A stretch of DNA of 64,000 nucleotides from Candidatus Methanoplasma cognatum (GCA_009777615.1 WRLM01000001.1:1-64000); one strand, 5' to 3'; positions 1 to 64,000 are shown, counted from the first letter of the stretch. Translations and numbers: made by a program. The notes: generated by a model not told the origin, from the sequence alone.

Positions 1-1
1 C

Positions 2-3000
2 GTCCCGTACGTGAGCGGCGTACCGTTCGAAATCAACAAGGACGACAACCTGTGGATCGCGGCAGAGGCGGCACCCACGTACACTTTCAGGTACTGGATG
101 GACGACACTACCGCCGGTGCAACGAGGAATGTGGGCACGCACACTGCAGCCACTGCGGAATACACCGCGTACTTCCTCGGAGCCGGCGCAGTCAATCTTA
201 CCCTGACCGCATATCCCGCAGGAACCGGTTCCTTCCAGTACAGGCTTGCGGGTACCACCGTATGGCAGAACTACTCAGGCTCGCCGGTGCAATTCAACAT
301 CGGTGATGATGTAGAGGTAGAAGCAATTCCGTTATCCGGGTATAGCTTCCGCTTCTGGGAGGATAATGATAATACTAATGCGAGGACATTCACGATAACC
401 GCTGGCGGTGCCTCGCACACAGCATACTTCCTCATCGATGTACCCAACAGGGTCCAGGTCACTCTGACCGACAGCCCGTTGGGAGGGGCGCAGGCATTCA
501 CATGGATCCTGCCCGGAATGACCGCATCCGTTCCGTATGCGAGCGGCACGCCGTTCTTCATTAACAAGAGCGACGAACTGACGATCGCGGTCGTTGCGGC
601 AACCGACTATACCTTCAGGTATTGGGATGACAGCTCCACAAGCCTCACCAGGTATGTGGGCACCCACCCCTTCAGCACTGGCGCAGAGGAATACATTGCG
701 TACTTCCTCGATGACCTCAACAAGGTCACCCTGACCCTTGAAGCATCGCCTGTCGTTGCAGCCGGCACCTTTGAGTACAGACTCCAGGGAACGCCGGTAT
801 GGGAAGCCTATCCCGGCACGGCGGTTTGGTTCAACATCGGCGACAACGTAGAGGTCAAGGCAACCGCGGGATCAGGATACTCCTTCCGGTTCTGGGAGGA
901 TGCCAGCTCCAATGCCGAGAGGACACATACGATGTCATCGGTACCAAGCGAGAATGAATTGACCGCATACTTCCTCGGAGGCGACACGGTCGAGATAACC
1001 CTTACCGACATTCCGTCGGGAGCGGGAATATTCTCTTGGCAGCTGGACGGAATGACCGGATCTGTTCCGTACGTGAGCGGCACGCCGTTCCTGGTCAACA
1101 CGATCGATATTCTGACGATCGAGGCCGATGAGGCGCCCAACTACACCTTCCAGTACTGGTTGGATGACGCCTTGGCAGGCATGTCGAGGAACGTCGGAAT
1201 GCAGCTCGCAAACACAGAATACACAGCATACTTCCAATCTGATATCTCCGGCGAGACGGCCGACCTGACCCTTGAGGCGTTGCCCGCAGCCGTGCCCATA
1301 ACCGGTGTCTTCCAGTACAGGATACAGGGAGCGGCGGCATGGAATTACTGCGACGCAGGCACGACGCTGACGTTCAACATCAACGATGTCATAGAGATCG
1401 GAGCGATCGCGCCTTCCGGATATGACTTCATGTTCTGGGAGGACGCAAGCGACGTACCCGTAAGGACATACACAGTATTGGGCGATGACATCCTCACAGC
1501 ATACTTCCTCGGAAGTGATGTAGTCGAGATAACTCTGACCGCAGACCCGTCGGGAACGGGAACGTTCTCCTGGCAGCTGGACGGAATGACCACTTACATC
1601 CCGTACGTGCCCGGCGCACCGTTCACGATCAACAAGGATGATGATCTGTGGATCACGACAACGGCGATACCCACATACAGCTTCCGGTTCTGGGATGATG
1701 CTTCTACAAGCCTCCCCAGGAACGTGGGCACCCACCTCCTCAGCACAGGCACGGAGGAATACACCGCATACTTCCTCGGACTCAACAGGGTCACTCTGAC
1801 CATCGAGGCGTCACCCGACGTCACCCCGGAAGCCGGTACCTTCGAGTACAGGCTCCAGGGAATGACAGCATGGGTCACATACAACAGCACGCCGGCGTTG
1901 TGGTTCAACATCGGCGATGTCGTAGAGGTAAAGGCGACCGCTGAAGCAGGATACAGCTTCCTGTTCTGGGAGAACGCCGACGACAACGTCGAGAGGACAG
2001 TCACAATGGCAGCCGGCGGAGCCGCGCTGACCGCATACTTCCTCGGAGGCGACACGGTCGTGATAACTCTGATCGACAGCCCCTCGGGAGCGGGAATATT
2101 CTCCTGGCAGCTGAGCGGAATGACCGCGTACGTCCCGTACGTGAGCGGGGTACCGTTCGAAATCAACAAGGACGACGACCTGTGGATCGCGGCAGAGGCG
2201 GCACCCACGTACACTTTCAGGTACTGGATGGACGACACTACTGCCGGTGCAACGAGGAATGTGGGCGACCACTCCAGTAACACCACGGGCACGGAGGATT
2301 ACACAGCGTACTTCCTCGGAACCAGCACGGTCGACCTTACCCTGACCGCATATCCCGCAGGAACCGGTACCTTCCAGTACAGGCTTGCGGGTACCACCAC
2401 ATGGTACAACTACACAGGCTCGCCGGTGCCATTCAACATCGGTGATGACGTAGAGGTAGAAGCAATTCCGTTAATCGGGTATAGCTTCCGCTTCTGGGAG
2501 GATAACGATGACACTAATGCGAGGACATTCCCGATAACTGTCGGCGGCGCTTCGCACACAGCATACTTCCTCATCGATGCACCCAACAGGGTCCAGATCA
2601 CTCTGACCGACAGCCCGTCGGGAGGGGCGCAGGAGTTCACTTGGACCCTGCCCGGAATGACCGACTCCGTTCCGTACGTGAGCGGCACGCCGTTCGAAAT
2701 CAACAGGAACGATGAACTGACGATCACGGTCGTTACGGCAAGCGGCTATGCCTTCAGATACTGGGATGACAGCTCCACAAGCCTCATCAGGTATGTGGGC
2801 ACCCACCTTGCCGGCACTCCTGCGGAGTACACTGCGTACTTCCTTGGTTCCAACGTAGCCACCCTGACCCTCGAGGCGTCGCCCCTCGGAGCAGGTACCC
2901 TTGAGTACAGACTCCAGGGAACGGCGGTATGGGAACTCTATCCCGGCACGCCGGTGCAATTCAACGTCGGCGACAACATAGAGGTCAGAACAGCCGCAGA

Positions 3001-6000
3001 ACCAGGATACTCCTTCCGGTTCTGGGAGGATACAAGCACCAGCACCACGAGGACGGTCGCAATGTCCACTACTGGAGAGCTGCTGATCGCATACTTCCTC
3101 GGAGGCGACACGGTCGAGATAACCCTTACCGACATACCGTCGGGAGCGGGAATATTCTCCTGGCAGCTGCTCGGTATGACTGATTTCGTTGCGTACGCGA
3201 GTGGCACACCGTTTGAGATCAACAAGAGCGACTATCTGATAATCGAGGCCAACGAGGCGACCGACTACACCTTCCGGTACTGGTTGGACGATGCTTCGGC
3301 AGGCCAGCTGAGGAATGTCGGCACGCATATTGCAGACACTGCGGAGTACAAAGCGTACTTCCTCTCCGACCTCTACACGGCCGACCTGACCCTTGAGGCG
3401 CTGCCCGCAGCCATCCCCATAACCAATGTCTTCCAGTACAGGATACAGGGAGCGGCGGTATGGAATTACTGCGACGCAGGCACGACGCTGACGTTCAACA
3501 TCAACGACGTCATAGAGATCGGAGCGGTCGCGCCTTCCGGATACGACTTCATGTTCTGGGAGGACGCAAGCGACGTACCCGTAAGGACATACACAGTATT
3601 GGGCGATGACATCCTCACCGCATACTTCCTCGGAAGTGATGTAGTCGAGATAACTCTGACCGCCGACCCGTCGGGAACGGGAACGTTCGAATGGCAGCTG
3701 GACGGAATGACCGCGTTCGTTCCGTACGTGCCCGGCGCGCCGTTCACGATCAACAAGGACGATGATCTGTGGATCACGACCGCGGCGGCACCTACATACA
3801 GCTTCCGGTTCTGGGATGATGCTTCTACAAGCCTCCTCAGGAATGTGGGCACCCACCTCCTCAGCACAGGCACGGAGGAATACACCGCATACTTCCTCGG
3901 ACTCAACAGGGTCACTCTGACCCTGAACGCGTCACCCGACGTCAACCCCGCAGCCGGTACCTTCGATTACAGGCTCCAGGGAATGACAGACTGGGTCGCA
4001 TACCCCGGCGCGGCGGTGTGGTTCAACATCGGCGATGTAGTAGAGGTAAAGGCGACCGCCGAAGGAGTATACACCTTCCTGTTCTGGGAGAACGCCGACG
4101 ACAACGTCGAGAGGACAGTCACAATGGCAGCCGGCGGAGCCGTGCTTACCGCATACTTCCTCGGAAGCGACAAGGTTGAGATAACTCTGACCGACAGTCC
4201 CTCGGGAGCGGGAATATTCTCCTGGCAACTGGACGGAATGACCGCGTACGTCCCGTACGTGAGCGGCGTACCGTTCGAAATCAACAAGGACGACAACCTG
4301 TGGATCGCGGTAGAGGCGGAACTCACATACACCTTCAGGTACTGGATGGACGACACTGCCGCCGGTGCAACGAGGAATGTGGGCACGCACACAGCAGCCA
4401 ACGCGGAATACACTGCGTACTTCCTCGGAGCCAGCTCGGTCGATCTTACCCTGACCGCATATCCCGCAGGAACCGGTTCCTTCCAGTACAGGCTTGCGGG
4501 TACCACCACATGGTACAGCTACTTTGGCATGCCGGTGCAATTCAACATCGGCGATGATGTAGAGGTAAATGCAATTCCGTTAAACGGATATGGCTTCCGC
4601 TTCTGGGAGGATGCCGACGGCACCAACTCGAGGATATTCACAATACCTGCAGGCGGCGCTTCGCACACAGCATACTTCCTCATCAACACGCCCAACAGGG
4701 TCCAGATCACTCTGACCGACAGCCCGTCGGGAGGGGCGCAGGAGTTCACTTGGACCCTGCCCGGAATGACCACGTCCGTTTCTTACGGAACAGGACCGCT
4801 GGAAGTCAACAGGAACGATGAACTGACGATCGCGGTCGCTGCGGCAACCGACTATACCTTCAGGTACTGGGATGACAACTCCACAAGCCTCACCAGGTAT
4901 GTGGGCACCCACCTTACCGGCACTCCTGCGGAGTACACTGCGTACTTCCTCGACGAACTCAACGCGGTCAGCCTGACCCTGGACGCAGACCCGGCCATGG
5001 CCGGCACCTTTGAGTACAGACTCCAGGGAATGCCGGTATGGGAGACCTACCCCGGCACGGCGGTTCGGTTCAACATCGGCGACAACGTAGAGGTCAAAGC
5101 AATACCGTTACCGCTGCCCGGATACTCCTTCCGGTTCTGGGAGGATGCCAGCACCAATGCCGAGAGGACACATACGATGTCATCGGTACCAAGCGAGAAT
5201 GAATTGACCGCATACTTCCTCGCGCCCGGCGCGGTTGAGATAACCCTTACCGACATCCCGTCGGGAGCGGGAATATTCTCATGGCAGTTGCTCGGAATGA
5301 CCGATTCCGTTCCGTACGTGAGCGGCACGCCGTTCTTTGTCAACATGACCGACATCCTGACGATCGAGGTCGACGAGGCGCAGGACTACACCTTCAAGTA
5401 CTGGTTGGACGACGCTTCGGCAGGCATGTCGAGGAACGTCGGAATGCAGTTCGCAAATACGGAATACATTGCGTACTTCCTCTGTGATCTCCCCGGCGAG
5501 ACGGCTGACCTGACCCTTGAGGCGTCGCCCGCAACCATCCCCGCCACCACCGATGTCTTCCAGTACAGGATACAGGGAGCGGCGGCATGGGATTACTGCG
5601 TTGCAGGCACGACGCTGACGTTCAACATCAACGATGTAGTGGAGATCGGAGCGGTCGCGCCTTCCGGATATGACTTCATGTTCTGGGAGGACGCAAGCGA
5701 CGTACCCGTAAGGACATACACAGTATTGGGCGATGACATCCTCACCGCGTACTTCCTCGGAAGCGACAAGGTTGAGATAACCCTGACCGCCGACCCGTCG
5801 GGAACGGGAACGTTCGAATGGCAGCTGGACGGAATGACCGCGTTCGTTCCGTACGTGAGCGGCATACCGTTTGAGATCAACAAGAGCGATGACCTGTGGA
5901 TCACGACCACGCCGGCACCAGCACACAGCTTCCGGTTCTGGGATGATGCTTCCACAAGCCTCCTCAGGAATGCGGGCACACACACTGCAGCCACTGCGGA

Positions 6001-9000
6001 ATACACAGCATACTTCCTCGGACCCAACAGGGTCACTCTGACCATTGAAGCGTCACCCGACGTCACCCCGGAAGCCGGTACCTTCGAGTACAGACTCCAG
6101 GGAATGACAGCATGGGTCACATACAGCAGCACGCCGACGTTGTGGTTCAACATCGGCGATGTCGTAGAGGTCAAGGCGACCGCCGAACCAGGATACAGCT
6201 TCCAGTTCTGGGAGAACGCCGACTTCAATGATGAGAGGACAGTCACAATGGCAGCCGGCGGAGCCGCGCTGACCGCATACTTCCTCGGAGGCGACACGGT
6301 CGTGATAACTCTAATCGACAGCCCGTCGGGAGCAGGATCATTCTCCTGGCAGCTGGACGGAATGACCGAGTACGTCCCGTACGTGAGCGGCACGCCGTTC
6401 GAAATCAACAAGGACGACGACCTGTTCATTAAGGCCGAAGCGGAACCCACATACACCTTCAGGTACTGGGAGGACAACACTCTAACTGCCATCAGGCATG
6501 TGGGCGACCACTCCGGTAACACCACGGGCACGGAGGATTACACAGCGTACTTCCTCGGCCCGGGCGGAGTCTACCTTACCTTGAACACGTACCATCCGGG
6601 AACCGGTTCCTTCCAGTACAGAATTGAAGGGACTTCCCTCTGGTACAACTATATCGGCATACCGGTGGCATTCAACATCGATGATGTCGTAGAGGTAAGG
6701 ACATTCCCCGCATCCGGGTATATCTTCCAGTTCTGGGAGAACGCCGACGACAACGCCGAGAGGACAGTCACAATGGCAGCCGGCGGAGCCGCGCTGACCG
6801 CATACTTCCTCTCCAACCAGCTAGGAAACCAGACTCTGGTCACTCTGACAGATATACCGTCGGGAGCGGGAATATTCTCTTGGTCGCTGCCAGGAATGAC
6901 CGCATCCGTTCCGTACGTGAGCGGCACGCCGTTCCGGATCAACCAGAACGACGTTCTGACGATCGAGGTCGTTGCGGCAACAACCGACTATACCTTCAAG
7001 TACTGGACGGATGACATCAGCGCAGGCATGCTGAGACAAGTGGGCACCCACCCCAACGTCACTGCCAAGGAGTACACTGCGTACTTCCTCGATGACCTCA
7101 ACAAGGTCACCCTGACCCTGAACGCAGAACCGGCGATGACCGGTACCTTCGAGTACACGCTCCCCGGAACAGAAATATGGGTCCCTTACCCCGGCACGCC
7201 GGTTTGGTTCAACGCTGGTGACGGCATAAAGGTCAAAGCAATACCGTTACCGCTGCCCGGATACTCCTTCCGGTTCTGGGAGGATGCCATCACCAATGAT
7301 GAGAGATCGGTCACAATATCTCCTGGCGGAGATGTGCTGACCGCATACTTCCTCTTGCCCGGCGCGATCGAGATAACCCTTACCGACATACCGTCGGGAG
7401 CGGGAATATTCTCATGGCAGCTGAACGGAATGACCGCGTTCGTTCCGTACGTGAGCGGCACGCCGTTCTTTGTCAACATGATCGATGACCTGACCATTGC
7501 AGTCGCTGAGGCGCAGGACTACACCTTCAAGTACTGGTTGGACAACGCCTCGGCAGGCATGTCGAGGAACGTCGGAATGCAGTTCACTGACAGGGAATAC
7601 AAAGCGTACTTCCTCTCCGACCTCTACACGGCCGACCTGACCCTTGAGGCGTCGCCCGCAACCATCCCCGCCACCGCCGATGTCTTCCAGTACAGGATAC
7701 AGGGAGCGGCGGCATGGAATTACTGCGTTGCAGGCACGACGTTGACGTTCAACATCAACGATGTAGTGGAAATCGGAGCGGTCGCGCCTTCCGGATACAG
7801 CTTCAAGTTCTGGGAGAACTCAAGCGACGTACCCGTAAGGACATACACAGTATTGGGCGATGACATCCTCACCGCATACTTCCTTGGAAGTGATGTAGTC
7901 GAGATAACTCTGACCGCCGACCCGTCGGCAGGCGGAGCGCTCTCCTGGCAGCTGGACGGAATGACAGTGTTCGTTCCGTACGTGCCCGGCGCACCGTTCA
8001 CTATCAACAAGAGCGATGACCTGACCGTTCATGCCGAGCAAGCGGCATTATACACATTCGTCTCATGGGAGAATGTTTACACAACCCCAACCTGGATTGT
8101 GGGCGACCACCTTACCAATGTTACCGGTACAGAGACGTACACTGCGTACTTCCTTGACGCCGCTGCGCCGTATCTGACCCTTGAGGCGTCACCCGACGTC
8201 AACCCCGCAGCCGGTACCTTTGAGTACAGGATACAGGGAGCGACGTCATGGACCCCTTACACCGTACCGGTGCAATTCAACTCCGGTTTGGGCATAGAGG
8301 TCAAGGCGAACGCCGAAGCAGGATACAGCTTCCTGTTCTGGGAGGACACCAGCGATGACCCCGAGAGGGCATACACAATGCCGGCCGGCAACACCACGCT
8401 TACGGCATACTTCCTCTCAACCAATGTCAACGATCAGGTAGAGATAACCCTGACCGCCAGCCCGTCGGCAGGCGGAACGTTCGAATGGCAGCTGGACGGA
8501 ATGACCGCGTTCATTCCGTACGTGAGCGGCTCTCCGTTCACGATCAACAGGACCGATGACCTGACCGTTCGGGCCATAGAGGCTCCGGGATATGACATCA
8601 GATTCTGGGAGGATAACTCCATAGACCTAGTCAGGCATGTGGGCGACCACCCCAGCACCACCGGTGCAGAGGAATACACTGCGTACTTCCTCGGTCCCGC
8701 TGCGGTCTCCCTGACTCTTGTGGCGTCACCTGACGACACCCCCCCAGCTGGTACCTTCGAGTACAGGCTCCTGGGAATGGACACGACGATCTGGTTCCCC
8801 TACACAGCGGGTACGCCGGTATGGTTCAATGTTGGTGACGACATAGAGGTCAGAACAACTGCGGCAAACGGATACACGTTCAGGTTCTGGGAGGATACCA
8901 GCACCAACGTTGAGAGGACATTCACAATGCCCGCCGGCGGCGCCGTGCTGACAGCATACTTCCTATCTCCCAACATCAACGACCGGGTAACGATAACTCT

Positions 9001-12000
9001 GACCGCCGACCCGTCGGCAGGAGGAGCATTCACCTGGTGGCTGGACGGAATGACCGGATCCTTCTCGTGCGCTAGCGGCGCGTCGTTCACGATCAACAAG
9101 AGCGACGACCTGTTCGTCGAGGCCCAAGCGGAAACCGACTACACCTTCAAGTTCTGGATGGACGATGCTGCCGCCGGTGCAACGAGGCATGTGGGCGACC
9201 ACCTCCCCAACACCACCGGCGTTGCGGGATACACTGCGTACTTCCTCGACGACCTAAACGCGGTCGGCCTGACCCTGAACGCAAACCCGTCCATGACCGG
9301 CACCTTTGAGTACAGACTCCAGGGAACGTCGGCATGGTTGCCCTATCCCGGCACGGCGGTTTGGTTCAACGCCGGCGACAACGTAGAGGTCAAAGCAATA
9401 CCGTTACCGCTGCCCGGATATTCCTTCCGGTTCTGGGAGGATGCCGGTACCAATGTCGAGAGGACACATTTGATGTCATCGACGCCAAGCGATAATGAAT
9501 TGACCGCATTCTTCCTCATGCCCGGCGCGATCGAGATAACCCTTACCGACATCCCGTCGGGAGCGGGAATATTCTCCTGGACTCTGCCCTTAATGACCGC
9601 TTACGTTCCGTACGTGAGCGGCACGCCGTTCTTTGTCAACATGATGGATATGCTGACGATCAAGGTCGACGAGGCGCAGGACTACACCTTCCAGTACTGG
9701 TTGGATGATGCCTCGGCAGGCATGACGAGGAACGTCGGAATGCAGTTCTCTAACGCAGAATACAAAGCGTACTTCCTCGATGACCTCAACGCGTTCGACC
9801 TGACCCTCGAGGTGTCGCCCGTAACCGTCCCCGTAACCGATACCTTCCGGTACCGGATACAGGGAGTGGCGACATGGGAATACTGCGACGCAGGCACGAC
9901 GCTGGCATTCAACCTCAACGACATCGTAGAGATCGAAGTGATCACGCCTTCCGGATACGACTTCATGTTCTGGGAGAACACAAATGACATACCCGTAAGG
10001 ACATACACAGTGTTGGGCGATGACACCCTCACAGCATACTTCCTCTCAACCAATGTCAATGATCAGGTAGAGATAACTCTGGTCGCCGACCCGTTGGGAT
10101 CTGGAACGCTCTCCTGGCAGCTGGACGGAATGAACGCGTTCATTCCGTACGTGCCCGGCGTGCCGTTCGTGATCAACAAGAGCGATGATCTGATCGTTCA
10201 TGCCATGGAAGAGGCAGGATACACTTTCATCTCGTGGGAGAATGTTTACACAACCCCAACTTGGATTGTGGGCGACCACATCACCAACACCACCGGCACA
10301 GAGGGATACACTGCGTACTTCCTTGACGCCGCTGCGCCGTATCTGACCCTTGAGGCGTCACCCGACGTCAACCCCGCAGCCGGTACCTTTGAGTACAGGA
10401 TACAGGGAGCGACGTCATGGACCCCTTACACCGTACCGGTGCAATTCAACTCCGGTTTGGGCATAGAGGTCAAGGCGAACGCCGAAGCAGGATACAGCTT
10501 CCTGTTCTGGGAGGACACCAGCGATGACCCCGAGAGGGCATACACAATGCCGGCCGGCAACACCACGCTTACGGCATACTTCCTCTCAACCAATGTCAAC
10601 GATCAGGTAGAGATAACCCTGACCGCCAGCCCGTCGGCAGGCGGAACGTTCGAATGGCAGCTGGACGGAATGACCGCGTTCATTCCGTACGTGAGCGGCT
10701 CTCCGTTCACGATCAACAGGACCGATGACCTGACCGTTCGGGCCATAGAGGCTCCGGGATATGACATCAGATTCTGGGAGGATAACTCCATAGACCTAGT
10801 CAGGCATGTGGGCGACCACCCCAGCACCACCGGTGCAGAGGAATACACTGCGTACTTCCTCGGTCCCGCTGCGGTCTCCCTGACTCTTGTGGCGTCACCT
10901 GACGACACCCCCCCAGCTGGTACCTTCGAGTACAGGCTCCTGGGAATGGACACGACGATCTGGTTCCCCTACACAGCGGGTACGCCGGTATGGTTCAATG
11001 TTGGTGACGACATAGAGGTCAGAACAACTGCGGCAAACGGATACACGTTCAGGTTCTGGGAGGATACCAGCACCAACGTTGAGAGGACATTCACAATGCC
11101 CGCCGGCGGCGCCGTGCTGACAGCATACTTCCTATCTCCCAACATCAACGACCGGGTAACGATAACTCTGACCGCCGACCCCTCGGCAGGAGGAACGTTC
11201 GAATGGCAGCTGGACGGAATGACCGCGTTCATTCCGTACGTGAGCGGCTCTCCGTTCACGATCAACAAGAGCGACGAACTGACCATTGAGGCCATAGAAG
11301 CAACCGACTATACCTTTGAGTACTGGGCAGACGACAACTCTACAGACCCCCTCAGATATGTGGGCGACCATCTCGGCAACACCACCGGCACAGAGGAATA
11401 CACTGCGTACTTCCTCAGTGACAACGCGGTCGAACTGATACTCAAATCGAGTCCCCCTCTGGGCGGCACATTTGAGTACAGGCTCCCCGGAACAACGACA
11501 TGGGTGGTCTATGTCGGCACGCCGCCGGAGCAATTCAACGTCACCGATGTCATAGAGATCAGAGTAATTGAGGCAGCCGGATACACCTTCCAGTTCTGGG
11601 AGGATTACACCACCAACTCTGTGAGGACACATACGATGTCAGCGGTGCCTGGCGAGAATGAACTGACCGCATACTTCCTCTCCGATGACCCCGACGATCA
11701 GGTAGAGATAACTCTGACCGCATCGCCAGCAGGAGCGGGAACGTTCGAATGGTGGTTAGATGGAATGACCGCATCCGTTCCGTATGTGGAGGGAGTGCCG
11801 TTCGTGATCAACAAGACCGACATCCTGACGATCGAGGCCATAGATGATACGGGCACCTTCATGTATTGGGAGGATTCGTCCACAAGCGCGGAAAGGCTCG
11901 TGGGCACACACGTCACCGACACCAAGAGCTACACTGCGTACTTCTCCGGAGTTGACATGGTCGTCCTGATCCTCGAGTCGTCCCCCGCCGCTGCGGATGT

Positions 12001-15000
12001 CGTCTTTGAGTACAGGGTTAACGGAGCATCGTCATGGACCACTTACAACATGCCGGTACAACTCAACCCCAGCGATGTCGTAGAGATCAATACGTATGCG
12101 ACAAACGGATACACCTTCCGGTTCTGGGAGGACAGCACTAACAGCAACCCGAGGACATACACTATGTCTTCAGTTCCTTACACCAATGAGACACTGACAG
12201 CATACTTCCTCTCCGACAACCCCGGCGATTGGGTAACGATAACCCTGACCGCCGACCCGTCGGCAGGAGGAACATTCACATGGTGGCTGGACGGAATGAC
12301 CGGATCCTTCCCGTGCGCTAGCGGCGCGTCGTTCACGATCAACAAGGACGACGACCTGACGATCGAGGCCGATGAGGCGCCCTTATATGACTTCCTGTTC
12401 TGGGAGGACAGCACCCTAACTGCCATCAGGAATGTGGGCGACCATCTCAGCAACACCACTGGCACGGAGGATTACACTGCGTACTTCCTCGACACCACCA
12501 ACGCGGCCACCTTGACCCTTTTGGCGTCACCCGATGTCACCGCCGGCAGCTTCGAGTACAAGTATCCGGCAATGACGGACTGGATAGAATATCTGGGCTC
12601 GCCGGTGCAATTCAACATCGGCGATGCCGTAGATGTCAGAACGACTGCGGAAACCGGATACACCTTCCGGTTCTGGGAGGATACCAGCACCAGCCCATCG
12701 AGGACACATACGATGTCATCGGTGCCAGGCGACAATGTGCTGACGGCATACTTCCTCTCCGACAACTCCAGCGATTGGGTAACGATAACCCTGACCGCCG
12801 TGCCGTCGGTAGGAGGAACGTTCTCCTGGCAACTGGACGGAATGACCGTATCCTTCCCGTGCGCTAGCGGCGCGTCGTTCGTGATCAACAAGGACGACGA
12901 CCTGTGGATCATGGCCGAAGAAGCACCCACACATACCTTCAAGTTCTGGATGGACGACACTGCCGCCATTGCGATTAGGCATGTAGGCGACCACTCTGGC
13001 AACACCACCGGCACAGAGGAATACACTGCGTACTTCCTCTCAAATGACCCCGATGAGACGACCGAACTGACCCTTGAGGCGTTACCCGACGTCAACCCCG
13101 TAGCCGGTACCTTTGATTACAGGCTCCAGGGAATGATGGTCTGGATCCCATACCCGGGCATGGCGGTGACGTTCAACGACACCGATGTTGTAGAGGTCAA
13201 GGCGAACGCTGAACCTGGATACAGCTTCATGTTCTGGGAGAATGCCGACGACGACCCTGAGAGGACGGTCATAATGTCCATCGACAGAGACCTTACCGCA
13301 TACTTCCTCGGAGGCGACACGGTTGAGATAACCCTGGTCGCCGTGCCGTCGGCAGGAGGAACGTTCTCCTGGCAGCTGGACGGAATGACTGCGTTCGTTC
13401 CGTATGTGAGCGGCGTACCGTTTGAGATCAACAAGATCGATGACCTGACCATCAGGGCCGAAGAGGCACTCACACACACCTTCCTGGTCTGGGAGGATGC
13501 TTCCACAAGCCCCACCAGGTATGTGGGCGACCACCTCCTCAACACCACCGGCACAGAGACGTACACTGCGTTCTTCACCTCTGACAACCCCGCCGAGAGG
13601 TTCGCCCTGGAACTTCTGGCGGTACCGTTCGGGCTGGGCACCTTTGAGTACATGCTCTCCGGAATGACAGACTGGGCCGCATACACAGGCTCGGAGCTGT
13701 TCAACGTCGGCGATACCGTACAGGTCAGAGCGGTCGGTGTACAAGGGTATACCTTCCAGTACTGGGAGGTAATCACAAACACCAACCCCGTCAGGTCATT
13801 CGACAGCATCAATAACTTCGGTGTCGCATACTTCCTTGCGGACGAACCCAGCGGCAGGGTCAAGGTGACCCTGACCGATGTCCCGTCGGGAGCTGGAACG
13901 TTCACTTGGCAGGTATACGGAATGCCCTACGCTTTCGAATATACCGACACCGGACCGTTCTACGTCAACAGGTTTATCGATGACCTGACCATCAGGGCCA
14001 GAGCGGAACCCGACTACACCTTCAAGTTCTGGATAGATGAACCAGTTACGACTGCACTCAGGGACATATATTCCTTCTATCTGGATGACGACGAGAAAGA
14101 ATACATTGCGTACTTCCTCTCCGACGACCCCAATGATACGGCCGACCTGACTCTGGGAGACAACCCCACGGGGTCCGGCGCCTTTAAGTACCAGTTCGAT
14201 GGTTTTGGAATGACGCATTGGTATAACTTCGTAGGAACGACAATGACGTTCAACAAGACGGACGACGTGATTGTCAGGGCAGATGCGCAACCCTCGTTCA
14301 CCTTCCTTTTCTGGAAGGATGCGGACACTGACCCCGTAAGGCCATTTGATATGTCCCTCGGTAACCAGTCGGATGTAGCGTACTTTGTCTCAAATGCCAT
14401 TGGCGACTGGGTAGAGATAACCCTGACCGACGTACCGTCGGGAGCGGGAACGTTCACATGGTGGCTGTATGGAATGACCGGAACCGTTCCGTACGTGGAC
14501 GGCGTGCCGTTCAGGATCAACAAGAGCGATGAACTGTTCGTCGAGGCCACAGCGGAATCTGGATACGACTTCAAGGTCTGGAGTAACGGTACTGCAAACC
14601 CAATCCTGAATGTGGCCAACCACAGTGGCAGCTCAGGCACGGAGGGTTACACAGCGTACTTCCTCGGAAGCAACACGGCCCCGTTGATTATTATCCCAAT
14701 GCCCAGCGGAGCCGGCACCTTCCAGTACAGGTATTTCGGAATGACAGAATGGGCCGCATATACTTCCGGCGAGCTATTCAATGTCCATGACCACATAGAG
14801 CTCAACGCAGTCCCCGGAAGTGACTATGAATTCAGGTTCTGGGAAGATGGTAAGTCAGGCCTGTTTACAATCGACAATTTCGATCAAGCAGGCGAGACTG
14901 TGTATGCATATTTCCTCACCAATGATTTGGATGGCAGGGGATATGTAGAATATGACATACCTTCTGACATCGAGGATATGGTGCTAGCAGGAGATGAAAA

Positions 15001-16504
15001 TGCATATTTCTGGTGGAAACTGCCTAACATGACTGCGAACATCCTCTACAATCTTGGTGAGCCGATCGAGGCCAACTTGGGCGAAGTTGTGTGGATCATC
15101 GGACCATCAGACCTTGGGTACTGGGCGGACTTTGGAGAAGGGGTAATAACAGGTCCTGTAGATGTGACTGTGAAGACGACATGTGAGTGGATAAGTGGTC
15201 GTGGCAGCGATGCCGGAACCATCCCGGTCATTGACGCATTGACCCTTGATTCATATGCCGCAGGGACCGGCACATTTGAATACAGGCTCCAGGGAGCGGC
15301 GGATTGGCTTACCTATGCCGCAGGCACTCCGGAGGTATTCAGCGCGGGCGATGTTATCGAGATCAGAACAGTTGCGGAACCCGGATACACCCTCCGGTTC
15401 TGGGAGGATGGCACCGATGCCGCTCAGAGGACATTCACCATGCCCTCCGGCGGCGCCGTGCTTACAGCATACTTCCTCTCTGATGACCCCGACGACACGG
15501 CCGAGATAACTCTGACCGCCGCATCAGGCGAGGGAGTGTTCTCCTGGTCGTTGCCTGGAATGACGGCGGCCGTTCCGTACGTGAGCGGCGTACCGTTCCT
15601 CATCAACAAGAGCGACGATCTGACGATCGAGGCCGCTGCGGAGCCCGGATATGTCTTCTGGTACTGGGACGGCGCTTCCGCAAACCCTTCCTGGCATGTG
15701 GGTGTCCCCGCTGCCGGCGATGCGGAATACGCTGCGTACTTCCTCGCGGAGGACGCAGCCGTCCTGACTCTGGAAACGGACCCCGCTGGGATCGGTACCT
15801 TCCAGTACAGACTCCTGGGAACGACGGATTGGTATGATTACGCCGGCACGCCGGTTGTATTCGACGCAGGCGATATCGTTGAGGTGGTAAGCATCGCTCC
15901 GGTGTCTGAATACCCATTCCAGAATGGATATTCTTTCCTGTGCTGGGAGGATGGCACTGACGCCGTTCTGAGGACATTCACCATGCCCTTCGGCGGCGCC
16001 GTGCTAACCGCCACTTACACGCTCGGCGACAATGTCCTGATCACTCTGACTGCAGACCCCGCAGGGGCGTTTGCCTGGTCGCTGCCCGGAATGACCACGC
16101 CAATCCCGTACGAGGGACCGTTCTACATCGACATTGCAGATGAGATAATGATCTACTCCGTATCGGTCTCCGGAGAGTATGCTTTCCTTTGCTGGGAAGA
16201 CGGCTCTGCAAGCTCATTCTTGTATGTCGGCCCGCACTCCGATGATACGGAATATATTGCGTACTTCGCCGCCATGTTCTTAATTGAAGTGGAGGCAGGC
16301 GAGGGGGTAGTATCAAGCGGATCGTTTGCAGTCATTGAAGGAGCTGACCATACCGTCACTTTCAGCGCAGCTGAGGGATATACCATATCTGCGGTGATCG
16401 TGGACGGTGTGCCCCTCTCTCAGGAGGATGCGGATCTTGGGTCCTATACATTCTGCGGCGTGCAGAACTCCCATATCATAGAGGTGATAGCGGCACAGGG
16501 TTAA
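2..16504 (+). CDS. Giant modular surface protein, 5' end outside window (partial)
   Basis: The reading frame is open from the first complete codon, and the residues before the first in-frame GTG match internal repeats, so the true start lies upstream. The visible part is almost entirely tandem modules of about 89 residues; I count about 61. Two types alternate. Type A has a core like GMTxxVPYVSGxPF then YTFxYW. Type B has a core like GTFEYRLQG, then FNIGDxVEV and GYSFxFWED. Most end in LTAYFL or YTAYFL. Type B resembles the divergent InlB B-repeat / Flg_new_2 type of cell-surface repeat. The last ~75 residues form a different small domain that recurs in the next gene. No C-terminal membrane segment is visible. 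By inference this is a secreted, possibly surface-bound adhesin-like protein; its ligand is unknown. Confidence 0.85.
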   Translation, partial: VPYVSGVPFEINKDDNLWIAAEAAPTYTFRYWMDDTTAGATRNVGTHTAATAEYTAYFLGAGAVNLTLTAYPAGTGSFQYRLAGTTVWQNYSGSPVQFNIGDDVEVEAIPLSGYSFRFWEDNDNTNARTFTITAGGASHTAYFLIDVPNRVQVTLTDSPLGGAQAFTWILPGMTASVPYASGTPFFINKSDELTIAVVAATDYTFRYWDDSSTSLTRYVGTHPFSTGAEEYIAYFLDDLNKVTLTLEASPVVAAGTFEYRLQGTPVWEAYPGTAVWFNIGDNVEVKATAGSGYSFRFWEDASSNAERTHTMSSVPSENELTAYFLGGDTVEITLTDIPSGAGIFSWQLDGMTGSVPYVSGTPFLVNTIDILTIEADEAPNYTFQYWLDDALAGMSRNVGMQLANTEYTAYFQSDISGETADLTLEALPAAVPITGVFQYRIQGAAAWNYCDAGTTLTFNINDVIEIGAIAPSGYDFMFWEDASDVPVRTYTVLGDDILTAYFLGSDVVEITLTADPSGTGTFSWQLDGMTTYIPYVPGAPFTINKDDDLWITTTAIPTYSFRFWDDASTSLPRNVGTHLLSTGTEEYTAYFLGLNRVTLTIEASPDVTPEAGTFEYRLQGMTAWVTYNSTPALWFNIGDVVEVKATAEAGYSFLFWENADDNVERTVTMAAGGAALTAYFLGGDTVVITLIDSPSGAGIFSWQLSGMTAYVPYVSGVPFEINKDDDLWIAAEAAPTYTFRYWMDDTTAGATRNVGDHSSNTTGTEDYTAYFLGTSTVDLTLTAYPAGTGTFQYRLAGTTTWYNYTGSPVPFNIGDDVEVEAIPLIGYSFRFWEDNDDTNARTFPITVGGASHTAYFLIDAPNRVQITLTDSPSGGAQEFTWTLPGMTDSVPYVSGTPFEINRNDELTITVVTASGYAFRYWDDSSTSLIRYVGTHLAGTPAEYTAYFLGSNVATLTLEASPLGAGTLEYRLQGTAVWELYPGTPVQFNVGDNIEVRTAAEPGYSFRFWEDTSTSTTRTVAMSTTGELLIAYFLGGDTVEITLTDIPSGAGIFSWQLLGMTDFVAYASGTPFEINKSDYLIIEANEATDYTFRYWLDDASAGQLRNVGTHIADTAEYKAYFLSDLYTADLTLEALPAAIPITNVFQYRIQGAAVWNYCDAGTTLTFNINDVIEIGAVAPSGYDFMFWEDASDVPVRTYTVLGDDILTAYFLGSDVVEITLTADPSGTGTFEWQLDGMTAFVPYVPGAPFTINKDDDLWITTAAAPTYSFRFWDDASTSLLRNVGTHLLSTGTEEYTAYFLGLNRVTLTLNASPDVNPAAGTFDYRLQGMTDWVAYPGAAVWFNIGDVVEVKATAEGVYTFLFWENADDNVERTVTMAAGGAVLTAYFLGSDKVEITLTDSPSGAGIFSWQLDGMTAYVPYVSGVPFEINKDDNLWIAVEAELTYTFRYWMDDTAAGATRNVGTHTAANAEYTAYFLGASSVDLTLTAYPAGTGSFQYRLAGTTTWYSYFGMPVQFNIGDDVEVNAIPLNGYGFRFWEDADGTNSRIFTIPAGGASHTAYFLINTPNRVQITLTDSPSGGAQEFTWTLPGMTTSVSYGTGPLEVNRNDELTIAVAAATDYTFRYWDDNSTSLTRYVGTHLTGTPAEYTAYFLDELNAVSLTLDADPAMAGTFEYRLQGMPVWETYPGTAVRFNIGDNVEVKAIPLPLPGYSFRFWEDASTNAERTHTMSSVPSENELTAYFLAPGAVEITLTDIPSGAGIFSWQLLGMTDSVPYVSGTPFFVNMTDILTIEVDEAQDYTFKYWLDDASAGMSRNVGMQFANTEYIAYFLCDLPGETADLTLEASPATIPATTDVFQYRIQGAAAWDYCVAGTTLTFNINDVVEIGAVAPSGYDFMFWEDASDVPVRTYTVLGDDILTAYFLGSDKVEITLTADPSGTGTFEWQLDGMTAFVPYVSGIPFEINKSDDLWITTTPAPAHSFRFWDDASTSLLRNAGTHTAATAEYTAYFLGPNRVTLTIEASPDVTPEAGTFEYRLQGMTAWVTYSSTPTLWFNIGDVVEVKATAEPGYSFQFWENADFNDERTVTMAAGGAALTAYFLGGDTVVITLIDSPSGAGSFSWQLDGMTEYVPYVSGTPFEINKDDDLFIKAEAEPTYTFRYWEDNTLTAIRHVGDHSGNTTGTEDYTAYFLGPGGVYLTLNTYHPGTGSFQYRIEGTSLWYNYIGIPVAFNIDDVVEVRTFPASGYIFQFWENADDNAERTVTMAAGGAALTAYFLSNQLGNQTLVTLTDIPSGAGIFSWSLPGMTASVPYVSGTPFRINQNDVLTIEVVAATTDYTFKYWTDDISAGMLRQVGTHPNVTAKEYTAYFLDDLNKVTLTLNAEPAMTGTFEYTLPGTEIWVPYPGTPVWFNAGDGIKVKAIPLPLPGYSFRFWEDAITNDERSVTISPGGDVLTAYFLLPGAIEITLTDIPSGAGIFSWQLNGMTAFVPYVSGTPFFVNMIDDLTIAVAEAQDYTFKYWLDNASAGMSRNVGMQFTDREYKAYFLSDLYTADLTLEASPATIPATADVFQYRIQGAAAWNYCVAGTTLTFNINDVVEIGAVAPSGYSFKFWENSSDVPVRTYTVLGDDILTAYFLGSDVVEITLTADPSAGGALSWQLDGMTVFVPYVPGAPFTINKSDDLTVHAEQAALYTFVSWENVYTTPTWIVGDHLTNVTGTETYTAYFLDAAAPYLTLEASPDVNPAAGTFEYRIQGATSWTPYTVPVQFNSGLGIEVKANAEAGYSFLFWEDTSDDPERAYTMPAGNTTLTAYFLSTNVNDQVEITLTASPSAGGTFEWQLDGMTAFIPYVSGSPFTINRTDDLTVRAIEAPGYDIRFWEDNSIDLVRHVGDHPSTTGAEEYTAYFLGPAAVSLTLVASPDDTPPAGTFEYRLLGMDTTIWFPYTAGTPVWFNVGDDIEVRTTAANGYTFRFWEDTSTNVERTFTMPAGGAVLTAYFLSPNINDRVTITLTADPSAGGAFTWWLDGMTGSFSCASGASFTINKSDDLFVEAQAETDYTFKFWMDDAAAGATRHVGDHLPNTTGVAGYTAYFLDDLNAVGLTLNANPSMTGTFEYRLQGTSAWLPYPGTAVWFNAGDNVEVKAIPLPLPGYSFRFWEDAGTNVERTHLMSSTPSDNELTAFFLMPGAIEITLTDIPSGAGIFSWTLPLMTAYVPYVSGTPFFVNMMDMLTIKVDEAQDYTFQYWLDDASAGMTRNVGMQFSNAEYKAYFLDDLNAFDLTLEVSPVTVPVTDTFRYRIQGVATWEYCDAGTTLAFNLNDIVEIEVITPSGYDFMFWENTNDIPVRTYTVLGDDTLTAYFLSTNVNDQVEITLVADPLGSGTLSWQLDGMNAFIPYVPGVPFVINKSDDLIVHAMEEAGYTFISWENVYTTPTWIVGDHITNTTGTEGYTAYFLDAAAPYLTLEASPDVNPAAGTFEYRIQGATSWTPYTVPVQFNSGLGIEVKANAEAGYSFLFWEDTSDDPERAYTMPAGNTTLTAYFLSTNVNDQVEITLTASPSAGGTFEWQLDGMTAFIPYVSGSPFTINRTDDLTVRAIEAPGYDIRFWEDNSIDLVRHVGDHPSTTGAEEYTAYFLGPAAVSLTLVASPDDTPPAGTFEYRLLGMDTTIWFPYTAGTPVWFNVGDDIEVRTTAANGYTFRFWEDTSTNVERTFTMPAGGAVLTAYFLSPNINDRVTITLTADPSAGGTFEWQLDGMTAFIPYVSGSPFTINKSDELTIEAIEATDYTFEYWADDNSTDPLRYVGDHLGNTTGTEEYTAYFLSDNAVELILKSSPPLGGTFEYRLPGTTTWVVYVGTPPEQFNVTDVIEIRVIEAAGYTFQFWEDYTTNSVRTHTMSAVPGENELTAYFLSDDPDDQVEITLTASPAGAGTFEWWLDGMTASVPYVEGVPFVINKTDILTIEAIDDTGTFMYWEDSSTSAERLVGTHVTDTKSYTAYFSGVDMVVLILESSPAAADVVFEYRVNGASSWTTYNMPVQLNPSDVVEINTYATNGYTFRFWEDSTNSNPRTYTMSSVPYTNETLTAYFLSDNPGDWVTITLTADPSAGGTFTWWLDGMTGSFPCASGASFTINKDDDLTIEADEAPLYDFLFWEDSTLTAIRNVGDHLSNTTGTEDYTAYFLDTTNAATLTLLASPDVTAGSFEYKYPAMTDWIEYLGSPVQFNIGDAVDVRTTAETGYTFRFWEDTSTSPSRTHTMSSVPGDNVLTAYFLSDNSSDWVTITLTAVPSVGGTFSWQLDGMTVSFPCASGASFVINKDDDLWIMAEEAPTHTFKFWMDDTAAIAIRHVGDHSGNTTGTEEYTAYFLSNDPDETTELTLEALPDVNPVAGTFDYRLQGMMVWIPYPGMAVTFNDTDVVEVKANAEPGYSFMFWENADDDPERTVIMSIDRDLTAYFLGGDTVEITLVAVPSAGGTFSWQLDGMTAFVPYVSGVPFEINKIDDLTIRAEEALTHTFLVWEDASTSPTRYVGDHLLNTTGTETYTAFFTSDNPAERFALELLAVPFGLGTFEYMLSGMTDWAAYTGSELFNVGDTVQVRAVGVQGYTFQYWEVITNTNPVRSFDSINNFGVAYFLADEPSGRVKVTLTDVPSGAGTFTWQVYGMPYAFEYTDTGPFYVNRFIDDLTIRARAEPDYTFKFWIDEPVTTALRDIYSFYLDDDEKEYIAYFLSDDPNDTADLTLGDNPTGSGAFKYQFDGFGMTHWYNFVGTTMTFNKTDDVIVRADAQPSFTFLFWKDADTDPVRPFDMSLGNQSDVAYFVSNAIGDWVEITLTDVPSGAGTFTWWLYGMTGTVPYVDGVPFRINKSDELFVEATAESGYDFKVWSNGTANPILNVANHSGSSGTEGYTAYFLGSNTAPLIIIPMPSGAGTFQYRYFGMTEWAAYTSGELFNVHDHIELNAVPGSDYEFRFWEDGKSGLFTIDNFDQAGETVYAYFLTNDLDGRGYVEYDIPSDIEDMVLAGDENAYFWWKLPNMTANILYNLGEPIEANLGEVVWIIGPSDLGYWADFGEGVITGPVDVTVKTTCEWISGRGSDAGTIPVIDALTLDSYAAGTGTFEYRLQGAADWLTYAAGTPEVFSAGDVIEIRTVAEPGYTLRFWEDGTDAAQRTFTMPSGGAVLTAYFLSDDPDDTAEITLTAASGEGVFSWSLPGMTAAVPYVSGVPFLINKSDDLTIEAAAEPGYVFWYWDGASANPSWHVGVPAAGDAEYAAYFLAEDAAVLTLETDPAGIGTFQYRLLGTTDWYDYAGTPVVFDAGDIVEVVSIAPVSEYPFQNGYSFLCWEDGTDAVLRTFTMPFGGAVLTATYTLGDNVLITLTADPAGAFAWSLPGMTTPIPYEGPFYIDIADEIMIYSVSVSGEYAFLCWEDGSASSFLYVGPHSDDTEYIAYFAAMFLIEVEAGEGVVSSGSFAVIEGADHTVTFSAAEGYTISAVIVDGVPLSQEDADLGSYTFCGVQNSHIIEVIAAQG
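11..10690 (+). repeat. Higher-order tandem repeat, five units of about 2.12-2.17 kb
   Basis: The codons for VSG(V/T/S)PF that mark the first A module of each unit fall at 11, 2141, 4259, 6383, 8522 and 10691. This gives unit lengths of 2130, 2118, 2124, 2139 and 2169 bp, all multiples of three. Each unit holds eight modules in the order A1-B1-A2-B2-A3-B3-A4-B4. Position-specific variants recur in the same slot: B3 carries a YC-AGTTL segment and B2 carries IPLPLPGYSF in units 3-5. The block of eight therefore appears to have been copied as a whole. Confidence 0.85.
8138..9012 (+). repeat. 875-bp perfect direct repeat, copy 1
   Basis: This stretch is identical base for base to 10307-11181, at an offset of 2169 bp (723 codons). 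The copies differ at the bases just outside: g versus a before the repeat, and ccg versus ccc at its 3' edge. It covers about 3.3 modules of the giant gene. Confidence 0.95.
10307..11181 (+). repeat. 875-bp perfect direct repeat, copy 2
   Basis: Second copy of the perfect repeat at 8138-9012. No synonymous differences are present, while other corresponding modules in the gene differ at many positions. This points to a recent duplication or gene conversion. Confidence 0.95.
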
Positions 16505-16923
16505 GGAATGCGGCAATGAAGGTGCCGGCCGTGCGGAATGCAGCCTTGCGAAAGGTCTATGCGTTCGTGCCGGTCCGGCCCTTATCTATTTTTTTATAGT
16601 CATGTGGGGAATCGGAATGAGCAGAAAGATGACTATCAGTCATCCGTCGCACTCCGCATCCGAATATGATGATGCGGTCGATGGTTGGTAGGGGGCAGGA
16701 GCTCACGGAGGTGACTGCGGGGCGTTTGAGGATGGCGGCCTGGGCAAGTTGCTCCTCTTTGAAGATGGTCAGGGCGGGCGCCGATGGATCGTATGTCCGC
16801 ATGATCGAATTATAAAAGATGCTCCCGCAATGCGCTTATGCCCGATTTTATCAGAAACGAGTAGCGGTTATATATTATATAGCTGAGATACAGGTGTAGA
16901 ATGCAAGGTGTGAGGGAATACTA
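16505..16923. other. Intergenic region between the two surface-protein genes
   Basis: These 419 bases hold a T-rich run at about 16587-16594 (t7 after cttatcta), suitable as an archaeal U-tract terminator for the giant gene, and the promoter of the next gene at the right end. A minus-strand frame at 16557-16802 could encode 81 residues, but it has no recognisable domain and I do not support it as a gene. Confidence 0.4.
16868..16916 (+). promoter_or_regulatory. TATA box and Shine-Dalgarno site of the beta-helix adhesin gene
   Basis: A strong AT run (ttatatattatata, 16868-16881) lies 43 bases before the ATG at 16924. A gaggg motif at 16912-16916 sits 7 bases before the start. The spacing predicts a short leader of roughly 20 bases. 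Confidence 0.6.
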
Positions 16924-19900
16924 ATGCAGACAATCACAAAAAACAAATTCGGCAATGTTGCCGCAAAGAGAAAAAGAGCAATGCCCGTTGCGGTATTGGC
17001 TCTGGCGCTGATCTCGGTCGCCGCGCTGGCACTGTTAATGCCCGCCTCGACGGTATCGGGAGGAACAGGCACCTTTACCTATATCGACGTGGACGGGGTG
17101 CCGGTCTTGAAAAATGCTGAGATCCTGCTCCTCCAGACGGACTTTGATGACAGCGGGCCGGGCGACTACTATCTTGAAGATACAGGCGGGGGAGCCGGAG
17201 GATGGTTCATAGTCATGGACGATATCGACCTTGGTTCGGGCAGCACCCTGACCATAAAAGGCACCGGGGCCACCGATGAAGTGGGGCTAATCATCGGCAC
17301 TGACTATACTCTGACCGTGCCCGGAGGCGTGATCGTTGAACCAGGAGTCACTCTTCATCTTTATACACAACAAAAGGCCGGCGGCGCCATAGACTACGGT
17401 AAGCTTTATACCAATACCCGTAGCATAACAATCTATGATTCATGTGTTGTTTTTAATTCGGCTACTATTGAGGCAAGCTCAGGAGGAGGCATCTATACCG
17501 CCGTCCCAGGGAACGTTGAAATTACAAACGGTACTGTTGGCAGCATAGAAAGCACCACCGGAGGCATCATGATCTCAGATCCCGACATGAGAGCTGTGAT
17601 TTACAACAAAGGTTCCATCGAATCGGGCGACACCGGCATCATGTTACTTGGTTCCTCCAGCGTCTACAACACGGGCCAGATCAAAGGTGTCCGTTCAGGC
17701 ATAGAGGCAAATTACATCGATGGAAGCATAGACACCATCTACAATGGCAGCACCGGCAACATCGAAGCAGGTAACCGGGGAGCGATATATATCATTGGAG
17801 GAAATGACGTCCATATCACTAATGAAGGCGATCTCAAGACCAACCATCTCCTTGGCTATGCGATCTACCTCGGCACCACCACCTCCACAGGCAAGCTTGA
17901 CAACACAGGCCGTATCTCAGGCGTAATGTATGCCATACAATTTGTGGGCAGTGCTTCCATTAACAATATCGGCGACGGATTAACTACAGGCATAATCCAA
18001 GGCCCTGCCGCGTTAGAAGTCATCCGCCCTGACTCCGAAATCCTCTATAACACTGGCCTGATCGAAGGCCAGATATCTTTTGGATGGTCGGTGGAACCCA
18101 CTAATGACACAAAACTTATGACAATCAACAACGAGGGCATCATTAGTAACACTACTGTTAACTCTTTGAATACCATCAACGGAGCGTGCCGGGTTATTGT
18201 CAATAACGACGGGATCATCCGCTATGCTCCTCCTGGCATTACAATACCTGGCGGTTATGCCATGCAGCTTAGTAGAGGCGGCGGCGTCAACAATACCGGC
18301 GACGGCATAAGCACAGGCATTATTGAAAGTATCAGAGGGGGCGTATACGTCTCCACTAGGAACACTAACGATGCTATTTACAACAGCGGCCGGATTGAGA
18401 GCTCGAATTCATACGCCGTAAGTATCAATAACCTAATCGGCAACAGCTACAGTATCCTCAATGAAGGCACCCTCAAAGGGGTTACTTACGGTATCCAGGT
18501 GACTGGATCCGGCCTGGACAAAGAGATCATCAATAAAGGCTACATCGAAGGCGGCACCAGCGGAATCTACATCAATTCTTCTCTTTTACAACTTTCTAAC
18601 ATCGGCGACGGATTAACTACAGGCGTCATCACGGGTGCGACGGGCGTATATCTCAATGACATCGCATCCCCACTTAATAGCACCAACACCAACAAAATCG
18701 ATAACCGCGGCAGGATCGAAGGCACAAACGGGGACGGCATACATATGAAGGGAGACATTCCTGCCGTCGCCACCATCGTCGAGATCACCAACACCGACGA
18801 CGGAACAAATCATGGCCTCATCAGAGGCACCGACTGCGGCATCCGTCTCACCGATTGTGATACCGCTGAAATCGACAACACAGGCCGCATCATCGGCGGC
18901 AATTACGGTGTGTATTCCAATTACTCTGTTTCCATCGACAACGTCGGCGACACTCTTAACACCGGCATCATAACAGGCGCAGCCGGAATATATGCCGGGA
19001 ACTTTGCCGCAGGGGACGAGATCAATAATTCCGGTCTGATCGAAGGCACGGGGGGTAACGGCATCCGGATCGCCGGCGGGACCGGCGCCGTGATCAACAA
19101 TGAGATCACCACCGTTGGTCTGAACACATATGTCGGCAAGGTCACCGGCACCAATTACGGTATACGCTTAGACATCAACGGCGCGGTCGACAATGAAGGC
19201 ATAATCGATGCCACCAACAATTACGGCATCTACGCCGCCGTTTCCGCTTCGGTCGACAACAACGGCAACGGCGTCGGCACCGGCATTATAAGAGGTACCA
19301 CCGGAGTATACATCACGAACTTTGCCGCAACGGACCACGTAAGCAACTCAGGTCTGATCCTAGGCAGGACATTGGACGGCATCCGGATTGCCGGCGGGAC
19401 CGGCGTCAATATCGACAACACAGGCCGCATTGAAGGCGCCAACAACGGCGTCTACTCTGCCGTTTCCGCTTTTATCGACAATGTCGGCGACACTCTTAAC
19501 ACAGGCATTATAAAAGGCGCCGTCGGAGTACATATCGGAAGCTTTGCCGCAGGAGATCAGGTCAAGAACTCCGGCCTTATCGAAGGCACGGGGGGTAACG
19601 GCATCAACATCGCCGGCGGGACCGGCGCTGTGATCAACAACGAGATCCTCACCGTCGGCTTAAACACATACATCGGTAAAATTACCGGCACCAATCATGG
19701 CGTATCATTGAGCATCAGAGGCACGGTCAACAATGCAGGCATCATTTCAGGCGGCTCTGCGGCCGGCCAATACGGCGTCTACGCCAATACTTCCGCCTTT
19801 ATCGCCAACAACGGCGACAGTTCGACCACCGGCGTGATAACAGGCGGAGGAGGAGTATACATTGGAAGCTTCGTCACAGGAGACCAGATAAACAACTCCG

Positions 19901-21840
19901 GCTGGATCGAAGGTACGGTAGAGGATGGTATCCATATCGTAGCCGGGACAGGCATGGTGATCAACAACAATGTCAGCGGCACAGATGTCGGCACCATTAT
20001 CGGCGACGCGTACGGTATCTCATCGGGAGCTGGAGGCACGGTCAGCAATGCAGGTCTCATCAAAGGAACGACGGCGGACGGCGTCTATATCTCCGCCGGG
20101 ACAGGCATTGCGGTCAACAACAACGTCAGCGGCACAAATATCGGCACCATTACCGGCGACGTGAATGGCGTCAGATTAGGCGTCAGAGGCACGGTCAACA
20201 ATGCGGGCTGGATCGAAGGCACCGATTACGGCGTCCTCGCCGACGCTTCGGCCTCTATCGATAATGACGGCGACGGCTTAACCACCGGTGTGATAACCGG
20301 TGCAGACGGAGTGTACATCGGAAACCTTGCCGCAGGGGACGGGATCAATAACACCGGGCTCATCGAAGGCACGGCGGGGAACGGCATAGAGGTGGCCGCA
20401 GGCGACGATACGTACATCGTCAATGACGGCGGCATCATCGCCGGCGACGACTTCGGCATATACCTGAACGTTCGCGGTGATATCGACAACACCAACGGCG
20501 GCATTATCGGAGGTACCAATGACGACGGCATCTACCTTGCCGTCGGCGGAGAGATATATAACGAAGATCTGATTGTCGGCGGCATAAACGGCATATATGC
20601 CTTAGCTGGAGCCGTTACCCTTGAGCACTGGGGCACCGTCATAGGGAACGTGCTCCTCTCCAATGGCACGAATGCCGTGACATTCGCCGGTTCCAGCGGC
20701 ATCCTCGGTAACTTCAACATCGGCTCGAATGTTAACTCTACGCTAAACTTCGTCGGCACGCCGACGCAGGACCCGGCGACCTTCGAATACACATATGCGA
20801 CGGTCGCAGGCACCGCAAATATCGGCACCGCCGAGGTGCTGGGGGCATCCGGACTACCCGGCGGCTATTCCGGCCAGACACTGATCCTGATCGATGCGGC
20901 ATTGGTCACAGGCGTTCCCAGCAACGACACGATCACCGTGCCGGGATACATCATGGACCTGAGCATAAGGAACAACGACCAGCTGATCGCCGCGAAGGCC
21001 GCCGCCATAATCCTCGAGTATATCATAACCGCAACCTCTGACGGCATGACCTCCATCTCTCCGGAAGGAAAGATATCCGTAGTGAAAGGAGATGACATGA
21101 CGTTCACTTTCTCTGCCGATGCAGAATCCCACATCACTGAGGTGATAGTGGACGGCGTATACTACCTCTCGCAGGCAGTTATCGACAGCGGATCATATAC
21201 TTTCCATAACGTGAACATGAACCACAGTATACAAGTTATGGGCGAACGCGGGAGAACACCAACGACCGCCGACAGAACCCTAACTATTGAGGTTGTGGAA
21301 GGTAATGGTCATGCACTGTACCGCGTGGGCGTGGGGCCGTTTGAGAGGTACACCGCGCCGGTATCGATCCCTCGAAACGCGGACGTTACCATCAGGGCCG
21401 TCGCCGACAGCGGATACAAGTTCGAAGAATGGAGGGAAGGCGGCACCGTCTACAAGACATCCGATGTTACCTTCTACAGCGTCGTGGACGACATATACGC
21501 GGACCTCTACTTCTCTGAAGATAACACCCTACTGTGGTGGATATTGGGCGCCCTGCTGATTCTCGCGGCGGGCTTCCTTATATGGTTCCTCTTCTTCTAC
21601 AGAAGGACGTATGAGGTCATCAAGGTCGTCAAGGCGGAATCCAAGGCGGCGATCATCGGCAAGGAAAGAGCGCGCAGGAAGAGACCGTACTGCTTCACGA
21701 TAGAGGGCGGTTCCTACGGAAAGGTATCCTACCGCGTCGGCGAGGACGGCCATTGGAAGGATCTCATTCCTGATGAGAACGGCGAATATGTCATACCGAA
21801 AGAGGACGTGATCGACAGACTGGTCATAGAGCACCGCTGA
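16924..21840 (+). CDS. Membrane-anchored parallel beta-helix adhesin-like protein
   Basis: This 1,638-residue protein starts with a basic N-terminus and a hydrophobic segment at about residues 20-42, which fits a Sec signal peptide. Residues ~170-1330 are rich in short repeats such as INNSGLIEGT-GNGI and IDNTGRI, typical of right-handed parallel beta-helix adhesins. At about 1370-1440 comes a small domain (EVIVDGV, GSYTF) that also ends the giant protein upstream, then one InlB-like module (GYKFEEW). A single membrane span lies at ~1536-1559. It is followed by a ~79-residue basic-then-mixed tail, presumably cytoplasmic. By inference it is exported and anchored with the helix outside the cell. 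Function in host or cell attachment is likely but unproven. Confidence 0.8.
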   Translation: MQTITKNKFGNVAAKRKRAMPVAVLALALISVAALALLMPASTVSGGTGTFTYIDVDGVPVLKNAEILLLQTDFDDSGPGDYYLEDTGGGAGGWFIVMDDIDLGSGSTLTIKGTGATDEVGLIIGTDYTLTVPGGVIVEPGVTLHLYTQQKAGGAIDYGKLYTNTRSITIYDSCVVFNSATIEASSGGGIYTAVPGNVEITNGTVGSIESTTGGIMISDPDMRAVIYNKGSIESGDTGIMLLGSSSVYNTGQIKGVRSGIEANYIDGSIDTIYNGSTGNIEAGNRGAIYIIGGNDVHITNEGDLKTNHLLGYAIYLGTTTSTGKLDNTGRISGVMYAIQFVGSASINNIGDGLTTGIIQGPAALEVIRPDSEILYNTGLIEGQISFGWSVEPTNDTKLMTINNEGIISNTTVNSLNTINGACRVIVNNDGIIRYAPPGITIPGGYAMQLSRGGGVNNTGDGISTGIIESIRGGVYVSTRNTNDAIYNSGRIESSNSYAVSINNLIGNSYSILNEGTLKGVTYGIQVTGSGLDKEIINKGYIEGGTSGIYINSSLLQLSNIGDGLTTGVITGATGVYLNDIASPLNSTNTNKIDNRGRIEGTNGDGIHMKGDIPAVATIVEITNTDDGTNHGLIRGTDCGIRLTDCDTAEIDNTGRIIGGNYGVYSNYSVSIDNVGDTLNTGIITGAAGIYAGNFAAGDEINNSGLIEGTGGNGIRIAGGTGAVINNEITTVGLNTYVGKVTGTNYGIRLDINGAVDNEGIIDATNNYGIYAAVSASVDNNGNGVGTGIIRGTTGVYITNFAATDHVSNSGLILGRTLDGIRIAGGTGVNIDNTGRIEGANNGVYSAVSAFIDNVGDTLNTGIIKGAVGVHIGSFAAGDQVKNSGLIEGTGGNGINIAGGTGAVINNEILTVGLNTYIGKITGTNHGVSLSIRGTVNNAGIISGGSAAGQYGVYANTSAFIANNGDSSTTGVITGGGGVYIGSFVTGDQINNSGWIEGTVEDGIHIVAGTGMVINNNVSGTDVGTIIGDAYGISSGAGGTVSNAGLIKGTTADGVYISAGTGIAVNNNVSGTNIGTITGDVNGVRLGVRGTVNNAGWIEGTDYGVLADASASIDNDGDGLTTGVITGADGVYIGNLAAGDGINNTGLIEGTAGNGIEVAAGDDTYIVNDGGIIAGDDFGIYLNVRGDIDNTNGGIIGGTNDDGIYLAVGGEIYNEDLIVGGINGIYALAGAVTLEHWGTVIGNVLLSNGTNAVTFAGSSGILGNFNIGSNVNSTLNFVGTPTQDPATFEYTYATVAGTANIGTAEVLGASGLPGGYSGQTLILIDAALVTGVPSNDTITVPGYIMDLSIRNNDQLIAAKAAAIILEYIITATSDGMTSISPEGKISVVKGDDMTFTFSADAESHITEVIVDGVYYLSQAVIDSGSYTFHNVNMNHSIQVMGERGRTPTTADRTLTIEVVEGNGHALYRVGVGPFERYTAPVSIPRNADVTIRAVADSGYKFEEWREGGTVYKTSDVTFYSVVDDIYADLYFSEDNTLLWWILGALLILAAGFLIWFLFFYRRTYEVIKVVKAESKAAIIGKERARRKRPYCFTIEGGSYGKVSYRVGEDGHWKDLIPDENGEYVIPKEDVIDRLVIEHR

Positions 21841-22201
21841 CGTTCAGGCTACTTTAAACCCTTTCTCAAACTTTTCCTTTTTTACTCCAAAGCTCAGTCG
21901 GATATGAATTAATGATCCGCATTGCCATATGCGCAAGGGCCGAAAAACGAGGAAATATCTATACTACCATGTATTCAGTATGTATTTCAAATGAATACTT
22001 TATATATTTATAATTTCATTGAGAAAGTGCTGTGATGAGGTTCCGCAGCCAAGAAAAATAAATGGGACCCCCCTGTGATCCCGAGGGTATCGGGGTGTGC
22101 GACAGAGAAGCCCCCCCTACTAAGTTTTTCCGTCGCCGGCCCGTTTTCCCGAGGGCAATATCGGGATACCCATACCGCACCGGCAGTCCGCAACACCGGC
22201 T

Positions 22202-22321
22202 CTACCGTAAGACCTCCTCAACGGCGGCGTTACGCTCCGCCGCCGTCAAACCTTTCTTCAGGATACGGAACGATTTGAGAGTCCTTTTGGCCCTTCCGGG
22301 AATCGAACGGATCCTTGCCAT
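22202..22321 (-). CDS. Possible 39-residue basic protein, unrecognised
   Basis: The frame begins MARIRSIPGR and ends EEVLR before a TAG stop. It is basic and predicted helical, with an arginine- and lysine-rich first half and an acidic end. There is no clear Shine-Dalgarno site. Its composition looks more protein-like than the other frames in this gene-poor region, but I recognise no family. It may be a remnant of a larger gene or chance. Confidence 0.2.
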   Translation of the reverse strand: MARIRSIPGRAKRTLKSFRILKKGLTAAERNAAVEEVLR

Positions 22322-22728
22322 AGGCTTTGATATCCGTTCGCAGACAGCCAAAGATTAATCAGGCGAGAGGAGCCCCGGAAGAACCGGCTATTGAAGATGT
22401 GAAGCCCGGCTGTTGCGCTCATGTTCTTTCTCCTCCGCCGAATAGGATATGTGTAGCCAATAGGTTCTTCATTTGCCAATCCGAAAAGCAATCTGTCCTT
22501 TTTCCGAGATAGGATGATATTATCATGAATTTTTATTAAAAAAGATTATGCAAATTATGCAATAATTTTAATGAAATATTATCAAAATCCTTCGACCTGG
22601 CACCTGTTTTCACATGACTGAAAATAAATTTATTATTGTCCTTAGCCAATTTAGCTGGTATGGACATCCAGACCAACGTCATTTTCGTGAGGGATTCAGG
22701 AGCATGTCTTGTATCAGTATTTTCTGGC

Positions 22729-22801
22729 CTGCGTTTTCCTAACGAATAATTAGCTATTTCACTGCGTTTTCCTAACGAATAATTAGCTGCTTAACTGCGT
22801 T
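22729..22801. repeat. 33-bp period tandem repeat, about 2.2 copies
   Basis: A 27-base core (beginning ctgcgttttcc, ending attagct) occurs at 22729-22755 and identically at 22762-22788. A truncated third start (ctgcgtt) lies at 22795. The period is exactly 33 bases. It lies about 150 bases upstream of the AAA ATPase gene. With only two full units and a six-base variable gap it is not a CRISPR array. Confidence 0.8.
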
Positions 22802-22859
22802 CTGCAGGATCTTTCTGAAGCGTTCAGATAAATGTGACGGTTATGTTCGTTCATAAAAA

Positions 22860-22947
22860 GTACAAATATTGTACATTATTGGTTCCAATAATGTCTTCAT
22901 TTCACATAACTTATTTATCGGATCATGCCCTACGACTCATTAGGGCA
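22860..22947 (+). promoter_or_regulatory. Promoter with three stacked palindromes before the DUF4143 ATPase gene
   Basis: Three perfect inverted repeats are seen. The first is gtacaa-ata-ttgtac (22860-22874). The second is attattgg-tt-ccaataat (22875-22892) and directly abuts the first. The third is tgcccta-N8-tagggca (22926-22947). A TATA-like ttatttat (22911-22918) lies between the second and third. The third palindrome ends five bases before the ATG at 22953, so it would overlap the transcription start or form a hairpin at the 5' end of the mRNA. Operator function is inferred. Confidence 0.55.
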
Positions 22948-22952
22948 TCCGC

Positions 22953-24251
22953 ATGAAGAGATCCATTGAACCTAAACTGTTGGATTGGAAGAACAGCAAG
23001 GGCAGGAAACCCCTGCTCCTTGTCGGCGCAAGGCAGGTCGGCAAGAGCCATTCTGTCATAGAATTCGGCAGAGCGAATTATGCGAACATCGTCGTATTCA
23101 ATTTCGAAGGGAACGAAACTCTCCGGAAGATATTCGACATGGATCTTGATCCGGAACGAATCGTCACGGAACTGGAGGGTTTTTCGAGTCAGACGATAGT
23201 GCCGCAGGAGACGCTCGTGTTCTTCGACGAGATACAGGCATGCGGCAGAGCGATGACATCGCTGAAATATTTCTATGAACAGTGTCCAGACTACCATATC
23301 ATTGCGGCCGGAAGTCTGTTGGGATCGTATTTGGTAAGAGAGCCGACGTCCTTCCCGGTCGGGAAGGTCAACATACTTACTATGTACCCGGTGACATTCC
23401 TGGAATTCCTGACGGAGATGAACCCCGCGGCGATCCCTCTGATAAAAGAGGCGTTCGAAAAGAATGTTCAGCTCACATTACATGATAAGATGCTGGAACT
23501 CTACAGGATGTACCTCTTTACGGGCGGTATGCCGGAAGCGGTCGCAATATGGAAGGACAGAAGGGACCCTGTGTTCGTGTCGATGGTACACCAGGATATA
23601 CTGACAATGTACATTGGAGATATGGGTAAATATTCCAGTCCGGCCGATCAGGTGAAGACCCGGGCGGTCTACAACAGTCTGCCTGCACAGCTTGCCAAAG
23701 AAAACAAGAAATTTCAATATTCCGTCATCGGCAGCCGCGCAAGAGCTGCGGATTACGAAGCGGGCGTGGATTGGCTGGAGTCGGCGGGGATCGCATTGAG
23801 ATGCCGCAAGACAGGGGCCGGGGAGATCCCCCTCGCATCCAATGTCGATCTCACGTCGTACAAGATATACATGAACGACGTGGGTCTGCTTAATGCCAAG
23901 AGCAGCGTACCGCCGATCACGATCCTCAGCGAGAGATCGAACATATCCGGCGGAGCGAAGGGCGCGATGGCCGAGAACTACGTTATGCAGGAACTTACGG
24001 CGAACGGCCTGGAACCGTACTACTGGGAAAGTAACGGGAAAGCGGAGATCGATTTTGTTGTTCAAATGAATGATAAGGTAATTCCGATAGAGGTCAAGGC
24101 CGCCGACAATGTGAAGGCGAAGAGCCTTCAGGAATTCGTGAAGAAATATTCGCCCGAATATTCGATACGTGCATCCGCGAAGAACTTCGGGTTTGACAAT
24201 GGCATAAAGAGCGTGCCGTTCTATGCACTCTGGTGCATTCAGCCGACGTGA
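22953..24251 (+). CDS. AAA family ATPase with DUF4143 C-terminal domain
   Basis: This 432-residue protein has a Walker A motif (GARQVGKS, residues 25-32) and a Walker B motif (LVFFDEIQ, 88-95). The C-terminal third carries the fold region typical of DUF4143, ending in a segment IEVKAAD that resembles a PD-(D/E)XK nuclease core (EIDF then IEVK). The family is common as single, sporadically distributed genes in archaea and anaerobic bacteria; its physiological role is not established. The length fits the family. The ATG at 22953 is the first start after the palindromic promoter. It stands alone, with 176 bases to the next gene. Confidence 0.85.
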   Translation: MKRSIEPKLLDWKNSKGRKPLLLVGARQVGKSHSVIEFGRANYANIVVFNFEGNETLRKIFDMDLDPERIVTELEGFSSQTIVPQETLVFFDEIQACGRAMTSLKYFYEQCPDYHIIAAGSLLGSYLVREPTSFPVGKVNILTMYPVTFLEFLTEMNPAAIPLIKEAFEKNVQLTLHDKMLELYRMYLFTGGMPEAVAIWKDRRDPVFVSMVHQDILTMYIGDMGKYSSPADQVKTRAVYNSLPAQLAKENKKFQYSVIGSRARAADYEAGVDWLESAGIALRCRKTGAGEIPLASNVDLTSYKIYMNDVGLLNAKSSVPPITILSERSNISGGAKGAMAENYVMQELTANGLEPYYWESNGKAEIDFVVQMNDKVIPIEVKAADNVKAKSLQEFVKKYSPEYSIRASAKNFGFDNGIKSVPFYALWCIQPT

Positions 24252-24428
24252 ATGGTCCTGCTCAGGGCCGTATAGGAACGGATGAGTGCGGCCGCCGGCG
24301 TATGCTTCCGGGCGCCCGCTCTGTTATCCTCCTATTCCCGTTTCCGCCGAGTTCCCAAAGAGCCACCACGCCAAGCGGCGTTGCGATTACTCTAAATACA
24401 GCTTTATTCTAATGGCAAAGGATTCATA

Positions 24429-27400
24429 ATGAGGTCGCTGGAGAGGGTAAATAGAACACACTCCATGGAAGAGGTAATGGATCTGATGGAACCGCTCATT
24501 TCAACGTGGTTCAGAGAAAGATTCGATATGCTTACGGAGCCGCAGGCTAAAGCCATCCCGGCGATACACCAAAGGAAGAACGTGCTTGTATCGTCCCCAA
24601 CCGGCTCCGGCAAGACCCTCACCGCCTTCACGAGCATTATCAACGAACTCACCAGATACGCCGCGGAGGGGAAGCTTGAGGAAAGGATATACTGCGTTTA
24701 CATCTCACCGCTTAAAGCGCTTGCCAATGACGTCAACAGGAACCTCAATACTCCCCTTGCAGAGATGAGAGAGGTCGCCGCCGCCCGCGGCATGAACGTT
24801 CCCGGTATCAAGGTGGCGGTGAGGTCCGGCGACACGCCGCAGAACGAGAGGCAGAAGATGGTGAGGCACCCGCCGCACATCCTGATCACGACGCCGGAGT
24901 CACTGGCCCTGATGCTCGCCGCGCCGAAGTTCAAAGAGAATCTGAGGAAAGTGGAATGGGTGATCCTCGACGAGATACATGACATATGCGATTCGAAGAG
25001 GGGGGCGTTCCTCTCCCTTACGCTTGAGCGTCTCAGGGACCACTGCGAGACCGATTTCTCCCGCATAGGGTTATCTGCCACTCTGGCCCCCATCGAGGCG
25101 ATAGCGGGGTTCCTGGCCGGCTGCGGGGCCGACGCCGCGCACAGGGAGGTGACGCTCGTGGAGGCCGATTCAAAGAAAGAGCTGGACCTGAAGGTCATAT
25201 GTCCGACCGACGATATGACGGCCCTGTCCTCGGACATCGTGAACTCCATGATGTACGACAAAGTGAAGGAGATGGTCGACCGGCACGAAACGACGCTGAT
25301 ATTCACGAACACCCGGTCCGGCGCAGAGAGCGTTGTCTACAAACTGAAAGAGAGAGGCCTGGAAAGCGTGGAGGTCCACCACAGCTCTCTGGGCAGGGAG
25401 ACCAGGCTGGACGTCGAGGAGAGGCTCAAGAGGGGCGAGATCAAATGCGTGGTGTCGTCCACGTCCCTGGAGCTGGGGATAGATATAGGATCGATAGACC
25501 TCGTATGCCAGATCGGTTCGCCGAAATCCGTCGCCAAGGGGCTGCAGAGGATAGGCAGAAGTGGCCACAGCTTCGGCAGGGTCGCGAAGGGAAGGCTCAT
25601 AGTCTTCGACCCGGACGATCTGGTCGAATGCGCGGTGATGTGCCGCGCAGCGCACAGAGGGGACATTGACAGAGTAAGCATACCCGAGAACTGCCTTGAT
25701 GTCCTTGCCCAGGCTGTCGTGGGGATGAGTCTGGACAAGAGATGGGACGCGGACGCCGCGTACGATCTTGTTAAGGGATCCTATTGCTACAGGAACCTCA
25801 GCAAAGGCAGCTTCACGGATGTCCTGAGATATCTGGGAAGCAAGGACGAGCACGAAGGGGTCTACTCCAAGATATGGTACGACGAGGAAGACAACACCTT
25901 CGGCAGGAAGAAAGGAGCCAGGATGATATACCTGATGAACCTGGGCACCATACCCGAAGAGGCTAACTACAGAGTGGTGACCAACCACGGCAGCGTCGCC
26001 GGGGAACTGTCGGAGAAGTTCGTCGAAAGGCTCGCTCCGAGGGACGTGTTCGTCCTCGGAGGAAGGTCGCTCGAGTTCGTCAGATCAAAAGGGATGGTGG
26101 CGCATGTCAAAGAGGCCACCGGAAGGAAGCCCACGGTCCCCTCGTGGGCGGGAGAGATGCTTCCGAGAAGCTTCGACCTCTCGATGGACGTCGCCGTTTT
26201 CAGGAAGGAGATGTCTCAGCTGATATCGGACGAGCCCGCCGACCTGATACTCAAGCTGAGCTATGATCTGGATATAGACGAGGGGTCGGCAAGGAGCCTG
26301 ATATCCTATTTCAAAGAGCAGAAGGCCGTGACCGGCAGCATACCGGACATCGACAGGCTGGCGATAGAAGAATACATAGACCCGTCCGGGAACCAGAGGA
26401 TAATCTTTCACTTCCCCTTCGGAAGAAGGGTGAACGACGCGCTGTCAAGAGGATATGCTTACCGGCTGTCGAACATGATCGGTTCTAACGTCTCTGTCAC
26501 GATGTCGGATGACAACTTCATGATCGGAACCCCCAGAAAGATCGACATCGGACAGATACCGGGGCTTCTTTCGTCGCGGGAACTGGACCCGATACTTAGG
26601 AAAGCGATAAAGGACTCGGAGATATTCAAACTCAGGTTCAGGCACACCGCCGCCCGCAGCTTCATGATATTGAGGAATTATCTGGGAAGACCAATCTCCG
26701 TGAACAGGCAGCAGGTAAGGTCATCGTACCTTCTGGACATGCTCGGCAATATGGAAAATGTCCCCGTGATCGAGGAAACATACCGCGAGGTCCTCGAGGA
26801 CGACATGGACATCAAGAGCGCAGCGGAGGTCCTAGAGATGATAGAGAACGGAAAGATGGGCGTGGACGTGTTCCCGTTCAGCGGAACACCCTCTCCGTTC
26901 GCCCACTCCATAATCCTGTCGGGATTCTCCGATATCGTCCTCATGGAGGACAGATCGGAGCTGCTCAAGGAACTTCACAGGAAGGTCCTTCACAGAGCGC
27001 TCGGCGATTCCGTGAAGGAGTTCGAGTTCAGCGAGGATCAGGTGATCCCGTATTTCAGGCAGAAGATCGGGCGCATAGCGTCGAAGAACGACATCGTTCC
27101 CCTGCTCATGAGAACGGGGCCGCTCCAAGCCATAAGAGAACGGGGCCGCAATATCTATTCATACTGCGACGACGACAAGAAGGTCGTCGACGAATGGGTG
27201 AGGGAACTTCTGAAAGAGGGAGCGATCGGAACGGTATTCCTTGACGAGCCGCACATAATGGTGAGGTCCGAAGTACCCATATACGCCGCGGCGACCGCCA
27301 AAGAACGGGAGCTGAATGACATTGACGTCAAAGTGCTCGAACGGGTCGGGAACGGGACCGCGCTCAGCGAGATAACCGCCGCCCTGGAGATAAGCGAGGA

Positions 27401-29801
27401 CGTGACGTTCAGGTCCATGAGGAAGCTGGAGTCCATGTACCTGGTGACAAGGACGGATATCACGGCGAACAACAAATGGTACTTCTCAAAGGCCGATTAT
27501 CCTCCGCTTGACAAAGATAAGTGTTTGGACGAGATCGTCTTCAGATACCTGGGCTGTTTCGCCCCGTCCACTGTCCCAGAGGTCGCGTTCGCTCTCTCTA
27601 TAACCGAGAAGGAGGCCCAGTCCGCATTGGACTCTCTGGTCAACAGCGAAGAGGCGGTAAGGGGGCAGTTCCTGGTGTCTCAGAGCCCGCAGTACATGAA
27701 AATGATCGACCGCATGAGGCTGAGGGCCGGTAAGGAGAACATCTACGATTTTGACACGGTCGACGAATACAGAAGGACCAAGGGGGAACAGTTCGGCACC
27801 ATTGAGGATTATTTCAAATTCTACGGCTCCGCCGGAAGCGAGATAGACGTCTACAACAGGGTCAAGAACTTCAGCCTTGAGGAATGGTACGGGCTGAGAG
27901 AATCCGAGAGGCTGCTTCTGGGGAGGTTCATAAGAGGAAGGGTGAGGTATGTGCTGTCCGAGGACGGCGACAGACTTGCGGCCCTGAGGCCCTCGGAGAT
28001 CACATCTTCCGATAAAGAGCTGCTTTCCCTTATCGAAGGGATGGGGCAGGCGACGATGAGGCAGCTGGTCGCCGCGACGGGCGGGGAAAAGAACGATATC
28101 AAGGAATCGATCCAGAGACTCGACCGTTCCCTGATGATCATCCGCGCGTTCACCGACAGGGAGGATTGGGGCACCGAGAACACTTACAAACCGTACTATC
28201 CGGAAAGGCCGGCGACGGATCAGACGGAAGAGCTTGTACGCGAGTACATACTCTCTTACGGACCCATACCCGCCCAGGCCCTGCGTTTCCTCCTCGGCTT
28301 GGCCGCCGATGAGGCCGAGAGGCTGGCGGTATCGGCGGGAGCGGTGACGATCTTCGTCGGTAACGGACAGAGCCAGATGTACATCATGCCCGAGGAGGTT
28401 CCCCTGATATCAAAGGTAAGGAACAGGAAGGAGACGCTGACCATACGGTCGCTGTTCGACCCGGACCTGGGGTCAAAATGGGCGGAGCTTTCCGCAAGGT
28501 ACGGGGACAGGTGGATCTATCCGGCGACCAAGGGCAACAAGGTCGTGGGCGCGTTGGAGATATGGGAGATGTCCGGCTGCATCGAGGTAAGGAGCATGGA
28601 TATGGACTCGCCCGACCTTCTGCCGGAAGTGCTCGCGGCCTTGGACCGCCTCATGGGATTCTTCAACATGAAAGGGGTGGACATCGTGAGGGTCAGGGAG
28701 ATCCTGGGCAAGGACGCGTCGGAACTTGATGACGATAAGGTAAAATGCCTGAAGGATAACGGGTACAGGTTTGTCAACGGGTTCTATGCGAAAGGGGACT
28801 TCATAGACAGGACGATGTCTGACGAAGAGCACCTGAGCTATGTGTTCCTCAGGCAGAGGATCTCCAAGTCGGCCAAGTTCTCCACGGTCGGCGAGGCCGT
28901 GAAGGCCAGAGGATACATAAGGAACGATCAGGAGATGGTGACAAGGGTATCTCAGAAAGTGCCGTTCAAGAAGATACTGGGCGGAGGCGGGCTTCTCAGG
29001 ATGTCGCTGCTGCCCGGCTACGTGGGATACACCACGGCCGAATTCGCCCCTTTCTACCGCTCCGCAAAAGCCGCCGATCAGGACCGCGACGCCGGGACGA
29101 TCGCGGCGCTGATCCGCGACAGGCAGCCAATATCAAGGAAAGAGATCGTCTCGAACTCTCCGTTCTCGGAGGAAAGGACCCTGGAGCTGATCTCCGAACT
29201 GTCCAAAGCGTCCGCCCTATGCCAGGATCAGGATTCTTTCTACTACGTAGTGCCGCCGAGCGGTCTGGGCAGAGAAGAGGCGCTGAGAGCCATAACAAGA
29301 AGGCACTTCAAAGACTTCGGCACGTTCTCCGCCGAAGAGCTGGCTCAATTCCTTTCGGTCAGAATGTCAATGGTAAGGAGAACGCTGTCCGACCTGGAGG
29401 AGGAGGGTTTCCTGGTCAAAGGATTCCTCGTGAATGACGACCCCACGCCCAGATGGATGCTGAAGGAGGATGCGGAGACCAAACCGGAGCCGTTCACGGA
29501 GACCTTCCTGCTGAACACCCAGGACAACCTGCATATCTATCTGCGCGACATGATCAAAAGAGAATGCGGCGCGACGGAGTGCGTGGTATTTGACGGAACG
29601 AAGATAATAGGGAGTTTCTCCGGGAAGATATCGTCTTCCGGCGCAAAGGTAGAGAATTTCAAAGGCAGCGAGAAGGCATACAGGCACATGAAAGAGACGG
29701 CCAAATCCCTCGGCGTGAAGATAGAGGAGAAAAAGGCCCAGGAAGAAGAGGACTGGGACGTGTCTGAATTTTATCTGAAGACGAATCCCGGCGCCATCTG
29801 A
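24429..29801 (+). CDS. Very long Lhr-type superfamily 2 helicase
   Basis: At 1,790 residues this is about twice the usual archaeal Lhr. The N-terminal ~870 residues form the Lhr core: Walker A SPTGSGKT (56-63), DEIH box (181-184), a GLSATL segment, and the helicase C domain with GRSGHS. The Lhr-specific PSWAGEMLPRSFDL segment follows. The remaining ~900 residues contain several winged-helix-like stretches and no motif I can name; long bacterial Lhr proteins also carry a large C-terminal extension. Lhr enzymes translocate 3'-5' on single-stranded DNA and unwind DNA or DNA-RNA duplexes, probably in repair. The nearest upstream ATG in frame is closed by a TAA, which supports this start. A shorter Lhr lies at 49671-52415. 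Confidence 0.85.
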   Translation: MRSLERVNRTHSMEEVMDLMEPLISTWFRERFDMLTEPQAKAIPAIHQRKNVLVSSPTGSGKTLTAFTSIINELTRYAAEGKLEERIYCVYISPLKALANDVNRNLNTPLAEMREVAAARGMNVPGIKVAVRSGDTPQNERQKMVRHPPHILITTPESLALMLAAPKFKENLRKVEWVILDEIHDICDSKRGAFLSLTLERLRDHCETDFSRIGLSATLAPIEAIAGFLAGCGADAAHREVTLVEADSKKELDLKVICPTDDMTALSSDIVNSMMYDKVKEMVDRHETTLIFTNTRSGAESVVYKLKERGLESVEVHHSSLGRETRLDVEERLKRGEIKCVVSSTSLELGIDIGSIDLVCQIGSPKSVAKGLQRIGRSGHSFGRVAKGRLIVFDPDDLVECAVMCRAAHRGDIDRVSIPENCLDVLAQAVVGMSLDKRWDADAAYDLVKGSYCYRNLSKGSFTDVLRYLGSKDEHEGVYSKIWYDEEDNTFGRKKGARMIYLMNLGTIPEEANYRVVTNHGSVAGELSEKFVERLAPRDVFVLGGRSLEFVRSKGMVAHVKEATGRKPTVPSWAGEMLPRSFDLSMDVAVFRKEMSQLISDEPADLILKLSYDLDIDEGSARSLISYFKEQKAVTGSIPDIDRLAIEEYIDPSGNQRIIFHFPFGRRVNDALSRGYAYRLSNMIGSNVSVTMSDDNFMIGTPRKIDIGQIPGLLSSRELDPILRKAIKDSEIFKLRFRHTAARSFMILRNYLGRPISVNRQQVRSSYLLDMLGNMENVPVIEETYREVLEDDMDIKSAAEVLEMIENGKMGVDVFPFSGTPSPFAHSIILSGFSDIVLMEDRSELLKELHRKVLHRALGDSVKEFEFSEDQVIPYFRQKIGRIASKNDIVPLLMRTGPLQAIRERGRNIYSYCDDDKKVVDEWVRELLKEGAIGTVFLDEPHIMVRSEVPIYAAATAKERELNDIDVKVLERVGNGTALSEITAALEISEDVTFRSMRKLESMYLVTRTDITANNKWYFSKADYPPLDKDKCLDEIVFRYLGCFAPSTVPEVAFALSITEKEAQSALDSLVNSEEAVRGQFLVSQSPQYMKMIDRMRLRAGKENIYDFDTVDEYRRTKGEQFGTIEDYFKFYGSAGSEIDVYNRVKNFSLEEWYGLRESERLLLGRFIRGRVRYVLSEDGDRLAALRPSEITSSDKELLSLIEGMGQATMRQLVAATGGEKNDIKESIQRLDRSLMIIRAFTDREDWGTENTYKPYYPERPATDQTEELVREYILSYGPIPAQALRFLLGLAADEAERLAVSAGAVTIFVGNGQSQMYIMPEEVPLISKVRNRKETLTIRSLFDPDLGSKWAELSARYGDRWIYPATKGNKVVGALEIWEMSGCIEVRSMDMDSPDLLPEVLAALDRLMGFFNMKGVDIVRVREILGKDASELDDDKVKCLKDNGYRFVNGFYAKGDFIDRTMSDEEHLSYVFLRQRISKSAKFSTVGEAVKARGYIRNDQEMVTRVSQKVPFKKILGGGGLLRMSLLPGYVGYTTAEFAPFYRSAKAADQDRDAGTIAALIRDRQPISRKEIVSNSPFSEERTLELISELSKASALCQDQDSFYYVVPPSGLGREEALRAITRRHFKDFGTFSAEELAQFLSVRMSMVRRTLSDLEEEGFLVKGFLVNDDPTPRWMLKEDAETKPEPFTETFLLNTQDNLHIYLRDMIKRECGATECVVFDGTKIIGSFSGKISSSGAKVENFKGSEKAYRHMKETAKSLGVKIEEKKAQEEEDWDVSEFYLKTNPGAI

Positions 29802-29850
29802 GGCCGCCGCCGCATATTCCGCGGGGAAAGTCTTGAACAGATCAAAGAAC

Positions 29851-29879
29851 ATAATATATTTGTATGTCATTGTCATACA
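29851..29879 (+). promoter_or_regulatory. TATA box and palindromic operator of the relBE-like locus
   Basis: An AT run ataatatatt (29851-29860) is followed at once by tgtatg-N7-cataca (29861-29879). The antitoxin ATG is at 29887. A palindrome over the transcription start is what autorepression by the antitoxin would need; this role is inferred. Confidence 0.5.
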
Positions 29880-29886
29880 GATATGC

Positions 29887-30108
29887 ATGGTATATTCGAT
29901 AAGATTCTCTTCCGAAGAGCAGATGCTCATAGAGCAGTATGCGGTCATTCATGGCTCGACCATTTCCGACGTCATACGCAAGGCTACAATGGAGATGATA
30001 GAGGACGAACTCGATATAGAAATTTGCCGAATGGCTCTTAAGAACTATGAAAAGAACCCCAAGACCTATTCCCATGACGATATAAAGAAGGAGCTGGGCC
30101 TCCTTTGA
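29887..30108 (+). CDS. RelB-type antitoxin (DUF6290-like)
   Basis: I start this at the ATG at 29887 (protein begins MVYSIRFSSEEQ), giving 73 residues. A longer frame from 29833 would run through the promoter. The N-terminal pattern of a beta strand (YSIRF) and two helices is that of a ribbon-helix-helix DNA-binding antitoxin; the acidic C-terminal part would wrap the toxin. Its stop codon overlaps the toxin start by four bases (TTGA), so the two are translationally coupled. Family proteins neutralise RelE toxins and repress their own promoter. Confidence 0.8.
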   Translation: MVYSIRFSSEEQMLIEQYAVIHGSTISDVIRKATMEMIEDELDIEICRMALKNYEKNPKTYSHDDIKKELGLL

Positions 30109-30371
30109 CATATGAGGTCATTTATGCCGAGGATGCACGCAGGTCCCTGAAGAAAATGGATGCGGCAATGTCCGGGGCGATCTTATCCTGGATCGAAAAG
30201 AACCTTGTGGGAACCGACAACCCCCGCAGGAGCGGCAAGGCCCTGGCCGGAGATCTGGCCGGGATGTGGAGATATCGTGTCGGCGATTTCCGCATCTTTG
30301 CGAAGATCGAAGACAAAAGGCTCGTCATATTAATATTAGAGATACGAAACAGGCGTAACGCATACCGTTGA
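30105..30371 (+). CDS. RelE/ParE-family toxin
   Basis: This 88-residue protein starts at TTG (30105), overlapping the antitoxin stop. It has the RelE layout: an early strand (YEVIYAEDA), a basic helical region, then GMWRYRVGDFRIFAKI and a final strand with LEIRNRRNAYR. RelE enzymes cut mRNA on the ribosome in the A site; ParE relatives poison gyrase. The conserved RYRVGDFR pattern fits RelE better. Together with the preceding RelB-like gene it forms a complete toxin-antitoxin pair. Confidence 0.85.
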   Translation: MTYEVIYAEDARRSLKKMDAAMSGAILSWIEKNLVGTDNPRRSGKALAGDLAGMWRYRVGDFRIFAKIEDKRLVILILEIRNRRNAYR

Positions 30372-30463
30372 CCGTGTCATAGACACCAGCGATCATCCGC
30401 TGACAGGGAGCGGCCTGCCCCATCCGACACGGTCTTTCCCGAGACCGAATTCCCAGTCATTCT

Positions 30464-30628
30464 TTGGAATTTATTAAATTTAAAAACACAACCCTCTCGA
30501 TTGTTGACGTAGTGGGCGTACTTACAGAGCAACCGACGCATAGAGGTGCGGCTAAGTATTGGAGCGTCTTGAAAGTACGCCTCAAAGAAGAGGGAAACGA
30601 ACTGACTACAAATTGTAGGCAGTTGAAA
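30464..30628 (+). pseudogene. Fragment of a BRO-N / phage antirepressor-type gene
   Basis: The frame encodes DVVGVLTEQ, then KYWSVLKVRLKEEG, then TTNCRQLK. These match the N-terminal half of the Bro-N domain found in phage and mobile-element regulators, as I know the family. The similarity stops after about 55 codons; the frame continues with an unrelated tail that runs into the convergent gene at 30654. A full protein would have over 200 residues, so this is a remnant. It sits directly after the toxin-antitoxin pair. Confidence 0.6.
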
Positions 30629-30653
30629 GTGAAAAAAAGGGGCGATGCCCCGT

Positions 30654-32009
30654 TTATATCTTGCCTCTTGCGAAGAACGCTATGCCCACGATCGCGATGA
30701 CCGCGACTATTCCGATGGCCACGTACGTCATATTGATGCCGCCGCCCGATGATCCTCCGCCCGACGATCCGCCGCCGGAATGCACTACGTCGTCGCCGAT
30801 CTCATAGTACCAATTAAGCGCTCCGTTCTCCTCCAGAGCGCTTTCGGAATCGCCGAGAACGCTCATCGCCGCCTTGAACGGCTCTCTGATCTGGTTCATG
30901 GTTTGATTATACTGGATCTGTCCGATCTCGTTCGCGATATCCGCTCCGAAGGCGTTCCTGAATTCATTGAAGGTCGGCAGATTTCCCTTCCATACTTCGG
31001 ACAAGATGTTGTTCACAGCTTCGTCGTTAATTGTGCTGGTACTCCCTCCGGAAGACATGTCCGCAAGGTCGAAGGATGTCGTCCCGCTGTCGCTGTCGGT
31101 ATAACTCGTGCCGTTCTCGGTCATTTTCGCCTGGAAGCTGTATGTTGTGGTGACGGTCACGCTCTCGCCGTTCAGCGCCTTGTTCAAGTGGTCTGTCGTC
31201 AGGTCCGAACTGCCGACCTTGAATCCGAACGAGAAAGCGTATTCCATCTTCATCGAATCATCATTGACAACCGAAGCGTATGTATATGTGTCCTTGTGGT
31301 TAACGTAGTCGTATCCCTCTTTGAAATTCTGTTTTAAGCTCATTTTCGCTTCGAAAACAGTCGATGATTCAACAGTCCTCGGTATGAATTCCGGGGTGAG
31401 GTTCAGGTCCAGTTTTCCTTCCAAAGACACGGACGCCGACATAGATCCGGTCGGAACTACTCCGCTTCCGAAACCTATAAGGTCAGCGTTGGACGGGCTG
31501 AGGTACACTGTCACGCCCGCCTCCGCAAAGAGGGAATAGGTCAGAGACATCTTGTATCCGTTCGCCGTCTTCTCGGTCACCAAGAACTCGATGTCCATTG
31601 AGAAACTGCCTTTGTCTATGCGCAGACCGGATATCTCGGCGCCTTCATCCTGCAGTGCCTCCGATAGCTTTTCCATTGCTTCATTCATGTTTTTGCTGTC
31701 GGAGATCACCTTGATGATCGCATCCATCATAGGATCGCCTCCGAGAAGGTCTTCAGTTTCAGCCACAGCGATCTTGGCTATTTCGAAGAAGCGGTCTACG
31801 TTCAGATCGAGCGATATCCCGACCTTATTGCCGGCCTTTATTTCCGGGATCAGTTCCAGATAATCGTTGACCGGGTTGCCGTCCGAGTCTGCTCCGGACA
31901 GCTCCGCGCTGTCATGCAAAGCAAAGGGAACAAACGCGAACATCGCCGCAACGAACACGGCAAGTATCCATTTGTTATGTAATTGTATGTGGGGTCTTTT
32001 TGCTGCCAT
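30654..32009 (-). CDS. Secreted, C-terminally anchored protein of unknown function
   Basis: This 451-residue protein has an N-terminal hydrophobic segment (about residues 14-31) after a basic stretch, fitting a signal peptide. The long middle region is rich in beta-forming and serine/threonine residues, with no domain I recognise. A glycine-serine linker (GGGSSGGGSS) precedes a C-terminal membrane span (about 427-446) and a short basic end. The body would therefore be exposed outside the cell. A GGAGGAG Shine-Dalgarno site lies a few bases before the ATG. Its promoter faces the divergent gene at 32125. Function unknown. Confidence 0.7.
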   Translation of the reverse strand: MAAKRPHIQLHNKWILAVFVAAMFAFVPFALHDSAELSGADSDGNPVNDYLELIPEIKAGNKVGISLDLNVDRFFEIAKIAVAETEDLLGGDPMMDAIIKVISDSKNMNEAMEKLSEALQDEGAEISGLRIDKGSFSMDIEFLVTEKTANGYKMSLTYSLFAEAGVTVYLSPSNADLIGFGSGVVPTGSMSASVSLEGKLDLNLTPEFIPRTVESSTVFEAKMSLKQNFKEGYDYVNHKDTYTYASVVNDDSMKMEYAFSFGFKVGSSDLTTDHLNKALNGESVTVTTTYSFQAKMTENGTSYTDSDSGTTSFDLADMSSGGSTSTINDEAVNNILSEVWKGNLPTFNEFRNAFGADIANEIGQIQYNQTMNQIREPFKAAMSVLGDSESALEENGALNWYYEIGDDVVHSGGGSSGGGSSGGGINMTYVAIGIVAVIAIVGIAFFARGKI

Positions 32010-32124
32010 AAATGGTCTCCTCCGGGTCTATACGGCAAAAATGAGTATATAATCATACTGCAAACGGAAGGTCTGCTTATGAATACATCTAGTCGGCTGG
32101 GTATGGACAAAAATAATAACAGCA

Positions 32125-32961
32125 TTGAAGCTATGTGCCGACGTGGCCAAATATGCGCTCATTCTGAAAATGCTGCCGTACGTCCTTGCGGCCGCGGTGG
32201 TGATCCTGGTGCTGTCTGCATCAATTCCGATCCTCAGAGGGGGATTGGACGTCACTGCGGAAGGAGACACGGACATCAGTGTCGAAGGCGCCTTTATCCT
32301 GGCCAAAGGCACGTATGTCATAGATTCGGGCCTGACATATGACGTCCAGGATGTCACGCTCAGGGCATACATAGTGGACGATGCGTTCGGTTCCAGGGTG
32401 AACATCCTTACGCTGAGCGGAATAACGATAAAGGCCAACTCCGTCACAGAAATAAAACTGGAATCAAGAACATTCATCCCGTCCGCATATCTGATCCTCA
32501 GAGACCTTGTGTCGAGGGACGGGTCCGAGATCCCGATACGGGCGGAGTTCAGCGGGAAGTACATATACGGTCTGATCGGGATGAACGTGACGGTCGACAC
32601 AACGATACAGCTGTCGGAGAAAGGCAGCAAGCTGGAATATGACGTCCGGAAGGACGACACGTCATTATCTTTAGAAATTCGGAACATCAGCCCGGACATA
32701 CCCGTCGGTGATCAAAGCATCTCCGTGACGGGCGGCGGCGCAAGCGTGAATCTGTATGTTCACAGAGAAGGCAACACAGTATCGGCGGGAGCATCGGCGA
32801 GCGGTCAGTTCGCAGGATCGCTGAGCAAAATAACAGGTTCTTTCAGCGGCGCCCCTCCCGAGGCGATCGATGACCTGACAGGGGATGCGTTGCAGATAGA
32901 TGCGGAGAACCTGAAGCTTCTCCTCGATCTCCTGGCATATATATGGGGTGAGATCGAATGA
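32125..32961 (+). CDS. Membrane-anchored protein of unknown function
   Basis: The frame has a hydrophobic segment (residues ~17-37) followed by ~240 residues rich in beta strands, likely outside the cell. I recognise no domain. The start is uncertain. TTG at 32125 and ATG at 32170 are in frame but neither has a Shine-Dalgarno site. A leaderless-looking ATG at 32079, 27-30 bases after a TATA box, is in another frame (see findings). Its end overlaps the next gene by four bases (ATGA), so the two form an operon. Confidence 0.65.
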   Translation: MKLCADVAKYALILKMLPYVLAAAVVILVLSASIPILRGGLDVTAEGDTDISVEGAFILAKGTYVIDSGLTYDVQDVTLRAYIVDDAFGSRVNILTLSGITIKANSVTEIKLESRTFIPSAYLILRDLVSRDGSEIPIRAEFSGKYIYGLIGMNVTVDTTIQLSEKGSKLEYDVRKDDTSLSLEIRNISPDIPVGDQSISVTGGGASVNLYVHREGNTVSAGASASGQFAGSLSKITGSFSGAPPEAIDDLTGDALQIDAENLKLLLDLLAYIWGEIE

Positions 32962-33479
32962 GCCGCGCGGCCTGGCTGGCTGACCTGATCGGAGAAGGGG
33001 ACGCCAAAGCGGCGGTCTCATTCCTGATCATAAGTTTGGTAAAAATAGCTCTGGTCCTGGTGCTCATGGTCCTTTATGCATACGTTCTGCTTCACAGTTT
33101 TGCAGGCTCGCAGAACATCAGCATCGGAGTGATGGACATGTTCACGGCGGCAAAGAACCCCATCATCCTGCTCACGCCGTATTTTTTGCTGTCGGTATTC
33201 AGCGGCTATTACTACAAAGGAACAAAAAGAAGATTCTTCTTCATGATGGTGTCCAACACCTATCTTATGTGCGCGATACTGTTCTTTTCACACACGTTCC
33301 GCTATAAAGTGTATGATTTTCCGATAAACACCGGCTACCCGATGAGCATCAGTTCAATCTCTCTCGAGCTGGATATAAGCTTTATAGCGATCATGATGTG
33401 CGCATTTCCCGTATGCTCCATGATAAACGCTTACCTTGAATACGTGCGGAACAAGGCCGACGCGCCCGCATCGTTTTAA
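32958..33479 (+). CDS. Four-span membrane protein of unknown function
   Basis: This 173-residue protein has four predicted membrane spans at about 21-45, 67-86, 93-112 and 139-158, with short loops. It starts within the stop codon of the preceding gene (ATGA overlap), so they are probably co-translated and may act together. Its stop overlaps the stop of the convergent glycosylase gene in the palindrome ttttaaaa. I do not recognise the family. Confidence 0.7.
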   Translation: MSRAAWLADLIGEGDAKAAVSFLIISLVKIALVLVLMVLYAYVLLHSFAGSQNISIGVMDMFTAAKNPIILLTPYFLLSVFSGYYYKGTKRRFFFMMVSNTYLMCAILFFSHTFRYKVYDFPINTGYPMSISSISLELDISFIAIMMCAFPVCSMINAYLEYVRNKADAPASF

Positions 33480-34312
33480 AACGGGCGGATCCCGCCCGGG
33501 GTCTGCTCTCCGGTGATGACAGAGCTGTGGTAAAGGAACTCCTGAGCGTACCCCGCATAACGTCCGAATTTCTTCCTTCCGAACTCCGCCATCGTTCTGT
33601 AGCTTCCGCTGATCCCGTACATACTGTTCAGGCACTTTGAGATCCTGGCGTCCACCGGAAAAGCCTCAAGATGTCCGAATCCGAAAAGCGCCACGCAATC
33701 GGCTACTTTCGGCCCTACGCCGCTGATCATCATCAAATTTCTGATACAATCCGAATAGTCCATCTCTCCGATCGCCGCCAGATCGATGAGGCCGTTCTCC
33801 GCGTTCTCGGCCAGTCCGATGAACCTTTCCTCGCGGTATCCGAGCCTGCAGGCGGGTATCTCATCTTTTTTATCAAGTATCTGTTTCGGCGCGGGAAACG
33901 CTCTTCTCTCTCCGAGATCCCTGCCGAAAGTATCGCAAACAGATTCCACCATCTTGGCGATCCTTTTGACGTTAACGTTCGTTGCGAGGACATAGGTAGC
34001 AAGACATTCCCAGGGTTCCTGTTTCAGTATTCTCATTCCGGGGCAGGATGATGACAATGAGGCGACATAAGGGTCCGCGTTGGATATCTCTCTGATTATC
34101 TGAGAAAGGTCATCACAACTTCTGAAATAGCCAAGCAGTACATTCTTGTCGGAGCACCCTTCCGCCTCGAAACCCCCTGCACTCTCAGTCAGACGGATGA
34201 CCTCCTCTCCTATGACGCCGTTCCAGCTGTCGCCGGTCTTTCTCCATCTGTGTGCCTGTCCGCATCCCAGAGTGGGGTCGAGTGACACGTCGAGTTCTAT
34301 CCGCACGAGCAT
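33476..34312 (-). CDS. ogg: 8-oxoguanine DNA glycosylase (OGG1 type)
   Basis: This 278-residue protein has the OGG1 layout. An N-terminal domain carries LGCGQAHRW, matching the family's CGQ-FRW signature. The helix-hairpin-helix follows: GVGPKVADCVALFGF, with the catalytic lysine at 202 and the catalytic aspartate in PVDAR at 221. It excises oxidised guanine from DNA, and the lysine allows a beta-lyase step. It is divergent from an endonuclease IV gene 102 bases away, which would process the resulting abasic sites. The length suits the eukaryotic-like OGG1 branch. Confidence 0.9.
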   Translation of the reverse strand: MLVRIELDVSLDPTLGCGQAHRWRKTGDSWNGVIGEEVIRLTESAGGFEAEGCSDKNVLLGYFRSCDDLSQIIREISNADPYVASLSSSCPGMRILKQEPWECLATYVLATNVNVKRIAKMVESVCDTFGRDLGERRAFPAPKQILDKKDEIPACRLGYREERFIGLAENAENGLIDLAAIGEMDYSDCIRNLMMISGVGPKVADCVALFGFGHLEAFPVDARISKCLNSMYGISGSYRTMAEFGRKKFGRYAGYAQEFLYHSSVITGEQTPGGIRPF

Positions 34313-34414
34313 GATTATGTCTGAACAGACTAAAGGATTTGCCGCCCTATCTATCGTTCAGCTTTTGAAAAATGACCTGAGAACTCTGAAATATGCATAA
34401 TGTGTTGAGGGTTC

Positions 34415-35224
34415 ATGCGTTTTGGTCCAGCAGGATATCCGAGCGAAGGAAAGACGCCGGAAGGCTCATTACGGTACACGAAGGAAATAGGCCTCGATGC
34501 TCTCGAAGTAGAGTTTGTAAGAGGCGCAAGGATAAGTCCCGAACGAGCGAAGGCCGTAGGGGAGGCGGCAAAAGCTCTTGATATAAGGCTGAGCTGCCAC
34601 GCGCCCTATTTCATAAGTTTCAATTCAGATGATCCGGAGACGAGGGAGAAGAGCATAGGGTGGGTCATGGACACCGTAAGGGCGGCGCACCTTCTGGGAG
34701 CGTACATAATAGTGATCCACGCCGCTTCATACGGAAAGTCCCCGTACACTGCTTTGGGATCGGTCATAGACGGGCTGTCGAAATGCAAAGAGAAGATGGA
34801 CGATGAGAACATAAAAGATGTGATCCTGGGCGTGGAGACGATGGGCAAGAAAGGCCAGTTCGGCACGCTGAAGGAGATATCAGAAGTGATGGAAGGCGTT
34901 GATGGCGTAAGGCCGGTTCTGGATGTTGCGCATGTCCATGCCCGCGGTGTCGGATGTCTCAAAACAAAAGAGGATATGAGCAGGCTGGTTGAAGAGTTCT
35001 TCCCGTTGTGCGGGAATACAGCGCATTTTCACATCAGCTGCATAAAGTACGGCGAAAGAGGAGAGATCTCCCACCTCCCTCTGAGTTCAAAAGACCCAGA
35101 TATGCAATTATTGGCCGATGTGCTTATGGATTCTGAACAGGATTGCACGTTCATCTGCGAATCTCCCCTTATCGCGGAGGATGCGGTCGTGTTCAGGGAC
35201 ATGTTCCCGAAGTACCGTCGATAA
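34415..35224 (+). CDS. nfo: Endonuclease IV-family AP endonuclease
   Basis: This 269-residue TIM-barrel protein has the metal ligands expected of endonuclease IV: His in SCHAPYF and VIHAASYG, Glu in GVETMG, Asp and His in LDVAHVHARG, His in AHFHIS, and Glu in CESPL. The enzyme cuts the backbone 5' of abasic sites in base excision repair. The ATG at 34415 follows a gagggt motif. The divergent neighbour is the OGG glycosylase, giving a two-step repair module. Length is near that of archaeal members. Confidence 0.88.
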   Translation: MRFGPAGYPSEGKTPEGSLRYTKEIGLDALEVEFVRGARISPERAKAVGEAAKALDIRLSCHAPYFISFNSDDPETREKSIGWVMDTVRAAHLLGAYIIVIHAASYGKSPYTALGSVIDGLSKCKEKMDDENIKDVILGVETMGKKGQFGTLKEISEVMEGVDGVRPVLDVAHVHARGVGCLKTKEDMSRLVEEFFPLCGNTAHFHISCIKYGERGEISHLPLSSKDPDMQLLADVLMDSEQDCTFICESPLIAEDAVVFRDMFPKYRR

Positions 35225-35318
35225 ACTGATAAATGCCGCACCATGCTCCTTTCATTCAGGGAGGCGTTCCTCTGAAGAGGTCCATTGTAAAACAATTATT
35301 CAGGAACAGCCCGAAGGC

Positions 35319-37013
35319 TCATTCGATGACGAGCATGGCCGCTGAATGCAAAGGGTCTGCGGCCGAACCACGGCGCGGTAAAGGATGCGGTCTACGTGCG
35401 AACAATGACTCCATCTGTGGAAATGCGATGCCAAGCAGTTCTGCAGGTTCGATCTTATGCAGTCCTCCCCCATAGACACGTCCCCCCGTCACAAGGCTCG
35501 CTGGCTCGATGTCGTTGAGCAGTTCCCATATGGTACGCCCGAGGCTCGGGTCTTTTTGTAATTCCGATCTCAGCCATCCTTTGGGATACAATCCAAGGTA
35601 GGAATTTGTCACGACCGCATCTGATTCGTTGTAGATGAATCGGAAGGCCTTGTCGTTTGATCCTCTTTTGCGCCCCATGTATGTGCAGATATAAAGCGGA
35701 GCCTCGCGCTGCTCCTGGTAGTACCAGCATTTGCGCGATCTGCACAAATATCCGGCGGCGACCTCATCCTTCCCCCTGCAAAGATATTGCCAAAGCTGCG
35801 GATATTTTTCTTCGACCTCGTGTTCGGGCAACCGGCAATCGAGCAAAAACAGCTGCTGCCGCAGCAACGGATTCCCCAATTCATCGGCTTTAATTTCGTT
35901 TTCTTCAAGATATCTCGCACTTGGCAGAATAGGTCTGAAACACTCCGAAGGAAGTCCGAGTTTTTCGATGGTAGCTTTCTCAAGTATGAAGAATCCGTTA
36001 TTCCCGGTGGCAATGCCGCGCTTTACGTCAAAACAATCCGAAAGGCGAACGGACTCTTCTGTTCGGCGCACTGTTTCTGCAAAGGGGATGGGCGTCCATT
36101 TGAGGTCGCTTTTCAAGTCGTCTCTTGGGACCTTGCGCGCTATATTCGGAGAATGCAGCGTACCGCCGAAAGAGAATTCGATACTATCCGTCATCATCGG
36201 CCTTTTTTTTCTGAACCACACTACTGCAGAAGACACGAGGGCATCGCTGAACTGGACATCAGCAGGATTGAAGCGGTGGATCCGCAAAAGCTCAACTTCC
36301 GAAAGTAAGAACTGTTTCAATTTTACACCATAGTTAACATCCATGAATTCGCTCGGGATCAACCATGCGGCTATGCCGTTCTCTTTCATTGTCTGGACGG
36401 ACTGCAATAGGAAATGACAATACAATCCTGCCAAACCGGACAGATTTACGTTTGTTAATCTTCTCGTTCTTTCTTTTATGCGCTGTTTATCGTCCTGGTT
36501 CAGAAGGTGGTGCCTCACATACGGCGGGTTGCATATCAGCAGGTTGCATTTTTCTACAAGATCGATCCTCGTAAAGTCAGATATGATGACCTCAAGCCCG
36601 CTGTCCTGCCACAGATCTTTTGCGGGGATGGCGTAATGAGGATCGATTTCCACTCCGGTCGCAGAGTCTATTCTTTTGTTCTCACATAGCCTGAGTAATG
36701 CAGAATAGAACGCACCTGTGCCGAGAGCCGGATCAAAAAAGCTAATCTGCTCGTTATTATCCAGAAGCGTGAGGCTATATGCAACTATCTCTTGAGCTAA
36801 TTCAGAGGGTGTAGAAAACTGACCCAATCGGCGTCGTTCCTCTAGGGTCTTTTTTTCATCCAGCTCTGCCTGGATGATGCCGCGTTCGTCCTCCAGCCGC
36901 CGGTTGTAAGTCAGAGACCGTATAATGCCAGATCGTCCATCCGATGTTCCCAGATCCAATCTATACCCTCCCCCGCTTCGTAACCAAGATAACCCAAATC
37001 GAAATAACCGCAC
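35319..37013 (-). CDS. N6-adenine DNA methyltransferase of a XamI-like restriction-modification system
   Basis: Counted from the GTG at 37013, the protein has the SAM-binding motif DPALGTG (94-100) and the catalytic NPPY (162-165), the arrangement of adenine-N6 methyltransferases of the Eco57I-like class. LGQFSTP before motif I is also typical. The rest would be target recognition. The start is uncertain: GTG 37013 gives a 103-base overlap with the nuclease gene and TTG 36959 a shorter one. The overlap suggests translational coupling after the nuclease gene. Base composition is lower in GC than the flanking housekeeping genes, suggesting transfer. The last ~30 residues look atypical. Confidence 0.82.
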   Translation of the reverse strand: MRLFRFGLSWLRSGGGYRLDLGTSDGRSGIIRSLTYNRRLEDERGIIQAELDEKKTLEERRRLGQFSTPSELAQEIVAYSLTLLDNNEQISFFDPALGTGAFYSALLRLCENKRIDSATGVEIDPHYAIPAKDLWQDSGLEVIISDFTRIDLVEKCNLLICNPPYVRHHLLNQDDKQRIKERTRRLTNVNLSGLAGLYCHFLLQSVQTMKENGIAAWLIPSEFMDVNYGVKLKQFLLSEVELLRIHRFNPADVQFSDALVSSAVVWFRKKRPMMTDSIEFSFGGTLHSPNIARKVPRDDLKSDLKWTPIPFAETVRRTEESVRLSDCFDVKRGIATGNNGFFILEKATIEKLGLPSECFRPILPSARYLEENEIKADELGNPLLRQQLFLLDCRLPEHEVEEKYPQLWQYLCRGKDEVAAGYLCRSRKCWYYQEQREAPLYICTYMGRKRGSNDKAFRFIYNESDAVVTNSYLGLYPKGWLRSELQKDPSLGRTIWELLNDIEPASLVTGGRVYGGGLHKIEPAELLGIAFPQMESLFARRPHPLPRRGSAADPLHSAAMLVIE

Positions 37014-37939
37014 AAGAAAAGTCCATATCTGATACCGTTGCCGTAAGTGCGTCTGAGTTGTGCCATCTTTTGCGCTTCTTCTTTACGCCGCTTGTTCACA
37101 TTAGTGAAATCTCCCGCAGACTTCGCCTCTATCAATAAAGGAAACTCACCATATTTTGCCGAAATAGGCATTATGATCACGTCAACAGGGACATTGATCT
37201 TTTTATTACCCAATAAATCTGCATCGGATGCATTTGTTTTGAATGAGATAGTGCCGCGATTTTTGAACACCTCTTCGCCGGAAGAGGCTATAACAGGCAC
37301 ATTGGTCCTAAATGAAAACGTGCCTGGTTCTATTTTGTCAAATTTTACGGGTCTTTCCATCTTTCTGTATCCGCGTTCGACAAGCCAGCTCTCTATTGAT
37401 GAAAGCTGCCGTTTTTCCTGCGCATTGCGGATTATTGGGTCCGAGATTGCGCCGCACAGCCGATCGGCAATGATGGTTGCGGCGCGGTCAATCTCTGCAT
37501 TTGTGGGTTGTTTGCTGTTTCTCAGCCAAACAAATATGTCCGAATCTGCCATCAATGTTATGATCTTCGCAATCTTATTCAACTCAATTTCGAGGCGTTC
37601 TTTGTCCATCCGGCGCGGGATCATAGGCGTTTCCGCCTCCATGCACTCCACAAGCCGTCTTGGTACGCCAGTTAAGCCTATCAGTCTATCCCTTGCTATT
37701 GGCGGGCAAGTGGACATACGTAAAATGGATAGGATCCCGGGATTTTCATTCAGCACAGCAAAGGAGATATCCCGCAAAGCATCAGTTGCTTCCAGCATCT
37801 TTTCGACGTGTCCTGTTGCAAGCATCCGTGCATCACGATATGCTTTCGGTGCAAATTCCATAAACCAGCCGTTGTAGAAATCCACGGACTTCGCAATGTC
37901 CTCTTTCCACTTGTCAGGGTTCATTCTGTTGATGGCCAT
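36911..37939 (-). CDS. XamI-family type II restriction endonuclease
   Basis: I prefer ATG 37939 (MAINRMNPDKW) over the GTG two codons earlier. The C-terminal region carries a PD-(D/E)XK core: PVDVII (Asp ~255 in the GTG numbering) and LLIEAKSAGDF (Glu ~273, Lys ~275). It is followed by NVNKRRKEEA and CGYFDLGYLGYEA, which I recognise as XamI-family features. XamI cuts GTCGAC, so the same target is plausible, not shown. A TATA-like aataaaatc (minus strand, about 37970) lies upstream. It precedes and overlaps its methyltransferase. Confidence 0.72.
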   Translation of the reverse strand: MAINRMNPDKWKEDIAKSVDFYNGWFMEFAPKAYRDARMLATGHVEKMLEATDALRDISFAVLNENPGILSILRMSTCPPIARDRLIGLTGVPRRLVECMEAETPMIPRRMDKERLEIELNKIAKIITLMADSDIFVWLRNSKQPTNAEIDRAATIIADRLCGAISDPIIRNAQEKRQLSSIESWLVERGYRKMERPVKFDKIEPGTFSFRTNVPVIASSGEEVFKNRGTISFKTNASDADLLGNKKINVPVDVIIMPISAKYGEFPLLIEAKSAGDFTNVNKRRKEEAQKMAQLRRTYGNGIRYGLFLCGYFDLGYLGYEAGEGIDWIWEHRMDDLALYGL

Positions 37940-38036
37940 ATGCACTCTGTTATCTGTATTTGAACATATGATTTTATTTCTTTGGCATGAGGCATAGTAA
38001 AACTTTTTATCCTACGTCACAATCAACGGTTCCGAC

Positions 38037-38111
38037 GCCACTGTGGCTCAGCGGTAGAGCGGCAGTTTCGTAAACTGTAGGCCGGGGGTTCGATCCCCTC
38101 CAGTGGCTCCA
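38037..38111 (+). tRNA. tRNA-Thr (anticodon CGT)
   Basis: The cloverleaf folds cleanly. The acceptor is gccactg/cagtggc, the D arm gctc...gagc, and the anticodon stem gcagt/actgt with loop ttcgtaa (anticodon CGT). The T arm is ggggg-ttcgatc-ccctc, discriminator t, and CCA is encoded. No intron is present. A tttttatcc box at 38004-38012 lies about 25 bases upstream. Confidence 0.95.
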
Positions 38112-38117
38112 CTTGTC

Positions 38118-43906
<5,789 letters not shown>

Positions 43907-43910
<4 letters not shown>

Positions 43911-44317
43911 AGGTACGGCTCAGGAAGACCATTAGGACAGAGAAGGCAAAGAAGACAAAGGAGGAGATCAGAGGGACCGTGCTGATCATCCTCCTCGCCG
44001 CCGGCGCGGCGGTCTCGGCCGCGGTGGCCGCGGTCTCGATCGCCGAGGGGAATACCGCCCGCACGGCAGTTTCGCTGCTGTCTTTCATCATCCTCGCCGC
44101 ATGCGCGGTATCGGCATGGCTATTCCGAGCAAGGCTTTCCGCTCTGAACAAGGTCGAAAAGGAGATCAAATGTCTCCGGCTGAAGAAACCGGGCATTGAT
44201 AAGACGTACGAGGATGAGATATTACCCAAGCCGCACGACGGCGGCCAAGATATGGCCGGTAAAAGATATGAAGAAGAGATCGTGCCGAAGGGAAAGATGC
44301 CGGACAAGGGGCGATGA
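43907..44317 (+). CDS. Two-span membrane protein, third gene of the gyrase operon
   Basis: This 136-residue protein has a basic N-terminus (residues 1-22), two membrane spans (about 24-46 and 53-73), and a charged tail with two similar stretches, YEDEILPK and YEEEIVPK. It overlaps the gyrA stop by four bases, so it is translated from the gyrase mRNA. I do not recognise the family, and its placement does not by itself show a role in DNA topology. Confidence 0.7.
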
Positions 44318-44334
44318 TCAACAGAACCCGAAAA

Positions 44335-44352
44335 CACGGGTTATTCTTCGTG
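44335..44352 (+). terminator. Hairpin after the gyrase operon
   Basis: A perfect inverted repeat aacccg-aaaaca-cgggtt lies 18 bases after the stop at 44317. It is followed by only a weak T tract (tattctt). Archaeal termination depends mainly on U tracts, so the hairpin may act in RNA processing or stability instead. Confidence 0.35.
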
Positions 44353-44634
44353 CTCAGCGAAGTTCACAAGGAAGCGAACGCCGGCCGCATATTTGTATGT
44401 GGAGGGATTGCTCGGGCCCGGATAAGAGGTAAGATCAAAGGGCGATCGGAAGAGTGATTCAGCGCTCCGCCCGAAGAACAAAATTTATTATCAAGATGAA
44501 AGTATCCTCCCTTCAGTTTCCATCCGATCGGCGGAACATGCGTAACGTTTCCGCCTTCCCACTCATGATGGTCACTAGAAGATGATATTATATCAGACAG
44601 CAACGCCCCGGAGACCTAGGATACTGCGTTTAAA
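44353..44634. other. Intergenic region before the MFS gene
   Basis: I see no supported gene. A minus-strand frame at 44364-44603 (79 codons) has an ordinary composition but no recognised domain. A TATA-like gatattatatc near 44583-44595 probably serves the MFS gene. Confidence 0.35.
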
Positions 44635-46065
44635 TTGAAAGAGCAGAACAGCTACGCGATGGTCGTTTTATCGGTCACCACCGTCGGCGCGCTTCTCGCG
44701 TCCGTACAGGGTTCCGCACTTCTGATAGCTCTTCCCGAGCTTATGAAAGATCTGCATATGGAATTCATGACCCTTCTGTGGGTCCTCCTCATATATCTGA
44801 TGGTGACCACCATCATGGTGCCCATCCTCGGCAGACTGTCCGACATATTCGGACGGAAAAAAATGTATGTGCTCGGGTTCGGAGTATTCGCTCTGGGCTC
44901 GCTTCTCTGCGGATTCTCCGGCTCCGCATTCAACGGGTGGGACCTGGTGGGCTTCAGGATCGTTCAGGCGCTGGGAGGAGCGATGCTCCTCGCCAACAGT
45001 ACGGCCATGATAACCGATGCTTTCATCAAAAGTAAATTGGGGTTCGGCCTGGGGGTCAACCAGGTCGCGGCGGCGGCCGGCATAGTCGTCGGTCCGGTGG
45101 TCGGAGGTGCTTTGGCACCGCTCGGCTGGGAGTGGATATTCTTTATCAATGTCCCCATTGGCCTGTTCGGCATGGTATGGGCCGCATACCGTCTCAGGGA
45201 GCCCAAGTGGGAGGTCAGGCAGCAGAAGTTCGACTGGATCGGGACTTTCACTTTCTTCGTGGGTCTTTTTGGGACACTCACCGCGCTCACATACGTGTCG
45301 TTCGGCGATCCGGACCTGATGTTCACTGCATATGCCATGGCGGTGATAGGGATCATCGGCATGGCGGCGTTCATTCTTGTCGAATTGCGTGCGGCATATC
45401 CCATGATGGACCTGCGTCTTTTCCGCAGAAGGAAATACGCCGTCGGAAACTTCAACAACCTTCTGAACGGGCTTTGCATAGGGGCGGCGACATTCCTGCT
45501 CATATTCTATTTTCAGGGGCCGTGCGGCAAAGACGCCCTGACGGCGGGCCTGCTTTTGATACCCTGCGGCCTGCCGATGATGATAGTAGGGCCGCTTTCC
45601 GGCAAGTGGTCTGACACCTATGGGCCAAAGTTACTGACCATCGGGGGACTCGCGCTTACGACCGTCGCCCTGGCAGGGTTGGCGTTCATTGATAACGGCA
45701 CCCCTCTGTGGCAGGTGGCCGTGCTTATGGTGATCATGGGAGTCGGCGGAGGGCTGTTCGCGTCGCCGAATGCGAGTTCCGTCATGACGTCCATCCCTTC
45801 GGAACGCCGCGGCACAGCGTCCGGAACGAGGATGATGCTGCGCAATACGGGCACAATGTTCAGTCTTGCGGTGGCGTTCCCGCTTGTCCTGGCGGGATTG
45901 AGCCAGGAAGATATGCAGAGCATATTTTTCGGCGGGGGTACCGTCAGCGATGCCGCTTCGGCGATGTTCGAGAACGGCCTCAGCGAGGCGTTCATAATAT
46001 TCGCGGCCGTTTCAGTGGTCTCGGTCATCGTGGCCATGATGGATTCCGGCAAAAAGCATGCATGA
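44635..46065 (+). CDS. MFS drug-exporter-like transporter (DHA2 / EmrB-QacA type)
   Basis: This 476-residue protein is almost wholly hydrophobic, with about 14 membrane spans. It has the MFS loop motif GRLSDIFGRKK (about residues 62-72) and a motif C-like GIVVGPVVGGAL segment in span 5. This fits proton-coupled multidrug exporters of the DHA2 group. The substrate cannot be read from sequence. The start is TTG 44635; an ATG eight codons in is an alternative. It stands alone, so there is no neighbouring regulator to hint at an inducer. Confidence 0.85.
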   Translation: MKEQNSYAMVVLSVTTVGALLASVQGSALLIALPELMKDLHMEFMTLLWVLLIYLMVTTIMVPILGRLSDIFGRKKMYVLGFGVFALGSLLCGFSGSAFNGWDLVGFRIVQALGGAMLLANSTAMITDAFIKSKLGFGLGVNQVAAAAGIVVGPVVGGALAPLGWEWIFFINVPIGLFGMVWAAYRLREPKWEVRQQKFDWIGTFTFFVGLFGTLTALTYVSFGDPDLMFTAYAMAVIGIIGMAAFILVELRAAYPMMDLRLFRRRKYAVGNFNNLLNGLCIGAATFLLIFYFQGPCGKDALTAGLLLIPCGLPMMIVGPLSGKWSDTYGPKLLTIGGLALTTVALAGLAFIDNGTPLWQVAVLMVIMGVGGGLFASPNASSVMTSIPSERRGTASGTRMMLRNTGTMFSLAVAFPLVLAGLSQEDMQSIFFGGGTVSDAASAMFENGLSEAFIIFAAVSVVSVIVAMMDSGKKHA

Positions 46066-46151
46066 TCCCGGCGGCGGTCAGGATGAAGATCGCCCAGAGG
46101 GCACGCGCATGAATTATTTCCTTCCCTGACACGACAGAATGGTCAAGGCTT

Positions 46152-46352
46152 TTACGTGTGTTTTTCCAATTCACGCTCTATCAATGATAACGCAAGCCGA
46201 AGCGCATCCAAGTTCCGTCTGGCGAGAGTCAATTGTGCCTTCGGGAGCGGATGTTTCTTCGAGAGAGTATCGTGCGCCTTCTCTATCTTGCGAATAGAAG
46301 ATGATATCGATCTAACAGCCGCTTCCAATTCTGCTTTTGTGTATTCTTCCAT
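46152..46352 (-). CDS. Small helical protein of unknown function
   Basis: I start at ATG 46352 (MEEYTKAELEAA), giving 66 residues. A ggtg motif sits about seven bases before it, and the longer frame from 46409 adds an unlikely basic leader. The protein is charged and predicted to form two long helices. I recognise no domain, but the strong coding character supports a real gene. Confidence 0.6.
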   Translation of the reverse strand: MEEYTKAELEAAVRSISSSIRKIEKAHDTLSKKHPLPKAQLTLARRNLDALRLALSLIERELEKHT

Positions 46353-46475
46353 GATCGCACCACTTAACAAGGCATAGCGGCCCCTGTTATGCCTTATCAA
46401 AGATTTCACCGTTGTGTTTATTCGATCATCATTCAGGAAACTTTATAATAGAAAACCAGCGATAGGGGGAACTGC

Positions 46476-46551
46476 GCCGTGGTAACTCAGTTGGGAGAGT
46501 GCATGACTGAAGATCATGAAGTCGCTGGTTCGAGCCCGGCTCACGGCACCA
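46476..46551 (+). tRNA. tRNA-Phe (anticodon GAA)
   Basis: The acceptor gccgtgg pairs with tcacggc (one G-T). The anticodon stem catga/tcatg holds loop ctgaaga (anticodon GAA), and the T loop is ttcgagc. The discriminator is a and CCA is encoded. No intron is present. A tttataata box (46442-46450) lies about 26 bases upstream. Confidence 0.95.
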
Positions 46552-46609
46552 TACATTCTTTTTGTAAGATGCGTATTCACCATACCGTCAATGCCGCGGA
46601 GGGCATCCT

Positions 46610-46774
46610 TTGGAATCCGATAAGATATTCATCGACATAAGGACAAGCGAGCTTACGCTCACGCAGGTTCTGCAGGAGATACAAAGGATACAGGATGAGA
46701 ATCCGGATTATGAGATATTCCTCGACGGCGACTCGCACGCCATAGCCGGAAGGAAAAGGACAAGGAGGGAGTGA
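46610..46774 (+). CDS. 54-residue protein preceding DUF531
   Basis: The start is TTG 46610, with a ggaggg Shine-Dalgarno site six bases before it. The protein begins MESDKIFIDIRTSEL and ends in a very basic AGRKRTRRE tail. It is predicted alpha/beta, acidic in the middle. Its TGA stop overlaps a GTG (GTGA) that would be the natural start of the DUF531 gene, so the two look like a coupled pair. I do not recognise the family. Confidence 0.65.
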   Translation: MESDKIFIDIRTSELTLTQVLQEIQRIQDENPDYEIFLDGDSHAIAGRKRTRRE

Positions 46775-47315
46775 CATCGCCGGGAGGATCACCATCGCGC
46801 TTTACAACTCGTACGACCCGAATAAATTCAGGGAGCCCCACCGAAGGGTGATCGCAAGGACCGGAGGCTTGGCGATGGCCTTCGACATGAATCTGGCACT
46901 TATCGGGTTCCCGATCCCGGAGGAAGTGAGGACCCCCGTGGAGATTGCCGAGTGGGTCGCCGGCACCACAAGCATCGGAGGCCACGGGGACTATTTTCTG
47001 GAACTTGCCGAGAAGGGAAGGTTCAATAAATTTCCGTACCCCTCAAAAGGGTTCCCGCCCCAGCTCGGCGAGCCGGTACTCACCACGAGCAAACCCGATG
47101 AGAAAAAGAAGACAAGCGTGAGCGAAGTGGCGGAGATGGTCAATGGAGGCAGGAGTATACTTCTGGTATTCGGGATAGGGCCGCACGGCGTACCGAAAGA
47201 TATCGCTTCGATACCCAAGTATCATATGGATGTCACCGGCGGAGGATTCTCCCTTGAAACATGCACTGCTTTGGGAGCAGTCTGCGGGGCAATAAGTGCC
47301 ACACTGGGCCGATAA
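46771..47315 (+). CDS. DUF531 family protein (start region out of frame)
   Basis: The main frame encodes ITIALYNSYDPNKF, then RRVIARTGGLAMAFD, then IGPHGVPKDI and GGGFSLETCTALG, the pattern of archaeal DUF531 (function unknown; some members resemble SPOUT-type methyltransferases). The homologous reading starts by about 46788, yet no ATG, GTG or TTG exists in that frame back to the stop at 46743. The GTG at 46771 that overlaps the upstream stop is one base out of frame. Either a rare start is used or there is a single-base indel. The first normal in-frame start is GTG 46848, which would remove a conserved part. Confidence 0.75.
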
Positions 47316-47388
47316 AAGGGGCGTCATGGTCTTTCAACATACCGTGCGAGGCCGAGAAGGACATCTGCATAAGGTTTTTAGTGAGATA

Positions 47389-47439
47389 GATTATAGTATG
47401 TATTGCATTGATTTCAATGCAATACTGAAAACAAAGGAG
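47389..47439 (+). promoter_or_regulatory. vapB promoter, perfect 26-base palindrome and Shine-Dalgarno site
   Basis: A TATA-like gattatag (47389-47396) is followed by a perfect palindrome at 47400-47425. Its arms are gtattgcattga and tcaatgcaatac around a central tt. Then comes aaggag (47434-47439), eight bases before the ATG. The palindrome covers the expected transcription start, as an autorepressor operator would. Confidence 0.65.
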
Positions 47440-47447
47440 CGTTACAC

Positions 47448-47696
47448 ATGGAACTTGCTAAAATAACAATGCGGGGACAGATAACGATACCGAAAGAGAT
47501 ACGCAAAAGGCTGGGCTTGAAAGACGGCGACAAGGTCGTTTTCGTCGAGGAGAACGTGCGCATCATCATGGAGAACGCTGCTATGATAGCACTTAAAAAA
47601 GCGCAGAACGCTTTTGCGGGAGAGGCAGAACGGATGGGCTTGCGGACCGAACAGGACGTTGTCGACCTGGTGAAGGAAGTGCGCGGTGAGATGTAG
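47448..47696 (+). CDS. AbrB/VapB-type antitoxin
   Basis: This 82-residue protein has an N-terminal SpoVT/AbrB swapped-hairpin domain: MRGQITIPKEIRKRLGL then GDKVVFVEE. The C-terminal part is helical and would bind a PIN toxin. Such proteins are the antitoxin and repressor of VapBC pairs. The gene is intact and well placed behind a strong Shine-Dalgarno site and a perfect palindrome. Its partner directly downstream is broken, so it may now act only as a DNA-binding regulator or antidote to other toxins. Confidence 0.85.
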   Translation: MELAKITMRGQITIPKEIRKRLGLKDGDKVVFVEENVRIIMENAAMIALKKAQNAFAGEAERMGLRTEQDVVDLVKEVRGEM

Positions 47697-47706
47697 GAGG
47701 AGACCC

Positions 47707-47819
47707 GTGCGCGTAATGGTTGATACGAACGTCTTTGTTTCAGCTTTGTTTTTCCCTAGCAAACTTATGCACAGGGCCTGACAGAGCACCGCCTTGTACT
47801 TCCAACACACATGAAATGA
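47707..47819 (+). pseudogene. Broken VapC-like PIN-domain toxin gene
   Basis: From GTG 47707 the frame reads VRVMVDTNVFVSALFF, the start of a PIN domain with its first catalytic aspartate. It hits a TGA at 47779 after 24 codons. Another frame continues with TEHRLVLPTHM, which matches the next conserved PIN segment, then stops at 47817. A full toxin needs about 130 residues and further acidic residues, so this is a frameshifted and truncated remnant. Confidence 0.75.
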
Positions 47820-47885
47820 ATACGAGACAGGAGCAAACTGCCGGAAGCGGATCACTCTGCAAAAAGGACTTAATTTCATCTGTGG

Positions 47886-48905
47886 TTAGTACTTCTCATA
47901 AAGGATGTTCCCAGGTTCCAAAAGAACGCCGCTGCCTTTTTCGACTCTCCCAATGACATCCGCATTCCCGTATCTTTTGATGATATCGGTAGCATCAGCC
48001 TCCGGCGCGATGATCATGAAACCCATGCCCATGTTCAGGGTCTGGTACATCTCTTTGTCCTCAACGCCCCCCAATTCCTGAATGATCCCGAATATCGGGG
48101 CGGGAGCGACGGGATCATCGATCACGTACCTCAATCCTTTTCTCATGCGCAGGAGGTTCCTGAGGCCGCCGCCGGTGATGTTCACCAGACCGTGCACGTC
48201 ATGGTTCCTTGCGATCTCAAGGACCTGTCTGACGTAGATCTCTGTCGGCGTGAGGAGTTCCTCCCCTATCGTGCCGGACAGACCTTTGACCCTGTCGCCG
48301 AGAGAGATGTTCGAGGATTCCAGGACCTTTCTGGCCAAAGTGAATCCGTTGGAGTGCAGACCGGATGATCTCAGACACACGATCACGTCCCCGTCCTCGC
48401 ATTTATCTCCGGTCATCTCCCGGCCTTTTTCAACGAATCCGAGGCATGTTCCGGAAAGGTCGATGCCGTTCACCAATTCGGGGAGCACCGCTATCTCGCC
48501 GCCGACGATCTCCATATTGGACATCTCCGCGCCTTTTTCCAGCCCTTTGCCTATCTCTTTTGTTATCATATCATCTGGGCGGTCTATCGCGATGTAGTCG
48601 ACGAAAGACATCGGCTCGGCGTTGACGCATATGGTGTCGTTAACGTTCATCGCGATGCAATCGATCCCGACTGTGTGCCAGATCCCCAATTCCTTTGCGA
48701 TAAGAAGCTTCGTTCCGACGCCGTCTGTGGCCAGAGTGAGGTATCTGTCTCCGAAGTCGATCAGACTCGCAAACAGGCCGGGTATGCGGACCATCTGTCC
48801 TATGCCGTCCCTTTTGAACTTGATCTCGTCCACAAGGGAGCTTATCGCTTTCGATTTGTCGTCTATGTTGACGCCTGCTTTTGAATACGTCCACCCTTTA
48901 GGCAT
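47886..48905 (-). CDS. purM: Phosphoribosylformylglycinamidine cyclo-ligase (AIR synthetase)
   Basis: This 339-residue protein is PurM, which closes FGAM to AIR with ATP in step 5 of purine synthesis. It shows YSKAGVNIDD at the N-terminus, TDGVGTKLLIA, DCIAMNVND, the GGEIA segment, RSSGLHSNGFTLAR and NITGGGLRNLLR, all conserved in the family. The AIR product also feeds thiamine synthesis through ThiC, encoded about 9 kb away. It is divergent from the rRNA methyltransferase gene with an 81-base shared upstream region. Length is normal. Confidence 0.95.
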   Translation of the reverse strand: MPKGWTYSKAGVNIDDKSKAISSLVDEIKFKRDGIGQMVRIPGLFASLIDFGDRYLTLATDGVGTKLLIAKELGIWHTVGIDCIAMNVNDTICVNAEPMSFVDYIAIDRPDDMITKEIGKGLEKGAEMSNMEIVGGEIAVLPELVNGIDLSGTCLGFVEKGREMTGDKCEDGDVIVCLRSSGLHSNGFTLARKVLESSNISLGDRVKGLSGTIGEELLTPTEIYVRQVLEIARNHDVHGLVNITGGGLRNLLRMRKGLRYVIDDPVAPAPIFGIIQELGGVEDKEMYQTLNMGMGFMIIAPEADATDIIKRYGNADVIGRVEKGSGVLLEPGNILYEKY

Positions 48906-48986
48906 TGTCTCCGCCGGATAATGGGCTCGTCCTCTTATTAGTTTTCACACAAAGAGGTTTATCGGTAAAGCCCATCCACTCTAACG

Positions 48987-49670
48987 ATGGCTCTTCATGA
49001 CCGTTGGGTCCAGGAAAGGAAGCACGAGCACTATTATAAAATGGCAAAGAAGCTCAATTACAGGTCCAGGGCATCCTTTAAGCTGATGCAGATAGACGAC
49101 CGGTTCAATGTTTTCAGAGAAGGGGATTCGGTCATCGACCTCGGCGCGTCTCCCGGAGGGTGGCTCCAGGTCGCGAAAGGAAGGGTCGGCGACAAGGGCA
49201 AGGTCGTCGGTGTCGACCTCCGTTACATCAGGCCGCTGGAAGGCATCATAACAATAATCGGGGACATAACCAAGGACAGCACCATGAGGGAGCTGCTGGA
49301 AGCCGTCGGGGGGAAAGCGGACGTCGTGCTTTCGGACATGGCGCCGAACATCGGCGGAAGTTATTCCACCGACCACGCCAGGTCCGTGGACCTTTGCATG
49401 TATGCGGTCGCGGTATGCGACAGGGTGCTGAAGAAAGGCGGAAAGATGGTGGTGAAGGTGTTCATGGGGGACATGATGGATTCCCTCGTGAAAGAATTGG
49501 AGTCGAGGTTCGCGTCTGTGAAGATACATTCTCCCGCCGCATCGAGGGACTCATCATCGGAAATGTACATCATATCCAAAGGGTTCCTGGCCCGAGCGGA
49601 CATCAAGCTGAAGGATATCGCCGAAGAGGAGAAGAAGCCGGAATTCACGGCGAAAGGCGGGAATATCTGA
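48987..49670 (+). CDS. rlmE: Ribosomal RNA 2'-O-methyltransferase, RlmE/FtsJ family
   Basis: This 227-residue protein has the SAM site IDLGASPGGW (50-59) and the catalytic K-D-K-E tetrad as K32, D117 (LSDMAPN), K157 and E192. The family methylates a uridine 2'-OH in the A loop of large-subunit rRNA. A TATA-like ttatcgg lies about 30 bases upstream, so the leader is very short. The stop abuts the stop of the convergent helicase gene with no gap. Confidence 0.92.
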   Translation: MALHDRWVQERKHEHYYKMAKKLNYRSRASFKLMQIDDRFNVFREGDSVIDLGASPGGWLQVAKGRVGDKGKVVGVDLRYIRPLEGIITIIGDITKDSTMRELLEAVGGKADVVLSDMAPNIGGSYSTDHARSVDLCMYAVAVCDRVLKKGGKMVVKVFMGDMMDSLVKELESRFASVKIHSPAASRDSSSEMYIISKGFLARADIKLKDIAEEEKKPEFTAKGGNI

Positions 49671-52415
49671 TCAATCCCAGAAGCGTTTGGTCTTTGCGTA
49701 AAGTATCTCCGCGCTCATTATGTCTCGGAGGAAATCGTCCTCGTCGGCATGCATGCTCCTCAGGATCCGGGACGCGCTGTCGGGACCTATGCCTCTGCCG
49801 GCCAGGACCATTGCGGCCCTCTTTCCGTACTCGTTAACTAGATTCGCGTTCCTTGATACGCGCAGAGCGTCCTTCTTTTCCTGCTCGTTTCGATCTTTTT
49901 TCTTGATAAATTTAATGCTCTCTCTTTCGTATCCTTTGAGCAGGGCTATCATGTTCCCTTCGCATCTGGAACATTTGAAACGCTGCGGAGCGTCTTGCAC
50001 CCGCAGCCTCCACTGATTCAGGCAGTTCAGGCACGAAGCGTGGAGGACCTCTTCCTCCAGCCTGTTCTTGAGCGCCATCAGTATCGAGTGGTCCGCCCTT
50101 ACCGGCTGCATAAGCTCCTTCGATCTGGTGATCCCCTCAAGACCTATGTGGGATATCCCGCACATCTCCATCTTTATCCTGCCCTCCGACAGCAATCTCA
50201 TGACAAGTTCTGCGTTCTCGATGTCCAGGTCCTCCCAGAGCACCATGTTGATCGCCTCGTTGTACGCCGGAGTGTCTTTATGAAGGTCGAAAAGGCGGTT
50301 GAAGTTGATGAAACGGTGGTCTGCACCCTTCTCGATTATGCCGAACTTCTTTGCCACATGGACAAAACGCCATTTGAGGTACGTGGAGTTGAGGATGGTG
50401 ATCCTGGCCAAGGCCTCCACCGTACCCGGCTTTATGGACCTGAACGTGTCCTCCAGCAGCTTCCTGTCAACATTCCTCGGGAGTTCGAGTATTATGCGGT
50501 ATGCGTCGGCCGATACGCCGATGCTTTCTCCGAGGCGGGCGGTCAGCAGGGCGGAGTATATCTTTCCGAATGTCTCGTTCACCCTGCTGCCGAAGCAGCA
50601 GTTCAGTATCGCCAGCCTGTCTCCCGTCTCAAGGGTGATGGTATTGTCAGTGGGGACCGGCCATCTCTCTTTCTGCTCGCCGATATACTCGGTGATCTTT
50701 TTGCGGCAGTTCTCATCGCCCGGGTATCGTTCGAGGTCCATCTTGCGGCGCATCCTTCCGACCTCCATGGCGACCTCGAAAGGAACGGGTATGTCCGAAC
50801 CCGCCCAGGACGGGACGGACCCGACGTCCCCGGCCTCCTCGACGAGGAGTTCGTCCTCTCTCATCTCGACTATCCTCCATGTCCTGCCTTTTGCGATGAA
50901 CATCGCAAACGGTTCGGCGAAAGACGCCACGAAGCTCTCGTCAAGAGTTCCGATGATCCCTCTTGTGCTTATATCCCGGATCAGATATGTTCTTTCATCC
51001 GGGATCATGGAGATATTGTCATAGAAATACTGCATCCCTTTCTTTGAACGTCTGAACCCGTTCTCGTCCTCGAATATCATCTTTATGGATTTCAGCTGCT
51101 CCAGCACGTCATCCATATCGGACCGCCGGAGCGTTTTGAACGAATTGGACCTTCTGAAAATTTTATAGGCAAGGTCCCTGTTCGTACGGCCGCTCATCGT
51201 CATCGCGATGAGCTGGTTCGCAAGCACCGTGAAAGGACTCGCCCTGCCTTTGAAGTATTCGAGCTCCTTTGCGTCGCTCCTCCTCGCTATGACCAGCGCT
51301 TCGGCGACCTCGTCGGGGGATGTAGCAAGGATCACAGAGCGGATGACCTCCCCCATCCTGTGCCCGGCGCGCCCGGCGCGCTGTATCATCCTCGACACCT
51401 CTCTCGGGGAGTTATATTGTATGACAAGATCGGCGGTCCCGATGTCGATTCCTAATTCAAGAGAGGATGTCGCGATGACCGCCCTAAGGCCCCCGTTCTT
51501 GAACTGGTCTTCAATGCCCGTTCTGTTCTCTTTCGAGAGGGATCCGTGGTGCACGTCGATCGAAAAGTCCTCGTCCCAGATATGATATCTTGCCGCAAGC
51601 CACTCGGCCGTCTCCCTTGTGTTCACAAAGAGCAGCGTTGACCTTCCCGATTCGATAAGCGCTCTGGCCCTCTTCATCACCGCCAGGATGTCGGGGTCGC
51701 TCTGCAGTTTGTCCAGGAGGACGGCGTCACCCGTATCCGGGATCGGGCACTCGACGAATATCTCGAACTCTCTGTGTGTATCGTGTTTGCACAGGACCGC
51801 CTCCCTGCCCACGCCGGAGAGGAACTCCTTAACATCGTCAACATCGCCGACGGTCGCGGAAAGGCCGATCCTTTGATATTCTCCGCTTATCTCCGCCAGC
51901 CTTTCCAGGGCGACGCCGAGCTGCGCGCCCCTTTCCGTGCTTGAAAGTTCGTGTATCTCGTCCACCACGACCCATTCCACGTTCTTCAGATGCTCCCTCA
52001 GCCGCTTGCCCGTAAAAAGGACCTGCACCGTTTCCGGCGTCGTGATGAGGATCTCCGGAGCCTTCTGAGATTGTCTGTTCCTTTCCGCCTGCGTGGTGTC
52101 GCCGTGTCTCACTCCGACCGATATGTCCAGCGCAGTCCCGTAGTCCTCCATCCTTTTCAGCATGTCCCTGTTGAGGGCTCTGAGCGGCGTTATGTACAAG
52201 CATCGTATGCCGCTCTTCCCTTTAGTTCTGAAAATGGAATCGAAGATCGGGAGCATGGCGGCCTCGGTCTTACCGATGCCGGTGGGGGCCACCAGAAGCA
52301 CATTCTTTCCGGAAAGTATCATCGGAATGGCGCTTCTCTGAGGATCTGTCGGCTGTGTTATGCCCCTATCCTTCAAAACTGAAACGAGTTCCGGGCTGAG
52401 TTTATCAAAAGACAT
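49671..52415 (-). CDS. Archaeal Lhr-type helicase (Lhr core)
   Basis: I start at ATG 52415 (MSFDKLSPELV), giving 914 residues; the longer frame adds ten residues over the intergenic region. Motifs are Walker A APTGIGKT (43-50), VVDEIHELSST, GLSATVGD, and the helicase C domain with QRAGRAGHR. The Lhr-specific PSWAGSDIPVPFEVA segment follows. A C-terminal CLNC...CSRC pair probably binds zinc, as in archaeal aLhr1. The family unwinds DNA and RNA-DNA duplexes 3'-5' and is linked to repair. This is the normal archaeal length, unlike the 1,790-residue paralogue at 24429. Confidence 0.92.
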   Translation of the reverse strand: MSFDKLSPELVSVLKDRGITQPTDPQRSAIPMILSGKNVLLVAPTGIGKTEAAMLPIFDSIFRTKGKSGIRCLYITPLRALNRDMLKRMEDYGTALDISVGVRHGDTTQAERNRQSQKAPEILITTPETVQVLFTGKRLREHLKNVEWVVVDEIHELSSTERGAQLGVALERLAEISGEYQRIGLSATVGDVDDVKEFLSGVGREAVLCKHDTHREFEIFVECPIPDTGDAVLLDKLQSDPDILAVMKRARALIESGRSTLLFVNTRETAEWLAARYHIWDEDFSIDVHHGSLSKENRTGIEDQFKNGGLRAVIATSSLELGIDIGTADLVIQYNSPREVSRMIQRAGRAGHRMGEVIRSVILATSPDEVAEALVIARRSDAKELEYFKGRASPFTVLANQLIAMTMSGRTNRDLAYKIFRRSNSFKTLRRSDMDDVLEQLKSIKMIFEDENGFRRSKKGMQYFYDNISMIPDERTYLIRDISTRGIIGTLDESFVASFAEPFAMFIAKGRTWRIVEMREDELLVEEAGDVGSVPSWAGSDIPVPFEVAMEVGRMRRKMDLERYPGDENCRKKITEYIGEQKERWPVPTDNTITLETGDRLAILNCCFGSRVNETFGKIYSALLTARLGESIGVSADAYRIILELPRNVDRKLLEDTFRSIKPGTVEALARITILNSTYLKWRFVHVAKKFGIIEKGADHRFINFNRLFDLHKDTPAYNEAINMVLWEDLDIENAELVMRLLSEGRIKMEMCGISHIGLEGITRSKELMQPVRADHSILMALKNRLEEEVLHASCLNCLNQWRLRVQDAPQRFKCSRCEGNMIALLKGYERESIKFIKKKDRNEQEKKDALRVSRNANLVNEYGKRAAMVLAGRGIGPDSASRILRSMHADEDDFLRDIMSAEILYAKTKRFWD

Positions 52416-52450
52416 AAAAAATGGATGTGCCGGGAGACCCGGCAAAAGGT

Positions 52451-54220
52451 TTATTTCTTCTTCTTTTTGCCCATGGCCCTGAGATTCTCTTTCACCGCGG
52501 CTTTTATCTCGACCGCTTGGGTCTCGCCGTCGGTGATGTCATTCTCAAAGAAGGACAATACGGCCCATCCGTCCTCCTCCAGTGCTTTTTTTGTGTCGGC
52601 ATCCACTTTTCCTTCTGTGAGGATGTACACGGCCACTTTTGAGTTGATGAAGGCGACCGGTATGATGAGGGGCCCGTAATCCTTTCTGCATCTGAGGCCC
52701 TTGTTCCAGGCGGCCCTCCTGACAAGCGCTTCCGGAGAATTGTCCGTCCAGATGTCCTCTCCTACAGCCTCTTCTTCGGCGGCCTCTCTTTCCTTTGCCT
52801 CGGCTTCAGCCTTTGCAGCAGCCTCTCTTGCTTTCGCTTCAGCCTCAGCCTTTGCAGCAGCCTCTCTTGCTTTCGCTTCAGCCTCAGCCTTTGCAGCAGC
52901 CTCTCTTGCTTTCGCTTCAGCCTCAGCCTTTGCAGCGGCATCCTTATCCGCAGGCAGGGTTTCCGGCGCTTTCGGCGGCTCTGATTTCTTCTCCTCCGCG
53001 GGCTTCGGCTCCGCCGGGGCGGTAACCTTCAGAAGCACTTCCGAAAGGTCCATGATCTTTATCTTGGAGTTGATTTGCTTCGCGCCCTGCGTAAGATTGA
53101 CCACGCAGAAGGGGCAGCATGTGACGAGGATGTCCGCGCCGGTCTCCTCTGCGTCCTTGATCCTCTCCGCCGCGACATTCACGGCCATGTCATTGTATTG
53201 GCTCTTGTATCCGCCTCCGGCGCCGCAGCATCTGGAGTTCTCTCTGTTGCGGTCCATTTCCACAAGCTCTATGCCCTTGATCTTCTTCAGGACATTCCTG
53301 GGGGTCTCAAAGACGCCCATGTGCCTTCCCATGTGGCAGGGGTCGTGGTATGTCACCTTTGCTTTGAACTCGTGGTTGATGGAAAGCTTCTTCTCCGAGA
53401 TCAGTTTCTCCACGTACTGGGAGAAATGGTAAACGTTCTGTCCGGTCTTCGCATAGAACTTTCCGAAGTCGGTGGAGATCGTCTTGTAACAGCCTGAACA
53501 TGTCATCACCATGTCCTTTGCGCCCATTCCGTCCGCTCCCTCAACGACCTTCTCGGCGCATTCGAGCGAGTATCTGTGGGTGCCCGTTCTGAGCAGCGGC
53601 GATGAGCAGCACCATTCTTCAGTGCCGAGCATATTGATCTTCACTCCCGCCCTCGCAAGCACGCGGACGCCGGTCTGCGGAAGTATCTGCTGTCTGTACG
53701 CTCCGGTGCATCCCGCGAAGAAAAGAACATCCGGGGTTTGTGCCCTTTCCACATCCTCAGGCCACCAGTCCCCCCTCTTGGACACCGGTTCTCCGTACGG
53801 GTTGTGGACCTCCCCGACCTTCTTCGCCATGCCTTTGTGGGCGGACATCGGGCCGGCGCCTTCATCCACTATCCATTTCCTGATGGTCTCCCAGAATTCG
53901 ACCAGGGGGATGTTCGCATGGCAGACCGCCTCGCAGTTCCCGCAGCCTGTGCATTTGTACATCGCGTCAACGAAATACGGGCTGAGCGAGACCTCTCTGC
54001 CGAGGAGTTTGTCGACGCCCCCGGCGCTGCTGAGCTGGTTGAGATAGTATATCTTCCCTCTGGGGGTCACCGATTCCCAAGGCGTCTGATCGTGGGCCTC
54101 GCAGACGCTGATGCAGTAGCCGCACTGCAGGCAGGCAGTGAGTTCTTGCTGAACGCGCGGCATCTTTTGGATCTTGATGCTGTCTTTCAGTTTTGAAAAC
54201 GGGTTCTCAAGGGCCTTCAT
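52451..54220 (-). CDS. hdrD: HdrD-like heterodisulfide reductase subunit with extra C-terminal domain
   Basis: I start at ATG 54220 (MKALENPFSK; 589 residues), just after a TATA-like taatatag. Two 4Fe-4S ferredoxin motifs are present (C30-C33-C36-C40 and C90-C93-C96-C100). Two CCG domains follow the pattern C-X31-39-CC-X35-36-C-X2-C: C171, C204-205, C241, C244; and C295, C331-332, C369, C372. HdrD reduces the CoM-S-S-CoB heterodisulfide in methanogenesis. Residues ~427-485 are an Ala/Glu/Lys helix built from 13-residue repeats. Residues ~489-580 form a separate domain with SPEALVRRAAWNKGL and GWAVLSFFENDI, resembling a VSR/DUF559 fold without its acidic residues. Other HdrD-like oxidoreductases (for example GlpC or lactate-type) are possible. 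Confidence 0.82.
   Translation of the reverse strand: MKALENPFSKLKDSIKIQKMPRVQQELTACLQCGYCISVCEAHDQTPWESVTPRGKIYYLNQLSSAGGVDKLLGREVSLSPYFVDAMYKCTGCGNCEAVCHANIPLVEFWETIRKWIVDEGAGPMSAHKGMAKKVGEVHNPYGEPVSKRGDWWPEDVERAQTPDVLFFAGCTGAYRQQILPQTGVRVLARAGVKINMLGTEEWCCSSPLLRTGTHRYSLECAEKVVEGADGMGAKDMVMTCSGCYKTISTDFGKFYAKTGQNVYHFSQYVEKLISEKKLSINHEFKAKVTYHDPCHMGRHMGVFETPRNVLKKIKGIELVEMDRNRENSRCCGAGGGYKSQYNDMAVNVAAERIKDAEETGADILVTCCPFCVVNLTQGAKQINSKIKIMDLSEVLLKVTAPAEPKPAEEKKSEPPKAPETLPADKDAAAKAEAEAKAREAAAKAEAEAKAREAAAKAEAEAKAREAAAKAEAEAKEREAAEEEAVGEDIWTDNSPEALVRRAAWNKGLRCRKDYGPLIIPVAFINSKVAVYILTEGKVDADTKKALEEDGWAVLSFFENDITDGETQAVEIKAAVKENLRAMGKKKKK
52799..52940. repeat. 39-bp in-frame tandem repeat in the hdrD linker
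   Basis: About three and a half near-identical 39-bp units encode AAAKAEAEAKARE-type repeats on the minus strand. They form a charged helical linker between the CCG domains and the C-terminal domain. Repeat slippage could change linker length by 13 residues per unit. Confidence 0.85.
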
Positions 54221-54381
54221 AATGAAAAGAGAAAAACGCACGCTCCTATATTAAAGCTTTTGAATAGGCAATATGTGCCAACATGCGGTTTTTATTCTTT
54301 TCGGCGGCACGAGCCGACCAACTGTCACGCGGTAAAGAGTAAGACAATCATCTGAAATATTTTGAAGGATATCCGCAGGCG

Positions 54382-56574
54382 ATGGACAAATACCTTGAGC
54401 TTAAGGTCGCGATGGCGGAGAGGCAGTCCGAGGTAGGATATGGGAGGGCGAGGATCGACAACGAGTCCCGCAGGTACCTCGGTCTTGACCTGGGAGATAT
54501 CATCGAGATAATAGGCAAAAGGACGGTCGTGGCGAAGATATTCAAAGGGGAGGCCGGCGACGACGGCATGAGGCTCATACGCATAGACGGCCCAACGAGG
54601 ACATGCGCCGGCGTGAGCGTGGACGAGACAGTGCGCATAAGGAAATGCGATCCCGGCATAGCGCAGAAGGTGGTCCTCAGTCCCAACATATCCGAGGGCA
54701 AAAGGATCAGTTATGAGGAAGGCGTAGAGAACATGTTCCGGAGCGGGCTCCTGTGGAGGCCGCTCATCGTAGGCATGGACATAATGCTGTCGAACATCGC
54801 CCTTATGGGCAACAGGGTGCCCTACAATGTCACTTCGACGGTTCCCCCTGGACCGGTGGTCGTCGGCGAGGACACGGAGATAGTGGTAAGGAGCGAGCCT
54901 GCCAAAAAGGATAAGAACGTGCGGACGGGACGCACCACATATGATGACATAGGAGGGCTGGATGAGGAGCTGCGGAGGATAAGGGAGATGATAGAGCTCC
55001 CGCTCAAACATCCGGAGCTTTTCGACCGCATGGGTATATCCGCGCCTAAGGGCGTGCTGCTGTTCGGGCCCCCAGGCACCGGCAAGACGCTGATAGCGGA
55101 GGCGGTCGCAAACGAGTCCGGCGCGTCTTTTTATTCGATCCGCGGGCCGGAGATAATGGGCAGATACTATGGGCAGAGCGAAGAGAGGCTCAGGAAGATA
55201 TTCGAGGAGGCCGAGGAGAACGCCCCGAGCATAATATTCCTTGACGAGATAGATTCGATAGCCCCGAACAGGGACTCCACCTACGGAGAGGTGGAAAGGC
55301 GGGTGGTGGCGCAGCTTCTGACGCTCATGGACGGAATGGGCGGAAGAGGGGATGTGATAGTGATCGGAGCTACCAACAGAGAGGATTCGATAGACCCCGC
55401 GCTCAGAAGGCCGGGAAGATTCGACAGGGAGATAGAGATCGGCGTCCCGAACACCAAGGGAAGGAAAAGCATCCTGGAGGTACACACAAGGGACATGCCG
55501 CTGTCAGATGATGTGGAGATAGAGAAGCTGGCGGGGACGACGCAGGGGTTCGTCGGAGCGGATCTCGCCTCGCTGGCCAGGGAATCAGCCATGAAATGCC
55601 TCAGCAAGCACATATCCAAACTTGATCTGGATAAGCCGGTGCCGCAGTCGACGCTTGAGACGATGAAGGTATGTATGACAGATTTCGCAGACGCGCTTGC
55701 AGACATAGAACCGAGCGGCATGAGGGAGGTATTCGTGGAAATACCCAAGACCACCTGGGACGACATAGGCGGCCTGGAACATATAAGGAAAGAGATCGAG
55801 GAGGTATTCGTCCCCACCGAGGAACACAAGTCCTTTGAAAGGCTGGGAATAAGTCCGGGGAAGGCGGTCCTGCTCTACGGCCCCCCGGGAACAGGCAAGA
55901 CCCTTATCGCCAAGGCTGTGGCGAACGAATCCGGCGCGAACTTCATCGCAATAAGCGGACCGGAGATAGCCAGCAAATGGATGGGGGAATCGGAACGGGC
56001 CATAAGGAAGATATTCAAGAAAGCAAAGCAGATGGCGCCCTGCATAATATTCTTTGACGAGATAGATTCGATCGCCCCCGTAAGGGGCGGAGGCGACTCC
56101 CAGGCGTGGGAGAGAGTGGTGGCGCAGCTGCTGACGTCGATGGACGGCATCGAAAGCATGAACAGAGTGATGGTCATGGCGGCTACCAACCGTCCCGATA
56201 TGATCGACCCGGCGCTGCTGAGGCCCGGAAGGATGGACCGCATGATACTGGTGGGAAGGCCCGGTCCGGAAGAGCGCAAGAGCATACTTAAGGTGCACAC
56301 GGCGAAGATGCCGCTTAAAGACATCGATCTCGAGTCGGTCGCCAGAGCGACGGAGGGATACGTCGGCGCAGACATAGCTTCGCTGTGCAGGGAGGCCGGA
56401 TTGTCCGCATACCGCAGGGACAGCGCCGCGCAGTACGTGACCGAAAAGGACTTCAGGGCCGCGATGAGCATAGTGGGCCCCTCGGTGGATGAGGCTACTT
56501 TCGAGAAGTATGAGTCACTGAGCAAAGAGATGAGAAAGCTCCGCATGGGGTGGAATGACCCCTTCTATGGGTAA
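54382..56574 (+). CDS. cdc48: Cdc48/VCP-type double AAA+ ATPase
   Basis: This 730-residue protein has an N-terminal substrate-binding domain (1-180). Two AAA+ modules follow: D1 with GPPGTGKT (229-236) and FLDEID, and D2 with GPPGTGKT (500-507) and FFDEID (558-562), each with an SRH-type arginine region (RRPGRFD, LRPGRMD). It forms hexamers that unfold proteins by threading. The last three residues, F-Y-G, fit the HbYX rule for docking on the 20S proteasome, and the end NDPFYG also recalls the p97 tail. It is monocistronic, divergent from hdrD. Confidence 0.95.
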
Positions 56575-56812
56575 ATGCGCGATATGTATGAATGACCGCT
56601 GTCCAGTTGCGGAGTCTGAGGAATTGGATATGGGCGTGGCCATCAGATCTATGAAAAGTGAAACCTAGTAAACTTATTTTAACCCAAATTCTGCCTCCTA
56701 GGCGCTCAGAATTTATGCTAAATGCCCGCATTTGAGATCAAATTACTCTGAATGCTCAGCCGTTCAGCGCAGTCGTCCGTTACAAAGTTTTAAACTGTGC
56801 GGAGGCGGTATC
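56575..56812. other. AT-rich intergenic region before the mntA/hepT locus
   Basis: No gene is seen. The stretch has several short inverted repeats, for example ctgaa/ttcag near 56751-56770. A ggaggcgg Shine-Dalgarno site at 56801-56808 serves the downstream gene. Confidence 0.35.
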
Positions 56813-57130
56813 TTGATCATGGTCTCTGCGAAAAAAAAGATATATTCCATCAGTGAGCTGAAGGAGGTAGTGGCGCCTGTAGCGGAGCAGTACGGGGTCG
56901 CTAAAGTGTATCTTTTTGGTTCAGTGGCCAGAGGGGACCATGATGAAAACAGCGACTATGACTTCTGCATTGAATCGGGGAAGATACGCGGGCTGATCGC
57001 ACTTTCAGGATTCTTTCAGGATCTGTGTTATGCAGTGGGACGTGAAATAGATCTTGTTGATATCAAAGCCTTAGACCCGGGATTTCTGAAGGTCGTTATG
57101 TCCGAGGGGATTATAGTATATGAGGGATGA
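56813..57130 (+). CDS. mntA: MntA-type nucleotidyltransferase antitoxin
   Basis: This small protein has the minimal nucleotidyltransferase signature GSVARG...SDYD and a third acidic residue in EIDLVDI. MntA antitoxins transfer AMP to the HepT toxin and so inactivate it. TTG 56813 sits seven bases after GGAGG and is the better start; ATG 56819 is two codons in. The frame overlaps the hepT start by 11 bases. The paired arrangement supports the antitoxin role over a free nucleotidyltransferase. Confidence 0.85.
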   Translation: MIMVSAKKKIYSISELKEVVAPVAEQYGVAKVYLFGSVARGDHDENSDYDFCIESGKIRGLIALSGFFQDLCYAVGREIDLVDIKALDPGFLKVVMSEGIIVYEG

Positions 57131-57470
57131 TAGGCGCATCTTGGTAAAGATAATTGGTCACTGTAACGATATCGAGGATGCTCTCCAATACTTTGGCAGG
57201 GACGAAGAAGATTTTCTTGGCAATAAGTTCTTCCAAAAAAGTTGTATCCTCGATATTTTTCAGATAGGAGAAGCCGTAAAATCGTTATCGTTCGGGTTAA
57301 CGAACGAGAATAGGGATATTCCATGGAAGGAAATAGCCGGATTTAGAAATTTGATCGCCCACGACTACGAACGGGTCAGTCTGAAAGACACGTGGATAGC
57401 GGTGACCGAAGAGGCGCCCGAACTAAAGATAGTGTGCGAGAGGATATTGGCAGGGCTCACTGATCAATAA
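57120..57470 (+). CDS. hepT: HepT-family toxin
   Basis: This 116-residue helical protein has the HEPN RX4HXY motif as R76-N-L-I-A-H81-D-Y83. HepT toxins are RNases that attack tRNA or mRNA, and the motif tyrosine is the site AMPylated by MntA. The gene overlaps mntA by 11 bases, so the antitoxin is made first. All motif residues are present, so the toxin should be active. Confidence 0.88.
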   Translation: MRDDRRILVKIIGHCNDIEDALQYFGRDEEDFLGNKFFQKSCILDIFQIGEAVKSLSFGLTNENRDIPWKEIAGFRNLIAHDYERVSLKDTWIAVTEEAPELKIVCERILAGLTDQ

Positions 57471-57596
57471 TAAACTGCCGCGGGATGAGAGCGTTCCCGT
57501 GCCCAGCGAAACGATCGCAAATTATTCAACATGGTCGCTGCGGCTAAAGGATACATATACTGTCTCAGACATACCAAACACAGCACGGGCGATATT

Positions 57597-57836
57597 ATGG
57601 AGGACAGGATCTTCAGCAGAGAGATCATCGGCAAAGAGGTCGAAACGATAACCGGGCGCACGGTTGGAGTACTTGAGGATATTGTCATAGACACCGAGGA
57701 CGGGTCGATAAAGTATCTTCTGATATCGACCGCCGGCAACGTGTTGGGGGAATCGCACAAAGTGGATGAAAAAGGCAGGGCCGTGGTGGAGACGGACCGC
57801 ATAAGGATCAGCGGGAACAGGCTGATTATCAACTGA
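57597..57836 (+). CDS. PRC-barrel domain protein
   Basis: I start at ATG 57597 (MEDRIFSREIIG), giving 79 residues. The pattern of GKEV-T-GRTVGVLEDIVID followed by GSIKYLLIS is a PRC barrel, the small beta-barrel seen in RimM and photosynthetic reaction centre H subunits. Archaea carry many stand-alone copies; a role in cell division has been reported for some (CdpB), but cannot be assigned here. Its 3' end lies eight bases inside the converging elp3 end. Confidence 0.82.
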   Translation: MEDRIFSREIIGKEVETITGRTVGVLEDIVIDTEDGSIKYLLISTAGNVLGESHKVDEKGRAVVETDRIRISGNRLIIN

Positions 57837-59379
57837 GAGGTTTGACCATAAAGGGTTCTTCCAGAACGTACCCGAGCGTTTCGTAGTACCTTCTCACGCC
57901 GATGCCGCTGTTGACCCTGATCCTTTTCTTCCCGTCAAGGGCCGCAAGACGCTCTGCCTCAAGCATAAGCTCTTTTCCGAACCCTCTGTGCTGCCAGTCC
58001 TCTCCTTCGGAGCCGATCGCCGCTGCCTTCCCGAAGACCTTAAGTTCCCTGATGGTCGCGGTGTCGGTCCCGTCCGTCCTCAGTCTGGCATAGCCGATTA
58101 TAGAGTCTTTGTATTCAAGGGAGATGAACCTTTCCGCACCGCCGCTTGCTTCATATTCCATGATCTTCAGTTCGATGAGCTCAGGATCCTCCAGGACCTC
58201 TCCGGTATGTCCGACCTCCCTGCATCTGATGCATCTGCAGGATACGCCGTTGGCGTCCATGCTCTCCCTGACAAGCTGGCGGATGTTGCTCTTGAGGATC
58301 CCGGCGGCTATCTGCGGCGCCGGGATATCCCTTTGTATCCTCTGGATCCTGACATATTCGGGAACGGCCGATTTCATCTTTGAAAGGAGGTCCACTGCCG
58401 TATCCACATCGTATGGTACGTATTCCCCTCTTTTCCACATGTCGTAGAGTTCGGTCCCCTGAATGACCAGCGCCGGATAGAATTTCAGCATGTCCGGCCG
58501 GAAATCCGGATCGTCGAAGATGCGTTCGAAGCATTCGAGGTCTTTTTTCGGGTCGGACCCCGGGAGTCCGGGCATTATATGGTAGCATACTTTGAGGCCG
58601 CGGTCCTTGCAGGACCTTGTGGAATCCTTTACTTCTTTTACTCCGTGCCCTCTCTTTGATATCGAAAGTATACCGTCATCAAGTATCTGAACACCCAGCT
58701 CGACCCTCGTGGCGCCGAGCAGCATGGCCTGTTCGACCTGTTCGTCGCCGAACACGTCCGGTCTTGTCTCCACGGTCAGGCCGACGCACCGGTGTTCGGA
58801 GGTCTCATTCTTCCTCTGCGCTTCCCTGAGGTCAGACGACGCCTCTCCGTTCATCGCGTCGAGGCACCTTTGTACAAACCACTCCTGGTATCCCCTGTCT
58901 CTTGACGTGAAGGTCCCGCCCATGATGATGAGATCTATCTTATCGGTCCCGTGGCCTATGGCGGTCAGCTGGTCGATCCTGTCCTTAACCTGAAGGAAAG
59001 GGTCGTAATCGTTCCTGCCGGCCCTTCTGGCGGCGGGTTCCTTTCCGGTATAGGACTGGGGCGATCCGTTCTCGACCCCTCCGGGGCAGTAGGAGCATTT
59101 CCCGTGAGGACAGGGGTGAGGGGAGGTCATCACCGCCACCACCGCCACGCCGCTCAGGGTGCGCATGGGCTTTTTGATCAGGAGCGGCTCAAGAAGCTTT
59201 CTGTCGCCGGGTCCGACCTCTCTCAGTATGCTTGAGTTCGGAGGCACATCCGTCAGCCCCAGCTCGCCGCAGAGCTCTATTTTCATTCTCTGTATGCCGT
59301 CTCTGTCCCTCACCGCCCCCTCCTTCACGGCGGAGATGATCTTCCGGCTGAGTTCTTTGATCAGATGGCTGTCATTCAT
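57829..59379 (-). CDS. elp3: tRNA uridine(34) 5-carboxymethylaminomethyl synthase Elp3
   Basis: I start at ATG 59379 (MNDSHLIKELSR), giving 516 residues; the longer frame from 59637 is the shadow of the upstream gene. The radical-SAM cluster ligands are C90, C95 and C98 (CPHGKCSYC). A GNAT acetyltransferase domain follows at the C-terminus (GFGKELMLEAE). Archaeal Elp3 works without other Elongator subunits to modify wobble uridine. Its ATG overlaps the stop of the upstream regulator (ATGA). Confidence 0.95.
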   Translation of the reverse strand: MNDSHLIKELSRKIISAVKEGAVRDRDGIQRMKIELCGELGLTDVPPNSSILREVGPGDRKLLEPLLIKKPMRTLSGVAVVAVMTSPHPCPHGKCSYCPGGVENGSPQSYTGKEPAARRAGRNDYDPFLQVKDRIDQLTAIGHGTDKIDLIIMGGTFTSRDRGYQEWFVQRCLDAMNGEASSDLREAQRKNETSEHRCVGLTVETRPDVFGDEQVEQAMLLGATRVELGVQILDDGILSISKRGHGVKEVKDSTRSCKDRGLKVCYHIMPGLPGSDPKKDLECFERIFDDPDFRPDMLKFYPALVIQGTELYDMWKRGEYVPYDVDTAVDLLSKMKSAVPEYVRIQRIQRDIPAPQIAAGILKSNIRQLVRESMDANGVSCRCIRCREVGHTGEVLEDPELIELKIMEYEASGGAERFISLEYKDSIIGYARLRTDGTDTATIRELKVFGKAAAIGSEGEDWQHRGFGKELMLEAERLAALDGKKRIRVNSGIGVRRYYETLGYVLEEPFMVKPLS

Positions 59380-59831
59380 CCGTTCTCTGACCTCGCGAGG
59401 GACTGGAAGTGCGATACCGTCCGCCTGTAGTTCTCCATGGCCATGCTGACGTTCGCCTCGGTGAAGTTCCAGGCCTTGGACAGATCCCCATATCTGATCC
59501 TGTAACCTTTCCTGACGGCGCCGTCGAACTCCACGTCGATGCTCTCCAGAAGATCCATCGATTTCAGCTTGTTGATGTGCCTGTATATCGTAGGTTTGGT
59601 GGTCTCCAGAAGTGCGGCCAGCTCTTCTACCGCCCAAGCTTTGTTTATATTCTTCATGAAGAAGTCCATGAACAGTTTGTACGGCACGCTGTCCCTTACG
59701 TTCGTCGCAGAGGTCTTGGGATCATATCCTTTCGGTATGTATCCGATCTGCACCAGGAATGTCTCCGCAACTATGTCCTTATCCGTCACAGCGTTCATGG
59801 GGGTGTTGCTGACAACTTGTAGTTCAAACAA
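59376..59831 (-). CDS. Winged-helix transcriptional regulator upstream of elp3
   Basis: This 151-residue protein has a winged-helix segment, WAVEELAALLETTKPTIYRH followed by a wing, at about residues 66-110. The N-terminal ~60 residues form a second domain that I do not recognise. It overlaps elp3 by four bases and is co-translated with it, so it could control its own operon. It resembles archaeal ArsR/TrmB-like regulators; the signal is unknown. Confidence 0.75.
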   Translation of the reverse strand: MFELQVVSNTPMNAVTDKDIVAETFLVQIGYIPKGYDPKTSATNVRDSVPYKLFMDFFMKNINKAWAVEELAALLETTKPTIYRHINKLKSMDLLESIDVEFDGAVRKGYRIRYGDLSKAWNFTEANVSMAMENYRRTVSHFQSLARSENG

Positions 59832-59883
59832 TGTTACATCTCCCGCTATGCGAGCAAATAGTTAAGATGATATTTTAATTTGT

Positions 59884-60396
59884 TCAGACCAGACCTTTAA
59901 TGTCGTCAAGCGCTTTAAGGACGCTTCCCAGAGGCATGACCGGAGATACCGGTATGCGGAGTATCTTTTTCACCGTGAGCGCGATGATGGGAGCGCAGAC
60001 AATTGCGAGCGCGCCGTCCCGTTCCGCTCTCACCGCCGCTATTATCGCGTCCTCGACGGTCGAGATGGGATATTCCCTGATGAATATGGTCCTGCCGTCC
60101 ACGACCATGGTCTTCGGGAGAGACTCCATGAAAGTAGACGACGCTATGACGGCGACGAACTTATCGATATCGGATCGGCTGATCATGGTCAGCGCGCGGA
60201 TTATATCCCTCACCGTTCTCAGGTTGGGTTCGCGTTTCTCCTCAAGCAGCTTGTACATGGTGCTCTGCGAGATGCCGGATATGGAGCAGAATTCGCTCAG
60301 CGACATATCGAGTTCGTCATAGAGCATATTCCGGAATGCTTTCTGGAACCCCCCCTCTTCCCGGAGCATGCTTGAGATGAGGTCCTCTACTGTCAT
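59884..60396 (-). CDS. Helix-turn-helix regulator of the thioredoxin operon
   Basis: I start at ATG 60396 (MTVEDLISSML), giving 170 residues. Residues ~25-60 form an XRE-type helix-turn-helix (LSEFCSISGISQSTMYKLLE). The C-terminal half (RTIFIREYPISTVEDAIIAA, then IVCAPIIALTVKKI) resembles the sensor part of archaeal regulators of the PrpR-N-like type; this is tentative. Its start overlaps the trxB stop by four bases, which links it to redox control. Confidence 0.72.
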   Translation of the reverse strand: MTVEDLISSMLREEGGFQKAFRNMLYDELDMSLSEFCSISGISQSTMYKLLEEKREPNLRTVRDIIRALTMISRSDIDKFVAVIASSTFMESLPKTMVVDGRTIFIREYPISTVEDAIIAAVRAERDGALAIVCAPIIALTVKKILRIPVSPVMPLGSVLKALDDIKGLV

Positions 60397-61280
60397 TTGT
60401 CGCCTTTTGCCCTGCCCGCCGCACCGAGTCCCGCCACAGCTCCCTCGCCGACGGCTTTGGCCAGCTGCCACGGCCCCCCGGTAATGTCCCCGCAGGCGAA
60501 GACGCCCGGGACGGAGGTCTCGCATTTATCGTCTGTTTTAATGGAATCGTCCGCTTCCGGCATCACGCCGAGGTCCATCGCCAGATCGGCGGAGGATCTT
60601 CCTCCGAGCACAATGAATATTCCGTCGACGGCGATCTCTTCCCCATTCTCAAAAAGAAGCGATCCGACCTTTTCGCCGCCCCTGATCTCTTTCGGGATCC
60701 CGGCGACGATCTTCGCGCCGGCGCCTGACGCCCTATCCACAAGGTTCCCGTCCGCGGAGACGTTCTTGCTGACCCAGTACACTTCGGAAGCATATCTGGT
60801 CATGAGTTCCGCCGACACGGCGGCTTCCGACTCGTCCCCTATCACCGCGACCTTGAGTCCCTTGTAGAAGTTGCAGTCGCACTCCGCACAGTAGCTGACG
60901 CCTTTGCCGAGGAATTCTTTCTCCCCCGGTATGTTCAGCTTTGCTCTGGATATTCCCGTGGCAATTATGACCGACTTGCAGAATATCTCCTCTCCGGATT
61001 CTACCGTTATACTGAAGCCGCCGCTTTGCGCCGCGGCCCCGGTCACGTTCAGATCAAGGTGTCTGCATCCGAACGACAGCGCCTGCTCCAACCCCCTCTT
61101 TAGCAGTTCCGAGCCGTCCGTCTTTCCGGCCACACCGAAGTAGTTCTCAACATGTGCGCCGGAAAGCGCACTGTTCTTTACTTTTCCGATGATCACGGTG
61201 TCAGCCTTTTTTCGGGATGAATGTATTCCCGCCTGCAGACCGGCCGGCCCGCAGCCTATTATCACTACGTCAGCGTTCAT
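60393..61280 (-). CDS. trxB: Thioredoxin reductase-like flavoprotein
   Basis: This 295-residue protein has the FAD-binding GCGPAG (9-14), the redox-active pair C131-A-E-C134, and the C-terminal FAD segment GVFACGDITGG. The second nucleotide site reads GDESEAA (148-154), not the usual GGGNSA. The HRR motif that holds the NADPH phosphate is absent. The electron donor may therefore be NADH, a ferredoxin or F420H2, as is known for some archaeal relatives. It lies three bases after trxA, its likely substrate. Confidence 0.9.
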   Translation of the reverse strand: MNADVVIIGCGPAGLQAGIHSSRKKADTVIIGKVKNSALSGAHVENYFGVAGKTDGSELLKRGLEQALSFGCRHLDLNVTGAAAQSGGFSITVESGEEIFCKSVIIATGISRAKLNIPGEKEFLGKGVSYCAECDCNFYKGLKVAVIGDESEAAVSAELMTRYASEVYWVSKNVSADGNLVDRASGAGAKIVAGIPKEIRGGEKVGSLLFENGEEIAVDGIFIVLGGRSSADLAMDLGVMPEADDSIKTDDKCETSVPGVFACGDITGGPWQLAKAVGEGAVAGLGAAGRAKGDK

Positions 61281-61283
61281 CTC

Positions 61284-61595
61284 TCACATATTTTCAACGT
61301 AATCTGTTAGTTCCTCTTTGCTCCTCAGCCCCACAAAGGTATCGACAAGGACGCCTTCTTTGAATACCAGCAGGGTCGGGATAGCTCTTATCCCGAACCT
61401 TACGGATATCGCCTGGTTGTTGTCTACATTGAGTTTGGCCACCCCGGCCTTCCCTTCCAATTCGGTGGAAAGCTTTTCCATTATGGGGGTCATTCTCCTG
61501 CACGGGCCGCACCATGGCGCCCAGCAGTCTATCACTGCGATTCCGTTGTCTGCAATGAATTTATCAAAGGTGTCGTCTGTTAGTTCCGTGACCAT
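61284..61595 (-). CDS. trxA: Thioredoxin
   Basis: I start at ATG 61595, seven bases after a ggagg site; a TTG one codon earlier is less likely. The 103-residue protein has the active site WCGPC (C29, C32), the buried aspartate in VIDCWA, and cis-proline in AIPTLLVF. It reduces protein disulfides using electrons from the reductase encoded three bases downstream. The operon is trxA-trxB-regulator. Confidence 0.95.
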   Translation of the reverse strand: MVTELTDDTFDKFIADNGIAVIDCWAPWCGPCRRMTPIMEKLSTELEGKAGVAKLNVDNNQAISVRFGIRAIPTLLVFKEGVLVDTFVGLRSKEELTDYVENM

Positions 61596-61673
61596 CAATT
61601 TTCCTCCCTACGCACCGTCATACTTATAAACAGATAAATAAGTTTAGAGCGAACAAAAAGGCAGGTCAGAAAG

Positions 61674-61928
61674 ATGTTGGAGAATATCGGCAACATAAAA
61701 GGGTTGGAGATATACACTCCCGATGGCATTTTTGTGGGGGCGGTCGATGAGGTCCTGATAAGCATCCCGGAGATGAGCGTCAAAGGACTGTTCGTCGCAG
61801 ATGCGAATCCCGCGCTGGTCGACGAAGGCGTGTCGATAAACATACCGGTAAGATGGGTCCAAAGCGTCGGGGACATAATCATACTCAACAGATTCCCGAA
61901 CGAAAGGATAGGGCCGGGGTCAGCGTGA
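61674..61928 (+). CDS. PRC-barrel domain protein (second copy)
   Basis: This 84-residue protein shows the PRC pattern: LEIYTPDGIFVGAVDEVLIS, then VKGLFVAD and IPVRWVQSVGDIIIL. It is divergent from trxA across 78 bases that hold AT-rich promoter elements (gataaataag). It is only distantly similar to the other PRC protein at 57597. Its end overlaps the converging HD gene by nine bases. Role unknown. Confidence 0.82.
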   Translation: MLENIGNIKGLEIYTPDGIFVGAVDEVLISIPEMSVKGLFVADANPALVDEGVSINIPVRWVQSVGDIIILNRFPNERIGPGSA

Positions 61929-62489
61929 GATCCATTTAAGTTTCGGACGTTCGCCTATTATGTCCAGTATTACGTCGAGATCCATTCCGTAGAGTTTTGA
62001 GAGTTCCCAATGGAGCGCTTCCATCCTCTCCGCGCCCCTTAAAGCTCCCTTGCTCTTCAGCCTTTCGACCGAGTGTATGTGGCCCACCACCGTGTTGTCG
62101 CTGACGAGGTTGTCCGCGTGCGCGACGATCTTCTCCTCGATCGTCCTGGGAATGTAGTCTCCCGGAGGAAGCCCCATCTCAGCTATGTCGAGGTCGTCCA
62201 GCCCCGCGCCGGTGTGCTTCCTTATAATTTCGACCAGTTCCTCCGAGAGGCCCATCTTTTCTATCATCTCGCTGCCTCTGATTGCATGCATTATGCCGTT
62301 GTCCACCGACCTTCCGATGTCGTGCAGGAGCGAGCCCGCCATCACGAGCGGCCGGTCAGCTTCGATCTTCTTCAGCATTTCGTCCGCGACAACGCCCACC
62401 GTGCAGCAGTGAACGATCACTCTTTTTTTGCAGCCAGCTTCTTTCAGCATCCGCAGGCAGCCCGATTCATCTGGTACGCTTTTCGGCAA
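61920..62489 (-). CDS. HD-domain hydrolase, TIGR00295 family
   Basis: This 189-residue protein begins MPKSVPDESGCLRML, which fits the usual start of the family. It has the metal-binding HD pair (H56-D57 in LLHDIGRS), an upstream histidine (VIVHC), and the family segments HTGAGLDDLDIAEMGLPPGDY and EEKIVAHADNLV. HD proteins are metal-dependent phosphohydrolases; the substrate of this archaeal family is not settled. It overlaps the trm56 gene by 23 bases, suggesting a role next to tRNA modification. Confidence 0.85.
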   Translation of the reverse strand: MPKSVPDESGCLRMLKEAGCKKRVIVHCCTVGVVADEMLKKIEADRPLVMAGSLLHDIGRSVDNGIMHAIRGSEMIEKMGLSEELVEIIRKHTGAGLDDLDIAEMGLPPGDYIPRTIEEKIVAHADNLVSDNTVVGHIHSVERLKSKGALRGAERMEALHWELSKLYGMDLDVILDIIGERPKLKWISR

Positions 62490-62988
62490 CTGTCTTTCCC
62501 CTCTCGTTAGGTATCACTGTCACCAGCCCATCGCGGTCTGAGTATAGATTTTTACCGTCAGTGAACCTGTCAAGGAATATGGCGAGCGCGGCTATCTCCG
62601 AATGCGGCTGATTTCCTACGGAGACATTATGGTCCGCCTCCCGATACACTTCGGGGGGCACTTTTTCCGCGCCGACGACGATAAGCAGGTCTCTGTCCCT
62701 GGCGATCTTCGGAACGGCCTCATCCAGCCTCTGCCCGTACATTGTAAGATGGACGACCTCCCCGTCAAATTCCTTCAGCATCTTCTTCCACTGGACGCCC
62801 GTCTCTATCTGATAATCGCCTCCGAACCTGCCCACGACGCTCCCGATGCTCTCTTCGAGTACTTTGTCTTCAGTGTCTACGAATATGCCGGCGGCGCCCA
62901 GCGCGCGGGAGGAAAGCGCTACGTGAGTGGTCACCCGTTTATCCCTCTGCGGACGGTGGCCGATCCTCAGTATCCAAATGCGGGGCAT
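62467..62988 (-). CDS. trm56: tRNA (cytidine(56)-2'-O)-methyltransferase aTrm56
   Basis: This 173-residue SPOUT-family protein has LRIGHRPQRDKRVTTHVAL at the N-terminus, LTMYGQR, and the knot region VVGAEKVPPEVYREADHNVS then VGNQPHSEIAALAIFLDR. These are signatures of archaeal Trm56, which methylates C56 in the T loop of tRNA. It starts one base after the upstream regulator's stop and overlaps the HD gene downstream. Confidence 0.93.
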   Translation of the reverse strand: MPRIWILRIGHRPQRDKRVTTHVALSSRALGAAGIFVDTEDKVLEESIGSVVGRFGGDYQIETGVQWKKMLKEFDGEVVHLTMYGQRLDEAVPKIARDRDLLIVVGAEKVPPEVYREADHNVSVGNQPHSEIAALAIFLDRFTDGKNLYSDRDGLVTVIPNERGKTVAEKRTR

Positions 62989-62989
62989 C

Positions 62990-63490
62990 TTACTCTTCTC
63001 TGATAAGTTCGATCCTGTGGCCTCGGTAGTCCATTCTGACGGATCTCCTTACGAGGCTCTTCAGCATTGTGGAGGAAAGACCCAGCGCTTCAGCCACATC
63101 GCCGGAGAACCGCCCTCCTTTGCCTACTTCCGTAAGTATCTTCGTCTCGACATCCGCATATTCCTCCTCATTCATCATGGCAGCCGCCAGGACGTCGCTT
63201 ATCTCATAAACGGGCCACTGCGCGTTTATGTTGAAAGAGGTGTAATAGGTGTGATAGGATTTTTCGGGGTAGCCGCCGTTAACGGACAGCCACCGGGTCT
63301 CAACGAGTTTCATCTTTTCAAAAAATATGATGGCGTTCCTGCCTTCCGGACCGAATTTTTTTTCTATGTCGTCGGCGGTCCTCCACTCTAAGGTCACCTC
63401 TTTCAATACGTCACGTTTCACTGACGTATCTACGGATCTGAGCATCGGAACCAGTTCTGAGGGCTCATTAATGACCTTAATCCTGTTCAT
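62990..63490 (-). CDS. ArsR-like winged-helix regulator upstream of trm56
   Basis: This 166-residue protein has a first winged-helix at about residues 20-65 (VLKEVTLEWRTADDIEKKFG), a strand-rich linker (YHTYYTSFNINAQWPVYEIS), and a second helix-turn-helix near the C-terminus (FSGDVAEALGLSSTMLKSLV). It heads the regulator-trm56-HD operon, with a one-base gap to trm56. Families like this occur beside trm56 in other archaea; the ligand is unknown. Confidence 0.78.
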   Translation of the reverse strand: MNRIKVINEPSELVPMLRSVDTSVKRDVLKEVTLEWRTADDIEKKFGPEGRNAIIFFEKMKLVETRWLSVNGGYPEKSYHTYYTSFNINAQWPVYEISDVLAAAMMNEEEYADVETKILTEVGKGGRFSGDVAEALGLSSTMLKSLVRRSVRMDYRGHRIELIREE

Positions 63491-63760
63491 GAGAATTTCC
63501 CTTATGGTAATAAATGTATATAACGGTTCTTAACTCACGCTTCTTTCCGACAATTGACGGAACGGCCTGGGCCGGCCGGACTCTGCGGGAGAGAATAACC
63601 TCTCTGAGATCAGAGAAAAGTCCATAAAATGATCAAAAGGCGGCGGGGCGGCGCTAAAACCTCTCTGCAAAAAGAGGAGAGGGGCAATGCGGCATAGCCG
63701 TCAACCCGCGGCCGGCGGCCTTTGCCAAGATTTATTAATGGATTCGATAATCAGGTTTCA
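63491..63760. other. Intergenic region with GC-rich hairpins
   Basis: No gene is seen. Two inverted repeats occur: tctctga-ga-tcagaga (63601-63616) and cctctc-N11-gagagg (63660-63682). Both start with the same decamer aacctctctg (63597, 63658). The GC-rich tail (63690-63720) can also pair with itself. It may be a terminator region or a structured RNA. A ttattaat box at about 63731-63738 serves the next gene. Confidence 0.35.
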
Positions 63761-63928
63761 ATGGCAAAAGAGAAGCCCCTCGAATTAAGATGGCAGTGTC
63801 TTAACTGCTATAAGACCCACACCGGCCCCGATGCGGAGAAGAAAGCTCTGGACTGCTGCGGGTCGTTCATACAGGGATACTGGAAGAACTATTCGAAGTG
63901 GGGAAAACAGAAGTGGTACGGGCGCTGA
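63761..63928 (+). CDS. Small cysteine-rich, probably zinc-binding protein
   Basis: I start at ATG 63761 (MAKEKPLELRW), 55 residues. It lies about 23-28 bases after a TATA box, so the mRNA is probably leaderless. Cysteines C13-X2-C16 and C32-C33 could bind zinc. The rest is basic and aromatic (YWKNYSKWGKQKWYGR), which would suit nucleic-acid binding. I do not recognise a named family. Confidence 0.7.
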   Translation: MAKEKPLELRWQCLNCYKTHTGPDAEKKALDCCGSFIQGYWKNYSKWGKQKWYGR

Positions 63929-64000
63929 AAAGCCGCCCGCTAAGAATAAACCTTCTGTTCGGCACTATGATTAATAGCTGATAATGTATGTTCGTTTTCA

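Follow-up and report, generated by a model that had tools for sequence, protein, structure and literature searches.

The window, a stretch of 64,000 nt from Candidatus Methanoplasma cognatum (GCA_009777615.1, WRLM01000001.1:1-64000), opens inside a giant gene for a repeat protein. A single uninterrupted frame of at least 5,500 codons occupies positions 2-16504 of the plus strand, to which all array coordinates below refer, and runs off the 5' end. Since contig C1 of the source genome (7 contigs, 1.62 Mb) starts at window base 1, the gene is truncated 5' by the assembly edge. The signal peptide and promoter thus lie outside the assembly, and the true length and export of the protein can only be inferred. 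The initial annotation was right in calling a coding gene of over 16 kb, while its limits of 11 and 10690 do not hold: position 11 is merely the first GTG within the open frame and no real start, and beyond 10690 the gene continues for about 5.8 kb without the period described below.

The array comprises about 62 modules of about 89 residues, which are predicted to be all-beta and measure 82-94 aa when cut at a conserved AYFL motif. Segmentation with HMMs of the two module types, A and B, yields an unbroken B-A-B-A order over about 56 consecutive modules and confirms, with module lengths of 85-94 aa, the alternation of ~89-residue modules proposed at the outset. Numbered from 0, modules 43-60 form a tail of diverged A and B modules (11417-16270), which is followed by a C-terminal domain of neither type (16271-16504). 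In relatives, an equivalent domain precedes a membrane anchor that is missing here.

Predicted fold and probable cell location of the protein

The Pfam profile PF18998 (Flg_new_2, a divergent InlB B-repeat) scores 107.3 and 112.3 bits against two 1,500-aa stretches of the protein (cut-off 23.6) and also exceeds the cut-off at many single places, spanning only part of a module. The AlphaFold2 model of an A-B-A-B segment is all-beta (pLDDT 95.5, pTM 0.81), and the model of a lone B module (pLDDT 96.2) has seven strands and lacks helices. InlB B-repeats have been described as beta-grasp-like (PMC9723798); the predicted helix-free module does not conform to the InlB B-repeat proper, a beta-grasp with a helix. 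Matches to solved structures are weak, both for A-B-A-B (best E 1.1e-10 with a TM score of about 0.2) and for a B module alone (best E 0.005, TMq 0.46), and mostly fall on Gram-positive pilins and adhesins, with a CnaB/pilin-type Ig-like domain as the candidate class. Profiles of A-B-A-B and of B, run against PDB sequences, gave no significant match, and NCBIfam returned sub-threshold matches only. Ppnp and other unrelated Pfam families appeared by whole-protein score; no single stretch passed, and we take them as chance matches summed over the repeats.

The protein is very acidic, with a net charge of about -510 (K+R-D-E count). An N-terminal hydrophobic, signal-like segment is present in a homologue from the same genus (L042), and a paralogue on contig C6 of the source genome (L009, 4,277 aa) bears a signal-like N terminus, contained in the first ~190 aa. 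C-terminal membrane anchors occur in the homologues L043 and L044 and in the protein encoded at 16924-21840. The window frame stops after an InlB-like end domain, with neither a transmembrane helix nor a cytoplasmic tail, and a frame-shifted remnant of the anchor was sought in all six frames of 16505-16924 and not found. In gut Methanomassiliicoccales, proteins carrying related repeats have been suggested to function in attachment (PMC9723798). The protein is most likely an extended, exported, adhesin-like rod.

The eight-module repeat and its limits

Among modules 0-41, mean module identity is highest for multiples of eight (0.763 for lag 8, 0.705 for lag 16, 0.628 for lag 24); it is 0.53-0.56 for the other even lags (0.540-0.544 for lags 2, 4, and 6) and only 0.35-0.36 for odd ones. 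When modules were permuted with the A-B alternation kept, the observed lag-8 identity, which is 0.740 with identical pairs left out, was reached in none of 20,000 permutations (mean 0.571, maximum 0.634). The spacings between units are 706, 708, 710, and 723 aa and, together with the lag-8 identity, bear out the previously suggested unit of eight modules and 706-723 residues.

Unit 1 (modules 0-7, 2-2044) begins with a module truncated by the contig start and is followed by unit 2 (modules 8-15, 2045-4162; 706 aa), unit 3 (modules 16-23, 4163-6286; 708 aa), unit 4 (modules 24-31, 6287-8416; 710 aa), and unit 5 (modules 32-39, 8417-10585; 723 aa). In maximum-likelihood trees of the A and B modules, which also include the C6 paralogue and relatives, same-slot modules of units 1-3 group together in nearly all slots, the exception being module 11 (W11) in slot 3. 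Trees and best-hit tables trace this grouping to about module 29, with slots 1 and 2 of unit 4 weak, and only slots 3, 4, and 5 are common to all five units. For most slots, none of 500 label shuffles gave a value as low as that of the same-slot clade, and slot 5 forms one clade with an SH-aLRT of 100. Clustering of neighbors over same-slot modules was looked for in the identity tables and the tree and is not what they show. An alignment of whole eight-module windows with MAFFT lost register and was left out of the results.

The regularity breaks down toward the 3' side. In the trees, slots 6, 7, 0, 1, and 2 of units 4 and 5 do not fall into same-slot clades. Instead, modules 30-34 (7886-9247) and modules 38-42 (10046-11416) form a separate variant set, in which the two copies are closest to each other and to modules 25, 26, and 33 of the C6 paralogue. 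Thus, unit 4 belongs to the main repeat in slots 0-5 (1 and 2 weakly) and to the second variant set in slots 6-7, while unit 5 belongs to the main repeat only in slots 3-5 (9248-10045). The last third of the array therefore combines the main repeat with a different module set, and modules 0-29 (nt 2-7885) make up the genuine eight-module higher-order repeat. No period is left after module 42 (lag-8 identity 0.44, lag-2 identity 0.47). Five clean repeats with the same variant in each slot, as initially annotated, are not present: the variants agree in all slots of units 1-3, in slots 0-5 of unit 4, and in slots 3-5 throughout, and differ in modules 30-34 and 38-42, which occupy slots 6, 7, 0, 1, and 2. 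A nested repeat does exist, though in a less regular form than first described.

Block copying and probable exchange in register

The period is also present at synonymous positions. Conserved codons agree at their fourfold-degenerate sites with an identity of 0.854 (lag 8), 0.850 (lag 16), and 0.832 (lag 24), compared with 0.61-0.68 at the other even lags (0.65 at lags 2, 4, and 6) and an expectation of 0.32 from codon use. A period at such sites means that blocks of DNA were copied and that the proteins did not converge. Independent selection on each slot, imposing an eight-fold structural or binding periodicity with no copying of blocks, would account for the differing slot characters and for the one cysteine that recurs per unit; it leaves the high fourfold-site identity at multiples of eight and the long exact DNA matches in register unexplained, and we regard it as hardly credible. 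Growth by block duplication, the logic of satellite higher-order repeats that had been proposed for this gene, is accordingly sustained by same-slot clustering and the fourfold-site period.

At the nucleotide level, units 1-3 are nearly equidistant (identity 0.855-0.881; dS 0.22-0.26) and more distant from units 4-5 (identity 0.72-0.79; dS 0.39-0.48). Between units, dN/dS is mostly 0.4-0.65; per slot it ranges from 0.35 to 0.79 and is below 1 throughout. The units represent old, still readable copies under weak purifying selection rather than assembly duplicates. An artefactual repeat might be suspected since the contig starts inside the array, an exact 875-nt tract is present twice, and contigs of relatives likewise end within their repeat genes. 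However, units 1-5 differ by 12-28% of nucleotides with the frame intact, which duplicated read data would not produce; an assembly origin of the repeat is very improbable, and a local error is possible only for the 875-nt copy.

This tract (8138-9012) is 100% identical to 10307-11181 at an offset of 2169 nt, which corresponds to one unit, and is flanked by DNA of 78-83% identity. Its length amounts to only 40% of a unit, whereas one recent crossover should have copied all 2169 nt; conversion, or homogenization that followed an older duplication, therefore fits the tract better. Moreover, units 1-4 share 126 sites at which two units stand against two, and the preferred grouping of units differs from slot to slot. 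Neighboring informative sites have the same pattern 79 times, compared with 45 expected from shuffles (p=0.0002), and slot dS, compared within one set of three units, is uneven (0.11-0.45).

These observations bear on how the array grew. Unequal crossing-over of whole 2.1-kb blocks, with no gene conversion, would suit units that lie in tandem and in register and, for units 1-3, nearly equidistant. Against such a history, the grouping of units favored by informative sites, out of three that are possible, changes from one cluster of sites to the next, and the 875-nt identity stops short of a unit; we consider it improbable. The duplication of blocks contained in the original proposal of unequal exchange stands, while whole-block exchange alone fails on the mosaic sites, the uneven slot dS, and the 875-nt copy. 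In-register gene conversion is thus needed besides block duplication.

Why exchange would keep register is suggested by the distribution of exact homology. An exact match of at least 25 nt is found in 82% of same-slot pairs, in 10% of pairs of the same type in other slots, and in 0% of A-B pairs. Outside the 875-nt tract, 1078 of the 1342 repeated 30-mers are spaced by multiples of eight modules, against an expectation of 15% by offset. Homologous recombination requires exact stretches of sufficient length (minimal efficient processing segments). As such homology is mostly confined to same-slot pairs, most exchange would keep the register and alter the array by about 2.1 kb, and a change of protein length in steps of ~2.1 kb (~709 residues) is plausible. 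The unit is absent from all 16 other genomes of the genus Methanoplasma that were examined (17 including the source).

History of the array and known super-repeats

The C6 paralogue follows the A-B-A-B order over 35 modules by HMM, and modules 50-55 of the window gene (13310-14917) are colinear with its modules 13-18 and in part with 27-30. It has no slot-specific counterpart of the main repeat, from which we infer that the main repeat expanded after the two genes separated. In relatives, module order is irregular (e.g., BBBABABBBBBABBAB). Over the stretches compared, one homologue contig is identical to JAIRUV010000044.1 (Candidatus Methanoplasma sp. Ehx436_bin13) and another to WRJJ01000017.1 (Methanomassiliicoccaceae archaeon Nt197P3bin8), both public MAGs. 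A scan of genome contigs with a single unit produced ten pattern matches, of which none was confirmed, and a scan of viral contigs with the module alignment gave no match.

Two further giant genes of the same genome serve as controls. L045 contains 26 modules of 90 aa with an identity of 0.80-0.835 at every lag from 1 to 19 and no higher-order pattern. L047 (at 26k of C6) has a 514-516-aa period, which reflects blocks of about seven near-equal 60-aa repeats, perhaps beta-propellers, plus linkers; a second higher-order repeat is ruled out here, as slot-specific similarity is lacking. Nesting is therefore no general by-product of the evolution of such genes in this organism.

We favor, with a probability of roughly 70%, a giant exported adhesin-like protein of an arthropod-gut methanogen, the 5' two-thirds of which form a coding higher-order repeat shaped by block duplication and patchy conversion. 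A block of eight modules, i.e., four A-B pairs, was duplicated in tandem, and its copies were then patchily homogenized by conversion between modules of the same slot. With only about half identity between slots, perfect homology sufficient for recombination would exist almost solely in same-slot pairs, so that in-register exchange could shift array length by ~2.1 kb (~709 residues). The product would be an extended, acidic rod that lies on the cell or outside it and serves in attachment. Differences between slots, the single cysteine of each unit among them, may place a site for binding or cross-linking repeatedly along this rod, as in the super-repeats of titin.

This cysteine lies in slot 5, at the same place in each unit (residues 450, 1157, 1866, 2575, and 3295; codons 1349-1351, 3470-3472, 5597-5599, 7724-7726, and 9884-9886). 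Two further cysteines occur in the 5' array (residues 1828 and 3023), and none in the homologues L043 and L044. That it provides evenly spaced cross-linking or binding sites is an attractive idea. Special conservation of slot 5 for function was set aside, since its dS is low (0.14-0.18) and recent homogenization suffices. The pattern could also be a by-product of recombination, namely neutral turnover of repeats in a non-essential coding region with no slot-specific function. Purifying selection is indeed weak in every slot, the best-conserved slot is also among those of low dS, and the long array of L045 lacks a higher-order pattern. However, the frame is intact across 16.5 kb with dN/dS below 1 everywhere, A and B alternate strictly over ~56 modules as they do in the paralogue, and the cysteine is retained in five of five units. 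We deem neutral turnover a serious contender, if one that we tend to doubt. A bolder version of the favored history is a prokaryotic titin, an archaeal rod whose length would be tuned in quanta of eight domains (~709 residues) through recombination locked in register, and whose cysteines, one in each unit, would form evenly spaced sites for cross-linking or binding; we think this unlikely.

Super-repeats in coding sequence are familiar from eukaryotes, and nebulin is one such giant. The A-band of titin contains C-zone (11 domains) and D-zone super-repeats in which same-position domains are most alike; this likeness is pronounced in the middle of the series and wanes in the repeats at either end, which has been modeled as recursive block duplication (PMC10665226). 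Like titin, the archaeal array is a super-repeat of small beta domains with same-position members most similar. Titin, however, consists of Ig and FnIII domains and belongs to metazoan muscle, whereas the protein described here is an archaeal, presumed surface protein of two related beta modules in an eight-module unit, and no test made revealed homology between them. MUC5B is a mucin, intrinsically disordered, glycosylated, and unrelated in sequence; the alternating-subdomain super-repeat is what it shares with the array. Its units carry cysteine subdomains. Judging by a title cited in PMC3257693, alternating subdomains form the super-repeat within one large central exon. Olduvai triplets of the NBPF genes constitute an intragenic higher-order repeat in a protein-coding family (PMC9584774), which is human-specific and intron-containing with a 3mer unit of ~4.8 kb, while the archaeal 8mer of ~2.1 kb is intron-free. 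Closest in habitat and archaeal order are the adhesin-like proteins of gut Methanomassiliicoccales with Listeria-Bacteroides or InlB B-like repeats (Flg_new, Flg_new_2), which share the PF18998 matches. They differ in that the profile covers part of the module and that no helix is predicted here, in contrast to the beta-grasp-like InlB B-repeats. Searches of open-licence papers for bacterial coding super-repeats returned no relevant case, and no higher-order organization of Flg_new or Flg_new_2 repeats came up in the literature searched.

The super-repeat logic itself is thus known from titin, NBPF, and MUC5B, and, as far as we found, it has not been reported in a prokaryote. Comparison of the archaeal array slot by slot, and in principle strain by strain, makes it a convenient system in which to ask at what point a homogeneous tandem array becomes higher-order, with the flat, non-hierarchical array of the same genome as a natural control. 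Set beside its eukaryotic counterparts, the array in this compact 1.6-Mb genome suggests that block duplication, register lock, and conversion can arise without introns, meiosis, or large genomes.

Downstream protein and its common tail

Downstream of the main repeat gene, window 16924-21840 encodes a protein of 1,638 aa, whose C terminus has a membrane helix as well as a cytoplasmic tail carrying the motif KRPYxFxxEG...YRVGEDGxWK...DVxDxLxIExR. This tail, for which no match was seen in Pfam or NCBIfam, is common to the ends of the giant proteins at L045 (same genome, contig C1), L046, and L043 (same-genus genome). Further along, a 33-bp direct repeat (window 22729-22801; 2.2 copies, 92% matches) lies in the intergenic region that precedes the AAA_14/DUF4143 gene.

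Other giant repeat genes of the genome

The giant ORF at L045:3-14906 (~552.5-567.4 kb of C1) encodes at least 4,967 aa and a C-terminal membrane anchor; its 26 modules of 90 aa are near-uniform, and a higher-order pattern is absent among them. On contig C6 (26-38 kb), the 3,418-aa ORF on the minus strand of L047 contains 60-aa ‘KKNFGGSG’ repeats with a period of 514-516 aa; they are grouped in blocks of about seven, each block perhaps a beta-propeller. It ends in a transglutaminase-like region with GDCEDH, similar to that in the adjoining A-B-alternating C6 paralogue.

Homologous genes in the genus

In a single-contig same-genus genome, a frame change at L044:9139-9455, which may be a frameshift or a sequencing error, divides the homologous repeat gene into two overlapping ORFs. 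In relative G015, three successive B modules close to the contig end (L042:5123-6163) are mutually 93-99% identical. This run is a recent expansion by single modules and does not form an eight-module unit.
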